Source: Calothrix anomala FACHB-343
GTDB taxonomy: Bacteria; Cyanobacteriota; Cyanobacteriia; Cyanobacteriales; Nostocaceae
Length of the DNA stretch: 47,345 nucleotides
NCBI RefSeq assembly: GCF_014696435.1
Contig: NZ_JACJQG010000077.1
Coordinates: 1 to 47,345 of the forward strand
Reading direction: 5' to 3'
Below the pieces are notes generated by a model. It did no database searches and was not told where the DNA came from. It worked only from the letters and a program-made list of their open reading frames with translations. A program made the translations under genes and the position numbers. Positions 1 to 47,345 of the stretch are shown here, in pieces (the stretch's first letter is position 1; each line of letters starts with the position of its first letter).

Positions 1-22
1 TGGGATATGCTTTACTCATGTT

Positions 23-77
23 GCTCTCTCGGTGCTGTCTACTATCTATTCACAGCGTATACCGAGAGAGCTTTTTT
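23..77 (+). terminator. Perfect 11-bp hairpin followed by T6
   Basis: Arms GCTCTCTCGGT (23-33) and ACCGAGAGAGC (61-71) are perfectly complementary and are followed by six T. The 27-nt loop is long for a simple terminator. It could end a plus-strand transcript entering from the left, or be an insertion-sequence end. It lies about 30 bp beyond the stop of the convergent Rieske gene. Confidence 0.45.
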
Positions 78-106
78 ACAATCTGTCCGACTTTTCAAAC
101 ATCCTC

Positions 107-541
107 TTAGAGAGGTTTGACTAAGAAACGATTGTTCTCGATTTTAGCTTCAAAAGGTTTTAGCCCTCGTTCTGCTGGGCCTTTAACCACTTTCCCATTA
201 GTAGCAAATTCAGAACCATGACAAGGACAGACAAAACGCTGCTTTTCTTGTTTCCAATCAACTACACAATTTCTATGAGCACATAGAGGGCTGACAGCGA
301 CTAATTTTTTATTAGCGCTATTTCTGACAATAAGAAGCTTATCAGTCAATACTTTCCCATGTTCATCTAAAATACTGGTAGGGCCGACAACAGGCTCAAA
401 ACCATCAGTTCTGGGTTTAGCTTGCTTGATAGAGTTATTAGATTGTTGTCCAAAAGCGGCGATCGCAGTACCGAAAGTAGAAGCAAAACTGGCTGCAAAA
501 AATAGCAATCTTCGGCGCGTAGCAGAAAAAGGAAAAGTCAA
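107..541 (-). CDS. Exported Rieske [2Fe-2S] domain protein
   Basis: Small 144-residue protein. The N-terminus has a twin-arginine-like stretch (RRRLLF near residue 9) and a hydrophobic segment to about residue 31, suggesting export through Tat with folding of the cofactor in the cytoplasm. The Rieske motif is complete: C87-x-H89 and C105-x-x-H108 as cluster ligands, with C92 and C107 as the usual disulfide pair. The family binds a [2Fe-2S] cluster for electron transfer; the partner here is unknown. It is too short to be the cytochrome b6f Rieske protein, which has a longer hinge. The start is TTG, with AGAGG about 6 nt upstream and no other in-frame start; the upstream frame closes seven codons earlier. 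It stands alone, with a dispersed repeat just upstream. Confidence 0.85.
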   Translation of the reverse strand: MTFPFSATRRRLLFFAASFASTFGTAIAAFGQQSNNSIKQAKPRTDGFEPVVGPTSILDEHGKVLTDKLLIVRNSANKKLVAVSPLCAHRNCVVDWKQEKQRFVCPCHGSEFATNGKVVKGPAERGLKPFEAKIENNRFLVKPL

Positions 542-576
542 GATATTACCTCTTTAGTTCAGGAATTCAGGAGCAA

Positions 577-683
577 ATACAGCATATTTCAGGTAAATGA
601 GGTAAGCGCTTCGGGGCATGGCAGTGCCAATGCCCCTACAATCAACGATTATCTGTAACTCACCAACTTGCAATTCGCTGTAA
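577..683. repeat. MITE-like dispersed repeat, copy 1
   Basis: About 107 bp bounded by TACAGCA and an inverted GCTGTAA end. Its interior (GGGGCATGGCAGTGCC, then CCCCTACAATCAACGAT) is nearly the reverse complement of the segment at 31540-31646. Two copies in opposite orientation with imperfect terminal inverted repeats and no coding capacity are what a small non-autonomous element would look like. Confidence 0.7.
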
Positions 684-727
684 TTCGTAATTCATAATTC
701 ATAATAAAAATTACGAATTACCAATTA

Positions 728-1399
728 CTAAGCAGCAACAGGAGTAGGTTTAGCAAACCTTGCATATCGCTCGATATAGAACTCTTTAGAATGAGCGATC
801 GCCTTCACAGATGGACGTTCTTTTAGAGCGTGTTTCCACTGTTTTACACGAGCAAATTCCGCAGGTATACCAAAACCACGATACTCCTTAAGTGCAGGCC
901 AGCGTTCAAACCAAGGGAAAAATGTGAAATCAACCAAACTAATAGATTCACCAAACCAATAGGGGCCATTTTGAGAGAGTTTCCCTAAAGCTTCAGTTTC
1001 AATAAATTCTAGATGTTTGTACAGTTCTTGTTTGGCTTCTTCTTACTTTTGAGTATCTGTACTGCGTAACAGAGTAGAAAAAGCTGGTACTAATCTTGTA
1101 TTAGCAAAATCAATCCAAATTCGAGCTTGTGCTTTAGCAATGGGATCGCTAGGTAAAAGTGGTGGATTAGGGAATACCTCATCTAAATATTCATTAATTA
1201 CCGCCGATTCCCACACTCGATTTTCACCATGTGTAATTGCAGGTACTTTGCCATAGGGAGAAACTTTTGTAAAACCCTCTGGCTTATTCTGCAAATCAAT
1301 TTCAATCAAATCAAAATCAATGCCCTTTTCTTGCAAAACTAGGCGTGTACGGTGAGCATAAGGACAAACAACTGCACTATAAATCTTAATGTCCGCCAT
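728..1399 (-). pseudogene. Glutathione S-transferase, interrupted by one in-frame stop
   Basis: The first half (1399 to 1043) encodes a thioredoxin-fold N-domain with [10 protein letters not shown] at the glutathione/active-site position, the PYGKVPAI cis-proline motif and [11 protein letters not shown], the usual GSH-binding ES pair. It stops at TAA, 1043-1045. The same frame resumes at once (codons EEAKQEL...) and runs to 728, giving the all-helical C-domain. Read through, the protein is about 223 residues, a normal GST length. There is no frameshift, only one nonsense codon. It may be a recent pseudogene, a sequencing error or suppressed. The nitroreductase gene lies just upstream on the same strand, a plausible detoxification pair. 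Confidence 0.8.
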
Positions 1400-1512
1400 G
1401 TTAATGTTCCTCTATAAATAGGGTTGGTTGCTTGGCATTGTGATAGAGATTTTCTATCTCAAAAATCTCAAAATTTTTGGGATGAATTATTAATTCAAAA
1501 TCCAAAATTGTC

Positions 1513-2118
1513 TTAGCCTTTCAACAAAGGTGAAGTATTTCCCCACTGTCCCGTAAACACAAATTCGCTTAAAGGTTTGCGGGTACGGGGTGCTAATTCG
1601 CGATCGCGTAATCCATCAGGGAGATTCTCTGGATCGCCTGGATAGCCAATTGTCAACACAGTTGCAGGTTCATAATCTGCGGGAATTTGGTATGTTTCTC
1701 TGGCGGTATCTGCGTTAAATCCCCCGATTTGATGAGCAAATAAACCCAGAGATGTCGCCTGGAGAATCAGGTTTTCTATAGCCAGTCCCACATCATGAAA
1801 TGCGTGTCTGTTTGTCTTGCCATCGTCAGTACGAATTTTTGCCACCGAGAGGATCAATACCGGCGCATTTTTCGCCCATCCTTGATTAAACTCCACCAAG
1901 GTACTAAATAAGCGATTGTATTCTGTTACATCCTCTTTGGTTGCAACAATAAAGCTCCAAGGCTGATGATTAAAGGAAGAAGGTGCCCAACGCGCCGCTT
2001 CTAACAAAGAAAGTAGTTTCTCTGGTTCAACAGCGCGATCGCTAAAAGCTCTCGGACTCCAACGACTGCGAATGAAGTCATGAACAGGGTATTCCGTAGG
2101 AGCAAGTTTCTGCGTCAT
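1513..2118 (-). CDS. Nitroreductase family flavoprotein
   Basis: A 201-residue protein of the FMN-dependent nitroreductase fold, which uses NAD(P)H to reduce nitro compounds, quinones or flavins as a homodimer. The N-terminal RSRWSPRAFSDR matches the phosphate-binding arginine segment, and RWAPSSFNHQPWSFI is the typical FMN-contact motif. A C-terminal IGYPGDPENLPDGLRDRE segment ending in RKPLSEFV is characteristic of the family. Length is standard. It begins at ATG and lies 113 bp upstream of the broken GST gene, probably co-transcribed. No substrate can be assigned from sequence. Confidence 0.9.
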   Translation of the reverse strand: MTQKLAPTEYPVHDFIRSRWSPRAFSDRAVEPEKLLSLLEAARWAPSSFNHQPWSFIVATKEDVTEYNRLFSTLVEFNQGWAKNAPVLILSVAKIRTDDGKTNRHAFHDVGLAIENLILQATSLGLFAHQIGGFNADTARETYQIPADYEPATVLTIGYPGDPENLPDGLRDRELAPRTRKPLSEFVFTGQWGNTSPLLKG

Positions 2119-2822
2119 CTGAGTGAATGTCCTGGGTAATGAACTGAATAGATCTACATCACCGATTTATATTTGATTGCTGCTTGCCAAAGGCTTGTAG
2201 CAGTTAAAAAACTTGTTTAGAGAAGAAATACTCAATACTACGGTAAATACGTGTAAGAACCGAATTTTAATTATCCTACTGCATCCATCAGCAGTTAATC
2301 AAGTATCAGGGAATCAAAAACCGATACGTTACGGAATATTGCAATTAATTGCAAGCATGAAACATTTATTCAGGAATTGTGATTTGGAGGGCGATCGCTT
2401 TTTGCAGGAGATTGTCAAAATGCTCTCAGAAACATCAAAGTAAGAAACTCAACACGAGAATTTCTTACTTGATGTGTTTGACTTTTGCTTCGGAACATTG
2501 ATCTTTATGAGGATCTATCTCGTTAGCTCTCGTTTGTCTGTTAAGTGTATAAACGCAGGAAAGCAAACCAATAACTATATAGAGGCATGAAGGGGAAGTT
2601 TCAAATATGTAAGGAAAGTAACTAAGGTTCTGAAATTATTGAGCCTGCCTTCGCACAATATAGCCCAAAATATCAAACTTCTTGGTCTAGATATACAGAA
2701 AGTTGCAATTACACCTTAAGTAGAAGAACCAAAAAATTCTCTGCTTGTTTGCAATACATCAATTTCAGTAAATCTGAGCAGTACCAACACTGTTTATAAC
2801 TTCAATATAGTGTGGAATCAAA
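2119..2822. other. Gene-poor stretch with one strong hairpin
   Basis: No convincing gene here. A 76-codon open frame (2213-2443, TTG start, no clear ribosome site) ends inside a strong hairpin; its last part (GDRFLQEIVKMLSET) could be the 3' remnant of a decayed gene. The rest, to the YW-repeat gene, shows no recognisable structure apart from one HIP1 site. Confidence 0.5.
2432..2475 (+). terminator. Long hairpin, terminator-like
   Basis: ACATCAAAGTAAGAAA pairs with TTTCTTACTTGATGT with one bulged A, and an inner CTC/GAG extends the stem. It overlaps the stop of a short open frame. No clear U-tract follows, so it may instead be a transcript-end stabiliser. Confidence 0.45.
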
Positions 2823-3371
2823 ATGAAAAAGCAAATTTTATTGAGTCTTACTTGTTCTATTTCCATATTCAGTGCTTTGTTGTTTTCTCCTATTGCCCAA
2901 GAAGCTTTTGGACAATCAAGCCTGAAGGCATTACTTCTTTATTGGCACTCAGGAAGAGAAGACAATTTCATTACAACAAAGGAACGAGCAGCAGAGCCGA
3001 ACCGAGGTGGAACAGCAGCAGATATGGGTTATGAATATGCACAAAACGAAGCTTGTGTTCTCTCTAGTTCACAACCTGATACGTCTGCATTAAAGCTGTA
3101 TTGGAGCGAAGAACGACAAGATAACTTTAGTACAGCAACAACAGTAGGACAGAAGAGTGCTGTCGATGCTGGTTACAGATACGTAGGAATTGATGGATAT
3201 GTTTTCACTACCCAAAAACCTGGCACAGTTCCGTTAAATCTTTATTGGAATGCTGGACGAGGAGACAACATGACAACAGCATCAGCAGCAGGAATACAGG
3301 CTGCAAAGGATGCTGGTTACAATTTTGTGCGCACTGAAGGCTATGTCTATCCAGCTAATCAATGTCAGTAA
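2823..3371 (+). CDS. Secreted protein with three YW/DN repeats
   Basis: A 182-residue protein with a Sec signal peptide (lysines, hydrophobic core, cleavage near residue 30 after AFG). The mature part is three units of about 45 residues, each of the form L-YW, a few residues, DN-TT/STA, then A--GY-Y/F, and EGYV or similar. The pattern resembles the short repeats annotated as DUF5648-type in secreted bacterial proteins; I infer a carbohydrate- or surface-binding role but see no catalytic signature. The second and third repeats are closer to each other than to the first. It is followed 45 bp later by a ricin-type lectin of the same three-unit design. No strong ribosome site precedes the ATG. 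Confidence 0.8.
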   Translation: MKKQILLSLTCSISIFSALLFSPIAQEAFGQSSLKALLLYWHSGREDNFITTKERAAEPNRGGTAADMGYEYAQNEACVLSSSQPDTSALKLYWSEERQDNFSTATTVGQKSAVDAGYRYVGIDGYVFTTQKPGTVPLNLYWNAGRGDNMTTASAAGIQAAKDAGYNFVRTEGYVYPANQCQ

Positions 3372-3416
3372 TAAATTTCCAACTTACTCAAGTTCACCAG
3401 TAGTTAAATACAAGTA

Positions 3417-3941
3417 ATGAAAATTAACACGAAAGCTTGTGCAAAGATTATTTCTTTGGTTTCAATTGTAGCGGCTATGCTTCCTATTACTGCTGAAGCA
3501 CAAAGTTCAGAATACTACATTTTGAGAGCAAAGCACAGTGATAAATGCTTCCATGTTGTTGGTGATAGAGGAACTGGAAATGGTGTTCCTATTACTCAAT
3601 ATGAGTGTGTCGATCAACCTAACTTACAGTGGAAACTAGAAAAAGCATCAGGAGAACCTGGATACTACTTTATTAGGTCGAGGTGGAGTGGTAGATGCGC
3701 CCAAGTCGTTGAACTTGTACAGCAAAATGGTGCTGCAATTACCCAGTGGGATTGTGTGAATCAGGACAATGTTAAATGGTCGCTAGATAAACCAGGTAAT
3801 GGCTACTACTTCATTAAAGCTAAACATAGTAATAAATGCGCCCAGGTAGTTGAGCTTTCACAGAACAATGGTGCTGCAATTACTCAGTGGGATTGTGTGA
3901 ATCATGACAATGTTAAATGGAAATTAGAACCTGTATTCTGA
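3417..3941 (+). CDS. Secreted ricin-B-type beta-trefoil lectin
   Basis: A 174-residue protein with a Sec signal peptide (cleavage near residue 28, after AEA) followed by one complete beta-trefoil. Three repeats carry the family hallmarks: KCFHVV/RCAQVV/KCAQVV, then GxxITQ(Y/W)xCV and an aromatic Q-x-W-like end (NLQWKLE, NVKWSLD, NVKWKLE). Ricin-B/CBM13 trefoils bind galactose- or xylose-type sugars. No catalytic domain is fused, so it acts as a free secreted lectin, perhaps in the sheath or exopolysaccharide. Repeats two and three are nearly identical, pointing to recent internal duplication. It sits in a run of exported repeat proteins on the plus strand. Confidence 0.88.
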   Translation: MKINTKACAKIISLVSIVAAMLPITAEAQSSEYYILRAKHSDKCFHVVGDRGTGNGVPITQYECVDQPNLQWKLEKASGEPGYYFIRSRWSGRCAQVVELVQQNGAAITQWDCVNQDNVKWSLDKPGNGYYFIKAKHSNKCAQVVELSQNNGAAITQWDCVNHDNVKWKLEPVF

Positions 3942-4154
3942 TTAAATTGTCAATCTCGCAATCTTGAAGACGAAGAGTTTAGAGTTTTTGCGATAAGTTT
4001 TTGTAAAAATTTTTGGGAGTAGGTGTATAAGCAGGAAGATATCAACCAATTAATCGATAGAAGGTTCAAAGATGGTGAAGACCTACATTCTTTAATCTTT
4101 CACCTAAGAGCTATGTAATTTATCAATTTCTGGGATTTTTCCTGAAAGAATTCT

Positions 4155-4736
4155 ATGAAGAAATTAAACTTCTACAATCGTGTCTTCCATTATCACAGGA
4201 CAAGGCGGAATTTTTTGAAGTCGATGAAAATCGCTGGATTAGGAGCAGTTGGCTTCAGTGCAACAAACTTGTTTTATCCAACTTTAGCCCAAGCGGTTAA
4301 TCGCCAGGATCAATGGCGTTGGTGTAATAAGTGTCAAGTACTACATTTTGCTGGTGGAGATTCTCTTGGGGCTTGCGCTGCTGGTGGTTCGCATAATTCT
4401 GAAGGTAGTGGTAACTATTCTCTGATATTAAATACACCTAATCTGCGCGGTCAATATGGATGGCGTTGGTGTCGTAAATGCCAAGAATTGTTTTTTGCTG
4501 GAGATGGTTCTAGAGGAGTTTGTCCTGCTGGTGGACAACACGATCCTACAGGAAGCTCAGATTATTTGTTGAAGTCGAAAGAAGATTCCCCAGATTATTT
4601 TGGTCAAGCTGAATGGCGATGGTGTCGTAAATGTCAGGCGATCGCTTTTGCTGGTGGAGATTCTCTTGGAGCTTGTGCTGCTGGTGGTTCTCATGACAAC
4701 AGTGGCAGTAGTAACTATATTTTACAAGAAAGATAA
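4155..4736 (+). CDS. Tat-exported protein with three WCxKC repeats
   Basis: A 193-residue protein. The N-terminus has a textbook twin-arginine motif (TRRNFLK near residue 16) followed by a hydrophobic core and an AQA cleavage site near residue 47. The mature part has three units of about 42 residues, each WRWCxKCQ, F-AG, then C-AGG-H, GS--Y. Each unit holds three Cys and one His, a plausible metal site, which would explain export of a folded protein through Tat. I do not know a named function; similar tryptophan/cysteine repeats occur in secreted bacterial and fungal proteins. The first and third units are nearly identical in their GGDSLGACAAGGSH segment. Confidence 0.8.
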   Translation: MKKLNFYNRVFHYHRTRRNFLKSMKIAGLGAVGFSATNLFYPTLAQAVNRQDQWRWCNKCQVLHFAGGDSLGACAAGGSHNSEGSGNYSLILNTPNLRGQYGWRWCRKCQELFFAGDGSRGVCPAGGQHDPTGSSDYLLKSKEDSPDYFGQAEWRWCRKCQAIAFAGGDSLGACAAGGSHDNSGSSNYILQER

Positions 4737-5222
4737 CAGCAGAATTCATCAACTAATAGATTAACTCCAAACTCTCAAGAATGGTTACTGAAGAGTTTGG
4801 CGTTGATGCTTTAGGTGGTCGATGCTGTGAATCAATGGGTAAGGTGGAGGGTAATTTACTTGAGTATAGATTCATTTCCACCACTTGTATTCTTCTTGCT
4901 TGTTTGATTGCGATCGCTCAACCATTGCTAGAACTAATTGTATATTACTTGAATCAAATCTCTCGAAAAAATATTTCTACCTGATTGTATAAAGCTAAAA
5001 ATCTAAACCTATAACTAAATAGAGGGGTTAATGCACTGATATCAACCCCGAGTACACGAACTTTATTCACCATAAATCGCCAAAGTGAATAAAAAGAAAA
5101 AGGTCAACCAATAAGTAAATAGAAACGATAAATTCGCTCATCAGGCAGAATAAATTACTGCTGGCTGAACTACAAATTTAGTTTCTAACAATCAACAACA
5201 TTAACTAGAAGGAGAAACGCAA
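4737..5222. other. Intergenic region before the RTX gene
   Basis: No supported gene. A 67-codon frame at 4781-4984 has one hydrophobic segment but no ribosome site and I do not accept it. GGGGTT and AACCCC around 5024-5050 form a weak hairpin. The end of the region carries AAGGAGAAACGCAA just before the RTX start codon, a good ribosome binding site. Confidence 0.5.
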
Positions 5223-5933
5223 ATGGTAATCAACGGTAGCTCGTATAGCGAGACAATATATGGCACCAACAGTAACAATATTATCTACGGCTACAATGGC
5301 AATGATACTTTGTATGGCTACGACGGCAATGATACTTTGTACGGCGGGAATGACAATGACAGGATTTACGGCGGTTACGGAAGCGACTACTTATATGGTG
5401 ACGCTGGTAACGATTATCTTGATGGTGGCACACCAACTGCCTATGATACTAGTCCTGATTATCTCTACGGTGGAAGCGGTAATGACACCCTCCTTGGAGG
5501 TTATGCCAATGACATTCTTGATGGTGGCTCTGGTAACGATACCCTGTATGGTAATGGAGGTAATGACACCCTCCGAGGTATGAGTGGCAACGATATTCTG
5601 TATGGTGGAGATGGTAGCGATCGCCTTGATGGCTATGCTACTAGCGGTATAGAGTACGATACCCTCACTGGTGGTGCTGGATCTGATACTTTCATCCTTG
5701 GTGGTGGCTGGGGAGTTTCATATCAAGGGCTTGGTTTTGCTACTATTAATGACTGGGATTGGCAGCTAGATTATATCGAAGTTAAAGGTAGTGCTAGTCA
5801 ATATTCTCTCCGCTCAGAAAACTGGTCTGGTGGTTCTGCTCTCGATACGGCGATTTACTTCGGTAATGATTTGATTGGTGTTGTACAAGACTCAACTAAC
5901 GTGAACTTTGCTCGAGACTTCAACTTTGTCTAA
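5223..5933 (+). CDS. RTX-type calcium-binding repeat protein
   Basis: A 236-residue acidic protein. From about residue 15 to 145 it is made of glycine/aspartate nonapeptides of the hemolysin type (GGxGxDxLx; here often YGGxGNDTLYG), which bind Ca2+ in a parallel beta-roll once outside the cell. The C-terminal 80 residues (from GAGSDTFILGG onward) match the conserved tail found after such repeats in cyanobacterial RTX proteins, likely carrying the type I secretion signal; there is no N-terminal signal peptide. No ABC exporter or HlyD gene lies nearby. AAGGAG precedes the ATG. The repeats use YGYNGNDT variants poorer in glycine at the start. Confidence 0.88.
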   Translation: MVINGSSYSETIYGTNSNNIIYGYNGNDTLYGYDGNDTLYGGNDNDRIYGGYGSDYLYGDAGNDYLDGGTPTAYDTSPDYLYGGSGNDTLLGGYANDILDGGSGNDTLYGNGGNDTLRGMSGNDILYGGDGSDRLDGYATSGIEYDTLTGGAGSDTFILGGGWGVSYQGLGFATINDWDWQLDYIEVKGSASQYSLRSENWSGGSALDTAIYFGNDLIGVVQDSTNVNFARDFNFV

Positions 5934-6420
5934 ATAGCAATATCTTCACCAAGATTGTATTAATTAGAGAAGTCTGCGATCGCATTCAACACAAGCAATC
6001 TGGCTAATGCAATCTTGGAGCAAACAAGGCTGTTAGTAACACAAACTAGTTTGTCATAGCTGAACGGGTAGGACATTTATATGTCCTACTTTTAATTTAA
6101 GAGCATACCAAAATAATTCCAGAAAAAGCTGCAATAAATTAACTTAGTAATTTGGAGAAAAACTGATGAAACTTGAATTAAAATTTTCTGCGATCGCACC
6201 TTATTCCATAAGCAAAAATACTTATTTTATTGATAAAGCTTGTATATAGCGATCGCATTCAGGAAGGTGCGTTTTCAAACAAAAGTAAAATTTAATACTG
6301 TGCAATTCACTCATAGTTATGGTATATCTGTGCAATATTGACTACATTTACTGACGGTTAATTCTAGATCTGGTGTCACTACAGTAGTACATTCACTATC
6401 TTTCTGTACTTTATCCCTAT
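5934..6420. other. Intergenic region between RTX and tpsB
   Basis: Holds the terminator hairpin, several HIP1 sites and AT-rich sequence upstream of the tpsB start. A short frame begins at an ATG near 6165 (MKLELKFSAIAPYS) but stops after about 28 codons. No gene is supported. Confidence 0.5.
6068..6093 (+). terminator. Rho-independent terminator after the RTX gene
   Basis: GTAGGACAT (6068-6076) and ATGTCCTAC (6081-6089) form a perfect 9-bp stem with a 4-nt loop, followed by TTTT. It lies 135 bp downstream of the RTX stop codon on the same strand. Confidence 0.65.
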
Positions 6421-8205
6421 ATGAAATATTGGCGGTTGTTACAAAGCTTGCTACTCATATATAGCATCAGTATTGTCGATGGAAGTATTGTCAAAGCAAA
6501 AGCGAACTCTGAGAATAAAAGCGATCGCATTCTGCAAATTTTGCATCAAGTTAAAAATCAAACATTAGACTTGACTTTTAAAAAAAATTATGTATCTAAT
6601 CAAATTCCCAGTAAGACAAATGTTTCGGAAACTTCTTTAGCAGAAACGCCCAAACAAGAACCGGAAAGCAAGCCAAAGCAACTGTGTCCAATAGCTAAAA
6701 ATTCAGTTGTAAATCGCATACCCCCAATTGTTGGTAATGTCACAATTAGGGGTAGCAGTATTTTTGATCAAAAAGATTTTGCAGAAGCAGCAAAAAAGCT
6801 TGATTCACAAAATTTAGCATTCCCTAAACAACTGGCGGAAGCAATTATTAAACTCTATTTAGATAAAGGTTATATAACCTCGACTGCAGTTGTTAATCCT
6901 GAGAAAAAAGACGAAATTAAAGTAATTGAAGGTCAGATTAAAGAAATTACAGTTGATGGGAATCAACGGCTAAGTAAATCCTATATTTGTAATCGCATTC
7001 TTCTGGGTATCGGTATTCCACTCAATACAAATCAACTTGAAGACCAGTTAAAGATACTGAGAACCGACCCACTATTTAAAAACGTGGAAGCAACGCTGAT
7101 ACCATCAGGTGAAGATGGTTTAAGTAATTTGCAAATCGTAGTTCAAGAAGCAAATTCTTTTAACAGTAGTTTTACTATTGATAATAACTCACCTCCTAGT
7201 GTCGGTTCCGAAAGAATTGGTGTTGATTTAAACTATCGTAATTTGACGGGAATTGGGGATGAAATCACAGGTTCTTATTATCGTTCTCTGACTGGAGGTT
7301 CGGAAGTATTAAGTTTTACTTATCAAGTAGCAATAAATGCCAAAAATGGGACTTTAACCTTAAGAACAACATTTGATCAAAATAATATTACCCAGTCACC
7401 ATTTGATGAATTAGGAATTCGCGGAAACCAACAAGCTTACGAAATTAGCTATCGTCAGCCATTGGTGAGAAATCCTACAGAAGAATTCGCTTTATCTTTA
7501 GGTTTTGCTTTCCAGGAAGGACAAACTTTTATTTTTAACGAACTCCCCAACCCTTTTGGTATTGGCCCTGATGCGGATGGGGTGAGTCGTACTAGTGTAA
7601 TTAAGTTTAGCCAAGATTATACCAAACGCGATCCTCAAGGAGCTTGGTCAGTGCGATCGCAATTTAATTTTGGGATTGGCTTATTCAATGCTACTATCAA
7701 TGAATCTCCGATTCCTGATGGAAATTTCTTTAGTTGGATCGGACAGGTACAGAGGGTACAACGACTCAGTGAAAATCATTTATTGTTAATATTAGCAGAT
7801 TTACAATTAACACCAGACAGTTTATTACCATCTCAGCAATTTGTGATGGGAGGTAGCCAATCTGTACGAGGTTATCGACAAAATTCTCGCTTCGGTGACA
7901 ATGGATTTCGCTTGAGTATAGAAGATAGAATCACCTTACAACGCGATGCTTCTGCCGCTCCAACAATCCAACTCATTCCCTTTGTTGACTTAGGGGCTGT
8001 TTGGAATAAATCTGATAATCCGAATAAGCTACCTGAACAAACATTTATTGCCAGTGGAGGTTTAGGATTATTATGGAATCAACCTTTAGGAATTGATGGT
8101 TTAAGCTTGCGAATTGATTATGGTTTGCCATTTATTAATTTGAGCGATAAGGGGAATAATTTACAAGACGATGGTTTATATTTTAGTCTTCGTTATCGAC
8201 CGTAA
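6421..8205 (+). CDS. TpsB outer-membrane transporter (ShlB/FhaC type)
   Basis: A 594-residue two-partner-secretion exporter. A signal peptide is followed by a variable linker, two POTRA modules (about residues 105-180, starting VGNVTIRG, and 180-240) and a 16-strand-type beta-barrel. The conserved SVRGYRQNSRFGDNGF segment near residue 481 holds the VRGY motif of the barrel-plugging loop L6, and the protein ends in an aromatic-rich strand (YFSLRYRP) as outer-membrane proteins do. The family takes an unfolded TpsA protein from the periplasm and threads it out. The TpsA with CHAT domain at 8949-15356 is the obvious substrate, encoded on the opposite strand and convergent. The RTX protein upstream is not a usual substrate. 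Confidence 0.93.
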   Translation: MKYWRLLQSLLLIYSISIVDGSIVKAKANSENKSDRILQILHQVKNQTLDLTFKKNYVSNQIPSKTNVSETSLAETPKQEPESKPKQLCPIAKNSVVNRIPPIVGNVTIRGSSIFDQKDFAEAAKKLDSQNLAFPKQLAEAIIKLYLDKGYITSTAVVNPEKKDEIKVIEGQIKEITVDGNQRLSKSYICNRILLGIGIPLNTNQLEDQLKILRTDPLFKNVEATLIPSGEDGLSNLQIVVQEANSFNSSFTIDNNSPPSVGSERIGVDLNYRNLTGIGDEITGSYYRSLTGGSEVLSFTYQVAINAKNGTLTLRTTFDQNNITQSPFDELGIRGNQQAYEISYRQPLVRNPTEEFALSLGFAFQEGQTFIFNELPNPFGIGPDADGVSRTSVIKFSQDYTKRDPQGAWSVRSQFNFGIGLFNATINESPIPDGNFFSWIGQVQRVQRLSENHLLLILADLQLTPDSLLPSQQFVMGGSQSVRGYRQNSRFGDNGFRLSIEDRITLQRDASAAPTIQLIPFVDLGAVWNKSDNPNKLPEQTFIASGGLGLLWNQPLGIDGLSLRIDYGLPFINLSDKGNNLQDDGLYFSLRYRP

Positions 8206-8333
8206 TATTAGACTTTTGACTCTATTGATAAAATTATTCCAATTCCTTGATGCTGGGTTGTAAAATAATACCATTTCTCTAAATCCTAGCTACAGATATT
8301 TCTCCCCCGCTCCCCTACTTTCTATGTGTTGCT

Positions 8334-8552
8334 TTATTTTGGAGAATAGGAACGTTTTAAAACTACCATTACTTTTGAAGTATACTCGAAACCAGCATAA
8401 ACCCTAGTTAAAACAGGTACTACGCTAACTACCTCCCACCCTTCTTTACCCCAATCATTCAAAACTGTATGAAGTGAAGAATCAGCCAAATTTGAGTCAT
8501 TGATATCTTGCTCTGCAATAGCCAGAACATTTGTAATATATTCCCAAGCCAT
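8334..8552 (-). CDS. DUF4177-like small protein
   Basis: A 72-residue cytosolic protein beginning WEY. The pattern WEYITNVL, LNDWGKEGWEVVSVVPV and a final VVLKR strand matches the DUF4177 family, small alpha/beta proteins of unknown function. Start is ATG. It lies between the convergent tpsB and tpsA genes, so it may simply be a neighbour. Immediately upstream is a MITE. Confidence 0.75.
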   Translation of the reverse strand: MAWEYITNVLAIAEQDINDSNLADSSLHTVLNDWGKEGWEVVSVVPVLTRVYAGFEYTSKVMVVLKRSYSPK

Positions 8553-8591
8553 TAGTTACCTCAATTGAAAAGTTTAGGAATCAACAACATA

Positions 8592-8714
8592 TTAGGACTT
8601 ACGCAGTGTCAGATATTTTTCATGCTTTTTGTCAATGGTCAATAGTCCATAGTCCAAATACCTGAATTTTGACCACCCTTGTGAGGGTTTTTGTGTTCGG
8701 TGCGTAAGTCCTAA
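8592..8714. repeat. MITE with perfect 14-bp terminal inverted repeats
   Basis: TTAGGACTTACGCA at 8592-8605 is exactly complementary to TGCGTAAGTCCTAA at 8701-8714. The 123-bp element has no coding capacity and contains heptamer repeats (CAATGGT, CAATAGT, CCATAGT). The ends look like those of transposase-dependent non-autonomous elements seen in Nostocales. Confidence 0.75.
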
Positions 8715-8948
8715 ATATAGCTCTCACATCTACCCAGGTGAGGGTTTTTTGCGATCGGTTTATCGGTACAAAATCATCTTTAAATTTTTAAAACATGTTT
8801 TAATACTAATTCAAATAATATTTGCGACAAATAAATTCTTTGTAGGGAACATCCACAATCTTTCGGTATCTCAAATTATCTTACTGGTGCCGTGCCCCTA
8901 CCCATCTGTCGCATTCTTTTTTCAAAATGGTATAATTGAGTGAAAATT
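8715..8948. other. Intergenic, no gene seen
   Basis: AT-rich sequence with a GTGAGGGTTTTTTG run and a GTAGGGA/GCCCCTAC pair (about 8842-8902) typical of dispersed Nostocales repeats. A 64-codon frame at 8749 has no supporting features. Confidence 0.4.
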
Positions 8949-11900
8949 TTACCAAGGACTACCAATCATTGTATAACCAGCCCAGTAATAAGGATGGGAT
9001 AAATCTTGATTGGGAAGGTCTTTTAACTCGTTTGGTAAATTAATATTTGTCCAATTGAATTTATTTTTTCCACTATTCACTTTACTGTTGAGCATCGCCA
9101 ATTGTGCTTCTCTTAAAGCCTTAGCTTTGAGGGGTTTACCCGGAGCATTTTTTAATTGTTCGTAAAATTCAACCATCATTCTTAAACTAGCAGCATCATT
9201 AACTTGCCAAAGTGTCGCCAGAGTTGATTTTACTCCTGCTTTCACAGCAAACCCAGCAAAACCTAATTCAGCTTGTTTATTTCCAAGTGCAGTTTGACAA
9301 GCACTTAATACAACTAATTCTGCTGGTGGGTTATTCCATCCCAACTCACGAATTTGGTTTAAATTTAAAATTCCATCTCGAAGTGCTATATAAGAGTTAT
9401 AATCTGAAAAACCTGCATGAGTTGCTAGGTGAATAATCCCTTGATTTTGGCGTTCTTTAAGAGTATTCAACGTTAAATTATCTGGAATTGAACGACCTCT
9501 ACCCCAAACTTGTTTTGAAAGTATTTCTGCTTCTAGCTTGGCTCCTGGTAATGGTTTATCTCTCAACGAACCAGAAAACTCTGATGTACTCATTGCTAAC
9601 ATTTCGGTATCTTTAATATTTACATATCGAGTATCAGTTAAACTTAAACTTGGCATCAAGCCAATGCTATAATTTTCCTCCTTTTCTATAATGTATTGTT
9701 TGCCATCATGAAGGGCGGCTAAAGGAAAGCTACGCAATCCGTCATCAAGAATGAAAACTAAGCCGTTTATTCTTCTGTTTTTGACTTCTTCTTCTAAAGG
9801 TTTAAAAAGCCATTGATACATATCTTGAGATATTTTTAAGTGGTCTTCACTTTTCAAAACTTTTTGAGCGTCTTCATTTTGGTTTTTTAAAGCTTTTTGG
9901 TAATCTGCCATCAAAGTTCCAAATCTTTCAACTTGATGTTTTACGTCTTGTGATGAAACTCCTACATGACGAAAAACAACGGCATCATTAGCTGTCACTA
10001 AAAAAAGATTTAATTGATTGTTTTGAAAAACCGCGTAAATTACTGCTGGTTTAACACCTGTTTCTGATTCGATTCTTCTTAATTGTTCTCTAGTTTCTCC
10101 TAGAGTATTTGCACCGCTATTTTTGCCAGATCTATTTTGTGGACTAGTATTTTCTTGTGCTGAATTACCTGGTGCTTTTGAAGTGGTTTCAGATGAATTA
10201 GAATGAGAGGAAAAAGGTGAATTTACAGGATTTTGCTCATCCACAATCGTTGGATTTTTTGGGGTTTCAATACTTGGAGACTGCGGATTGGGATTTGAAT
10301 CATTAGGAAGGGTAGGTCTAGGATTATCAGCAGTTGTTATGTTTTGAATATCGCTAGCAACTAAGGTGTTAGTATTTGAGTTTTTAGATAACTCACCTGC
10401 TGTCGTATTAATTTTTATCTGAAGATTATTGGTAAATTTTTCAGTAAATTTCTTGTCGATTTCAACGACACCAAGGTCTAAAACTGGGGGATTTGCAACA
10501 AAACGGGTAGGAGTAAGTTGTGGTTTTTTTCCTGGATCAGATTCTTTTTTTGTTGGTTGTTCTTCCGCAGTTTTAGGTGGTGACTCTGTCCCAGTTTGGA
10601 TTTGGATATTACCTTGAGTTGAGTTCTCAAAAACTACTCTTGTGGGTGCAATAGTGCTTTGTCCACTGGTAATTGCTCCTACTGTACCATTGCGATTGGC
10701 ATTACCGACAATCAAAGGAGCGTTTTTTGACCCAGTACGAATGATAATATCGCCGCCTCCCTGTCCACCAGCAGTAGAGATACTGGCTAATTTACCATTG
10801 CGATCGCTAAATCTTCCTAAAGCACGAAAAAAGCGTCCGGCGGTAATATCTACTGTACCACCTCTGCCATTGACACCGCCTTGAGCATTGATTGAGTTTA
10901 CCTGAACGTCACCAATCGGATCGAGGATAACGTTACCGCCATCGCTAACTACGGAACTGGAGTTGATAGTACCCGCAGTGATACTGTCTCTGGCTAGGAG
11001 GGAAATTAAACCGCCGTTTCCAGTAGCGTTACTAGAGTCTAGGGTTGCTGGGGCGTTAATTGTTGTTCCTCTAAGAGTAATATTGCCCCCAGTAGTGGTT
11101 ATCGGATTGGAAACTGTCACTGTTGCGATACTGCTAAGGCTGAAATTACCACCACCGGTAACCACAGAACTCAATAAATTAAAGTCGCTACTGACATTTA
11201 AGTTAAAATTGCCACCGCCAGTATTAATGCTATTTGGTAGCAAAACCCTGTTTGGGGCTGTGACATTACCCAGGATGGTATCAGATCCAGAGGGCACAAA
11301 TCCCGCAGAAAAGTCGATAGTATTGGCAGTATTAGCCGTCAGCGAACCGCCACCTAATCCAGAACCGGAACCATATAATATTGAACCAGAAACAATATTA
11401 CCAGCAGCATTAAGATTAATTGCACCCCCATTGCCATTTAAAGAAACAGACTCCAACGATCCAGCACTAGTGTCAATTAATCCTGTAATACTATTGAGGT
11501 TAATGTTTCCTCCACTGCCAGTACCATCAGACCTGGATACTAAGCTGCCAGTAGTGATATTACCAGATGCCGTCACAGCAATTGCTCCACCATTACCAAT
11601 TCCAAGAGGGAAGGAGGAAGAGTCCAAAATTTTAGTAGTGATGTTACCACCTGCGGTCAAAGTAATCGCCCCGCCATCGCCACGTTCAAGAAATGAGCCA
11701 GCGTAAGCGGAAGAGGACAAATTGTCAGTAATAATAATGTCACCAGCCGCAGCTAAAGTTATCGCCCCTCCATTAGCAAAGTTGGAGAAAGATTCTGCAC
11801 TGATAACGTTAACTGAGCCGCCAGTACTATTTATATTAATATTGCCGCCATTGCTACCAGTGCCATAAGAGAAAGAAAACAAAGCATTAGTAGAGATATT

Positions 11901-14900
11901 ACTAGCAGCCGTCAGAGTAATTGCACCTCCATTCCCACTAACATCATTTCCGGGAGTCACGGCGGTAGATTCCAAAGATCCAGCAGTAGTATTAATAGAT
12001 CCAGTGGTACTGGTAATAGTAATGTTTCCAGCATTACCTGTTTCCGATGCTGATAGTAGACTAACAGCAATCCCATTCACAGGAGATATAAGACTACTAC
12101 CAATAGTAATGTTGCCATTGGCGGTCAGGTTAATGTTACCACCATTAGCGATCGCACCACCAAAGCCTGTGGTCGAGCTAGAGTTAAGGGTTTGTGTAGT
12201 AATATTACCATTGGCGTTGAGATTAATGGCACCACCATTACCAACTGTAGAATTAGAGTTGATTGTTTCTGCGGTGATGTTGCCATTAGCGTTGAGATTA
12301 ATTGCACCACCATTACCAGTTGTGGAGTTAGAGTCAAGATTTCCGGCGTTGATATTACCTTGACTGGTGATAGTAATTGCTTGTCCTGGATTGACGATAT
12401 TACCAACGGTAATCTCGTTAGCTTCTAAGGTAAAGGGGAAATCACCAGTACCAAACAGAGTACCCCCGCTATGGTTAATCGTATTAGCACGAAGGGTGAG
12501 CGGAGTGTTAAACCTAGCATCACCTGTGAGAACAATATTGCCATTGCTATTGGAGTTAATTGAACCGCTAGCGTAGAAAATTCCCTCTGCACCGTTAGTT
12601 CCAGTACCAGTTAAAGAAATATTTCCCTTGCCAACAGATTCCACTACGCTATTAACATCGTTTTTAATACCGTAATTTTGCCCAGATCCATTACCAGCAA
12701 TACCTGTCAAATTGATATTGCCATCGTTCGATCTAATTGTCGAGACTCCCGATTTTGCTGCATAGGAACCCAGCTGTATACCACTACTTCCTACTGTCCC
12801 ATTTCCACCTGTTCCTTCTAGAGTAATATTTCCCTTACCAGTGGATTCGATTAAGCTACCATTACCTTCAACAGAACCAGTACCAAGAACTATACCTTCA
12901 TTAGAACCATCACCACCTTGACCTTTGAGAGTAATATCTCCATCCACTGAGGTGATTGTTGCACCAGCTGTTCCACCAATCTGTATTCCCCAGCTACTAT
13001 TACCATTGCCACTAATATTACCAGTACCACCAATTCCTTCTAAGGTAATATTTCCGCTTCCTTGCGATTTCACAGCAGCAGCATCGTTTAGGCGAATTCC
13101 AATCTGTCCGCTTCCCGAACCGTTTCCCGCAGTACCTTTGACGCTGATGTTCCCATCTACTGAGGTAACATTTCCTTGAATCTCTACTCCGAGAACTTCG
13201 TTTGTTCCTTTCCCTCCATTACCGATGATGGTAATATTTCCCGATCCAGTTGAGCGGACAATATCAAGATTAGCGATCGCAATACCTCGATTATACCTGG
13301 CAGTTCCGTCCTGACTACCAGTACCATCTAAGATAATATTTCCTTTGCCAGTCGATTCTACAACTGCGTTATTAATCAGGACAATCCCATCATTTCCTTC
13401 TCCCGTACCATTACCAACGCCAGTTATGCTAATATCTCCATCTACTGCACTGACTTTCGAGCCAAAAGCCATTCCGATTCCACCACCACCGTTACCACCT
13501 GTACCTTTCAAGGTGATGGTTCCAGTACCAGTGGTTCGTAACTCACTCCCAACTAAAAGAATACCTGCATTGCTATTAGCAGTTGTTCCTCCTATACCTG
13601 TGAGGTTAATGTTACCGCTACCTGTATCAATAATGGTGGTATTCAGGCTAATGCCATAGTTAACGGTATTATTGCCATTACCAGTACCTGTAAAGTTACC
13701 ACCTTTTGTAGTAATAACTAGAGGATTTCCCAACATCGTCAGGGCACCATTAGCGATCAGATTAACGTTTCCGCCGTTGGTTGTGATGTTGGCATTAACG
13801 TTAATATTGTTACCTGCCTGAGCAGTCAATCCTACACCAGCAGTGGTGATGTCAATTGGTGCATTGAAGTTAATATCTCTAGTTGCTTGCAGGGTGATAT
13901 TACCTGTAATTCCTGAGAATGCTGTGTTATTAATTTCAAAATCAGTTGTTGTATCCCCATCTGCAAAGAAAATTGAGCCATCGGCAACTTGAGCATCAGT
14001 ACCGGTACCAGCCACAATGTTAATATCTCTTGGATCAAACAAAACTGTTCCAGGCGTACCAAAAGATGCGCCTACATTAGCATTACCCGCAAACCCCAGG
14101 TTTTCTTTGCCGGAAATTTCAATAAACCCACCATTGCCAAATAGGTTACCACCCCTAGCGCTGGCATTGCCATCAAAGCGGGTTGCTTTATCTGCCCAAA
14201 CAAAAATATTACCACCATTGCCGGTGCTGACTCCATCAGCGTTGATGGTTGAATCTTGACTTACCAATGTCTGCAAAGCATTTGCTACATTACCTTTTCC
14301 TTGATAATCGCCACCAACCCGCACTGTTCCACCGCCATTTGTCCCAGAAGCGTTAATATTGGCGCTAACTACCCCTACTTTCTCCCCTAGTATATTTACA
14401 TTACCTCCTGTGTTACCAGATACATCTATGTTGCCGGAGGTAATATTAGTTCCTGGTTCTGTGGGAATTTCTGTCCCGGTAGCTGATAACCTAACTTTGC
14501 TGTTGTTATCAACTGTTAACCCTGCTTCCCCACTAGTAATTTTTCCGACAGTTAACAATTGTGGCAAGGATAAAGGTGAGAATGGTAAAGGATTTGGCGC
14601 ATTGCTGGTTGGTTTTTCTAGTGCCAAACTTAACACGTTACCTTGCTGACTAATTTTGACTAAGTTGCTTCCCGGTATGGCGCTAACGGTAATATTTCCA
14701 GATGGTGTTTTGATGGTTCCTGTATTAACTACAGTTCCACCCAGCAACATTAAATTTTGTCCTTCCTTCAGCGTTAAATTCCCTGCATTGAAAATGCTTC
14801 CTGGTTGGGACATAGTAAACGCAAAACTGTTGGGATTTCCCACCAAAGCTTGATAATTGTTGCTACCAATGGCGTTAAACCAATCTGTACCAAAACCAAT

Positions 14901-15356
14901 ACCATTGGCGGTTGTTGCGGTAAAAGCTGCTGGAACATCTAAACGAGCATTTGCACCAAAAATTATACCTGCGGGATTCATTAAATACAGGTTGGAATTA
15001 CCGCCTGTTACTTGAATTAAGCCATTAATTATTGAAGCATTACCACCAGTGACACGCCCTAAAATATTTTGAATTTGTGGGTTAGAGACAAAGTTGGCGA
15101 TTTCGTTGGGGTTAAGACCAAATTTCTGTAAACTGTGGAAGAGGTTTGCTTTATCTCCTGAAAGAGTTCCCCCTTGAATATTGATGCGGTTTCCCTCTGT
15201 TGTAATATTTGTTCCTGTACCATCAGCAGCAGGGGTAATTGATTGAGCTTTTGCGGCTGTAATGGTGTGAAGAGCGAAAATTATCGGTAAAGATAGGGAT
15301 AATAGAATTCCGCTTATATTCTTTGTTAACGAGATAATCCAGGCTTTTTTCATCAT
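8949..15356 (-). CDS. Giant TpsA exoprotein with C-terminal CHAT peptidase
   Basis: A 2135-residue protein. Signal peptide to about residue 37 (cleavage AKA/QS), then a TPS secretion domain (about 45-270) with [10 protein letters not shown], the conserved NP-GI motif that TpsB recognises. About 1300 residues of Gly/Asn-rich beta-helix repeats follow (motifs such as [12 protein letters not shown] and [13 protein letters not shown]), then a Pro/Ser/Asn-rich linker (about 1600-1750). The C-terminal 280 residues are a CHAT domain: HLATHAGF with catalytic His near 1980 and LSACQTALG with catalytic Cys near 2020, followed by [23 protein letters not shown] domains are caspase-like cysteine proteases. 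I infer a surface-anchored or released effector delivering a protease at the tip of a beta-helix fibre. The DUF928 gene lies 60 bp upstream on the same strand. Confidence 0.93.
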
Positions 15357-15415
15357 AAAAACTGTAGAAATTAATGATTCCAGGGATGTGTGGAAAATGG
15401 TGGTTCAGTTGGAGA

Positions 15416-16183
15416 TTATTGCTGTGCGGTACAGCAAGGGGTGATTGGTTCTGAGTCAAAATCCTTTAAATTCACAGTGGAATATCCCAATAGTTCTTTC
15501 CAACTCGCTAGAAGTTGGGGATTTTTGGGGTCATTGCGTAATGCTTCTGCAAGGGTGTTGAGTGTGTCGTACCAAATACCTTGGTCTGCGTAAATTTTGC
15601 TGCGATCGCTTGGTGATGCTTGCTCAATTTTTGTCACAATACTAGAGTCAAGGGGTACTCGTTTCACCCAACCGATGATTTCATCGGGTACTTTGCTGGA
15701 GACTCCCGTAACAATGCTGCAATCTACAGAGAAAGTCCACTGGTAATCTTTGTTAATTTCTAATGCAGGTATTTCTTTCGGCAGAGTAATACTAATAATT
15801 CCGGGAGAGTTAATCCCACCTGCAACTTTGAGTGGATAATCTTTACCACTTGGGTCTTTTAAGTTAAATTTAAATGCGTTTTCAGGTACCTTTTTATAAG
15901 GAACGTAAATCCAAAAAGTCGGGCGTTCGGATGCGGTAGTTGCTCCGTTGTTGGGATTTTGGTGTACTAATAGTTTCAGAGGTTTGTTTGTAAAATAGCA
16001 AATATCTCCACGACTTCCTGTAGATGCTGTCTTGCGAGGCCGACCGTCACCGCTAAAATTTGGTTCTTTTTTTGCTTTCTCTTGTGCTAGGACTTGTAAA
16101 TATGAACCAAGAAAGCTGGTTAATATTAAAGCGATCGCATTTGTAAGCAGCACCTTACGACGATATTTTTGCATCTGAGTCAT
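15416..16183 (-). CDS. DUF928 family exported protein
   Basis: A 255-residue protein with an N-terminal hydrophobic segment (residues 11-33) ending near LAQEKAKK, so probably periplasmic. The body has the family pattern: GDICYFTNKPLKLLVHQN, RPTFWIYVPY, a Gly-Asp beta region and a helical tail with WYDTLNTLAEALRNDP and ASWKELLG. DUF928 is almost confined to cyanobacteria and commonly sits beside CHAT/TPS genes; its role is unknown. It ends 60 bp before the TpsA-CHAT start on the same strand and is likely in its operon. The ATG at 16181-16183 is supported by the basic start MTQMQKYRRK; the second Met is an alternative. Confidence 0.88.
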   Translation of the reverse strand: MTQMQKYRRKVLLTNAIALILTSFLGSYLQVLAQEKAKKEPNFSGDGRPRKTASTGSRGDICYFTNKPLKLLVHQNPNNGATTASERPTFWIYVPYKKVPENAFKFNLKDPSGKDYPLKVAGGINSPGIISITLPKEIPALEINKDYQWTFSVDCSIVTGVSSKVPDEIIGWVKRVPLDSSIVTKIEQASPSDRSKIYADQGIWYDTLNTLAEALRNDPKNPQLLASWKELLGYSTVNLKDFDSEPITPCCTAQQ

Positions 16184-16602
16184 GATTCGGATTCTGAAAA
16201 TTTAGTATTTTTGATAACTGTTTTGATACTAAGTAAGGAAATTAGCAAAATTTGGAGAGCAAAAATTTACTCCCGGATCGTTAGTTTCAATAGTATTGAA
16301 TTGACTTATATCAATGAATTTGGGTTGTTGCTCGGTTTTTCTAGGCAAAAATCTTGATTAAAGCTGATAAAGCACCCATGAACAGTATTTTAACGCAAAA
16401 TTACTGACAATCATACAGAATTTTTAGTATGTAACATTACAAGCTTGCAGTGGGAAAAACAAGTAATATAAAATACATAATCTTGTTTTTGAGCGCACTA
16501 GTACAAAACTGTGTAAATAAAGCTACCATTTCAAACAGTCACAAGCCTTGATGTATTAACCTTTTGACTTTTGACTTTTGACTTCCGCGCAGAGGTACTA
16601 GT
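16184..16602. other. Intergenic region with a short tandem heptamer repeat
   Basis: AT-rich sequence likely containing the promoter of the DUF928-TpsA unit. At about 16558-16583 there is a tandem CTTTTGA/CTTTTGA repeat, typical of Nostocales short tandem repeats. No gene is supported. Confidence 0.45.
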
Positions 16603-16791
16603 TCAGTTTCTTTTTTGTGCAATTTGAATTTTAGAGGCTATGAAAATCACGCTCAATCCTGTCACTGTCAAACCTGCTATCGCGGGAATTAACGGTATCC
16701 ATCCACCAGCGAGAAAAATCCAACAGCAAACTACATAGAGGCTAGCTAACACTCCACATCCAGCCAGCACTAAATATAGTTTGGTTCTCAA
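16603..16791 (-). pseudogene. Two-helix membrane relic, probably CHASE2 C-terminus
   Basis: A 62-codon frame starting at TTG with no ATG at all; the frame upstream closes within five codons. It encodes two transmembrane helices around GGWIPLIPAIAGL. That W-(I/L)P--P sequence between helices is what the three-helix C-terminal part of cyanobacterial CHASE2 proteins looks like, and CHASE2 genes usually accompany DUF1822 and DUF928. I infer a degraded CHASE2 gene of which only the last two helices remain; it could alternatively be a real small membrane protein using a TTG start. Confidence 0.5.
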
Positions 16792-16910
16792 TTTCTCTGA
16801 TTTTTAGTATTTTATTATACTTAGTAAAATATCCACATCAGCTATCTAGTTATATAGAATAGAAATTAATCTATAGATAAAATAGTGACTATTGCAGGCG
16901 GGAAAGTAAA

Positions 16911-18101
16911 TTAAATCACAAAATACTCAGTCATGCTTTTGTCACCGCAAGTTATTTCTATACTAAATTTCTCACCTTGTTGTCCAGCAAATTGCAGTTG
17001 AATTGTTTGAGTGACATTTGCACTAGCTTGGGCAATTTCATTACCATCTTCGTCCAGTAACCGCACCTGAACTTCATGAGGTAAATCAGCATTATCTGTA
17101 GGACAAATATTTACTCCAATTGTGACTTCGGTATCATTGGTTGCAGATACACCAATCAATAAAGCTACTTGTTCTTGATTTACTGGAGAACCAAAATCTA
17201 AAACCTTAACTCGGTTAACATCAAATACCGAGTTTTGATTAGTTAAACTTCTGGTGTTACTTCCTCTCCAAGCTGTAGCGATTTGTTGATCTGTCAATGT
17301 ATCTTGGATTGTTTGCCAAACAGGTGCAAAATTTCCGCGCAACCATTCACTTAATCTAGTCAATTCGGTTACTTTATTGGTAATTCCTAGTCGCATGGCA
17401 TACAATTTTTGCCGCGAATTATTGTTTGATAGTAATGCGCCCCAAGTAGAAAATGGTACTTGCAAACGTGGAAAGATCATCTCTGGATTTCCTAAACGCT
17501 GGATCAAATTTTCTGTTTGGATAGTTGATAATTCTGTTAATGGAGAAATATCCACTCGTGTTTGCAGATCTGGATAAAATTGACACCTTACCCACAGAGA
17601 ATCCATATCGTCAGTTAAATCTTCTGCATCGATGCAGTAAGTGCGATCGCTTGCATCATAAGTACCTGTAGTTTTTAATTGATGATGGGTTGTATAACCC
17701 CAAACCCTCAGCCATTCAGATTCTGGTCTGATCTGTACGGCAATATAATAATCTCCAACCCAATTGGGAATATCCACCCACTCTTGCGGAACTTCTAATT
17801 CACCATCATCTATGGCTTCAGTAGGAATTAATACTAACCTTGTTGCGCCTATGGTGATGGCGCTACCATTGACAACTTCCCATAAAGCAGGCATTTGAGC
17901 ATCATTCAGCCAAATACTAGCTTCAGGGGTATTATTAGCTTGTATTCTGGCTAAAACTGCTTTTAGGCAAATTTGATTGATGTATGCATTCCAGCGACTA
18001 TTGGGTGTCGCGTGCTGTTGGCTTTGTTCCCACGATTCTGTTCGTGTTAGCGGTGGTACATCTAACCACCATTCCTGGGGTTGTGCAAATTTAAAACTCA
18101 T
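16911..18101 (-). CDS. DUF1822 family protein
   Basis: A 396-residue soluble protein. The start is set at the ATG giving MSFKFAQPQEWWLDV, because the frame extends five codons further only by a TTG. The N-terminal EWWLDVPP and the central beta-rich section (VPQEWVDIPNWVGDYYIAVQI) fit DUF1822, a cyanobacterial family of unknown biochemical role found beside a sigma-70-like factor, CHASE2 and CHAT genes. The C-terminal part, with HEVQVRLLDEDGNEI, is the conserved Ig-like end. It lies 92 bp downstream of the sigma-like gene on the same strand, so is probably co-transcribed. No membrane segment or signal peptide is seen. Confidence 0.85.
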   Translation of the reverse strand: MSFKFAQPQEWWLDVPPLTRTESWEQSQQHATPNSRWNAYINQICLKAVLARIQANNTPEASIWLNDAQMPALWEVVNGSAITIGATRLVLIPTEAIDDGELEVPQEWVDIPNWVGDYYIAVQIRPESEWLRVWGYTTHHQLKTTGTYDASDRTYCIDAEDLTDDMDSLWVRCQFYPDLQTRVDISPLTELSTIQTENLIQRLGNPEMIFPRLQVPFSTWGALLSNNNSRQKLYAMRLGITNKVTELTRLSEWLRGNFAPVWQTIQDTLTDQQIATAWRGSNTRSLTNQNSVFDVNRVKVLDFGSPVNQEQVALLIGVSATNDTEVTIGVNICPTDNADLPHEVQVRLLDEDGNEIAQASANVTQTIQLQFAGQQGEKFSIEITCGDKSMTEYFVI

Positions 18102-18193
18102 AGTTTTGTCTCTCAAGGGTCTAGGGTCTAGGAAATGGTTTCTTCCATTCGTAGGGGATGGCTCCTACAATCACGGATAAACCGATTTCAAGT

Positions 18194-19393
18194 TCACCAA
18201 CTGCGAACTTGAAGCCATTCTTCTAAAGCAACGCTTCCATGTTCTAATTGGTTTGAGTTTGAAGGAATATACAGTTGTTGTTGATTTTTTGGCGATTCTA
18301 GAAATGATTGAATTAATGCGCCTAACAGCAATTCTCTGGCTTTATTTAGGCGACGAGATACCCAAGCTTGAGGCCGATCAAATTGTTTAGCAATTTCAGT
18401 TTGGGTGAGGTTTTGTTTGTAGTACATTTGCAGTATTTGCTGTAACTCAGGAGCCAGTTCTCTCAAAGCTGCTAGTAACACATTATGTATTTGGCTGATT
18501 TGATTTTGGCGATCGCGTTTTTCATCTTCAGCTATCAGTTCAGCTAGCAGCGACTCACAAGCCAATTGCGGTAAATCCCAACTTCCGGTTGACTCATTTC
18601 CTGGCTTGGGTACATCCAGAGAATCGACTGGCGGATAAAGATATTTACGCACCCAAGTTGCAGCATTTGTCAACCACTTTTGGATAGTTTCTACCTTAAG
18701 TTCTGTACCCGGAGATAGTAATTGGCTTGAACGTTCAGTGTTGTAAAGATTAGCGATCGCTTCCCATAATTTTTGGTCTGGTTCTGGTAATCTCTGGGTA
18801 CCACCAATTTGAGTCTGCACGTATAACGCTTTAAAGCACATCCAAGCCAATTTATACCGAGCCACTTCATCCGGAGATAGTCCAACATTTTGTAAAGCTG
18901 CTACCAGGCGTTTTTTACCCACTTTGCGTAACAAAGCCCAGTTTGTACAGATATCAGCGTCTTGACGTTGGCGCAATATATCTTTGAGCAAACTGGGAAA
19001 CACCATCATGGCATAGGCTTTTAAATTGGAGTTTTTTTCGGGGTCGAACTTTGTTAAAATTTTGTTGACTTCTGCGATCGCCATTTGAAAGTAGTCAGCT
19101 AACCCATATTGATTACTCGTATATCTGTTGATTGTATATTTTGCTGCGTAATAACAAGGTTCTTGTAAGTAAGCTGACAAATGCTTCGCTGCCAAAACTG
19201 TATATTCTCTATGCCAAATTTTATACCAATATATTGCCCAAAAATTTTCTGATGCAGGTGCGTCGGTAAATTGCTTGAGACAATTTTCGATACTGCGACG
19301 CAGTTTTATATCCGTCACCCATTGACCGCTACTGTCGTTATTGAACTGAGCGAAAGTAGAAAACATTTCGGTGATTTCTAAACGAGAGCGCAT
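18194..19393 (-). CDS. Sigma-70-like RNA polymerase sigma factor
   Basis: A 399-residue protein. The C-terminus has a clear sigma region 4 helix-turn-helix (LRELAPELQQILQMYY, LTQTEIAKQFDRPQAWVSRRLNKARELL, about residues 310-365). The middle (about 125-150, DFEKNSNLKAYAMMVFPSLLKDILRQR-like) resembles a degenerate region 2 of the cyanobacterial family that always precedes DUF1822. It probably directs transcription of the locus downstream (DUF1822, DUF928, TpsA-CHAT), by analogy with the conserved gene order; no promoter can be verified from one window. ATG start, first gene of the cluster. Confidence 0.82.
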   Translation of the reverse strand: MRSRLEITEMFSTFAQFNNDSSGQWVTDIKLRRSIENCLKQFTDAPASENFWAIYWYKIWHREYTVLAAKHLSAYLQEPCYYAAKYTINRYTSNQYGLADYFQMAIAEVNKILTKFDPEKNSNLKAYAMMVFPSLLKDILRQRQDADICTNWALLRKVGKKRLVAALQNVGLSPDEVARYKLAWMCFKALYVQTQIGGTQRLPEPDQKLWEAIANLYNTERSSQLLSPGTELKVETIQKWLTNAATWVRKYLYPPVDSLDVPKPGNESTGSWDLPQLACESLLAELIAEDEKRDRQNQISQIHNVLLAALRELAPELQQILQMYYKQNLTQTEIAKQFDRPQAWVSRRLNKARELLLGALIQSFLESPKNQQQLYIPSNSNQLEHGSVALEEWLQVRSW

Positions 19394-19739
19394 ATATTAA
19401 GAAAATAGAACTACTTTAAAGGGGATTTGATAGAGATAAATATCTGTTTTTTCAACTTTATCTCGATTTGCGCCTTTTTTTACAGTAAAGCTGTTTTTTT
19501 ACTTAAATCGAACAGCGATCGCTTCAATTTGCGGATGGCGAGTCCGAAATTCGCCCAAAAATATTCCATCTTTGCATAAGCCATAGCTCGCTTAAACGTA
19601 GGGATACGGACACTGCAAAGCACTACAGCAAATCCACTGGGTATTTTGAATTTTAAATTCCTTGGAGGGGTTGACATTGTGGACTAGTACATTTAACCTA
19701 GTAGTTAATTAACTGCGCGGTTAAATACTTCCAATCTAA
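19394..19739. other. Divergent promoter region, sigma factor / arsR
   Basis: Holds the promoters of the sigma gene (leftward) and of the ArsR gene (rightward), including the operator dyad. A 65-codon minus-strand frame (19480-19677) has no recognisable features and is not accepted. Confidence 0.45.
19691..19726. promoter_or_regulatory. 36-bp operator dyad upstream of arsR
   Basis: ATTTAACC (19691-19698) and GGTTAAAT (19719-19726) are perfect inverted repeats and share their centre with the 12-bp palindrome AGTTAATTAACT (19703-19714). Only three of eighteen base pairs of the dyad fail. It ends 13 bp before the ArsR start codon, as expected for autoregulation by a dimeric winged-helix repressor. 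Confidence 0.75.
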
Positions 19740-20090
19740 ATGTCCACCGATCAATTGAGCGTCACCTTTGCCGCCCTTGCCGATCCGACTCGGCGGGCAA
19801 TCCTGGCTCATCTTGCTAAGGGCGAAGCATCGGTAACTGAGCTAGCCCAACCCTTTGAGATGAGCCTACCTGCCATTTCTAAACACCTCAAAGTGCTGGA
19901 ACGTGCGGGATTAATCGCACGGGGTCGAGAGGCTCAGTGGCGACCCTGCCGACTAGAGGCACAAGCGCTCAAGGATGCAGCAGATTGGATTGAGCAATAT
20001 CGCCAATTCTGGGAACAGAATTTGGATCGTCTAGACGAGTATTTACAACAATTGCAAGCAGAGGACAACAAACGCGATCGCGAATCATAA
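19740..20090 (+). CDS. ArsR-family winged-helix repressor
   Basis: A 116-residue regulator with the ArsR HTH: ADPTRRAILAHLAKGEASVTELAQPF then the recognition helix SLPAISKHLKVLERAGLI (about residues 40-58). It has a single Cys and no ELCVCDL metal motif, so it is not a classic metal sensor. It belongs to the subgroup that controls SRPBCC (AHSA1) genes; the signal is unknown. The gene is followed 29 bp later by exactly such a protein, and a strong dyad overlaps its promoter, so I infer autorepression of a two-gene operon. Start ATG; no clear ribosome site, the transcript may be nearly leaderless. Confidence 0.92.
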   Translation: MSTDQLSVTFAALADPTRRAILAHLAKGEASVTELAQPFEMSLPAISKHLKVLERAGLIARGREAQWRPCRLEAQALKDAADWIEQYRQFWEQNLDRLDEYLQQLQAEDNKRDRES

Positions 20091-20119
20091 ACTGCGTTCC
20101 CTTCTTCAGGAGAAACAAG

Positions 20120-21103
20120 ATGTTGAAACAAAATGACTCCACATCCACTCAGTCCGAACGCGAGATTATCATTACCCGTATCTTCAATGCGCCGCGAGAA
20201 CTTGTATTTCAGGCATGGACAGACCCAAAACACATTGTCCAATGGTGGGGGCCAAAAGGCTTTACAACTCGTGTAACTGAACTAGATTTGCGTCCAGGCG
20301 GTCAATCGCGGTATGTCATGGTTGGCCCCGATGGCACAGAGTACCCGGTCAAAGGTGTTTTCTTTGAAATCGTGCCTCCTGAACGGATTGTCAGCAGCGA
20401 TGAATTTGATGAAGGCTTTGAAAAAGTCATCAACGCAGATTTGCCGCAGGGAATCGTCATGACAGTGATGTTTGAAGATTTGGAAGGCAAGACTAAACTA
20501 ACTCTGCAAATTCGTCATGCAACCGAAAGCGATCGCCGCAAGCACGAACAGATGGGTGTGGTTGCTGGGTGGAATTCCAGTTTTGATTGTCTCGACGAAT
20601 TCTTGGCCAAGCAAGTTAAAAAGCAGCAGAATGGTTTTGCTGTCACGTTGCCATCAGATACGGAAATCCTGATTACTCGCATATTTAATGCCCCACGCAG
20701 ACTTGTATTTGAGGCATGGACTCAGCCCGAACATGTTAAGCGCTGGTTTGGGGGTTGTAGCAGTATGACAATGACTGTTTGTGAAATCGACCTGCGCGTG
20801 GGAGGTGCTTGGCGCTATGTCTTGCAAGACTCCAAGAACAGCACTGAACACGCATTTTCAGGAGAATATCGTGAGATTGTGCCGCCAGAAAGATTGGTAA
20901 CTACTGAAATATATGAACCTGTTCCCAATAGCGACCATGTCAATATTCTCACCCTGACTGAGCTTGAGGGAAAAACAACTCTCCATATATACATCCAACA
21001 CCAGTCAACAGAACAACGCGATGGACATCTCCAATCTGGTATGGAAGAGGGACTGAGCGAAACTCTCAACCGTCTCGAAGAACTCCTGAAATCCATAGGA
21101 TGA
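20120..21103 (+). CDS. Tandem SRPBCC (AHSA1-like) domain protein
   Basis: A 327-residue fusion of two homologous SRPBCC domains. Domain 1 is about residues 12-155 (IITRIFNAPRELVFQAWTD, WWGPKGF, GVFFEIVPPERIV); domain 2 about 178-325 (ILITRIFNAPRRLVFEAWTQ, RWFGG, GEYREIVPPERLV). Both end with the helix that closes the hydrophobic cavity. The fold binds hydrophobic ligands; single-domain relatives are usual beside this ArsR subgroup, so the duplication in one chain is less common. AGGAG precedes the ATG and the gene follows arsR in the same operon. Substrate unknown. Confidence 0.9.
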   Translation: MLKQNDSTSTQSEREIIITRIFNAPRELVFQAWTDPKHIVQWWGPKGFTTRVTELDLRPGGQSRYVMVGPDGTEYPVKGVFFEIVPPERIVSSDEFDEGFEKVINADLPQGIVMTVMFEDLEGKTKLTLQIRHATESDRRKHEQMGVVAGWNSSFDCLDEFLAKQVKKQQNGFAVTLPSDTEILITRIFNAPRRLVFEAWTQPEHVKRWFGGCSSMTMTVCEIDLRVGGAWRYVLQDSKNSTEHAFSGEYREIVPPERLVTTEIYEPVPNSDHVNILTLTELEGKTTLHIYIQHQSTEQRDGHLQSGMEEGLSETLNRLEELLKSIG

Positions 21104-21365
21104 CAATGCTACAAGGGATAGCATTTTGAACAACCCTGCTGCATGAGTTTTCCCGCGATCGCTGTAGGCATAAAACCTAGCTAGGGAAATATAAAAGAAT
21201 GTGACAGATAGGTAAGGGCACAAGTATTGCTGTACCCTTACCCATAATTTATGTGTCGCGAACAGCACTGAATTTTTACGGAATCTGCGGTTCGATTTTA
21301 ATTGCTAAACCGCAAATTGATTCCAGGAACCGAAATGCGCGATCGCTTTCTACAGTCAGTTGTGT

Positions 21366-23132
21366 TCAAATGACGAAGTTAATAACTCGACCGGGAACGT
21401 AAACCACACGCTGAACCTCCTGATTTTTGAGATACCATTGAACTGCTTTTGTTTGTTTGGCGATCGCCATCGCTTCCTGCTGTGAAGCCTCCGGTGAAAC
21501 GGTAATTGTAGTACGAGTACGTCCATTAATTTGTACTGCGACTGTTACCTGTTCGATAATCAACAATTCTGGCTCGAACTGGGGAAAAGTCTGCTGATGA
21601 ATCGAGCCTGATTCACCTAATTGCTGCCAGAGTTCTTCCGTCACATGGGGTGCAAAGGGAGCCAACATCAACAGATATGACTTCAATTCCACCTCTGCAA
21701 TACTCGACTTTGACTGCAACACATTGAAATAACTCATCAAAGCAGCGATCGCTGTATTGTATTTCAGCGATTGCATATCCTCAGAAATCTTGTGGATTGT
21801 TTGATGTAAACGTCGCTGTGATGCCAAATCTGGTGGATTTGGTTGCAAACTAGTTTTGTGTTTGCTCACCCATTGATACACTCGATCCAAGAATCGCCGC
21901 ATACCAGCAATCCCGCGATCGCAAAAATCGCCACCTTGGTCGTATGGCCCCAAAAACATCAAGTAAGTCCGCAATGTATCTGCACCATATTCCTCAATGT
22001 AGCCATCGGGATTCACCACATTGCCCTTGGATTTGCTCATTTTGGCACCCTGCTTAGTCAGCAATCCGTGGGCGCGGAATCGCTCAAAGGGTTCCTCAAA
22101 AGGGATATGCCCCAAATCATGCAACACCATTGTGATGAATCGACTGTACAACAGATGCAGCACAGAATGTTCTGCGCCACCAATATACATATCCACAGGT
22201 AACCATTTAGCTGTAATTGCTCCATCAAATGGAACATCAGAGCGATCGCTTGATGGATAGCGCAAAAAATACCAGGCAGAATCCAAAAAGTTATCAGACA
22301 CATCCGTTTCTCGTCGTGCTGCACCACCACAGCCAGGACAGATTGTATTGACGAATTCTGGAATGTCTGCCAAAGGTGAATTCCCAGTTCCTTGAGGCAA
22401 CCAATTCTCAGTTTCTGGTAACTGCACTGGCAATTGCTCCTCCGGAACGGGCACTGTACCGCAGCGGGAGCAGTAAATAATCGGAATCGGCGGGCCCCAA
22501 TAGCGTTGTCGTGAAATTAACCAATCTCGCAAGTGATACTGCACTGTGCCATCTATTTCGTCACGCCCAATCCAGTTGCGTTGAGCCGTTTTGACTTTTT
22601 CTGACCAGTCCAATCGCTCCAAATTGTCTAACAACCTTTGAGCATACTGAGTGATTTTGAAAAACCACTGTTCCAATTCTCGTTGTATGACAATGGTATT
22701 GCAGCGTTCGCATTCGCCCCCTATCACCTGCTCATCAGCAAGTACTGTCTTGCATGAAGGACACCAATTCACTGCCGCTTTTTTGCGAACGGCTAACCCA
22801 GCTTTGAACAACTGCAAGAAAATCCACTGCGTCCATTTATAATACGCGGGCTCGGTAGTCTGAATTTCGTGATTCCAACAGAAACGATTGCCAATTCTTT
22901 GCAACTGCGTTTCTCGAAATCGCTTCACATTACGCGCCGTCAATTCACGGGGATGAACGCCTTGCTTAATGGCAAAATTTTCGCTGTGAATACCAAAAGC
23001 ATCAAAGCCCATTGGCTCAAATACCGCTTTGCCTTGCATCGCCATGAAACGACCGTATATGTCTGCTCCGGTAAAAGCATAGACATTCCCAACGTGCAAA
23101 CCCTCTGCTGAGGGATAGGGGAACATCATCAA
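21366..23132 (-). CDS. Leucyl-tRNA synthetase-like protein lacking the CP1 editing domain
   Basis: Class I synthetase of the LeuRS type. Numbered from the TTG at 23132 it has 588 residues: HVGN at 13-16 (HIGH motif with final N), zinc-ribbon cysteines 124/127/141/144, NWIGR at 186-190, LISRQRYWG at about 205-213, a second Cys pair set 221/224 and 265/268, KMSKS at 364-368, then the anticodon-binding helices and a C-terminal VPGR-VN-V end. In normal LeuRS some 180 residues of editing domain lie between NWIGR and SRQRYWG; here there are about ten, so the editing domain is gone. I infer a second, non-housekeeping LeuRS-like enzyme: a drug-insensitive copy, or a supplier of aminoacyl-AMP/tRNA to a side pathway. 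The N-terminus is problematic: conserved-looking residues (FTYDHRAIEARWQSIW) continue upstream to 23309 without ATG, GTG or another TTG. Confidence 0.9.
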   Translation of the reverse strand: MMMFPYPSAEGLHVGNVYAFTGADIYGRFMAMQGKAVFEPMGFDAFGIHSENFAIKQGVHPRELTARNVKRFRETQLQRIGNRFCWNHEIQTTEPAYYKWTQWIFLQLFKAGLAVRKKAAVNWCPSCKTVLADEQVIGGECERCNTIVIQRELEQWFFKITQYAQRLLDNLERLDWSEKVKTAQRNWIGRDEIDGTVQYHLRDWLISRQRYWGPPIPIIYCSRCGTVPVPEEQLPVQLPETENWLPQGTGNSPLADIPEFVNTICPGCGGAARRETDVSDNFLDSAWYFLRYPSSDRSDVPFDGAITAKWLPVDMYIGGAEHSVLHLLYSRFITMVLHDLGHIPFEEPFERFRAHGLLTKQGAKMSKSKGNVVNPDGYIEEYGADTLRTYLMFLGPYDQGGDFCDRGIAGMRRFLDRVYQWVSKHKTSLQPNPPDLASQRRLHQTIHKISEDMQSLKYNTAIAALMSYFNVLQSKSSIAEVELKSYLLMLAPFAPHVTEELWQQLGESGSIHQQTFPQFEPELLIIEQVTVAVQINGRTRTTITVSPEASQQEAMAIAKQTKAVQWYLKNQEVQRVVYVPGRVINFVI

Positions 23133-23309
23133 ATTGTAAAAAGGTTGAGCAGTTGTTGCTAAATCGACCTCATGCAGTTGGGTTTGCTGCCAGATGGATT
23201 GCCATCGAGCTTCGATTGCACGGTGATCGTAAGTAAAAGAAGGTGGAATAGAGTTGATCGGATCTCTTTGATCCGGCTTTATAGGTCTCAGTCGTGCATC
23301 ATAAAATTC
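23133..23309 (-). other. Open N-terminal extension of the LeuRS-like gene without a start codon
   Basis: The LeuRS-like frame stays open for 59 codons beyond the TTG. It encodes a stretch with YDHRAIEARWQSIWQQ, which aligns in kind with the first helix of LeuRS proteins (Y-P--IE--WQ--W). The stop TGA is at 23310-23312. The only near-cognate starts are CTG at 23289-23291 and a few ATT/ATC/ATA codons. An ATG-ATG in another frame at about 23302 leads to TGA after four codons. A frameshift near 23295-23305 or CTG initiation would explain this. Confidence 0.6.
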
Positions 23310-23509
23310 TCAATGTCTACCTGTAATATAATTGTAATACACTCAATAGAGTTTGTTGCCAAATTCTAACTAGGGAAGTACTCCCATTTTCGATTCCTGA
23401 GATTGGCTACAATGAAAATTTAGATATTACGGAAAGTCAGCGGGAAAAGCCACTCCATCTAGATTCGTTAACTGCTGACACTCTATGCGCTGTAGCTAGA
23501 CGGAGGAAA

Positions 23510-24622
23510 ATGGCTAAGAATCCTATAGAAATTAGAACCAAGAAATATTTCCACCTTAGTTCACAAATTGCTCAGTTAGATAATGCACAATTGCTTTCTT
23601 TGTTTAACAATAGTGAATCGAATGATTCAAGTACAGGTTGGGGGAGAAATTACACCATAACTCTGGAAGAATACCAGGTTTTTGTGAAACTTGTTCCTGT
23701 GACGGACATCGAATTTGACAACCTCTTTTCTACCAAAAACCTCTATAACTTACCGACTTACTGTAATTACGGCTTAGGTTCCACTGGTTTTGGAGTCTTC
23801 CGGGAACTCGTAACCCATATCAAGACAACTAACTGGGTATTAGCAGGTGAAATTGCCACTTTCCCCTTGATGTACCATTATCGGATTATTCCCTTCTCTG
23901 GGCAGCGTACTGATGTTGATAGAGAGCATTACAAAAGTTACATAGAATACTGGGGTAATAGTGAGAACGCCGGGAAATATTTATTAGATAGAGCAAATGC
24001 CAACTATGAATTAGTTCTGTTCCTAGAATACATTCCCCATATTTTGGAAACATGGCTACTCTTAAACCCCGACAAACTTCAGCAACCCTTGGATGAGTTA
24101 CGCACAACGATTGACTTTTTGAGAATGAAGGAAATCATCCACTTTGACGCACATTTTCGTAATGTTCTCACTGATGGCGAGCAGATTTATTTAAGCGATT
24201 TTGGCTTGGTACTGGACAAAAGTTTTGCATTAACAACAGAAGAAAAATCTTTTTTTGAGCGGAACAAATTTTACGATTACGGCGAAGTTATGCGAAATCT
24301 GGGTCTTTTGATTCGCGCACCTTATGATTCATGTTCAGAAAACGACCAACGCAGAATCAGAGAAAAATATAGCATTCAAGAAAGTTTAAAACCTTATGAA
24401 CAGCGCTCAATATTACTCGACAACATCGAACAAATATATGCTGACGGCGATATTAAGTTAAATGATTTCTACGTTGCCAGCATTGTTAAATACCGTAGCA
24501 TCATTACGCTCATGCAAAACTTCTTTGCTGCCATGTGGGATAACAAAAACAAGGATACGAAATTTCCACACGCAGAACTAGAGCGGCTGCTCAAAGAGAC
24601 AGGATTTATTCGTAGCGCTTAA
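23510..24622 (+). CDS. Protein-kinase-fold phosphotransferase of unknown substrate
   Basis: A 370-residue protein with the kinase/aminoglycoside-phosphotransferase catalytic core: a possible ATP lysine K60 (VFVKLVP), the catalytic loop HFDAHFRNVL (D213, N218) and SDFGL (D230). Such H-D-x-H-x-x-N loops are found in APH-like and lipopolysaccharide-kinase-like families rather than in Hanks kinases. Sequence upstream of the catalytic loop is not recognisable. GGAGG lies only 3 nt before the ATG, tight for a ribosome site; the frame is open upstream to about 23325 with no start. It is divergent from the LeuRS-like gene, 220-380 bp away, so the two may share regulation. Confidence 0.7.
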   Translation: MAKNPIEIRTKKYFHLSSQIAQLDNAQLLSLFNNSESNDSSTGWGRNYTITLEEYQVFVKLVPVTDIEFDNLFSTKNLYNLPTYCNYGLGSTGFGVFRELVTHIKTTNWVLAGEIATFPLMYHYRIIPFSGQRTDVDREHYKSYIEYWGNSENAGKYLLDRANANYELVLFLEYIPHILETWLLLNPDKLQQPLDELRTTIDFLRMKEIIHFDAHFRNVLTDGEQIYLSDFGLVLDKSFALTTEEKSFFERNKFYDYGEVMRNLGLLIRAPYDSCSENDQRRIREKYSIQESLKPYEQRSILLDNIEQIYADGDIKLNDFYVASIVKYRSIITLMQNFFAAMWDNKNKDTKFPHAELERLLKETGFIRSA

Positions 24623-24686
24623 TAACACGGCAGATAGTTCTCTTTTAATATTATTAATTGGTGCGGTACGCGTATTTTTGAGAACT

Positions 24687-25004
24687 TTAATTTTGACTTT
24701 GCAAATATTCTGCATATTCAATCTTGAATTCGTGTGCATTCTTGAAATCAGTAGAAAACTGCGAAAGCACTTCTACAACAGCATCTGTATCAGTTTGGGC
24801 TAAAGCGATAATTCCGGGCTGTTGAGGGATGCGAAACTGGTTGTGGTCGTGAAAAGTAATTGTGACAATTGTTCCTAGCGAATCTCCTTCTCTTGACTTG
24901 ATAGTACTCCACATCCAACGCTGTTGATTTGTTTCTTCACGATTACCACCAGCGTGGAAACGCATACCCAAAAACTCCATCCCCTTGTGGGTGGAGTTTT
25001 TCAT
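24687..25004 (-). CDS. Hypothetical protein
   Basis: A frame of up to 105 residues, not recognised. It has a beta-rich centre (GTIVTITFHDHNQFRIP) and an amphipathic C-terminal helix. The first ATG lies at the edge of the terminator hairpin of the upstream SMR gene, so a later start (MEFLGM at 24980 or MRFHAGGN at 24965) is more likely, giving 92-97 residues. It is tail-to-tail with the kinase-fold gene. No family assigned. Confidence 0.5.
   Translation of the reverse strand: MKNSTHKGMEFLGMRFHAGGNREETNQQRWMWSTIKSREGDSLGTIVTITFHDHNQFRIPQQPGIIALAQTDTDAVVEVLSQFSTDFKNAHEFKIEYAEYLQSQN
24970..25001 (-). terminator. Rho-independent terminator of the SMR gene
   Basis: AAAAACTCCA (24970-24979) pairs with TGGAGTTTTT (24992-25001), and CCC/GGG extends the stem past one bulge. 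On the minus strand the right arm supplies GGAGTTTTTGGG. It lies 48 bp past the SMR stop codon. Confidence 0.7.
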
Positions 25005-25048
25005 TTCTAAGTTCTGATAGCGGACACAATATTATTTTGATGCTGCAA

Positions 25049-25369
25049 CTAGTGTGAGGAGAGAAGTCTCAGACCCAGCACGCCTGCGATAATTAAGCCA
25101 ATGCAGAAAAAGCGCCTGAATTCAGCAGATTCTCCCAACAGAATTACACCTAGCAAAGCAGTACCTGCTGCTCCTATACCAGTCCAGACTGCATAGGCAG
25201 TACCTACTGGTAGTGTGCGGAGTGCTATTGACAGGAAAACAAAACTCACTACCATGCAACTAACAGTAGCGATGCTAGGAACAAGCTTGGTAAATCCTTG
25301 TGTATACTTCAGACCAATTGCCCATCCCATCTCCAGTAAACCAGCTATCAGCAGGTAAATCCAAGCCAT
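25049..25369 (-). CDS. SMR-family small exporter, SugE/Gdx type
   Basis: A 106-residue, four-helix membrane protein of the small multidrug resistance family, a proton-driven antiporter acting as an antiparallel dimer. [22 protein letters not shown] has the essential glutamate E13 of helix 1, and the GLKYT/KLVPS segment plus [18 protein letters not shown] match the SugE/Gdx branch, which exports guanidinium, rather than the EmrE branch. The start is set at the ATG at 25367-25369 because GAGGAGA lies 6 nt before it and it gives the normal length; a TTG further upstream would add 14 non-conserved residues. No guanidine riboswitch is recognisable upstream. Confidence 0.88.
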
Positions 25370-25411
25370 CGTTTTCTCCTCTACTGTTTGCATGCGATCG
25401 CTCTTGTGCAA

Positions 25412-25779
25412 CCCTAATAGTAATCATCAGCACATTTTTCATTTACAGAGAAAAAGCATCCAAATAGTAGGATTGTACTGTAAAGCGAAAAAAGTATGAA
25501 CTACCTTTGGTATTTTGCGCTCTACAGCCACTTGATATTTATCTCTCAAAAGGCATAACTCTTAAACAGGTCTTCAGTAGGAATATCAAATTGTCCACCA
25601 ATTTCTCAAAGCATCTGCTTTGGTGTTACCAATTCTATAAAAGCTACAAGACAACCATCACCCTGTAGTTGTTACACTACCTAGCCAAAACAGATTACCA
25701 CTACTATCCTCACCAGCTATGAGGATAGAACTGAAGTTTTACCAGATAATTGAAGTGTAATCACCTGAAAAATTAGCAA
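25412..25779. other. Intergenic region, possible gene remnant on the minus strand
   Basis: No intact gene. On the minus strand around 25740-25600 a frame reads SSILIAGEDSSGNLFWLG, then a TGA, then SFYRIGNTKADALRNWW, suggestive of a decayed coding region, but I cannot name it. Confidence 0.25.
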
Positions 25780-26019
25780 ATGATACTTATGTCGGAAATT
25801 GAAGACTTGGGAGTTACTGTAGAAGAGTATTTAGATGGATTAACAGCAGGGATTGATATTTTAGAATTGAAGCGCTTAGAAGCAAGGGGAATTCCTACCC
25901 ATTTAGCTTTAGAAGTTATGACTATTACACCAAAGGTAATTGATGGCACAGCAACCCCTGAAGAAATTGTCAGGGGAATCATGATTTTGACACCATCCCT
26001 GAGACAACAGCTTGAATAA
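25780..26019 (+). CDS. Small hypothetical acidic protein
   Basis: A 79-residue (or 76 from the second ATG at 25789, MSEIEDLG) soluble protein, probably helical: VEEYLDGLTAGIDILELKRLEARGIPTHLALEVMTITPKVIDGTATPEEIVRGI contains amphipathic repeats. Not recognised. It precedes the NUDIX gene by about 70 bp on the same strand and may be co-transcribed. Note that the phrase given here is split by known helix breaks (GIP, TP), consistent with a three-helix bundle. Confidence 0.5.
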   Translation: MILMSEIEDLGVTVEEYLDGLTAGIDILELKRLEARGIPTHLALEVMTITPKVIDGTATPEEIVRGIMILTPSLRQQLE

Positions 26020-26086
26020 TGAGAGAGAATTACCAATATTGGTTAACTTTGGATTGTCATCTTATATCAGTGCTTATTTTATCTGT

Positions 26087-26596
26087 ATGATGCAAGATTT
26101 AGAGATACTTGACATTGTAGATGAAAATGATTGCGTTATCGCACAAAAGAAACGCTCAGAAATATATAGTCAAGGGTTGTGCAATTTTAGAGTTGTCAAT
26201 GCTTTTGTCGTTAATTCACTAGGACAACTTTGGATACCTCGCCGTTCTGCACAAAAACGGATTTTTCCCCTTTGTCTTGATGTCAGTATGGGTGGTCATG
26301 TGGAAAGTGGAGAAACTTACGAAGATGCTCTGCAACGTGAACTCAAAGAAGAATTAAACCTAGATTTAAACATGCTTAATCCGCAGTTATTGGGTTATTT
26401 AACACCACATGAATATCAAGTTTCTGCTTTTATGAAAGTTTATGAAATCACATTAGATTATGAACCAGATTACAATCAGAATGATTTTATTGAAAGTTTT
26501 TGGTTATCTCCTTCTGATTTAATAGAATGGTTAAATAAAGGTGAACCTGCAAAAAGTGACTTGAGCAAACTTGTGCAGATATTTTATGCAAATTAA
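26087..26596 (+). CDS. NUDIX hydrolase
   Basis: About 169 residues. The Nudix box is nearly complete: G-HVESG-E-TYEDALQ-RELKEEL, binding the divalent metal that helps hydrolyse a nucleoside diphosphate linked to another group; the usual final G is N here. The N-terminus (ILDIVDENDCVIAQKKRSEIY) and GQLWIPRRSAQKRIFPLCLDVSMGGHV resemble the YfcD/IPP-isomerase-like branch. The start is chosen at ATG 26087 (or 26090), since the 25 codons upstream depend on a TTG and read as non-conserved. No ribosome site is evident. Substrate unknown. Confidence 0.88.
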   Translation: MMQDLEILDIVDENDCVIAQKKRSEIYSQGLCNFRVVNAFVVNSLGQLWIPRRSAQKRIFPLCLDVSMGGHVESGETYEDALQRELKEELNLDLNMLNPQLLGYLTPHEYQVSAFMKVYEITLDYEPDYNQNDFIESFWLSPSDLIEWLNKGEPAKSDLSKLVQIFYAN

Positions 26597-26642
26597 ACTC
26601 GACTCTTGAGGACTAAAATTCAAGCAAGGAAAAATAGCGTAT

Positions 26643-26780
26643 GTAGGCGATACCTGCAGTGGGCTACGCCTACGCTCCTGTTGCATTTACTAGTTGTTTG
26701 GAGATAGCATGAGGTAAAGTGGTAGCGAAAGTAGTTTAATTGGTAGTTGTCCATAGGTAAACATTTATCGCAGGTATCGC
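26643..26780. repeat. Dispersed GC-rich inverted repeats
   Basis: GTAGGCG...CGCCTAC (about 26643-26673) forms one palindromic repeat, and GCGATACCTGC (26647-26657) recurs inverted as GCAGGTATCGC (26770-26780). GTAGGCGTAGCCC-type repeats also appear near 29002 and are common in Nostocales intergenic DNA. Confidence 0.5.
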
Positions 26781-26824
26781 ACTCCATCCTTTAGCAACAT
26801 AAAACCCTAGAGGAAAATTTAAAT

Positions 26825-27148
26825 ATGTCAAAGAAAGAAAGAAGATTTAAGGCAGTTAGTTCTCTTGATGATGTGGAAATTATTATTCAGGAGCCATGTC
26901 AGGTTCGTTGGGCAGATATGGAAGGTGATAATGATGTGAGAAAATGTCATTATTGTCAATTAAATGTTTACAACTTTTTAAGCAAGTCTCCTCATGAAAT
27001 TCTCAATTTAATTAATCTCCATGAAGGCAAACTTTGCGCTCAGTTTTTTGCTCGTTATGATGGGACAATGACGATGGAATCATGCCAAGAAAAACAAAAA
27101 AATAATGGGATTGCTAGAGGTAAAATTCGGGTGATAAGGAGATTATAA
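26825..27148 (+). CDS. Small cysteine-motif protein of unknown function
   Basis: A 107-residue soluble protein. The pattern PCQVRWADMEGDNDVRKCHYCQLNV, with C-x-x-C, then LCAQFFARYDGTMTMESC, matches a widespread unnamed family (PC--W--M-GD---R-C--C---VYN ... LC-RF--R-DGT ... -C). The four to five cysteines suggest a zinc or redox site. No transmembrane segment or signal. AGAGG precedes the ATG by 9 nt. It stands alone. Confidence 0.6.
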   Translation: MSKKERRFKAVSSLDDVEIIIQEPCQVRWADMEGDNDVRKCHYCQLNVYNFLSKSPHEILNLINLHEGKLCAQFFARYDGTMTMESCQEKQKNNGIARGKIRVIRRL

Positions 27149-27552
27149 TAATAATTGCTTAAATGGAGATTGCCGATAAAAATAATATAAATAATCTTTA
27201 TTCTGACAATGTGTATTGAAAACTATTTAATAACTGAGTATTTTTATAAACAGCAATTATAACTATTGGGAAGTGCGATAAATAATTGCTATACTGGGAG
27301 AAAATTTTTGCTGGATTGTTCTTAATCGTAAATTTTTCTTAGAGGAAATAGAGGATAGATGCGATCGCACATTTACGGATTAGTTATCTGGGAAATTGGG
27401 CGCAGGGGCGATCGCTGAAATGAGAATTCGGTTTTTTTAACTTTATGCTTTTAATAGATGTTGTAGCGATCGCTTTAGCTGCTTTTATCCTTACCCGTTG
27501 ATATAACCAAGTGTGTAAGCTCTCAGTTAACTGCTATCTTAAATAAAAAACT
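27149..27552. other. Intergenic, no gene seen
   Basis: AT-rich with four HIP1 sites between 27360 and 27475. No coding frame longer than about 25 codons looks real. Confidence 0.45.
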
Positions 27553-27572
27553 TGCATTCTTGCAAGAATGCA
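27553..27572. promoter_or_regulatory. 20-bp perfect palindrome before the SDR gene
   Basis: TGCATTCTTGCAAGAATGCA is its own reverse complement. It lies 49 bp before the preferred SDR start codon and overlaps an alternative upstream ATG. A perfect palindrome of this size is likely an operator for a dimeric repressor (TetR-like or similar) not encoded nearby. Confidence 0.5.
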
Positions 27573-27621
27573 CCTGTTTCAGACAAATATTTTCAACCCA
27601 ATAACTACAGGGATCGCAGGC

Positions 27622-28371
27622 ATGACAAAACTAGAGGGGAAAGTCGCAGTTGTTACAGGTGCGTCTAAAGGCATCGGTGCGTCGATTGCCAAACACCTGG
27701 CAGCTGAAGGTGCAGCAGTGGTTGTCAATTACGCCTCTAGCAAACAAGGGGCTGATCGCGTAGTGGATGAGATTATTAGCGCCGGTGGAAAGGCGATCTC
27801 AGTTCAGGCAAATGTTGCCAAAAAAGCAGAGATTGAACATCTGTTTACAGAAACACAGCAAGCATTCGGCAGGGTTGATATTTTGGTCAACAATGCGGGA
27901 ATTTATGAATTTTCCCCAATCGAAGACATCACCGAAGCGCACTTCCATCAGCAATTCGATATCAATGTTCTGGGATTGATCCTCACCTCGCAACAAGCCG
28001 TAAAACACTTCGACTCGGCAGGCGGCAGCATTATCAATATCAGTTCCATTGTCAGCACCCTCGCGCCCCCGAATGCTTCAATCTATAGCGCTACCAAAGC
28101 AGCTGTTGATGTCATCACGAAGTCCCTAGCTAAAGAGTTAGGCCCCCGCCGCATCCGTGTCAACTCCATCAATCCTGGCATGGTGGAAACAGAAGGTACG
28201 CACACAGCAGGAATTACCGAAAGCGAAGGTCGCCAACAAATTGAAGCGCAAACACCACTAGGTCGCATTGGACAGCCACAGGACATCGCCCCTGCTGTTG
28301 TCTTCCTTGCTTCCTCTGATTCCGCCTGGATTACTGGCGAAACGCTGTACATCAGCGGTGGGCTTCGCTAG
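27622..28371 (+). CDS. Short-chain dehydrogenase/reductase
   Basis: A 249-residue classical SDR that uses NAD(P)H on carbonyl or alcohol groups. Motifs: TGASKGIG (cofactor, residues 12-19), NNAG, the catalytic Ser in NISSI, and YSATK (Tyr, Lys). Sequence and length fit the 3-oxoacyl-ACP-reductase/glucose-1-dehydrogenase-like group, with ISGG near the end. The start is at ATG 27622 (MTKLEGKVAVVTG), as in all relatives; the open frame extends 18 codons upstream through an ATG that overlaps the perfect palindrome. Monocistronic. The substrate cannot be told. Confidence 0.92.
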   Translation: MTKLEGKVAVVTGASKGIGASIAKHLAAEGAAVVVNYASSKQGADRVVDEIISAGGKAISVQANVAKKAEIEHLFTETQQAFGRVDILVNNAGIYEFSPIEDITEAHFHQQFDINVLGLILTSQQAVKHFDSAGGSIINISSIVSTLAPPNASIYSATKAAVDVITKSLAKELGPRRIRVNSINPGMVETEGTHTAGITESEGRQQIEAQTPLGRIGQPQDIAPAVVFLASSDSAWITGETLYISGGLR

Positions 28372-28758
28372 CTTGAGATGCCTTGACCTCCTCCCCCGCT
28401 ACATTGCTCCGCGATCGCACACAATTTGAGACAGGCTACCGTATTTCATTGTTGCAAATGCACAGTTTTCCGGGAGCAAAGTCGTTGTGGGTTGAAGTAA
28501 TGACCAAAGAGGCAGGGGAGCAGGGAGCAGGGGGGAAAGTTGAGTAAATTCCACTGCCAAAAGGGATACAGAGCAACTAAATTTATTTATGAAAAAAGAA
28601 AAAATATGTATTTCGAGACACGTAGTGCAAGAAATACTGCGTCTTTATTTCAGAGCCACCGGAATTTATGTATGGGGTTCTCCCCTCTGCCCCCTGCCCC
28701 CTGCCCCTTGTCCTCTTCGTTGACGAATCAAAATAAGCGATCGCATCTCTTGCGCTGA

Positions 28759-28932
28759 CTGCGAACAAGCTTCCTAGAACTGGAAGGGTACAATTGTGAG
28801 GATGCACCAAACACCCGAACTTTCTGGGATCAGCTGAAGCAAACGAGTGCAGGAATGGAAGTTGCGATCGCCCTAAATAACCAACCAGCCAGGGCGAATT
28901 GCAACTCATTGAATAACGCAAAAGACAGATAA
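28759..28932 (+). pseudogene. 3' remnant of an unidentified gene
   Basis: A 57-codon open frame with no usable upstream start, bounded by TGA at 28756. It reads LELEGYNCEDAPNTRTFW then DQLKQTSAGMEVAIAL, composition like real protein, and stops at TAA overlapping a perfect hairpin. I take it as the end of a decayed gene; the family is not recognised. Confidence 0.3.
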
Positions 28933-28946
28933 AATCTATCTGTCTT
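28922..28946 (+). terminator. Perfect 10-bp hairpin
   Basis: AAGACAGATA (28922-28931) and TATCTGTCTT (28937-28946) pair completely around a 5-nt loop. It overlaps the stop codon of the gene remnant upstream. Confidence 0.55.
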
Positions 28947-29146
28947 CAACAAGCGTGCGTATCTTTTCAGCAATTGCGATCAACCCACCATTTGCTAAAT
29001 GCGTAGGCGTAGCCAGCCTTAGGCATCGCACGTAACAGAAATTTTCTGCCGACAAACTAATCTAAAATCAGTCAACGCTTCAGGACAGACAGAATGTCAG
29101 AGAAAGATAAAGATATTTGGCAGAGTATTCGAGAAAAAGCGATCGC

Positions 29147-30463
29147 TTACGGAAGAGAAATGGTTCGCAAACAAACAGATATATCTCTCCCTCCTTTAAA
29201 TACAACTGTTTCCACAAATCGTAGGCAAATTACCTTAAATTCGGTATCAGATAACGACTCCCAAAAATCGGCTTGAGCAAAAGACTTCAACATGAGATAA
29301 TCTTCTTCCGTCGTGGTATGAAGAGCGTTTTTTTGTTGCTCGTGATTTTTCAATTGCTGCTGCAAATCGGTAATAGCTAAATCAATAGCAGGGTTTCGGG
29401 GTAAAGTTTGGAGTGTTTGCAGTTGGTGAGTCAGGGTAATAACTGTTTCATCAGTTTTTACTTGCTTTTGCGTCCTGCTGTTTACCTCCCTAACCACATC
29501 CTGAGCATGTTGTGAGAGAACCGTGATTACCTTTTTTTTAACTATCGATTTTGCGATTATTTTTCCGTTTGGACAAGCAGTTTTACCTAGCCGCTTGTAC
29601 TGGGAGCATTGAAACTGTTTCCCCGCCTTGGTTTTTGTCATTGCGCGTCCACAAACGCCACATTTGAATATTCCAGCAAGAATGTGTGGTTTAAACTTAG
29701 CTGGGTCTTTTTTATTGACGTGAGCAGTTATTTTTGCTAAATCCTCATACTCTTGCTCGGATATTAACGCCTCATGGGTTCCGTAATGCCGTTCAATTTC
29801 TCCTGATTTGAGCTTATAAAATGTGTGCCCTCGCAGCGCCGGGTTATGTAACCAATTCCGGATGCTAGAAGGGTACATTTTGATTGCAAAACTTTCGAGA
29901 AGCCAACGAGAAATAGAACCGTAGGAATTAGTGTAAAGCCTGTGAATAATTTCTTTGGCAATCAACCAGTTAGAAGGATGAGGAATGCACTTAGTATTTT
30001 CGTCCTTTGTGTAGCCAAATGGCGGACTCCCAAAGTATTTGAGATTGGAGCGGTAGTAATCAGTTCCGTGGGAGATACGTTCAGATAATAAGCGACTCTC
30101 AAACTCTGCCAACCCAGCAATATTATTAATAGTTAGCCACCCGAAAGCAGAATTTGTATCGCCTAAAGGAGAATCAAGGATAGTTAACTTAACCCCCGTT
30201 TGTTGGAGTAATTCTAATGTTTTATGAATGCTAATTACGTTACGCCCAAGTCGATCTAGTCGCGTCACAATTATTTCTGTTGCTACCCCATTCTTGGCTA
30301 GGGAAATTATTTGGTTAAAGTTTTTCCTGGTGTCCTTTCTACCAGATTCGATATCATATAAGACTTTCTCAGATCCAGCTTTTTCCAGGCGGCTGATTTG
30401 TTGGTCAAGTGCTTCTGTATCTGCTTGCTGACGAGTTGAAACACGGGCATAGCCTATACGCAT
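29147..30463 (-). CDS. Large serine recombinase, XisF-like
   Basis: A 438-residue site-specific recombinase. N-terminal resolvase domain (1-145) with YARVSTRQQ, catalytic Ser9, and TRLDRLGRN; a recombinase DNA-binding domain (about 160-260, FGYTKDENTKC..., PALRGHTFYK); a zinc ribbon C-x-x-C...C...C (CGVCGRAM, then QFQCSQY and TACPNGK); and a coiled-coil-like tail. Serine recombinases of this build excise the fdxN element during heterocyst development (XisF). The start codon is 48 bp from the truncated hupS, pointing outward from it, the position expected of a recombinase at the edge of its own element. No XisH or XisI gene is visible in the window. Confidence 0.9.
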   Translation of the reverse strand: MRIGYARVSTRQQADTEALDQQISRLEKAGSEKVLYDIESGRKDTRKNFNQIISLAKNGVATEIIVTRLDRLGRNVISIHKTLELLQQTGVKLTILDSPLGDTNSAFGWLTINNIAGLAEFESRLLSERISHGTDYYRSNLKYFGSPPFGYTKDENTKCIPHPSNWLIAKEIIHRLYTNSYGSISRWLLESFAIKMYPSSIRNWLHNPALRGHTFYKLKSGEIERHYGTHEALISEQEYEDLAKITAHVNKKDPAKFKPHILAGIFKCGVCGRAMTKTKAGKQFQCSQYKRLGKTACPNGKIIAKSIVKKKVITVLSQHAQDVVREVNSRTQKQVKTDETVITLTHQLQTLQTLPRNPAIDLAITDLQQQLKNHEQQKNALHTTTEEDYLMLKSFAQADFWESLSDTEFKVICLRFVETVVFKGGRDISVCLRTISLP

Positions 30464-30511
30464 TTTGGGGTTTTGGGGTTTTGATCGGGTTGAAAATCAT
30501 AGTACCACATC
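30464..30511. other. Probable right attachment region of the hupS element
   Basis: The segment between the recombinase start codon and the first hupS codon. It contains TTTTGGGGTTTTGGGG (30463-30478) next to the recombinase start, and ends at GTATTTAAAACAC where hupS homology begins. The recombination core should lie around 30503-30525; its partner is outside the window. Confidence 0.5.
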
Positions 30512-30649
30512 GTATTTAAAACACAAACAATCATGGGGGTTCCCAAAGAATTACCACCAGGAGTCAAACCCAAAGACTATGCCTTACTCACGATGGTAGC
30601 CAAAGACATAGCACCATCTTGGGCAGACGAAGATATTTTCACGATTTAG
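30512..30649 (+). pseudogene. hupS: 3' end of hupS (uptake hydrogenase small subunit), interrupted
   Basis: A 45-codon stretch reading VFKTQTIMGVPKELPPG and ending ALLTMVAKDIAPSWADEDIF-TI before TAG. This is the C-terminus of the cyanobacterial [NiFe] uptake hydrogenase small subunit, which carries the FeS clusters and passes electrons from H2 to the respiratory/photosynthetic chain in heterocysts. It sits in the expected place, 95 bp before hupL on the same strand. The frame is closed just upstream by TAG (30500-30502), and the preceding sequence is a recombinase gene, so about 275 codons of hupS are missing here. I infer interruption by an excision element rather than loss, because hupL downstream is kept intact apart from its own element. 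Confidence 0.85.
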
Positions 30650-30724
30650 TCAATAGTCCAAAGTCAAAAGTCCACAGTCAAGCGACTATTGACTATTGAC
30701 CATTGACCATTGACCCTTGACTAT
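30649..30724. repeat. hupS-hupL intergenic short tandem repeats and hairpin
   Basis: GTCAATAGTC (30649-30658) can pair with GACTATTGAC (30684-30693). It is followed by about six heptamers of the form CTATTGA/CCATTGA/CCCTTGA. Heptamer repeats and a hairpin between hupS and hupL are reported for Nostoc and Anabaena. Confidence 0.7.
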
Positions 30725-30744
30725 TGACAAAGGACAAATGACAA

Positions 30745-31329
30745 ATGACAATTCAAACATTAGATATATCGCCTGTCGGTAGAGTCGAGGGCGATTTAGA
30801 TGTCCGGGTAGACATAGAGGATGGGTATGTAGTCAATGCTTGGACTCATGCGGAACTTTTCCGGGGATTTGAAGTGATCCTACGCGGTAAAGACCCCCAA
30901 GCAGGATTAATCGTCACACCTCGGATCTGTGGTATCTGCGGTGGTTCCCACTTGACTTGTGCATCATGGGCATTAGATACCGCATGGGGTACAGAAGTCC
31001 CGCGCAATGCGATTTTGGCAAGGAATTTAGGGCAAATTGTCGAAACAATTCAAAGTATCCCTCGCCATTTTTACGCTCTATATGCTATTGACTTAACCCA
31101 TAGAAAGTATCGCAGCAGTCGCTTCTATGAAGAAGCCACTAGACGCTTTGGGGCGTTTACTGGCACATCTTACGAACTTGGCGTGACTATTGCCGCTAAA
31201 CCTGTAGAAATTTATGCATTATTGGGCGGTCAATGGCCCCACAGCAGTTATATGGAAATAAATTGGAGAATTGCTTATATAGTCAGGATTTGCCAAGATA
31301 GGTGTAATCATTCCCTGGCTTTTCCTTAA
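30745..31329 (+). CDS. hupL: hupL 5' part (uptake hydrogenase large subunit), interrupted
   Basis: Codons 1-170 of the [NiFe] uptake hydrogenase large subunit. It starts MTIQTLDISPVGRVEGDLDV, the conserved EGDL start, and carries the first nickel-binding motif RICGIC (Cys62, Cys65) followed by GGSH. True hupL sequence ends at 31255, in the direct repeat, after WPHSSYM. The remaining 24 codons to 31329 are element sequence, so the unexcised gene makes a 194-residue truncated product without the second nickel motif. After excision the frame joins to 42773 and yields 531 codons. No strong ribosome site; translation may be coupled to hupS. Confidence 0.97.
   Translation: MTIQTLDISPVGRVEGDLDVRVDIEDGYVVNAWTHAELFRGFEVILRGKDPQAGLIVTPRICGICGGSHLTCASWALDTAWGTEVPRNAILARNLGQIVETIQSIPRHFYALYAIDLTHRKYRSSRFYEEATRRFGAFTGTSYELGVTIAAKPVEIYALLGGQWPHSSYMEINWRIAYIVRICQDRCNHSLAFP
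31239..31255 (+). repeat. hupL element direct repeat, left
   Basis: CACAGCAGTTATATGG at 31240-31255, with one more shared C at 31239. Identical to the right copy. Same 16-bp core as that known for the Anabaena 7120 hupL element; recombination site of XisC. Confidence 0.96.
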
Positions 31330-31925
31330 ATTAGGCTATCAGCTACGCCATAAGTAAAGATCGCCAGCAGCAAATCAATTTATTTTTCTCTGCTAAAAGT
31401 TATTTAATCTTCTTCAGATATTACCTAATTTTTCCCTATTCCTAGATTAGCGATGTCTAGCGACAAGCCGTACTCTCCGAGAAGCCTCGCGCCGCTCGTC
31501 TACCGCGTCTACGCAGTTAAGGCAGTCCAAAAGAATTAGTTACAGCACATTACCAGTTAGTGAGGTACAGATTATCGTTGATTGTAGGGGCACTGGCACT
31601 GCCATGCCCCGAAGCGCGTACCTCATTGACCTGAAATATGCTGTAAGTATAATTATTTTCTTTACCTTGAAGTAAAAAGCCGGATTTTTCTCAATATAAA
31701 TACGTAAATACTATTATTTTAGTCTCAATATCGACAGTATAATTTAAGTATACAAGTATTAATTACTTTGTTTGTCAATTAAGCGATCGCTTTTCTCAAA
31801 TCCCAATATATCAAGCATCATAACCACTTCCTTTGAAAATTATACGGAAATCAGTTAGCCCTTCCTGCCTCGCCCCAACCCAAAAATCGTCTAAACTCAA
31901 AGTGTCCGCTAACTGCCAAAATCCC
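31330..31925. other. Left non-coding part of the hupL element
   Basis: Contains a GC-rich dispersed repeat (about 31451-31535, with CTACCGCGTCTACGC), the second MITE copy, and from about 31807 a segment ending ATTATACGGAAA that resembles 40530-40575. From 31850 the sequence duplicates that before the second AAA gene. Confidence 0.55.
31540..31646. repeat. MITE-like dispersed repeat, copy 2
   Basis: TTACAGCA (31540-31547) and TGCTGTAA (31639-31646) form perfect 8-bp terminal inverted repeats, and GTGAGGTAC/GTACCTCAT adds to the pairing. The 107-bp body is nearly the reverse complement of the copy at 577-683. Confidence 0.75.
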
Positions 31926-33485
31926 ATGTCTCGCTGGTTCAACATTGCAGGCCCTTGTCAAGCCGATATCCACTACATGCTATCTGCAACAACACGATTA
32001 CCAGATTTGGAAGAGCTAATCCAACAGCGTAGTTATTTTGTGGTTCATGCACCGCGACAAACGGGGAAAACCACAGCAATGTTAGCTCTAGCACAGCAAC
32101 TTACCGCAACTGGACGTTATGCAGCAGTAATGGTATCGGTAGAGGTGGGAAGCGCATTTAATCATGACCCCAGTGCAGCAGAATTAGCGATTTTGGGAAC
32201 TTGGTACGATACAATTGCGATTCGATTACCCAATGAATTGCAACCACCAGTTCTCACACAAGGGCAAAAAGAAGAACCAGGACGCAGAATCAGGTCTTTT
32301 TTCCAAGCTTGGGCACAGTCTTGCCCCCGACCTTTGGTAGTATTTATTGATGAAATTGACTCCCTACAAGACCAAACACTAATTTCAGTTTTACGACAAT
32401 TACGAGATGGTTTTCCCAATCGTCCAGAAAATTTCCCTTCATCCGTGGGATTAATTGGTTTGCGGGATGTCCGAGATTACAAAGTTGCATCCGGTGGTAG
32501 TAACAGATTAAATACATCCAGTCCTTTTAACATTAAAGTCAGTTCAATTACCCTGAGAAACTTTAACGCTACAGAGGTGCAAGAACTATATCAACAACAT
32601 ACAGAAGATACAGGACAAATTTTTACTCTAGAAGCCACAGCAACAGCCTTTGATTTGACTCAGGGACAACCTTGGTTAGTGAATGCGCTGGCTAAAGAAG
32701 TTGTAGAAAAAATGGTTAAAGATAGAAGTATTTCTATTACAAAAGAGCATATTTTACAAGCCAAGGAAATATTAATTGCCCGTCAAGATACTCATCTTGA
32801 TTCTTTAGCCGAACGCCTACGTGAACCAAGAATAAAAGCGATTCTCGAACCGATGTTAGCAGGTTTGGAATTGGGGGATATACCCAATGATGATATTCAA
32901 TTTGTGATTGATTTGGGGTTGTGTAAAATGCATCCCCAGGGTGGATTAACCATTGCTAATCCCATTTATCGCGAAGTTTTACCCAGGGTATTAACGGTGA
33001 CACCAATGGCATCTCTACCAATGATTGCACCGACTTGGTTAACCCCAGAAGGGGAGTTAAATATAGATGCATTGCTAGCAGCATTTCTCAAGTTTTGGCG
33101 ACAGCATGGGGAACCGTTATTAGGTAGTACTGGATACCATGAAATCGCCCCTCACATTGTATTAATGGCTTTTTTGCATCGTGTTGTGAATGGTGGTGGA
33201 ACCCTAGAGAGGGAATATGCAATTGGTAGCGACAGAATGGATTTATGTCTGCGTTACAAAGATGTAACTTTAGGTATCGAGTTAAAGGTATGGCGGGATA
33301 AAAAGCGCGATCCCTTAACTGAGGGTATAGAGCAATTAGAATCCTATTTAGGGCGTTTGGGGTTGGATTTTGGTTGGTTATTTGTGTTTGATAGGCGGAA
33401 AAATGCCCTACCAATGGAAGAACGTTTATCGACTGAGGTTGTATTGACACAAAATCAACGTGCGATTACTGTGATTCGGGCGTGA
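31926..33485 (+). CDS. AAA-type ATPase with C-terminal PD-(D/E)XK nuclease-like domain, copy 1
   Basis: A 519-residue protein. N-terminal AAA-like ATPase: Walker A APRQTGKTT (42-50), Walker B LVVFIDEID (about 138-146), then a sensor/lid region up to about residue 290. The C-terminal 120 residues have the PD-(D/E)XK-like signature DRMDLCLRY...GIELKVW (D, then E-x-K), a nuclease fold without a named partner. Cyanobacterial genomes hold many such paralogues, function unknown; a nucleic-acid-processing or defence role is an inference. The start is put at the ATG giving MSRWFNIAGPCQ because copy 2 shares it; an upstream ATG would add 31 residues. A second copy lies about 5 kb to the right. Confidence 0.8.
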   Translation: MSRWFNIAGPCQADIHYMLSATTRLPDLEELIQQRSYFVVHAPRQTGKTTAMLALAQQLTATGRYAAVMVSVEVGSAFNHDPSAAELAILGTWYDTIAIRLPNELQPPVLTQGQKEEPGRRIRSFFQAWAQSCPRPLVVFIDEIDSLQDQTLISVLRQLRDGFPNRPENFPSSVGLIGLRDVRDYKVASGGSNRLNTSSPFNIKVSSITLRNFNATEVQELYQQHTEDTGQIFTLEATATAFDLTQGQPWLVNALAKEVVEKMVKDRSISITKEHILQAKEILIARQDTHLDSLAERLREPRIKAILEPMLAGLELGDIPNDDIQFVIDLGLCKMHPQGGLTIANPIYREVLPRVLTVTPMASLPMIAPTWLTPEGELNIDALLAAFLKFWRQHGEPLLGSTGYHEIAPHIVLMAFLHRVVNGGGTLEREYAIGSDRMDLCLRYKDVTLGIELKVWRDKKRDPLTEGIEQLESYLGRLGLDFGWLFVFDRRKNALPMEERLSTEVVLTQNQRAITVIRA

Positions 33486-33508
33486 GTATTTTAACAGGAA
33501 ATAGCTAG

Positions 33509-33537
33509 GCGATCGCTTTTTTCAAAAATGTTTAACG
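33509..33537. repeat. Downstream end of the AAA duplication unit
   Basis: GCGATCGCTTTTTTCAAAAA followed by TGTTTAACG, matching the sequences after AAA copy 2 (about 38475-38503) and again at 38888-38915. It marks the right edge of the duplicated block. Confidence 0.55.
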
Positions 33538-33665
33538 GCAAATCTAACTCCTCTAGACTGCGATCGCACTTGCTTAAAGTCCACAATCTTGGTACGTTAA
33601 GAGGAATTTATCAGCAGATTCATCAGGAGTATTATGGGGAACTAACTTGAAAAAATAAAAGAAAT

Positions 33666-35828
33666 TCATCTTGAAAGAATCTTATTGATTTCATTCACAA
33701 CATCTTCAAAATTTGAGTTCTCGTGTATATCAATTGGCGGAATTAGAAAATCTCTCAGATGACCAATAAATTCACTTATCGTTCGTGTTATTTTTGAGTA
33801 TAAGTCGATATCTTCTCTTATATTTGGTGCTAAATTGGCAAGTTTAACAGACTTCATCGCTTCGTCCACAGCCTCAAGTTTCTCTTCCCAAAATCTAATA
33901 TACTCAATGATCTCAACTGGCTCATAAATCTTCGCATCTTCCAAAACAAGGGGGACAATTCTTTCTTTAAACCTTCCGTTTTCAATAAACTCAGTTAGCT
34001 CAAACATACAGTATCTAGATTTGAGATATTTATCACTTATGACTGTAACTACACATTTACCCTTTCCCAATCTTTGCATAAAGTTTTTTAATGAGTCTTT
34101 ATACTCCAACTCTTCTGAATCACGAACAATATCAATATTTTTTTCCTTAAGAATTTTACATAGCTTATCTACAATTTCACCGCTAGCTCCTCCACGAGCG
34201 TAGCTAATACAGACCTCTTTTTGTGTAGTCATATGTCGGCACTCCAATGATAATATGTCCAAATCTCTTTCTTGTGCAGAGTTTATAATAACTAGTTTAA
34301 AGAAAAGGTCTTGAAGGTCAAATTTTTCAATTTCTTGAATAGCTTCCTTAAGCTTTTCAAAAGCCTCTGAACTATGCACAAACACAATATAATAACAAAA
34401 TCTTACTTTTCCTTTCCTTAAATCTGAGGTCAGCTTCTTTAAAGCATCCTCATCAAAATTTACATTGCCAATAGTTTTAGCTATAAATAAAGCTTTTTCT
34501 TTATAAAGTGAGCATTTGAAGTCTACAGGATTTTTTCCGAGACCACTTTCACTTTTAAGTTTTACCTTGGATTGATAGCAATATTCACCAATTAGCTCTT
34601 CAACAAGATTTTTTACAATTAATTGGCTACGAAATCTAAGATTGTGTTCAGCTAAATTGTCTGTATCACTATCAACTTCGTGAATCTCCCATAAATGCTT
34701 GTATCCGTTGAATTGCTCATCTTCAACAAACTGTTTTAGTTTTAGAATCAATGAAATCAGAAACTCACGAAATTCCTCTGAGTTGGAATATGTTGAGCGT
34801 GGAAGGGGATTTTTGTCAACAAACTCTTTGATAGCTCTAGGAAGCTTGATAATATTCTTGGTATCTTTTTCAAAGTTATACTGGGTGTATGAATCTGGAT
34901 GAGTTTCAACATCATTTATAAATTCATTCAAAATTTCTGGATCTTGTTCAATGTAGTTTAAAACATATCTTTTTACAGAAATGCTGCTGTCATCTTCTTT
35001 TTCCTCTTCTTCATTTTCTAAATCATATTTTTCAAGATCATCATGCAGTTCAGAGTTTAGTTTAGCTCTTAATTGTTCATTTTCTTTACTCTTGATAAAG
35101 CGATAAAATTGCTCAGAACTAATAGATGGTATTTCACGTAAAAAAGCCTTTGGAACTAAAAGTATAGGCTTGTTATTGAAAGGATTAAAAGGTAAGTAAA
35201 AGCCTTGATCATCCCACTCGTTACGTTCAAAGTCAAAATCATAATTTTTAACAGCGTTCCATTTAAGATGTTCATCTCTTATAGAAAGCCTCTTACAAAT
35301 ATCCCTCGTATAATGCACTAATTCTTTTTTGATCAGATTACCTGTTGCATCACTAATTTTATCTTTACCGATACCTGGAGTAAAAATTTCAATTTGTTCA
35401 AAATGCTTAGGAGGCGAACTAGATTGCTTTGAAAGGTTTATAAGAGCATCAGATAGTTTTATTGCAAAATCCTTACCCATACCTGCTCCACCAGTGGTGT
35501 GTTTAGAAAAACCCAAACACACTTCTTCTACTTCTGGAAAACGAAGTGTATCATATATTAATCTCTTATATTTTGACGGCAAATTTCCTGATTTTTTATT
35601 TTCTTCAGAAGGAACTTCACCAATTTTAGAAGCTACATCAAAAGCACATCTAAAAAAATTCATAAACTTCTGACGGCAATTACTAAAAAATGGATCTTTA
35701 GACTTAAAAACTTGGAATGGATCTATACATAAATGGGTATCTCTATCAAGACGAGGATTAAACCAGTCATCTTGTTCTGATGCCTCAATATTGTAAACTT
35801 CAGAGAAAAGAACGCTTTCTTGTTTCAT
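33666..35828 (-). CDS. TIR-domain protein with large N-terminal domain, putative defence effector
   Basis: A 720-residue protein. The C-terminal part from about residue 537 is a TIR domain: EVCISYARGG, VRDSEELEYKDSL, then SRYCMFELTEF, where E610 sits at the position of the catalytic glutamate of NAD-cleaving TIR enzymes. The N-terminal 500 residues include LDRDTHLCIDPFQVFKS, KRLIYDTLRFPEVEEVCLGF, a Gly-rich GGAGMGKDFAIKLSDAL and GIGKDKISDATGNLIKKEL. I recognise this as a recurrent uncharacterised region of bacterial proteins, perhaps a sensor or nuclease; an acidic linker (ENEEEEKEDD) splits it near residue 270. I infer an abortive-infection type system: N-terminal sensing, TIR-driven NAD depletion. 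It is co-directional with, and 5 bp after, the 157-residue gene. Confidence 0.75.
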   Translation of the reverse strand: MKQESVLFSEVYNIEASEQDDWFNPRLDRDTHLCIDPFQVFKSKDPFFSNCRQKFMNFFRCAFDVASKIGEVPSEENKKSGNLPSKYKRLIYDTLRFPEVEEVCLGFSKHTTGGAGMGKDFAIKLSDALINLSKQSSSPPKHFEQIEIFTPGIGKDKISDATGNLIKKELVHYTRDICKRLSIRDEHLKWNAVKNYDFDFERNEWDDQGFYLPFNPFNNKPILLVPKAFLREIPSISSEQFYRFIKSKENEQLRAKLNSELHDDLEKYDLENEEEEKEDDSSISVKRYVLNYIEQDPEILNEFINDVETHPDSYTQYNFEKDTKNIIKLPRAIKEFVDKNPLPRSTYSNSEEFREFLISLILKLKQFVEDEQFNGYKHLWEIHEVDSDTDNLAEHNLRFRSQLIVKNLVEELIGEYCYQSKVKLKSESGLGKNPVDFKCSLYKEKALFIAKTIGNVNFDEDALKKLTSDLRKGKVRFCYYIVFVHSSEAFEKLKEAIQEIEKFDLQDLFFKLVIINSAQERDLDILSLECRHMTTQKEVCISYARGGASGEIVDKLCKILKEKNIDIVRDSEELEYKDSLKNFMQRLGKGKCVVTVISDKYLKSRYCMFELTEFIENGRFKERIVPLVLEDAKIYEPVEIIEYIRFWEEKLEAVDEAMKSVKLANLAPNIREDIDLYSKITRTISEFIGHLRDFLIPPIDIHENSNFEDVVNEINKILSR

Positions 35829-35833
35829 AAAAG

Positions 35834-36307
35834 TTACTCAGGTAGTTCTAAAATTTCTTCTAGGTACTTTCTCGCTTTTGCAGCTTCAGGTAAAGCTTCT
35901 TTATAAGATGAAAGTGCTACAGCATAATCTCTAATAATCTTCAGGCTTTTTTTAATCTCATTAAAATCACTTTCAGGCAATAATCTCTCCTCAAACAATA
36001 AGTCCATATTTTTGTGTACTTCCAAAGATTGCTTATACAGATTTTGAGCTTTTTGCTTTGAATCAGAAAGCTTTGCAAGAGTTTCCACCGCAGTAAAAAT
36101 TTCTTCTTTATTTTTTGGCATCAAAGTTTCTTCTTGAATTTCAACCAACTGTCTAGTGCTGAAACCATTAGGCATTTTCAATCTTAATGATTTGTCATTA
36201 ACCAAACAAGCTAGTTCTTGAGCTGCTATATATCTTGCATCTCTTTCATTCTTGCTCTTTCTAGAAAACAAACGTTCTGGTTGATGCGGAGCAACATAGT
36301 AAGACAT
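35834..36307 (-). CDS. Helical partner protein of the TIR gene
   Basis: A 157-residue, mostly helical, charged soluble protein; no family recognised. Its N-terminus (SRKSKNERDARYIAAQELA) and the long C-terminal helices (EAAKARKYLEEILELPE) suggest a coiled-coil or helical bundle. It ends 5 bp before the TIR gene's start, so the two are translated from one message. Given that pairing it could be a regulator, sensor or antidote of the TIR protein. ATG start, no clear ribosome site. Confidence 0.6.
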   Translation of the reverse strand: MSYYVAPHQPERLFSRKSKNERDARYIAAQELACLVNDKSLRLKMPNGFSTRQLVEIQEETLMPKNKEEIFTAVETLAKLSDSKQKAQNLYKQSLEVHKNMDLLFEERLLPESDFNEIKKSLKIIRDYAVALSSYKEALPEAAKARKYLEEILELPE

Positions 36308-36878
36308 ACAGCGATAAATTTTATTTTTTTAAATATAACCTCATTAAAAGTCATGCACAAGAAACACAGTCATCGATCACCTCACTCATGAACAAATACA
36401 CATCGTACAGACTAAGCTGTCATGCATTTAAATTGGGTACTCCAATCTGCTGTCACAGTTCCAGCATAAGGATTTAGTGATTTAGCCTTAACCGATCTAA
36501 ATGACGAACAGCTTACTCTTACCTCTATATCAATAACTTAAGCTACCTAACTATTTATTAGACGGAAAATTTCCGTTTATCCATCACACCAAACAATCCA
36601 GTGATATAAAGCATTACAGCTAATTTAGTCATAAAATTAAGAACTTTGGCGGATATCGTCAATATCCACATATTATACAGAAAATTCCCAGATAACTACT
36701 TAAATAGTGGTAGATAGCAAGAACTTTTCTGGCTATCATCTTTTTCCGAGTAATAGACGGAATGATTCGGTATATCTACCCGATGTTTAAACAAACAAAA
36801 ATCCCCAATTAGCCCTTCCTGCCATCCCCAACCCGAAAATCGTCTAAACTCAAAGTGTCCGCCAACTGCCAAAATCCC
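36308..36878. other. Non-coding spacer with palindromes before AAA copy 2
   Basis: Divergent promoter region for the TIR operon and AAA copy 2. It holds TTAGACGGAAAATTTCCG (from about 36558), a variant of the palindromes at 40.5 kb, and ATTATACAGAAAATTCCC near 36668. The segment from about 36810 duplicates the sequence before AAA copy 1. A 72-codon minus-strand frame here is not accepted. Confidence 0.5.
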
Positions 36879-38438
36879 ATGTCTCGCTGGTTCAACATTG
36901 CAGGCCCTTGTCAAGCTGACAAAAACTATATGCTATCCCCTACCAGTCGTCTCCCCGACTGGGAAATTCTGATTCAACAAGAAAGTTATTTTGTTGTTCA
37001 TGCACCGCGACAAACGGGGAAAACCACAGCAATGTTAGCTCTAGCGCAGCAACTAACCGCAACAGGACGTTATGCAGCAGTAATGGTATCGGTAGAGGTG
37101 GGAAGCGCATTTAATCATGACCCCAGTGCAGCAGAATTAGCGATTTTGGGAACTTGGTACGATACAATTGCAATCCGATTACCCAATGAATTGCAACCAC
37201 CAGTTCTCACACAAGGGCAAAAAGAAGAACCAGGACGCAGAATTAGGACTTTTTTCCAGGCTTGGGCACAGTCTTGCCCCCGACCTTTGGTAGTATTTAT
37301 TGATGAAATTGACTCTTTACAAGACCAAACACTAATTTCAGTTTTACGACAGTTAAGAGATGGTTTTCCCAATCGTCCAGAAAATTTCCCTTCATCCGTG
37401 GGATTAATTGGTTTACGCGATGTGCGAGATTACAAAGTTGCATCTGGTGGTAGTGACAGATTAAATACATCCAGTCCTTTTAACATTAAAGTCAGTTCCA
37501 TCACCCTGAGAAACTTTAACGCTACAGAGGTGCAAGAACTATATCAACAACATACAGAAGATACAGGACAAATTTTTACTTTAGAAGCCGCAGCAACAGC
37601 GTTTGATTTAACTCAGGGACAACCTTGGTTAGTGAATGCGCTGGCTAAAGAAGTTGTGGAAAAAATGGTTAAAGATAGAAGTATTGCTATTACAAAAGAG
37701 CATATTTTACAAGCTAAGGAAATATTAATTGCTCGTCAAGATACTCATCTTGATTCTTTAGCTGAAAAACTCAGGGAGAAACGAGTTAAAGATATTATTG
37801 AACCCATTTTATCAGGACAAGCATTACCCGATACTCCAGCCGACGATCGCCAATATTTAATCGATTTAGGGTTATTGCGACGCGATCCTGCGGGGGGACT
37901 AGTTATTGCTAACCCAATTTATCGCGAAGTTATTCCCCGCGTTTTAGTGCAAGGAACCCAGGATAGTTTACCTCATATTAGTCCCAGTTGGTTAACCCCA
38001 AAAGGAGAGTTAAATATAGATGCATTGCTACAAGCATTTCTCAAGTTTTGGCGACAGCATGGGGAACCATTACTTGGTAGCGCTGTTTACCATGAAATCG
38101 CCCCCCACATCGTCTTAATGGCTTTCTTACATCGTGTTGTGAATGGTGGTGGAACCCTGGAGAGGGAATATGCAATTGGTAGTGACAGAATGGATTTATG
38201 TCTGCGTTACAAGGATGTAACTTTAGGTATCGAGTTAAAGGTATGGCGGGAGAAAAAGCGTGACCCCCTGACTGAGGGGATTGAGCAATTAGAATCTTAT
38301 TTAGGGCGTTTGGGGTTGGATTTTGGTTGGTTATTTGTGTTTGACAGGCGTAAAAATGCCCTACCAATGGAAGAACGCTTATCGACTCAGGTTGTGCTGA
38401 CGGAAAATCAGCGTCGGATTACTGTGATTCGGGCGTGA
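36879..38438 (+). CDS. AAA-type ATPase with C-terminal PD-(D/E)XK nuclease-like domain, copy 2
   Basis: A 519-residue paralogue of the gene at 31926. Walker A APRQTGKTT and nuclease-like DRMDLCLRY/GIELKVW are kept. Residues 15-36 (DKNYMLSPTSRLPDWEIL) and about 295-375 (EKRVKDIIEPILSGQALPD and on) differ clearly from copy 1, while about 37-290 and 376-519 are almost identical. Such patchwork points to gene conversion or recombination between copies. The two copies are in direct orientation and enclose the TIR operon, so homologous recombination between them would delete it. The ATG at 36879 is chosen as in copy 1; a GTG at 36855 would add eight residues. Confidence 0.8.
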   Translation: MSRWFNIAGPCQADKNYMLSPTSRLPDWEILIQQESYFVVHAPRQTGKTTAMLALAQQLTATGRYAAVMVSVEVGSAFNHDPSAAELAILGTWYDTIAIRLPNELQPPVLTQGQKEEPGRRIRTFFQAWAQSCPRPLVVFIDEIDSLQDQTLISVLRQLRDGFPNRPENFPSSVGLIGLRDVRDYKVASGGSDRLNTSSPFNIKVSSITLRNFNATEVQELYQQHTEDTGQIFTLEAAATAFDLTQGQPWLVNALAKEVVEKMVKDRSIAITKEHILQAKEILIARQDTHLDSLAEKLREKRVKDIIEPILSGQALPDTPADDRQYLIDLGLLRRDPAGGLVIANPIYREVIPRVLVQGTQDSLPHISPSWLTPKGELNIDALLQAFLKFWRQHGEPLLGSAVYHEIAPHIVLMAFLHRVVNGGGTLEREYAIGSDRMDLCLRYKDVTLGIELKVWREKKRDPLTEGIEQLESYLGRLGLDFGWLFVFDRRKNALPMEERLSTQVVLTENQRRITVIRA

Positions 38439-38460
38439 GTATTTTGATTGATTGATTTGT

Positions 38461-38503
38461 TTGTTTGGATATTGAGCGATCGCATTTCTCAAAGATGTTT
38501 AAC
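38461..38503. repeat. 43-bp direct repeat, left
   Basis: Starts TTGTTTGGATATTGAGCGAT and ends GATGTTTAAC. It differs at two positions from 38873-38915. The stop codon of the 104-residue minus-strand gene lies inside it. Confidence 0.65.
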
Positions 38504-38803
38504 AATGAAGTTAGACGGCTTATATTTATAACTGAGTTCGAGTGCATTGCAAAAGCTATTGAGGAGATTTAACAAAGCATTATAATAAGCGTAAGCATCG
38601 TCTCGTTCATCTTGGAGAAGGGCATATAAGGTTAGCTCTGGCTCTGGGGTTAAGCTATATTTAGGGATATCTAAACCTGCTTCAGTTAAGCGCGTTGCTG
38701 CGATCGCAACTAACAATGCCCCAATTGTATTGCACTCACCATTGTTAAGATCACTTAGTCCAGGTAAGATTATCTCAGATCCTGGCAACTCATTGAGATT
38801 CAT
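38489..38803 (-). CDS. Small hypothetical protein
   Basis: A 104-residue soluble, mostly helical protein, not recognised. A strong ribosome site (GGAGGAGG, 8 nt before ATG) supports expression. IGALLVAIAATRLTEAG suggests a buried helix, and the centre ELTLYALLQDERDDAYAYYN is acidic and aromatic. It is bracketed by a 43-bp direct repeat, suggesting arrival as a cassette inside the hupL element. Confidence 0.6.
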   Translation of the reverse strand: MNLNELPGSEIILPGLSDLNNGECNTIGALLVAIAATRLTEAGLDIPKYSLTPEPELTLYALLQDERDDAYAYYNALLNLLNSFCNALELSYKYKPSNFIVKHL

Positions 38804-39211
38804 AATTGATCCTCCTCCAGCTTATCTTCACAACGTTCAATTTACCTGAGCAGTGGAAGTGGCGATCGCACTTTGTTTGAATATTGAGCGATCGCTTTTC
38901 TCAAAGATGTTTAACGTTCCGGTTGAGCGGCAGCAAATCGACCACAACGATAGACGAGAAGACTCTCAACTGTCCGCTCCAACTGGATTGTTATGCAGTT
39001 TTTTGCGATCAACTTTCCATACATCTATCGACTTCAGCTTTGTGCGAAGCCGTTGGGTCGTTGTTGAAATTTCTGAACTTGTTTAATCAACAATCCTGTT
39101 TTACGGACAGCCATATCAGAGGCAATTCATTTCCGAGTCGTATTCTTAGTATCTGTTGATAGGTCATGCCAAGAGCATTCACCAGCTTCGTCTGATTCTT
39201 AAAATATCCTC
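38804..39211. other. Non-coding, repeat-derived
   Basis: Includes the right 43-bp repeat. Overlapping frames of 77 and 91 codons (38853-39159) shift across each other and look like non-coding sequence. On the minus strand a short MAVRKTGLLIKQVQKFQQ frame (near 39110) may be the start of a lost gene. Confidence 0.4.
38873..38915. repeat. 43-bp direct repeat, right
   Basis: Starts TTGTTTGAATATTGAGCGAT and ends GATGTTTAAC; partner of the repeat at 38461-38503, 412 bp apart. Confidence 0.65.
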
Positions 39212-40303
39212 TTAAGGTATAGTTAGCTGAAAGAATTGCTCATATGATTCTGATATAAATTCTTTCTTTTTTTCATCAAATACTTTGACTTCAAACTTAA
39301 GGCTATACTTACCTGGAATTGTACTTATTGCATTATAAGGTAAGAAGAGTGAAATACTTTGATTTGTTGAACCCGAAGTTAAATCTTTGCCAACAGCAAC
39401 ATTACCATCCATATCAGAATAATTCCTATTCTGAGTTTTGAGTGGTTTATCTGAGTTATCAGAAAAATATGCTATAATACGACATTTGCAATCTTTAAGA
39501 GCAGAACCTTGAACATAAAAATCAATTTTCATGCCATTCTGACCAGAATCATTGTCACCCTTAAATTTAATTGATTCAATAGTTACTTTTTCATTGAACA
39601 GTTGCTCCAATTGAGATTTAATTTGAGGAAATAAGTTGGTTACGTAGAGAACTCCCACGCCTATTACTATCACAGCCACTCCCAACGCTACGTAATTGTA
39701 TCGATTTCTCCGATGCTTTGATTGTGGGAAGTGAGCATTCATAACCTCGTTTTCGATATCAGCTTCAGTTATTAAAAGTCTTCGTAAGTATTGATGTAAT
39801 AACGGAAAGCCTATAATGAAAGTTGCCACGAGTAGAATACTCATTGATATAGATAGTAATACAAGAAACAACCATATGATAAATCTAAAAAGAATTCCCA
39901 ATAGTGATTTTTGATTGCCGGAATTGGTATATAGGGCTTCATCATCGAAGATTTTTTCAAAAAGATATGATATGAATTCCAACATTTCTGCGATTAAATT
40001 AGATAAATCTTCAGCAAGAGCCTCTCCCATTTCCCGCATAATTCTCCAGTAAAATCGCACTTCTACGATGCACACTGTCAAAAGCGATCTTATAAGATTG
40101 AATAAGTTAGTTGAAATCCATTTAATTGAAACTACTAAATACAGAAAAATAATTAGTAAAAAAGCAAGAGGAACTACTACTAACGCAATTGCAATTTGAC
40201 TAATGCTTTTAGCATTTATTATAATGTCGCCCAGCAAATCAAAGAGAGATCGTAGTAGTTCTCTCGGTGGGTATTGATTTATGAATCGTTGAATTCTCCG
40301 CAT
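39212..40303 (-). CDS. Hypothetical multi-pass membrane protein
   Basis: A 363-residue protein, not recognised. Predicted membrane segments: about residues 33-62 (ISQIAIALVVVPLAFLLIIF), about 135-170 (LFRFIIWLFLVLLSISMSIL and following) and about 203-225 (YVALGVAVIVIGVGVLYVTN). The last 140 residues (from about 228) form a beta-rich, probably extracytoplasmic domain with CKCRIIAYFSDNSDKP. The topology, helices first and a beta domain last, recalls sensors or accessory proteins of surface systems, but no motif decides. ATG start; lone gene in the hupL element. Confidence 0.6.
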   Translation of the reverse strand: MRRIQRFINQYPPRELLRSLFDLLGDIIINAKSISQIAIALVVVPLAFLLIIFLYLVVSIKWISTNLFNLIRSLLTVCIVEVRFYWRIMREMGEALAEDLSNLIAEMLEFISYLFEKIFDDEALYTNSGNQKSLLGILFRFIIWLFLVLLSISMSILLVATFIIGFPLLHQYLRRLLITEADIENEVMNAHFPQSKHRRNRYNYVALGVAVIVIGVGVLYVTNLFPQIKSQLEQLFNEKVTIESIKFKGDNDSGQNGMKIDFYVQGSALKDCKCRIIAYFSDNSDKPLKTQNRNYSDMDGNVAVGKDLTSGSTNQSISLFLPYNAISTIPGKYSLKFEVKVFDEKKKEFISESYEQFFQLTIP

Positions 40304-40490
40304 TCTTTGCCCACGCTATCTGTTCGTAAGTTCAACACTTGAATCTTTCGACCTTACATCAAACATCGCTATTTTTACTCAACCGCCGAAAACAAAATCT
40401 CACTAATCCTTAACAAATTGCTAATCTTGAACGCCAATGGAAAGTTTCTAAACTATGTCTCAGCAACTAAAACAAGCGGCATAACTATTT

Positions 40491-40727
40491 ATTATATGGA
40501 AACTTTCCGTATAATCTTTTTCTAAATCTACATATATTAAGCATCATAGCCACCTCCGTTCGGATTATACGGAAAACTTCTTTTTTATGTCCTTATTCGG
40601 CTATTATACCGAATTTTTCCGTATAACCACCCTTTACGGGAGGATTATATGGAATTTTTCCGTATAACATCCTTATTTAGAGTATTATACGGAATTTTCC
40701 TGCCAAACATTATATGGAACAACGCCT
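40491..40727. repeat. Array of palindromic repeats with ~40-bp spacing
   Basis: A near-perfect palindrome from 40491 (ATTATATGGAAA, C, TTTCCGTATAAT), then ATTATACGGAAA-type units starting at 40564, 40603, 40644 and 40684, about 40 bp apart, and a last half-site at 40709. Units at 40603 and 40644 have the full palindrome (second arm TTTTTCCGTATAAC). The last half-site overlaps the start codon of the integrase relic. Related sites occur at 31836, 36562 and 36668. Confidence 0.65.
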
Positions 40728-41159
40728 CAAAAAGCTACTAGAACAGGTGCAAGATGTTATTAGGCTTAAGCACTATTATTATCAAATAGAAAAGACTTAC
40801 ATTTACTGGATTCGACGCTATATATTTTTTCATCATAAGCGCCATCTCAAAGATATGGGAGGAAAGGAAATAGAAGAATTTTTAACACATCTCGCCGTTA
40901 ATGAAAATGTCGCTGCATCAACGCAAAATCAAGCACTTCATGCCGTTTTATTTCTCTACAAAGAGGTATTAAAACAAGATTTAGATTTAAAAGTTGATGC
41001 GGTGAGTGCGAAGAAATTTAAATATTTACCAACCATTCTTACGAAAAATGAAGTTTTTGCAATCCTTCAAAAGGATGTCAAAACCACCATGCCACCATGA
41101 TTTATACCCATGTTCTTAACCGTGGAGGTAAAGCTGTTCGCAGTCTTCTGGATTGTTAG
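40714..41159 (+). pseudogene. Integron-type tyrosine integrase, internally deleted relic
   Basis: The first 118 codons are the N-terminal SAM-like core-binding domain of an integron/phage integrase (YIYWIRRYIFFHHKRHLKDM, then FLTHLAVNENVAASTQNQAL) plus the start of the catalytic domain ([11 protein letters not shown]). It then jumps directly to KDVKTTM, the C-terminal motif, so the central catalytic part of about 150 residues, including the first Arg, is deleted. A tandem 8-bp duplication (CCACCATG twice, 41084-41099) then breaks the frame; the correct tail, [18 protein letters not shown], with the nucleophile Tyr, continues to TAG at 41159. It overlaps the xisC stop by four bases, tail to tail. 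Confidence 0.85.
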
Positions 41160-42640
41160 ACATTCTTTAAGAATTTCAACTTTTCCACCTCTAACCTCAA
41201 CCTTTCATTCTCCATCCTGAGCGCCAATATTTCATTTTTCTGCAATTCAATTAACGACTTTTGACTAATTACCTCACCAAAGGCTTTTTTACGGTTTTCA
41301 ATCCCAAACCATCTTTGATAGGTTTTTGTATGTTCATCAACAGTATGACCTAAATTGTCTGCTGCGGCTTTGATGGGTATTCCCTGAAGATGCGCTCGAA
41401 TCGCGCAAGCATGGCGTAAATCGTAGGGTTGAAACTCAATTCCCACTTTTCTAAACCATCTGGATATATCTCTGCGCATCCAATTAATATTTTGCACAGA
41501 GGCGATTTTTGTCACTTTTTTTTCTAAAATATTTAATGGTTTGGGATTATGTAAATCAAATAATTCTATCCATTCAGGTACAAAAGGTATAACTTCTCGA
41601 TATCCAGTTTTTGTATTTTTATTCACTTTCCAAGTATGGTCTATATTTTGGGGAGATATCCACCAATTAATATCAGGTTCTACAAATAATTCCCTTGGTC
41701 TTAACCCAAATGTCGCTAACATTCCATACACCCAACGCCACATTTCCCAAGTGTCGATTTCATCACTGATGTTTGTATTTTTGCGGTTGAGGGCGAATTT
41801 TTCAAATAGGTCAAAAGAAGATATTATTTTATCATCTTCGGGTATTTCTCGATGGGCTGGGGTGACATTATCCCGTGTGACATCGAGTGTAAATCCCAAC
41901 TGAAAGGTTTTAATAAAAACAGAAGTTACGGCTATTAGTTCATTTTTTTTATTTCCCTGAAATGAATTGATAATTTCCTCAAAATTATTTTTTGTGGCTA
42001 AAGTGCTTAAAGGAAAGTTTCTTTTAATTACAGATATATAGTTGGCAAAAGTATTTTGACTGGTGATAGTTTGCTGACGGTTTTGATAATATTTTTCAGA
42101 AAATTGTTCTAATAATTCCCCAATAGTTTTTATCTCTTGTTTCTCTCTTGACTTAATTCCTAAATACTTCTCATTCCACTGGAAAGTATGACGGGCGATT
42201 AATTTACCCAACTCGTAACTTTCTTCAATTGCAGTTTTTAATCCCTCTAAATTTGCTGGTATCCCTAAAGACAAGTCATACTGCTTTTTTTCTTTACCTA
42301 AACTGCGATCGCCTGGTTTTAACGGTAGGGTAGCTCGTAACTGAAGAGAATTGCCAGTTTGTTTAATGCTAACTCTAATTCTATCCCTTTTTAAATTACT
42401 ATTAGCTTCGACTAACTTCTGCTCAAAAACTGCTTGATACTGTAGTTCTGTTGCTTTAATTTTCGCCATTGTTCCCCTGTAGCTACCGTCTGTGGTGCTG
42501 TGCGGCTCAAAATCTACAAACATATCGGCGAACAAATCCCTTGAGTCTGCATTTCCATACTCATCTGTAGATATGGGATATGTCTTTGATTTTAAATTTT
42601 GGCGACTGCAATTACCCTGATTTTGATTTTGCTCGTTCAT
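41156..42640 (-). CDS. xisC: XisC, tyrosine recombinase that excises the hupL element
   Basis: A 494-residue site-specific recombinase of the XisA/XisC family, close in length to the Anabaena XisC. The catalytic C-terminal domain shows the first arginine in GLRPRELF, the [10 protein letters not shown] box, LGHTVDEHT and the nucleophile tyrosine in TKTYQRWF. A long family-specific N-terminal region (about 1-200) with basic helices precedes it, and a coiled-coil tail ([20 protein letters not shown]) ends it. Its position at the right end of the element, 116 bp from the repeat and pointing inward, matches the known element. Upstream of it lies hupL's 3' part. Expression is expected only in differentiating cells, but no control site is evident. 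Confidence 0.95.
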
Positions 42641-42755
42641 TCCCTAAATATTCCCTTATTTATAAACTGAAATGGTGAAAATAAAATGTTCTTGCCGAGC
42701 AAAATCACTTTACACAACAAGTTACTCATGAACATTTTTAGCATATCACCAGTAA

Positions 42756-42772
42756 CCACAGCAGTTATATGG
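42756..42772 (+). repeat. hupL element direct repeat, right
   Basis: CACAGCAGTTATATGG at 42757-42772, with a shared C at 42756. The TATATG ends with the ATG (42769) that would start the isolated 3' part of hupL. Confidence 0.96.
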
Positions 42773-43857
42773 TGCCTGGTGGTGTGATGTGCGCCCCCAC
42801 CCTGACCGATATTACTCGCGCTTGGTCGTTGTTAGAATATTTCCGCACCAACTGGTTAGAACCTGTATGGTTAGGTTGTTCTCTAGAACGCTATGAAGAA
42901 ATTCAGACTTATGATGACTTTATGAACTGGCTAGACGAAGACCGGAAGCATCGGGATTCGGATTTGGGTTTATATTGGCGCATGGGTTTGGATATCGGTC
43001 TGGATCGATATGGTGCAGGTGTGGGTAAATATGTCACATGGGGATATTTACCTCACGAGGACAAATACCAAAACCCGACAATTGAAGGGCGCAATGCTGC
43101 GATGATTATGAAAAGTGGAGTGTATGACAGTTTTACTAACACTCACACCTTGATGGATCATACCTTTACCCGTGAGAATACTACTCACTCTTGGTATGAT
43201 GAGGGTACAGCAGATATTCACCCCTTCGATCGCACTACGAATCCGATTCAGAAGAATACCAAAGACTTTGATAATGCTTATTCTTGGTCTACTTCTGTCC
43301 GTCACCAAGACTTTGGACGTTTAGAAGTTGGTGCTTTATCACGTCAATTAGTTGCAGGTGGTAAGCATGGCGAACCTTGGCAACATCAAGATGGGTTTAT
43401 CCTCGATGTATTCAAACAAATGGGTGGTGCTAGTATCCATGTGCGTCAATTAGCGAGAGTTCACGAACTGGTGAAGCTATATCGCCAAGCTGAACATTGC
43501 TTAAGGGAATTCAAATTAAACGACCCCTGGTATATTAGACCGAAAGAGAAAGATGGTAGAGGTTGGGGTGCAACGGAAGCTGCCAGAGGTTGTTTAAGCC
43601 ACTGGGTAGAAGTAGAAGGTGGTAAGATTAAGAACTACCAAGTGATTGCGCCAACTACTTGGAACGTCGGCCCCCGTGATGGTGAAGGTGCAAGAGGCCC
43701 AATTGAGGAAGCTTTAATTGGTACGCCGATTTACGATCCGAGAGATCCAGTAGAAGTAGGGCACGTAGCGCGATCGTTTGACTCTTGTTTGGTGTGTACA
43801 GTTCACGCCCACGATGCGAAGACTGGCGAAGAACTGGCACGTTTTCGCACTGCTTAG
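42769..43857 (+). CDS. hupL: hupL 3' part (uptake hydrogenase large subunit)
   Basis: Codons 171-531 of the large subunit. Immediately after the repeat the reading VPGGVMCAPTLTDITRAW continues the conserved hydrogenase sequence that began before 31255. The C-terminus has DSCLVCTVH: Cys509 and Cys512 are the second pair of nickel ligands, and the maturation protease would cut after His515, removing 16 residues. The ORF could start at its own ATG in the repeat but such a product would lack the first Ni ligands. After excision the two parts give a full-length protein. No hupW protease gene follows in the window. Confidence 0.97.
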   Translation: MVPGGVMCAPTLTDITRAWSLLEYFRTNWLEPVWLGCSLERYEEIQTYDDFMNWLDEDRKHRDSDLGLYWRMGLDIGLDRYGAGVGKYVTWGYLPHEDKYQNPTIEGRNAAMIMKSGVYDSFTNTHTLMDHTFTRENTTHSWYDEGTADIHPFDRTTNPIQKNTKDFDNAYSWSTSVRHQDFGRLEVGALSRQLVAGGKHGEPWQHQDGFILDVFKQMGGASIHVRQLARVHELVKLYRQAEHCLREFKLNDPWYIRPKEKDGRGWGATEAARGCLSHWVEVEGGKIKNYQVIAPTTWNVGPRDGEGARGPIEEALIGTPIYDPRDPVEVGHVARSFDSCLVCTVHAHDAKTGEELARFRTA

Positions 43858-44027
43858 ATTCAGTTAATAGCTAATGGCTGATTATTCTTCAATTAGTCAT
43901 TAGCCAAAGCTGTGTATAACTTAAAAAAATTATTTTATATGTATATTCAAAAAATTACAAAATTACTTATTATTTTGATTATTGACTGAGATAAGCTGAA
44001 ACTTAATAGAGATTTAGACTTCATATA

Positions 44028-44058
44028 CCATGCCTAAAAATAATATTTTTAGGCATGG
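44028..44058 (+). terminator. Perfect 14-bp hairpin downstream of hupL
   Basis: CCATGCCTAAAAAT (44028-44041) and ATTTTTAGGCATGG (44045-44058) pair completely around a 3-nt loop. It lies 171 bp after the hupL stop and 50 bp before the convergent gene's end, and may serve both. Confidence 0.6.
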
Positions 44059-44107
44059 ATTTTGTATTAGAAGAAAAGTACTTAAACCTCTTCCATAAAT
44101 TATCTTA

Positions 44108-44842
44108 CTAAACCTCTAAATGATTAAATTTCTGTCCGCTCTGACAATGCTCTAAACGTTCGCTATATGAAACTATCAACTGAATCGAACGTTCCGCCAT
44201 ATCTTGAAGGTGAGCCTCGACTTTACTAACAATTTCTGAGAAATTAGCACATAATTCTTGTATTTCATCGTCAAGTTCATTCTCTGACAATCCACCAGCA
44301 ATTGCACCAGCAGCCATTCCACCAACTAATTCACCAATCTTCCCAAACAAGACAGCACCAATTATACTACCCATAGTCTCGGCATTGTGAGCGTTATCAC
44401 TATATTTTTCTTTATATTCTCCTACCTCCTGAATGAAACTTTCATAGCAAGATTCGTAATGATTTATCTCACTTTGTAAAAATGCTGTGTTACCTAAAAT
44501 TGAATGTTTAACATTCTTCATCATACGAAATGACGGTCTGAGAGTAAACACTTGGGCGCTAGGATTTTCTTCTATGAACTCCTCATAAATTTCTTCACAA
44601 GCTTCTAAACAGACTTCTGAAAGCTTTTGTCCAGCATTGATAAATATTTGACGTAAACTATGTGGGTGCATTAGTGGTAGACAATCGCTAATATCTTCTG
44701 TTCTTGCATATAAATCAAAAATATGGTCTATCTCTGAGTAAGCTGCTTCTCGAATTGAAGTAACTAATGGAGACTCTTGAGCGTCATTCATAAATACCTT
44801 ACTGCTGTATCCGACACCATCAAAAATGTGATGGATGATCAT
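44108..44842 (-). CDS. Hypothetical protein with glycine zipper
   Basis: A 244-residue protein, not recognised. Mostly helical; near residue 165-190 it has GSIIGAVLFGKIGELVGGMAAGAIAGGL, a glycine-zipper-like stretch that may insert in or associate with membranes (shown here in part as the GxxxG pattern). The rest is acidic with aromatic residues. The start may be at the first ATG or at MNDAQES (44791), which has AAGG 5 nt upstream; I favour neither. Convergent with hupL. Confidence 0.5.
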   Translation of the reverse strand: MIIHHIFDGVGYSSKVFMNDAQESPLVTSIREAAYSEIDHIFDLYARTEDISDCLPLMHPHSLRQIFINAGQKLSEVCLEACEEIYEEFIEENPSAQVFTLRPSFRMMKNVKHSILGNTAFLQSEINHYESCYESFIQEVGEYKEKYSDNAHNAETMGSIIGAVLFGKIGELVGGMAAGAIAGGLSENELDDEIQELCANFSEIVSKVEAHLQDMAERSIQLIVSYSERLEHCQSGQKFNHLEV

Positions 44843-45141
44843 AGTATTCCCCAGGATATATGAGGTATAACTCTTGGACAGAATTGATTATTCAAATATT
44901 ATTTGTTTTTTACATTTAAAGCCTTAAATGGCAATAATACTGAATATTTAGTGCATTTAGGACTAATTATAAAATTCTAAATAATCAATTATCATGCAAG
45001 TAGGAGCACGGCAAAAATAGATTTTCTTTCAAGGAAATATCTCATTGATGCCGTGTCTCTGGCATTAGGGTATTTTTTGAATAGGAATTTCTTCGCTCAT
45101 CTGCTGAGAGCGATCGCAAAAAAATTGCTGTTGATGCAAAT

Positions 45142-45621
45142 TTACACATCCTGCATCATTTTAGGTAGCATCACAGCCATGACACAACCCACACCAAAAA
45201 ATAAAAATCCGATACCCGGTACCCAAAATGCATCTAGGGTTAAGCCTGGTTCTAAAACGCTTTGACTGGGATTATCTGGCTTGTAGTAAACAGTCACCAG
45301 CTTACCTTGAGGATAACGCTTGACTAATGCCTCGGCAACAGATGAGCCACCGGAATCATTTCCTTTATAGGTGATGCGATCGCCTATATATGCTTTATCC
45401 TTAACTCTAAACCGATAGCGCACCGCAGCGCGATAAGTTCTCTGACTACCTGAACCTTTGCTGCTAGTTACAGATGATTCCATAATTTGACCGGAAACTT
45501 GTGGCCAGGTTTCACTACTTTTGCCATTGTAGAGATTTTGCCCACCTATCCACAGTACCAGTCCGCCTACAAGAATAAATGGCAGGGGAAAAAGTCGAGA
45601 AAACCAAAAGGAAAATTGCAT
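45142..45621 (-). CDS. DUF3592 domain membrane protein
   Basis: A 159-residue protein with membrane helices at both ends (about residues 11-28 and 131-152) and a beta-rich domain between them. WPQVSGQIMESSV, YRAAVRYRFRV, and the YPQGKLVTVYYKPDNPSQSVLEP segment are typical of DUF3592, whose role is unknown. Start ATG. It lies 67 bp after the cold-shock/DUF1294 gene on the same strand, probably one transcription unit. Confidence 0.85.
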   Translation of the reverse strand: MQFSFWFSRLFPLPFILVGGLVLWIGGQNLYNGKSSETWPQVSGQIMESSVTSSKGSGSQRTYRAAVRYRFRVKDKAYIGDRITYKGNDSGGSSVAEALVKRYPQGKLVTVYYKPDNPSQSVLEPGLTLDAFWVPGIGFLFFGVGCVMAVMLPKMMQDV

Positions 45622-45688
45622 AATTCATTTGCTAATCAACTGTGTTGGGATAATTTTGCCTTGTCGATATCACCAAACAGCGATCGCA

Positions 45689-46345
45689 TTACATTGTCAT
45701 ATTCAACAGCCAATATAACCAAAATACAATATGAACAGTTGCTATCAGCCAAAACACAACTTGATAGGAAACTTTGCTTGTCTTATGACGTAGTATCTGT
45801 TGTGCCACAAACCCGCCTAACCAGCCACATGCAAATTCACATAGATGCAAAGTATTTTCTGGCACCCGCCATTTACCTTGTTTTGCGCGAGATTTATCAT
45901 TGGCGTAGAGTGCAAAGGTAATTACACTCATTAGAGGATAAAGAATTAGCCCAATTGGGTTGCTAGTTTTCATTACAAGAAAAATAGAACCGAAAACAGG
46001 CAGTAAAGATAACAGCAACGTCTTGAAAACTAATGGTGAAAATTTCTTCACCAGCTTCTTTAGTAGCTTAGTTTTAGACTGTGCTGGTTTCCGAGAAGAT
46101 GAGGACTGAAGTATGGGTGCTGGTTTTCCCCCTTGAATGGAAGCCTTAGACGCACTTAGTTTACCGTTTTTATCAACTAGGAGTTGATATTGAATTAAAT
46201 CTCCAACTTGGGGACGATGGTTAACATTCTTAAACGCACTGATGTGAATAAAGACTTCTTCACCACCATCACTAGGTTGTATGAAACCAAACCCCCGGTT
46301 ATCTATCCATCTAATTATTTGACCTTTGCTGAAAACAGGTTTCAT
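45689..46345 (-). CDS. Cold-shock domain fused to DUF1294 membrane domain
   Basis: A 218-residue protein. N-terminal cold-shock domain (about 1-68) with RNP1 RGFGFIQP and RNP2 EVFIHISAF, a single-strand nucleic-acid-binding OB fold. A basic linker (about 70-100) leads to a four-helix DUF1294 domain (about 105-218). Such fusions are common in cyanobacteria and gamma-proteobacteria; the function is unknown but implies nucleic-acid binding at the membrane. The ATG at 46343-46345 is preferred because the open frame upstream of it only has a TTG. Confidence 0.9.
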   Translation of the reverse strand: MKPVFSKGQIIRWIDNRGFGFIQPSDGGEEVFIHISAFKNVNHRPQVGDLIQYQLLVDKNGKLSASKASIQGGKPAPILQSSSSRKPAQSKTKLLKKLVKKFSPLVFKTLLLSLLPVFGSIFLVMKTSNPIGLILYPLMSVITFALYANDKSRAKQGKWRVPENTLHLCEFACGWLGGFVAQQILRHKTSKVSYQVVFWLIATVHIVFWLYWLLNMTM

Positions 46346-46540
46346 GGACAATTTTTATGGCTATACTTAGTTTTAGTGTGCCCATTTATTCATAGATAAA
46401 CAATCATAACTCTAGTTTTGCAGATTGTGCGATCGCTCTACCCAAAAAGCGATCCCCAAGGTGTTAGCGTAGTCATTACGCTTTCATAAATATGGCGATC
46501 GCAGTCAAATAAATCGATTAATTGTATATAAACAATCAAA

Positions 46541-46573
46541 TCTCCCACTAAACCTAAATAAGTTTGTGGGAGA
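46541..46573 (-). terminator. Hairpin downstream of the charged exported protein gene
   Basis: TCTCCCAC (46541-46548) and GTGGGAGA (46566-46573) pair fully, with an inner AAAC/GTTT stem. It is 45 bp past the stop of the minus-strand gene at 46618. Confidence 0.6.
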
Positions 46574-46617
46574 AAAATTGATGTGAAATTAAGAAAAAAA
46601 TACTTAGTATTTATTCT

Positions 46618-47061
46618 CTATTGACCAAAAGCATCCTTAACGCTATCTACAGCGCGTTCAACAGCATTCTTAGTGTTGTCTACAGCTTTTTGAGTGCGTG
46701 CTGCGTCTTCTTCTGCTCTGCGTTCAATTGTCGCTCTGTCTCTTTTGGCTTTGCGCTCTACAAAACTACCATCGTTATCGGTGGCGCGCTCAACTTTACG
46801 AGCATTTTTATTTGCAGTTTCCTCTACTTTATCTGCTGCGTCGCGGATAAAATTCTTCGCGCGTCCAGCATCTTCACTAGCTTTGCCTTGAATGCGATCG
46901 CCTGCATCTGCTGATGCAATTACAATCGGATTAGCCATTGCTGCGGTATTCGCCAAAAATCCACCATGCCAAACAACAGCGAATGCTGACAAGCAAAATA
47001 GAGTTGTAGCTAGCCAACGACCTACAGTAGAGAGCTTTTTGGTAAAATAATTTAGTTGCAT
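46618..47061 (-). CDS. Exported charged, alanine-rich helical protein
   Basis: A 147-residue protein with an N-terminal signal/anchor (about residues 12-42, ending near AMA). The mature part is a low-complexity helix of Ala, Lys, Glu, Asp and Arg with repeats of the kind DAADKVEETANKNARKVERA, like stress-related LEA/CsbD-type coiled proteins; no named family. The start is set at ATG 47059-47061, since AAAGGAG lies 10 nt upstream; the TTG at 47068 is too close to it. Likely a periplasmic or membrane-linked stress protein (inference). Confidence 0.7.
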   Translation of the reverse strand: MQLNYFTKKLSTVGRWLATTLFCLSAFAVVWHGGFLANTAAMANPIVIASADAGDRIQGKASEDAGRAKNFIRDAADKVEETANKNARKVERATDNDGSFVERKAKRDRATIERRAEEDAARTQKAVDNTKNAVERAVDSVKDAFGQ

Positions 47062-47292
47062 AGAATACAATCTCCTTTAGATTTAGCATTCTATTTTTAC
47101 TGCATCAGACTCATCAGCTAAAACGCACCTGAGACAGAGGTTACAACTTGATTACCTGTCAAAAGAATTAGCTCTTTCTATAGAGTTAGTTAAAGCTAGG
47201 ACTAAAACGACTTTTAAGCTCATCCCACCCCTAAAAGGCTTGTCATTACCAACATCTTTTAAAGTGGAAATGGGGTGTATTAGAGTCAGAGT

Positions 47293-47345
47293 ATGAAATT
47301 AGAAAATTTCACAGACCTCCAAACTTGGGCAGTTGAACAATGGGG
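47293..47345 (+). CDS. Probable transposase, 5' end only
   Basis: The first 17 codons (MKLENFTDLQTWAVEQW) run off the right edge. WAVEQWG resembles the start of IS4-family transposases (W-x-E-x-F/W-G then A-LGD-RR), so an insertion sequence probably begins here. Too short to be sure. Confidence 0.4.
   Translation, partial: MKLENFTDLQTWAVEQW

Follow-up and report, generated by a model that had tools for sequence, protein, structure and literature searches.

The window, by which we mean the whole stretch of 47,345 bp analysed here, is an entire contig (C120) of the 9.24-Mb draft genome (144 contigs) of a filamentous cyanobacterium, and it carries pieces of both subunit genes of the uptake hydrogenase (Table 1). 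Only the 3' end of hupS is found. To its left, inside an interrupting element and near its border, a large serine recombinase gene is transcribed away from the fragment, while to its right hupL starts 95 bp past the hupS stop and is itself interrupted. The initial annotation had claimed that no more than the last 45 codons of hupS are present in the window and that they begin about 48 bp from the start codon of the recombinase, and both values agree with our measurements.

Table 1. Features of the two interrupted hydrogenase genes in the window (positions are those of the window).
Feature	Position	Strand	Remarks
Right-hand part of the hupS element (cargo and recombinase)	1..30523	.	contig begins inside the element; C10 holds the 5' half with the same core
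XisF-type large serine recombinase, 438 aa	29147..30463	-	start codon 48 bp away from the hupS fragment
Predicted attR	30500..30549	+	element half-site, central CA at 30,524-30,525, hupS half-site
16-bp direct repeat CGTATTTAAAACACAA	30511..30526	+	second copy at C10 18,927-18,912 (minus)
3' fragment of hupS	30512..30649	+	codons 276-320 (V276-I320, 45 codons, 30,512-30,646) and stop at 30,647-30,649
5' fragment of hupL	30745..31255	+	
Repeat CACAGCAGTTATATGG of the hupL element, left copy	31240..31255	+	0 expected in 100 shuffles
hupL element, 11,517 bp repeat to repeat	31256..42772	.	lies between perfect copies of CACAGCAGTTATATGG
Tyrosine recombinase of the hupL element	41156..42640	-	Phage_integrase domain
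3' fragment of hupL	42757..43857	+	531 aa once the two hupL fragments are joined

A HupS search of the draft (E <= 0.001) returned two fragments, one on C120 and one on contig C10, and no further hupS. The C10 fragment, also the sole match of a profile search with PF14720, corresponds to residues 1-281 (18,909-19,751, minus strand) and supplies the roughly 275 codons that are missing from the window. Copies of the repeat CGTATTTAAAACACAA are found on both halves, pointing the same way with respect to the gene, and joining the halves at this repeat gives a stop-free HupS frame of 320 aa. The core GTATTTAAAAC, for which the initial annotation had proposed to look at the 3' edge of the missing part, lies on C10 within this 16-bp identity, in direct orientation relative to the gene. 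The hupS gene of this genome is cut in two, as had been suspected from the window by itself, and the split is at codon 280: an upstream fragment exists, and no complete copy was found elsewhere in the draft.

The start of the contig falls inside the element, so that all of the 30.5 kb to the left of the break is expected to belong to it, where the earlier claim had been for some or all. The sum of the window side (30,523 bp) and the C10 side (18,914 bp) is 49,437 bp, which puts the size of the hupS element at 49.4 kb at least; the real element may be longer, since a repeat of about 110 bp opens both C10 and C120. This repeat (about 107-118 bp, at positions 1-118 of both contigs) ends many contigs of the draft. 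Elsewhere in the draft, the copy at the window's end found 27 matches, including the one on C10 (40 of the 89 candidates were scored), and every match with a listed contig size sits at a contig end. The assembly was therefore broken inside the hupS element by a dispersed repeat. C10 and C120 are separate, unlinked contigs, and with the same repeat at both starts their adjacency in the chromosome cannot be confirmed from the draft.

The recombinase has the domains Resolvase, Recombinase and Zn_ribbon_recom, and scores 461.5 bits against the NCBIfam model of XisF (NF041201), over the curated cut-off of 375. In this respect the element resembles the fdxN element of Nostoc PCC 7120, described in PMC4874684 as carrying XisF, XisH and XisI. 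It differs from it in the target gene and in that neither C10 nor C120 has an XisH gene; eight such genes are found in the rest of the draft, and an unassembled stretch between the two contigs is possible. No candidate for a directionality factor was found for the hupS element.

A scan of the GTDB species genomes with the recombinase gave eight loci, seven of them cyanobacterial (57-98% identity) and the last one in an Oscillospiraceae MAG (25% identity). Four of the seven cyanobacterial recombinases adjoin the same 3' fragment of hupS, namely those of Tolypothrix FACHB-123, Plectonema LEGE 06105, C. parasitica NIES-267 and NIES-22. The other three (C. elsteri, NIES-4101 and CSU_2_0) are next to a fragment that we took from its protein sequence to be nifD, an assignment confirmed by search. 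When hupS was searched again in six of the seven recombinase-bearing genomes (all except FACHB-123), it was found split at codons 273-282 in LEGE 06105, NIES-267 and NIES-22. Both pieces lie on one contig and on the same strand in NIES-22 (54,651 bp centre to centre) and NIES-267 (109,938 bp). Across the order, 117 of 388 genomes had a HupS match, and among these only that of the window was broken at codons 275-282.

These relatives bear on two alternative explanations of the split. One is that an assembly error or contamination makes hupS seem interrupted, as could happen in a draft in which both contigs start in a shared repeat. The break at the same codon in two single-contig genomes largely refutes this, and the chromosomal sides of C10 and C120 closely match NIES-22 (94.7% over 2,892 bp upstream, 96-98% in several stretches downstream), so that we give this explanation hardly any credit. 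The other is that a chromosomal rearrangement has parted the two halves in this particular genome, making a neat excision no longer possible. Halves that sit on different contigs ending in a dispersed repeat would fit such an event, but the same-strand arrangement in NIES-22 and NIES-267 makes it very improbable. A separate element in hupS, as proposed in the initial annotation, is supported by the same break in two single-contig strains as well as by the joined frames and the recombinase domains.

Other interruptions of these genes were seen in the same searches. A break near codons 15-23 of hupS appears in four of the 117 genomes with a HupS match and also in C. elsteri. In C. parasitica NIES-267 two breaks, near codons 16-20 and 275-282, cut the gene into three, so that it holds two elements. 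Calothrix sp. NIES-4101 has an intact hupS and, elsewhere, a second copy split near codons 84-94 with its pieces about 25 kb apart. In the nifD gene of this strain, the element with the related serine recombinase is followed by a piece matching only 17 residues and then by a second break, so that two elements enclose a very short stretch of coding sequence.

The ends of the elements were compared among genomes. The centre of the putative att sites, the dinucleotide CA, was first chosen by eye from the symmetric ends of the window's element and then applied to the other genomes, with a half-site length of 25 bp taken by analogy with the phage sites in the excerpts of PMC3783163. Both ends were read in seven genomes, with hupS or nifD as the target, and in every one of them the two ends have the central dinucleotide in common, which is CA in hupS and TG in the sense of nifD. 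The fully shared stretch around it is 16 bp in the window's genome and 7 bp in LEGE 06105 and NIES-267, and in NIES-22 it is reduced to the CA alone. Since the NIES-22 ends share nothing else, the crossover is predicted in codon 280 of hupS, at its first two bases (30,524-30,525 in the window). The split gene becomes complete if its halves are put together at this CA.

The element half-sites at the two ends are symmetric about the CA. The motif TGTGG occupies positions +15 to +19 from the centre in 14 of the 15 element half-sites and in none of the 15 target half-sites; in the longer form TGTGGTA (+15 to +21 from the central CA), each base is kept in 14 or 15 of the 15 element half-sites. The target half-sites carry a weaker copy of the motif, 5 bp nearer to the centre. 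A weight matrix run over them scored best at a shift of -5 (mean -3.0, next best -7.8), and 30 element-free hupS sites behaved likewise (-3.0 at -5, next best -5.7). Among four independent target half-sites the -5 shift ranked first in three and second in the fourth, and shuffles equalled the result 2 times in 20,000 at that shift and 57 times at any of 17 shifts. Near-duplicates were excluded from these two analyses, leaving 11 of the 15 element and 10 of the 15 target half-sites for the weight-matrix scoring and the four target half-sites for the shuffle test.

This anatomy is similar to that of the phage large serine integrases. In the excerpts of PMC3783163, the zinc-ribbon motif of a Listeria phage serine integrase covers positions 16-24 of the half-site in attP, and in attB it is displaced by 5 bp towards the centre; likening these positions to ours assumes a count that starts within the dinucleotide. 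The domain set, a symmetric attP with a distal zinc-ribbon motif and the inward displacement by 5 bp in attB are all features in common with those phage enzymes. Unlike in the phages, no phage structural domains were found among the cargo ORFs of the hupS element that were scanned.

The consensus GTA-N8-TAC is that of NtcA. The left element half-site of the window's element (attL, C10 18,890-18,910) holds GTACAATGTGGTAC, which fits this consensus, and both element half-sites of LEGE 06105 fit it too, although the match may be meaningless given that it overlaps the integrase motif.

If hupS had been broken once and never rejoined, the insertion would be dead. We have compared the pieces between strains, using NG86 dS values above about 1, which are saturated, only as an indication of "very different". 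The insertion is common to the window and FACHB-123, whose recombinases differ by a dS of 0.12. Between these two, all 4 changes in the 40 codons compared at the 3' end of hupS are synonymous, and the 5' fragment of hupL has 15 changes in 494 nt that leave the protein unaltered. LEGE 06105 and NIES-267 differ in hupS by a dN of 0.032 and a dS of 0.78 over 260 codons. Fragments separated by the element therefore keep open frames and a strong synonymous bias, and the recombinase is conserved as well (33 synonymous and 11 nonsynonymous changes between the window and FACHB-123). A pattern of this kind is one of purifying selection on the split genes and favours their regular rejoining. Some support for a dead insertion could be sought in the 45-codon fragment, which is somewhat more divergent at the protein level in LEGE 06105 and NIES-267 (dN 0.21-0.25 against the window-type protein, compared with 0.02-0.19 for intact pairs, one mis-framed intact sequence excluded). 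This could reflect relaxed selection in those two strains, yet the open frames and the synonymous bias make a permanently broken gene very improbable.

The interruption of hupL next to it is of a separate kind, with a recombinase of another superfamily, another repeat and other cargo. Its repeat CACAGCAGTTATATGG, which we take to be the hupL-element repeat of PCC 7120, and its tyrosine recombinase liken it to the known hupL element with XisC. With a serine recombinase in the hupS element and a tyrosine recombinase in the hupL element, the two subunit genes have recombinases that are not related to each other, as the initial annotation had noted. The double interruption also occurs in Plectonema LEGE 06105, with 8,756 bp between the hupL repeats, and in NIES-22, where this distance is 11,883 bp. 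In Tolypothrix FACHB-123 the hupL fragment continues into element sequence like that of the window, with one repeat within the 13.3 kb examined, and in C. parasitica NIES-267 hupL has a single copy of the repeat and is uninterrupted there. Within the window's hupL element, two ORFs with ATPase domains (31,833-33,485 and 36,855-38,438) are 90.5% identical to each other and have a TIR-domain ORF (33,666-35,828) between them; NIES-22 has three such stretches.

Taken together, these data point to an element that interrupts hupS, of the kind found in heterocyst-forming cyanobacteria and mobilised by an XisF-type large serine integrase, with a predicted excision at the CA that restores hupS, a reading to which we would assign a probability of about 0.9. 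In a developing heterocyst, the recombinase and a directionality factor would recombine the two ends at this dinucleotide, setting free a circle of 49.4 kb or more and restoring the gene. The hupL element would be removed independently by its own tyrosine recombinase, and both excisions would be needed for an active uptake hydrogenase. A HetR gene is present in the genome. Two mechanistically unrelated excisions for the subunits of a single enzyme make their coordination a testable matter, and the predicted CA crossover with its half-sites offers a concrete substrate for integrases of the XisF type.

Elements in hupS were reported in 2016. Hilton, Meeks and Zehr (2016; PMC4874684) counted 4 elements in hupS, which fall into 2 position variants, and 11 in hupL, with at least one serine-recombinase element in each group of interrupted genes; the hupS element of Rivularia PCC 7116 has a tyrosine recombinase. 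Their hupS elements are in the same gene and of the same kind as that of the window. In that paper the ends of the elements are marked by direct repeats, without the word attP. This paper was the sole match of a literature search for "hupS element", a search that left most subscription papers outside its reach. What is added here is the att anatomy and a probable re-invasion. The latter touches on a question that Hilton et al. describe as open, whether the elements have persisted from the time they entered or have disappeared and come back. With five strains broken at this position, and with one pair among them in which hupS is nearly identical and the recombinases are very different, this question can be tested.

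The cargo is in line with such a re-invasion. Pfam domains were searched in 18 of the 28 ORFs of at least 100 aa to the left of the recombinase and in 19 of the 26 ORFs of at least 80 aa in C10 1-19,000; they include nitroreductase, Rieske, sigma-70-like, leucyl-tRNA synthetase, SDR, NMT1-like and transposase pieces, among others. When the element was compared with those of NIES-22, NIES-267 and LEGE 06105 (ORFs of at least 80 aa), the recombinase was the only ORF common to all, with two weak cargo matches besides it (28% over 182 aa in LEGE 06105 and 32% over 96 aa in NIES-267). On the left, DNA similarity stops just inside the att half-site. FACHB-123 (13.3 kb examined) does share cargo with the window, in the form of 1.6 kb at 93%, inverted, plus remnants. 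Judging from the four elements compared at this ORF size, the conserved unit is the recombinase with its two putative att half-sites, and the cargo varies by strain.

The hupS genes of the window and NIES-22 are identical at 788 of 825 nt (95.5%; tree path 0.045) and their recombinases at only 997 of 1,317 nt (75.7%; tree path 0.46), a disparity that makes a re-invasion probable. The nearest recombinase to that of NIES-22 is the one of LEGE 06105 (dS 0.58), although the hupS genes of these two are far apart (dS 1.7, in the saturated range). The hupS data reject a grouping of NIES-22 with LEGE 06105 (p 9e-111) and of NIES-22 with LEGE 06105 and NIES-267 (p 0.004), while in the recombinase tree the clade of these three has a moderate support of 84/96 (the CSU_2_0 recombinase, out of frame at its end, was entered as DNA only). 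The lineages of the window and NIES-22 have probably received their recombinases separately, whether by a new arrival or by a replacement at one and the same base pair.

An alternative is one ancient, vertically inherited insertion without any re-invasion, in which recombinase and cargo evolve fast or are swapped by homologous recombination. The recombinase tree does not reject the clade of window, FACHB-123 and NIES-22 expected under vertical descent (p 0.13), and LEGE 06105 and NIES-267 fit such descent, their recombinases (dS 0.93) being about as distant as their hupS genes. However, the contrast in identity and path length between hupS and recombinase in the window and NIES-22 goes against it, as do their different cargo and element half-sites, and we regard a single insertion as rather unlikely. 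We lean instead towards codon 280 as a recurrent landing site for XisF-type integrases, where a minimal unit of integrase plus att would have entered the same dinucleotide more than once, and nifD in related strains, with unrelated cargo each time, the elements being repeatedly lost and reintroduced and not simply inherited.

Some of the cargo is of interest in its own right. A two-partner secretion transporter (window 6,421-8,205) adjoins an ORF of 2,135 aa (8,949-15,356) in which a TPS secretion domain is combined with a CHAT domain at the C-terminus. The hupS element also carries a second leucyl-tRNA synthetase (window 21,366-23,231, minus strand), 40-48% identical to the full-length enzyme encoded on contig C58. 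It is an open frame of 647 codons in which the HVGN and KMSKS motifs are kept, and it is without model positions 225-405, the place of the CP1 editing domain.
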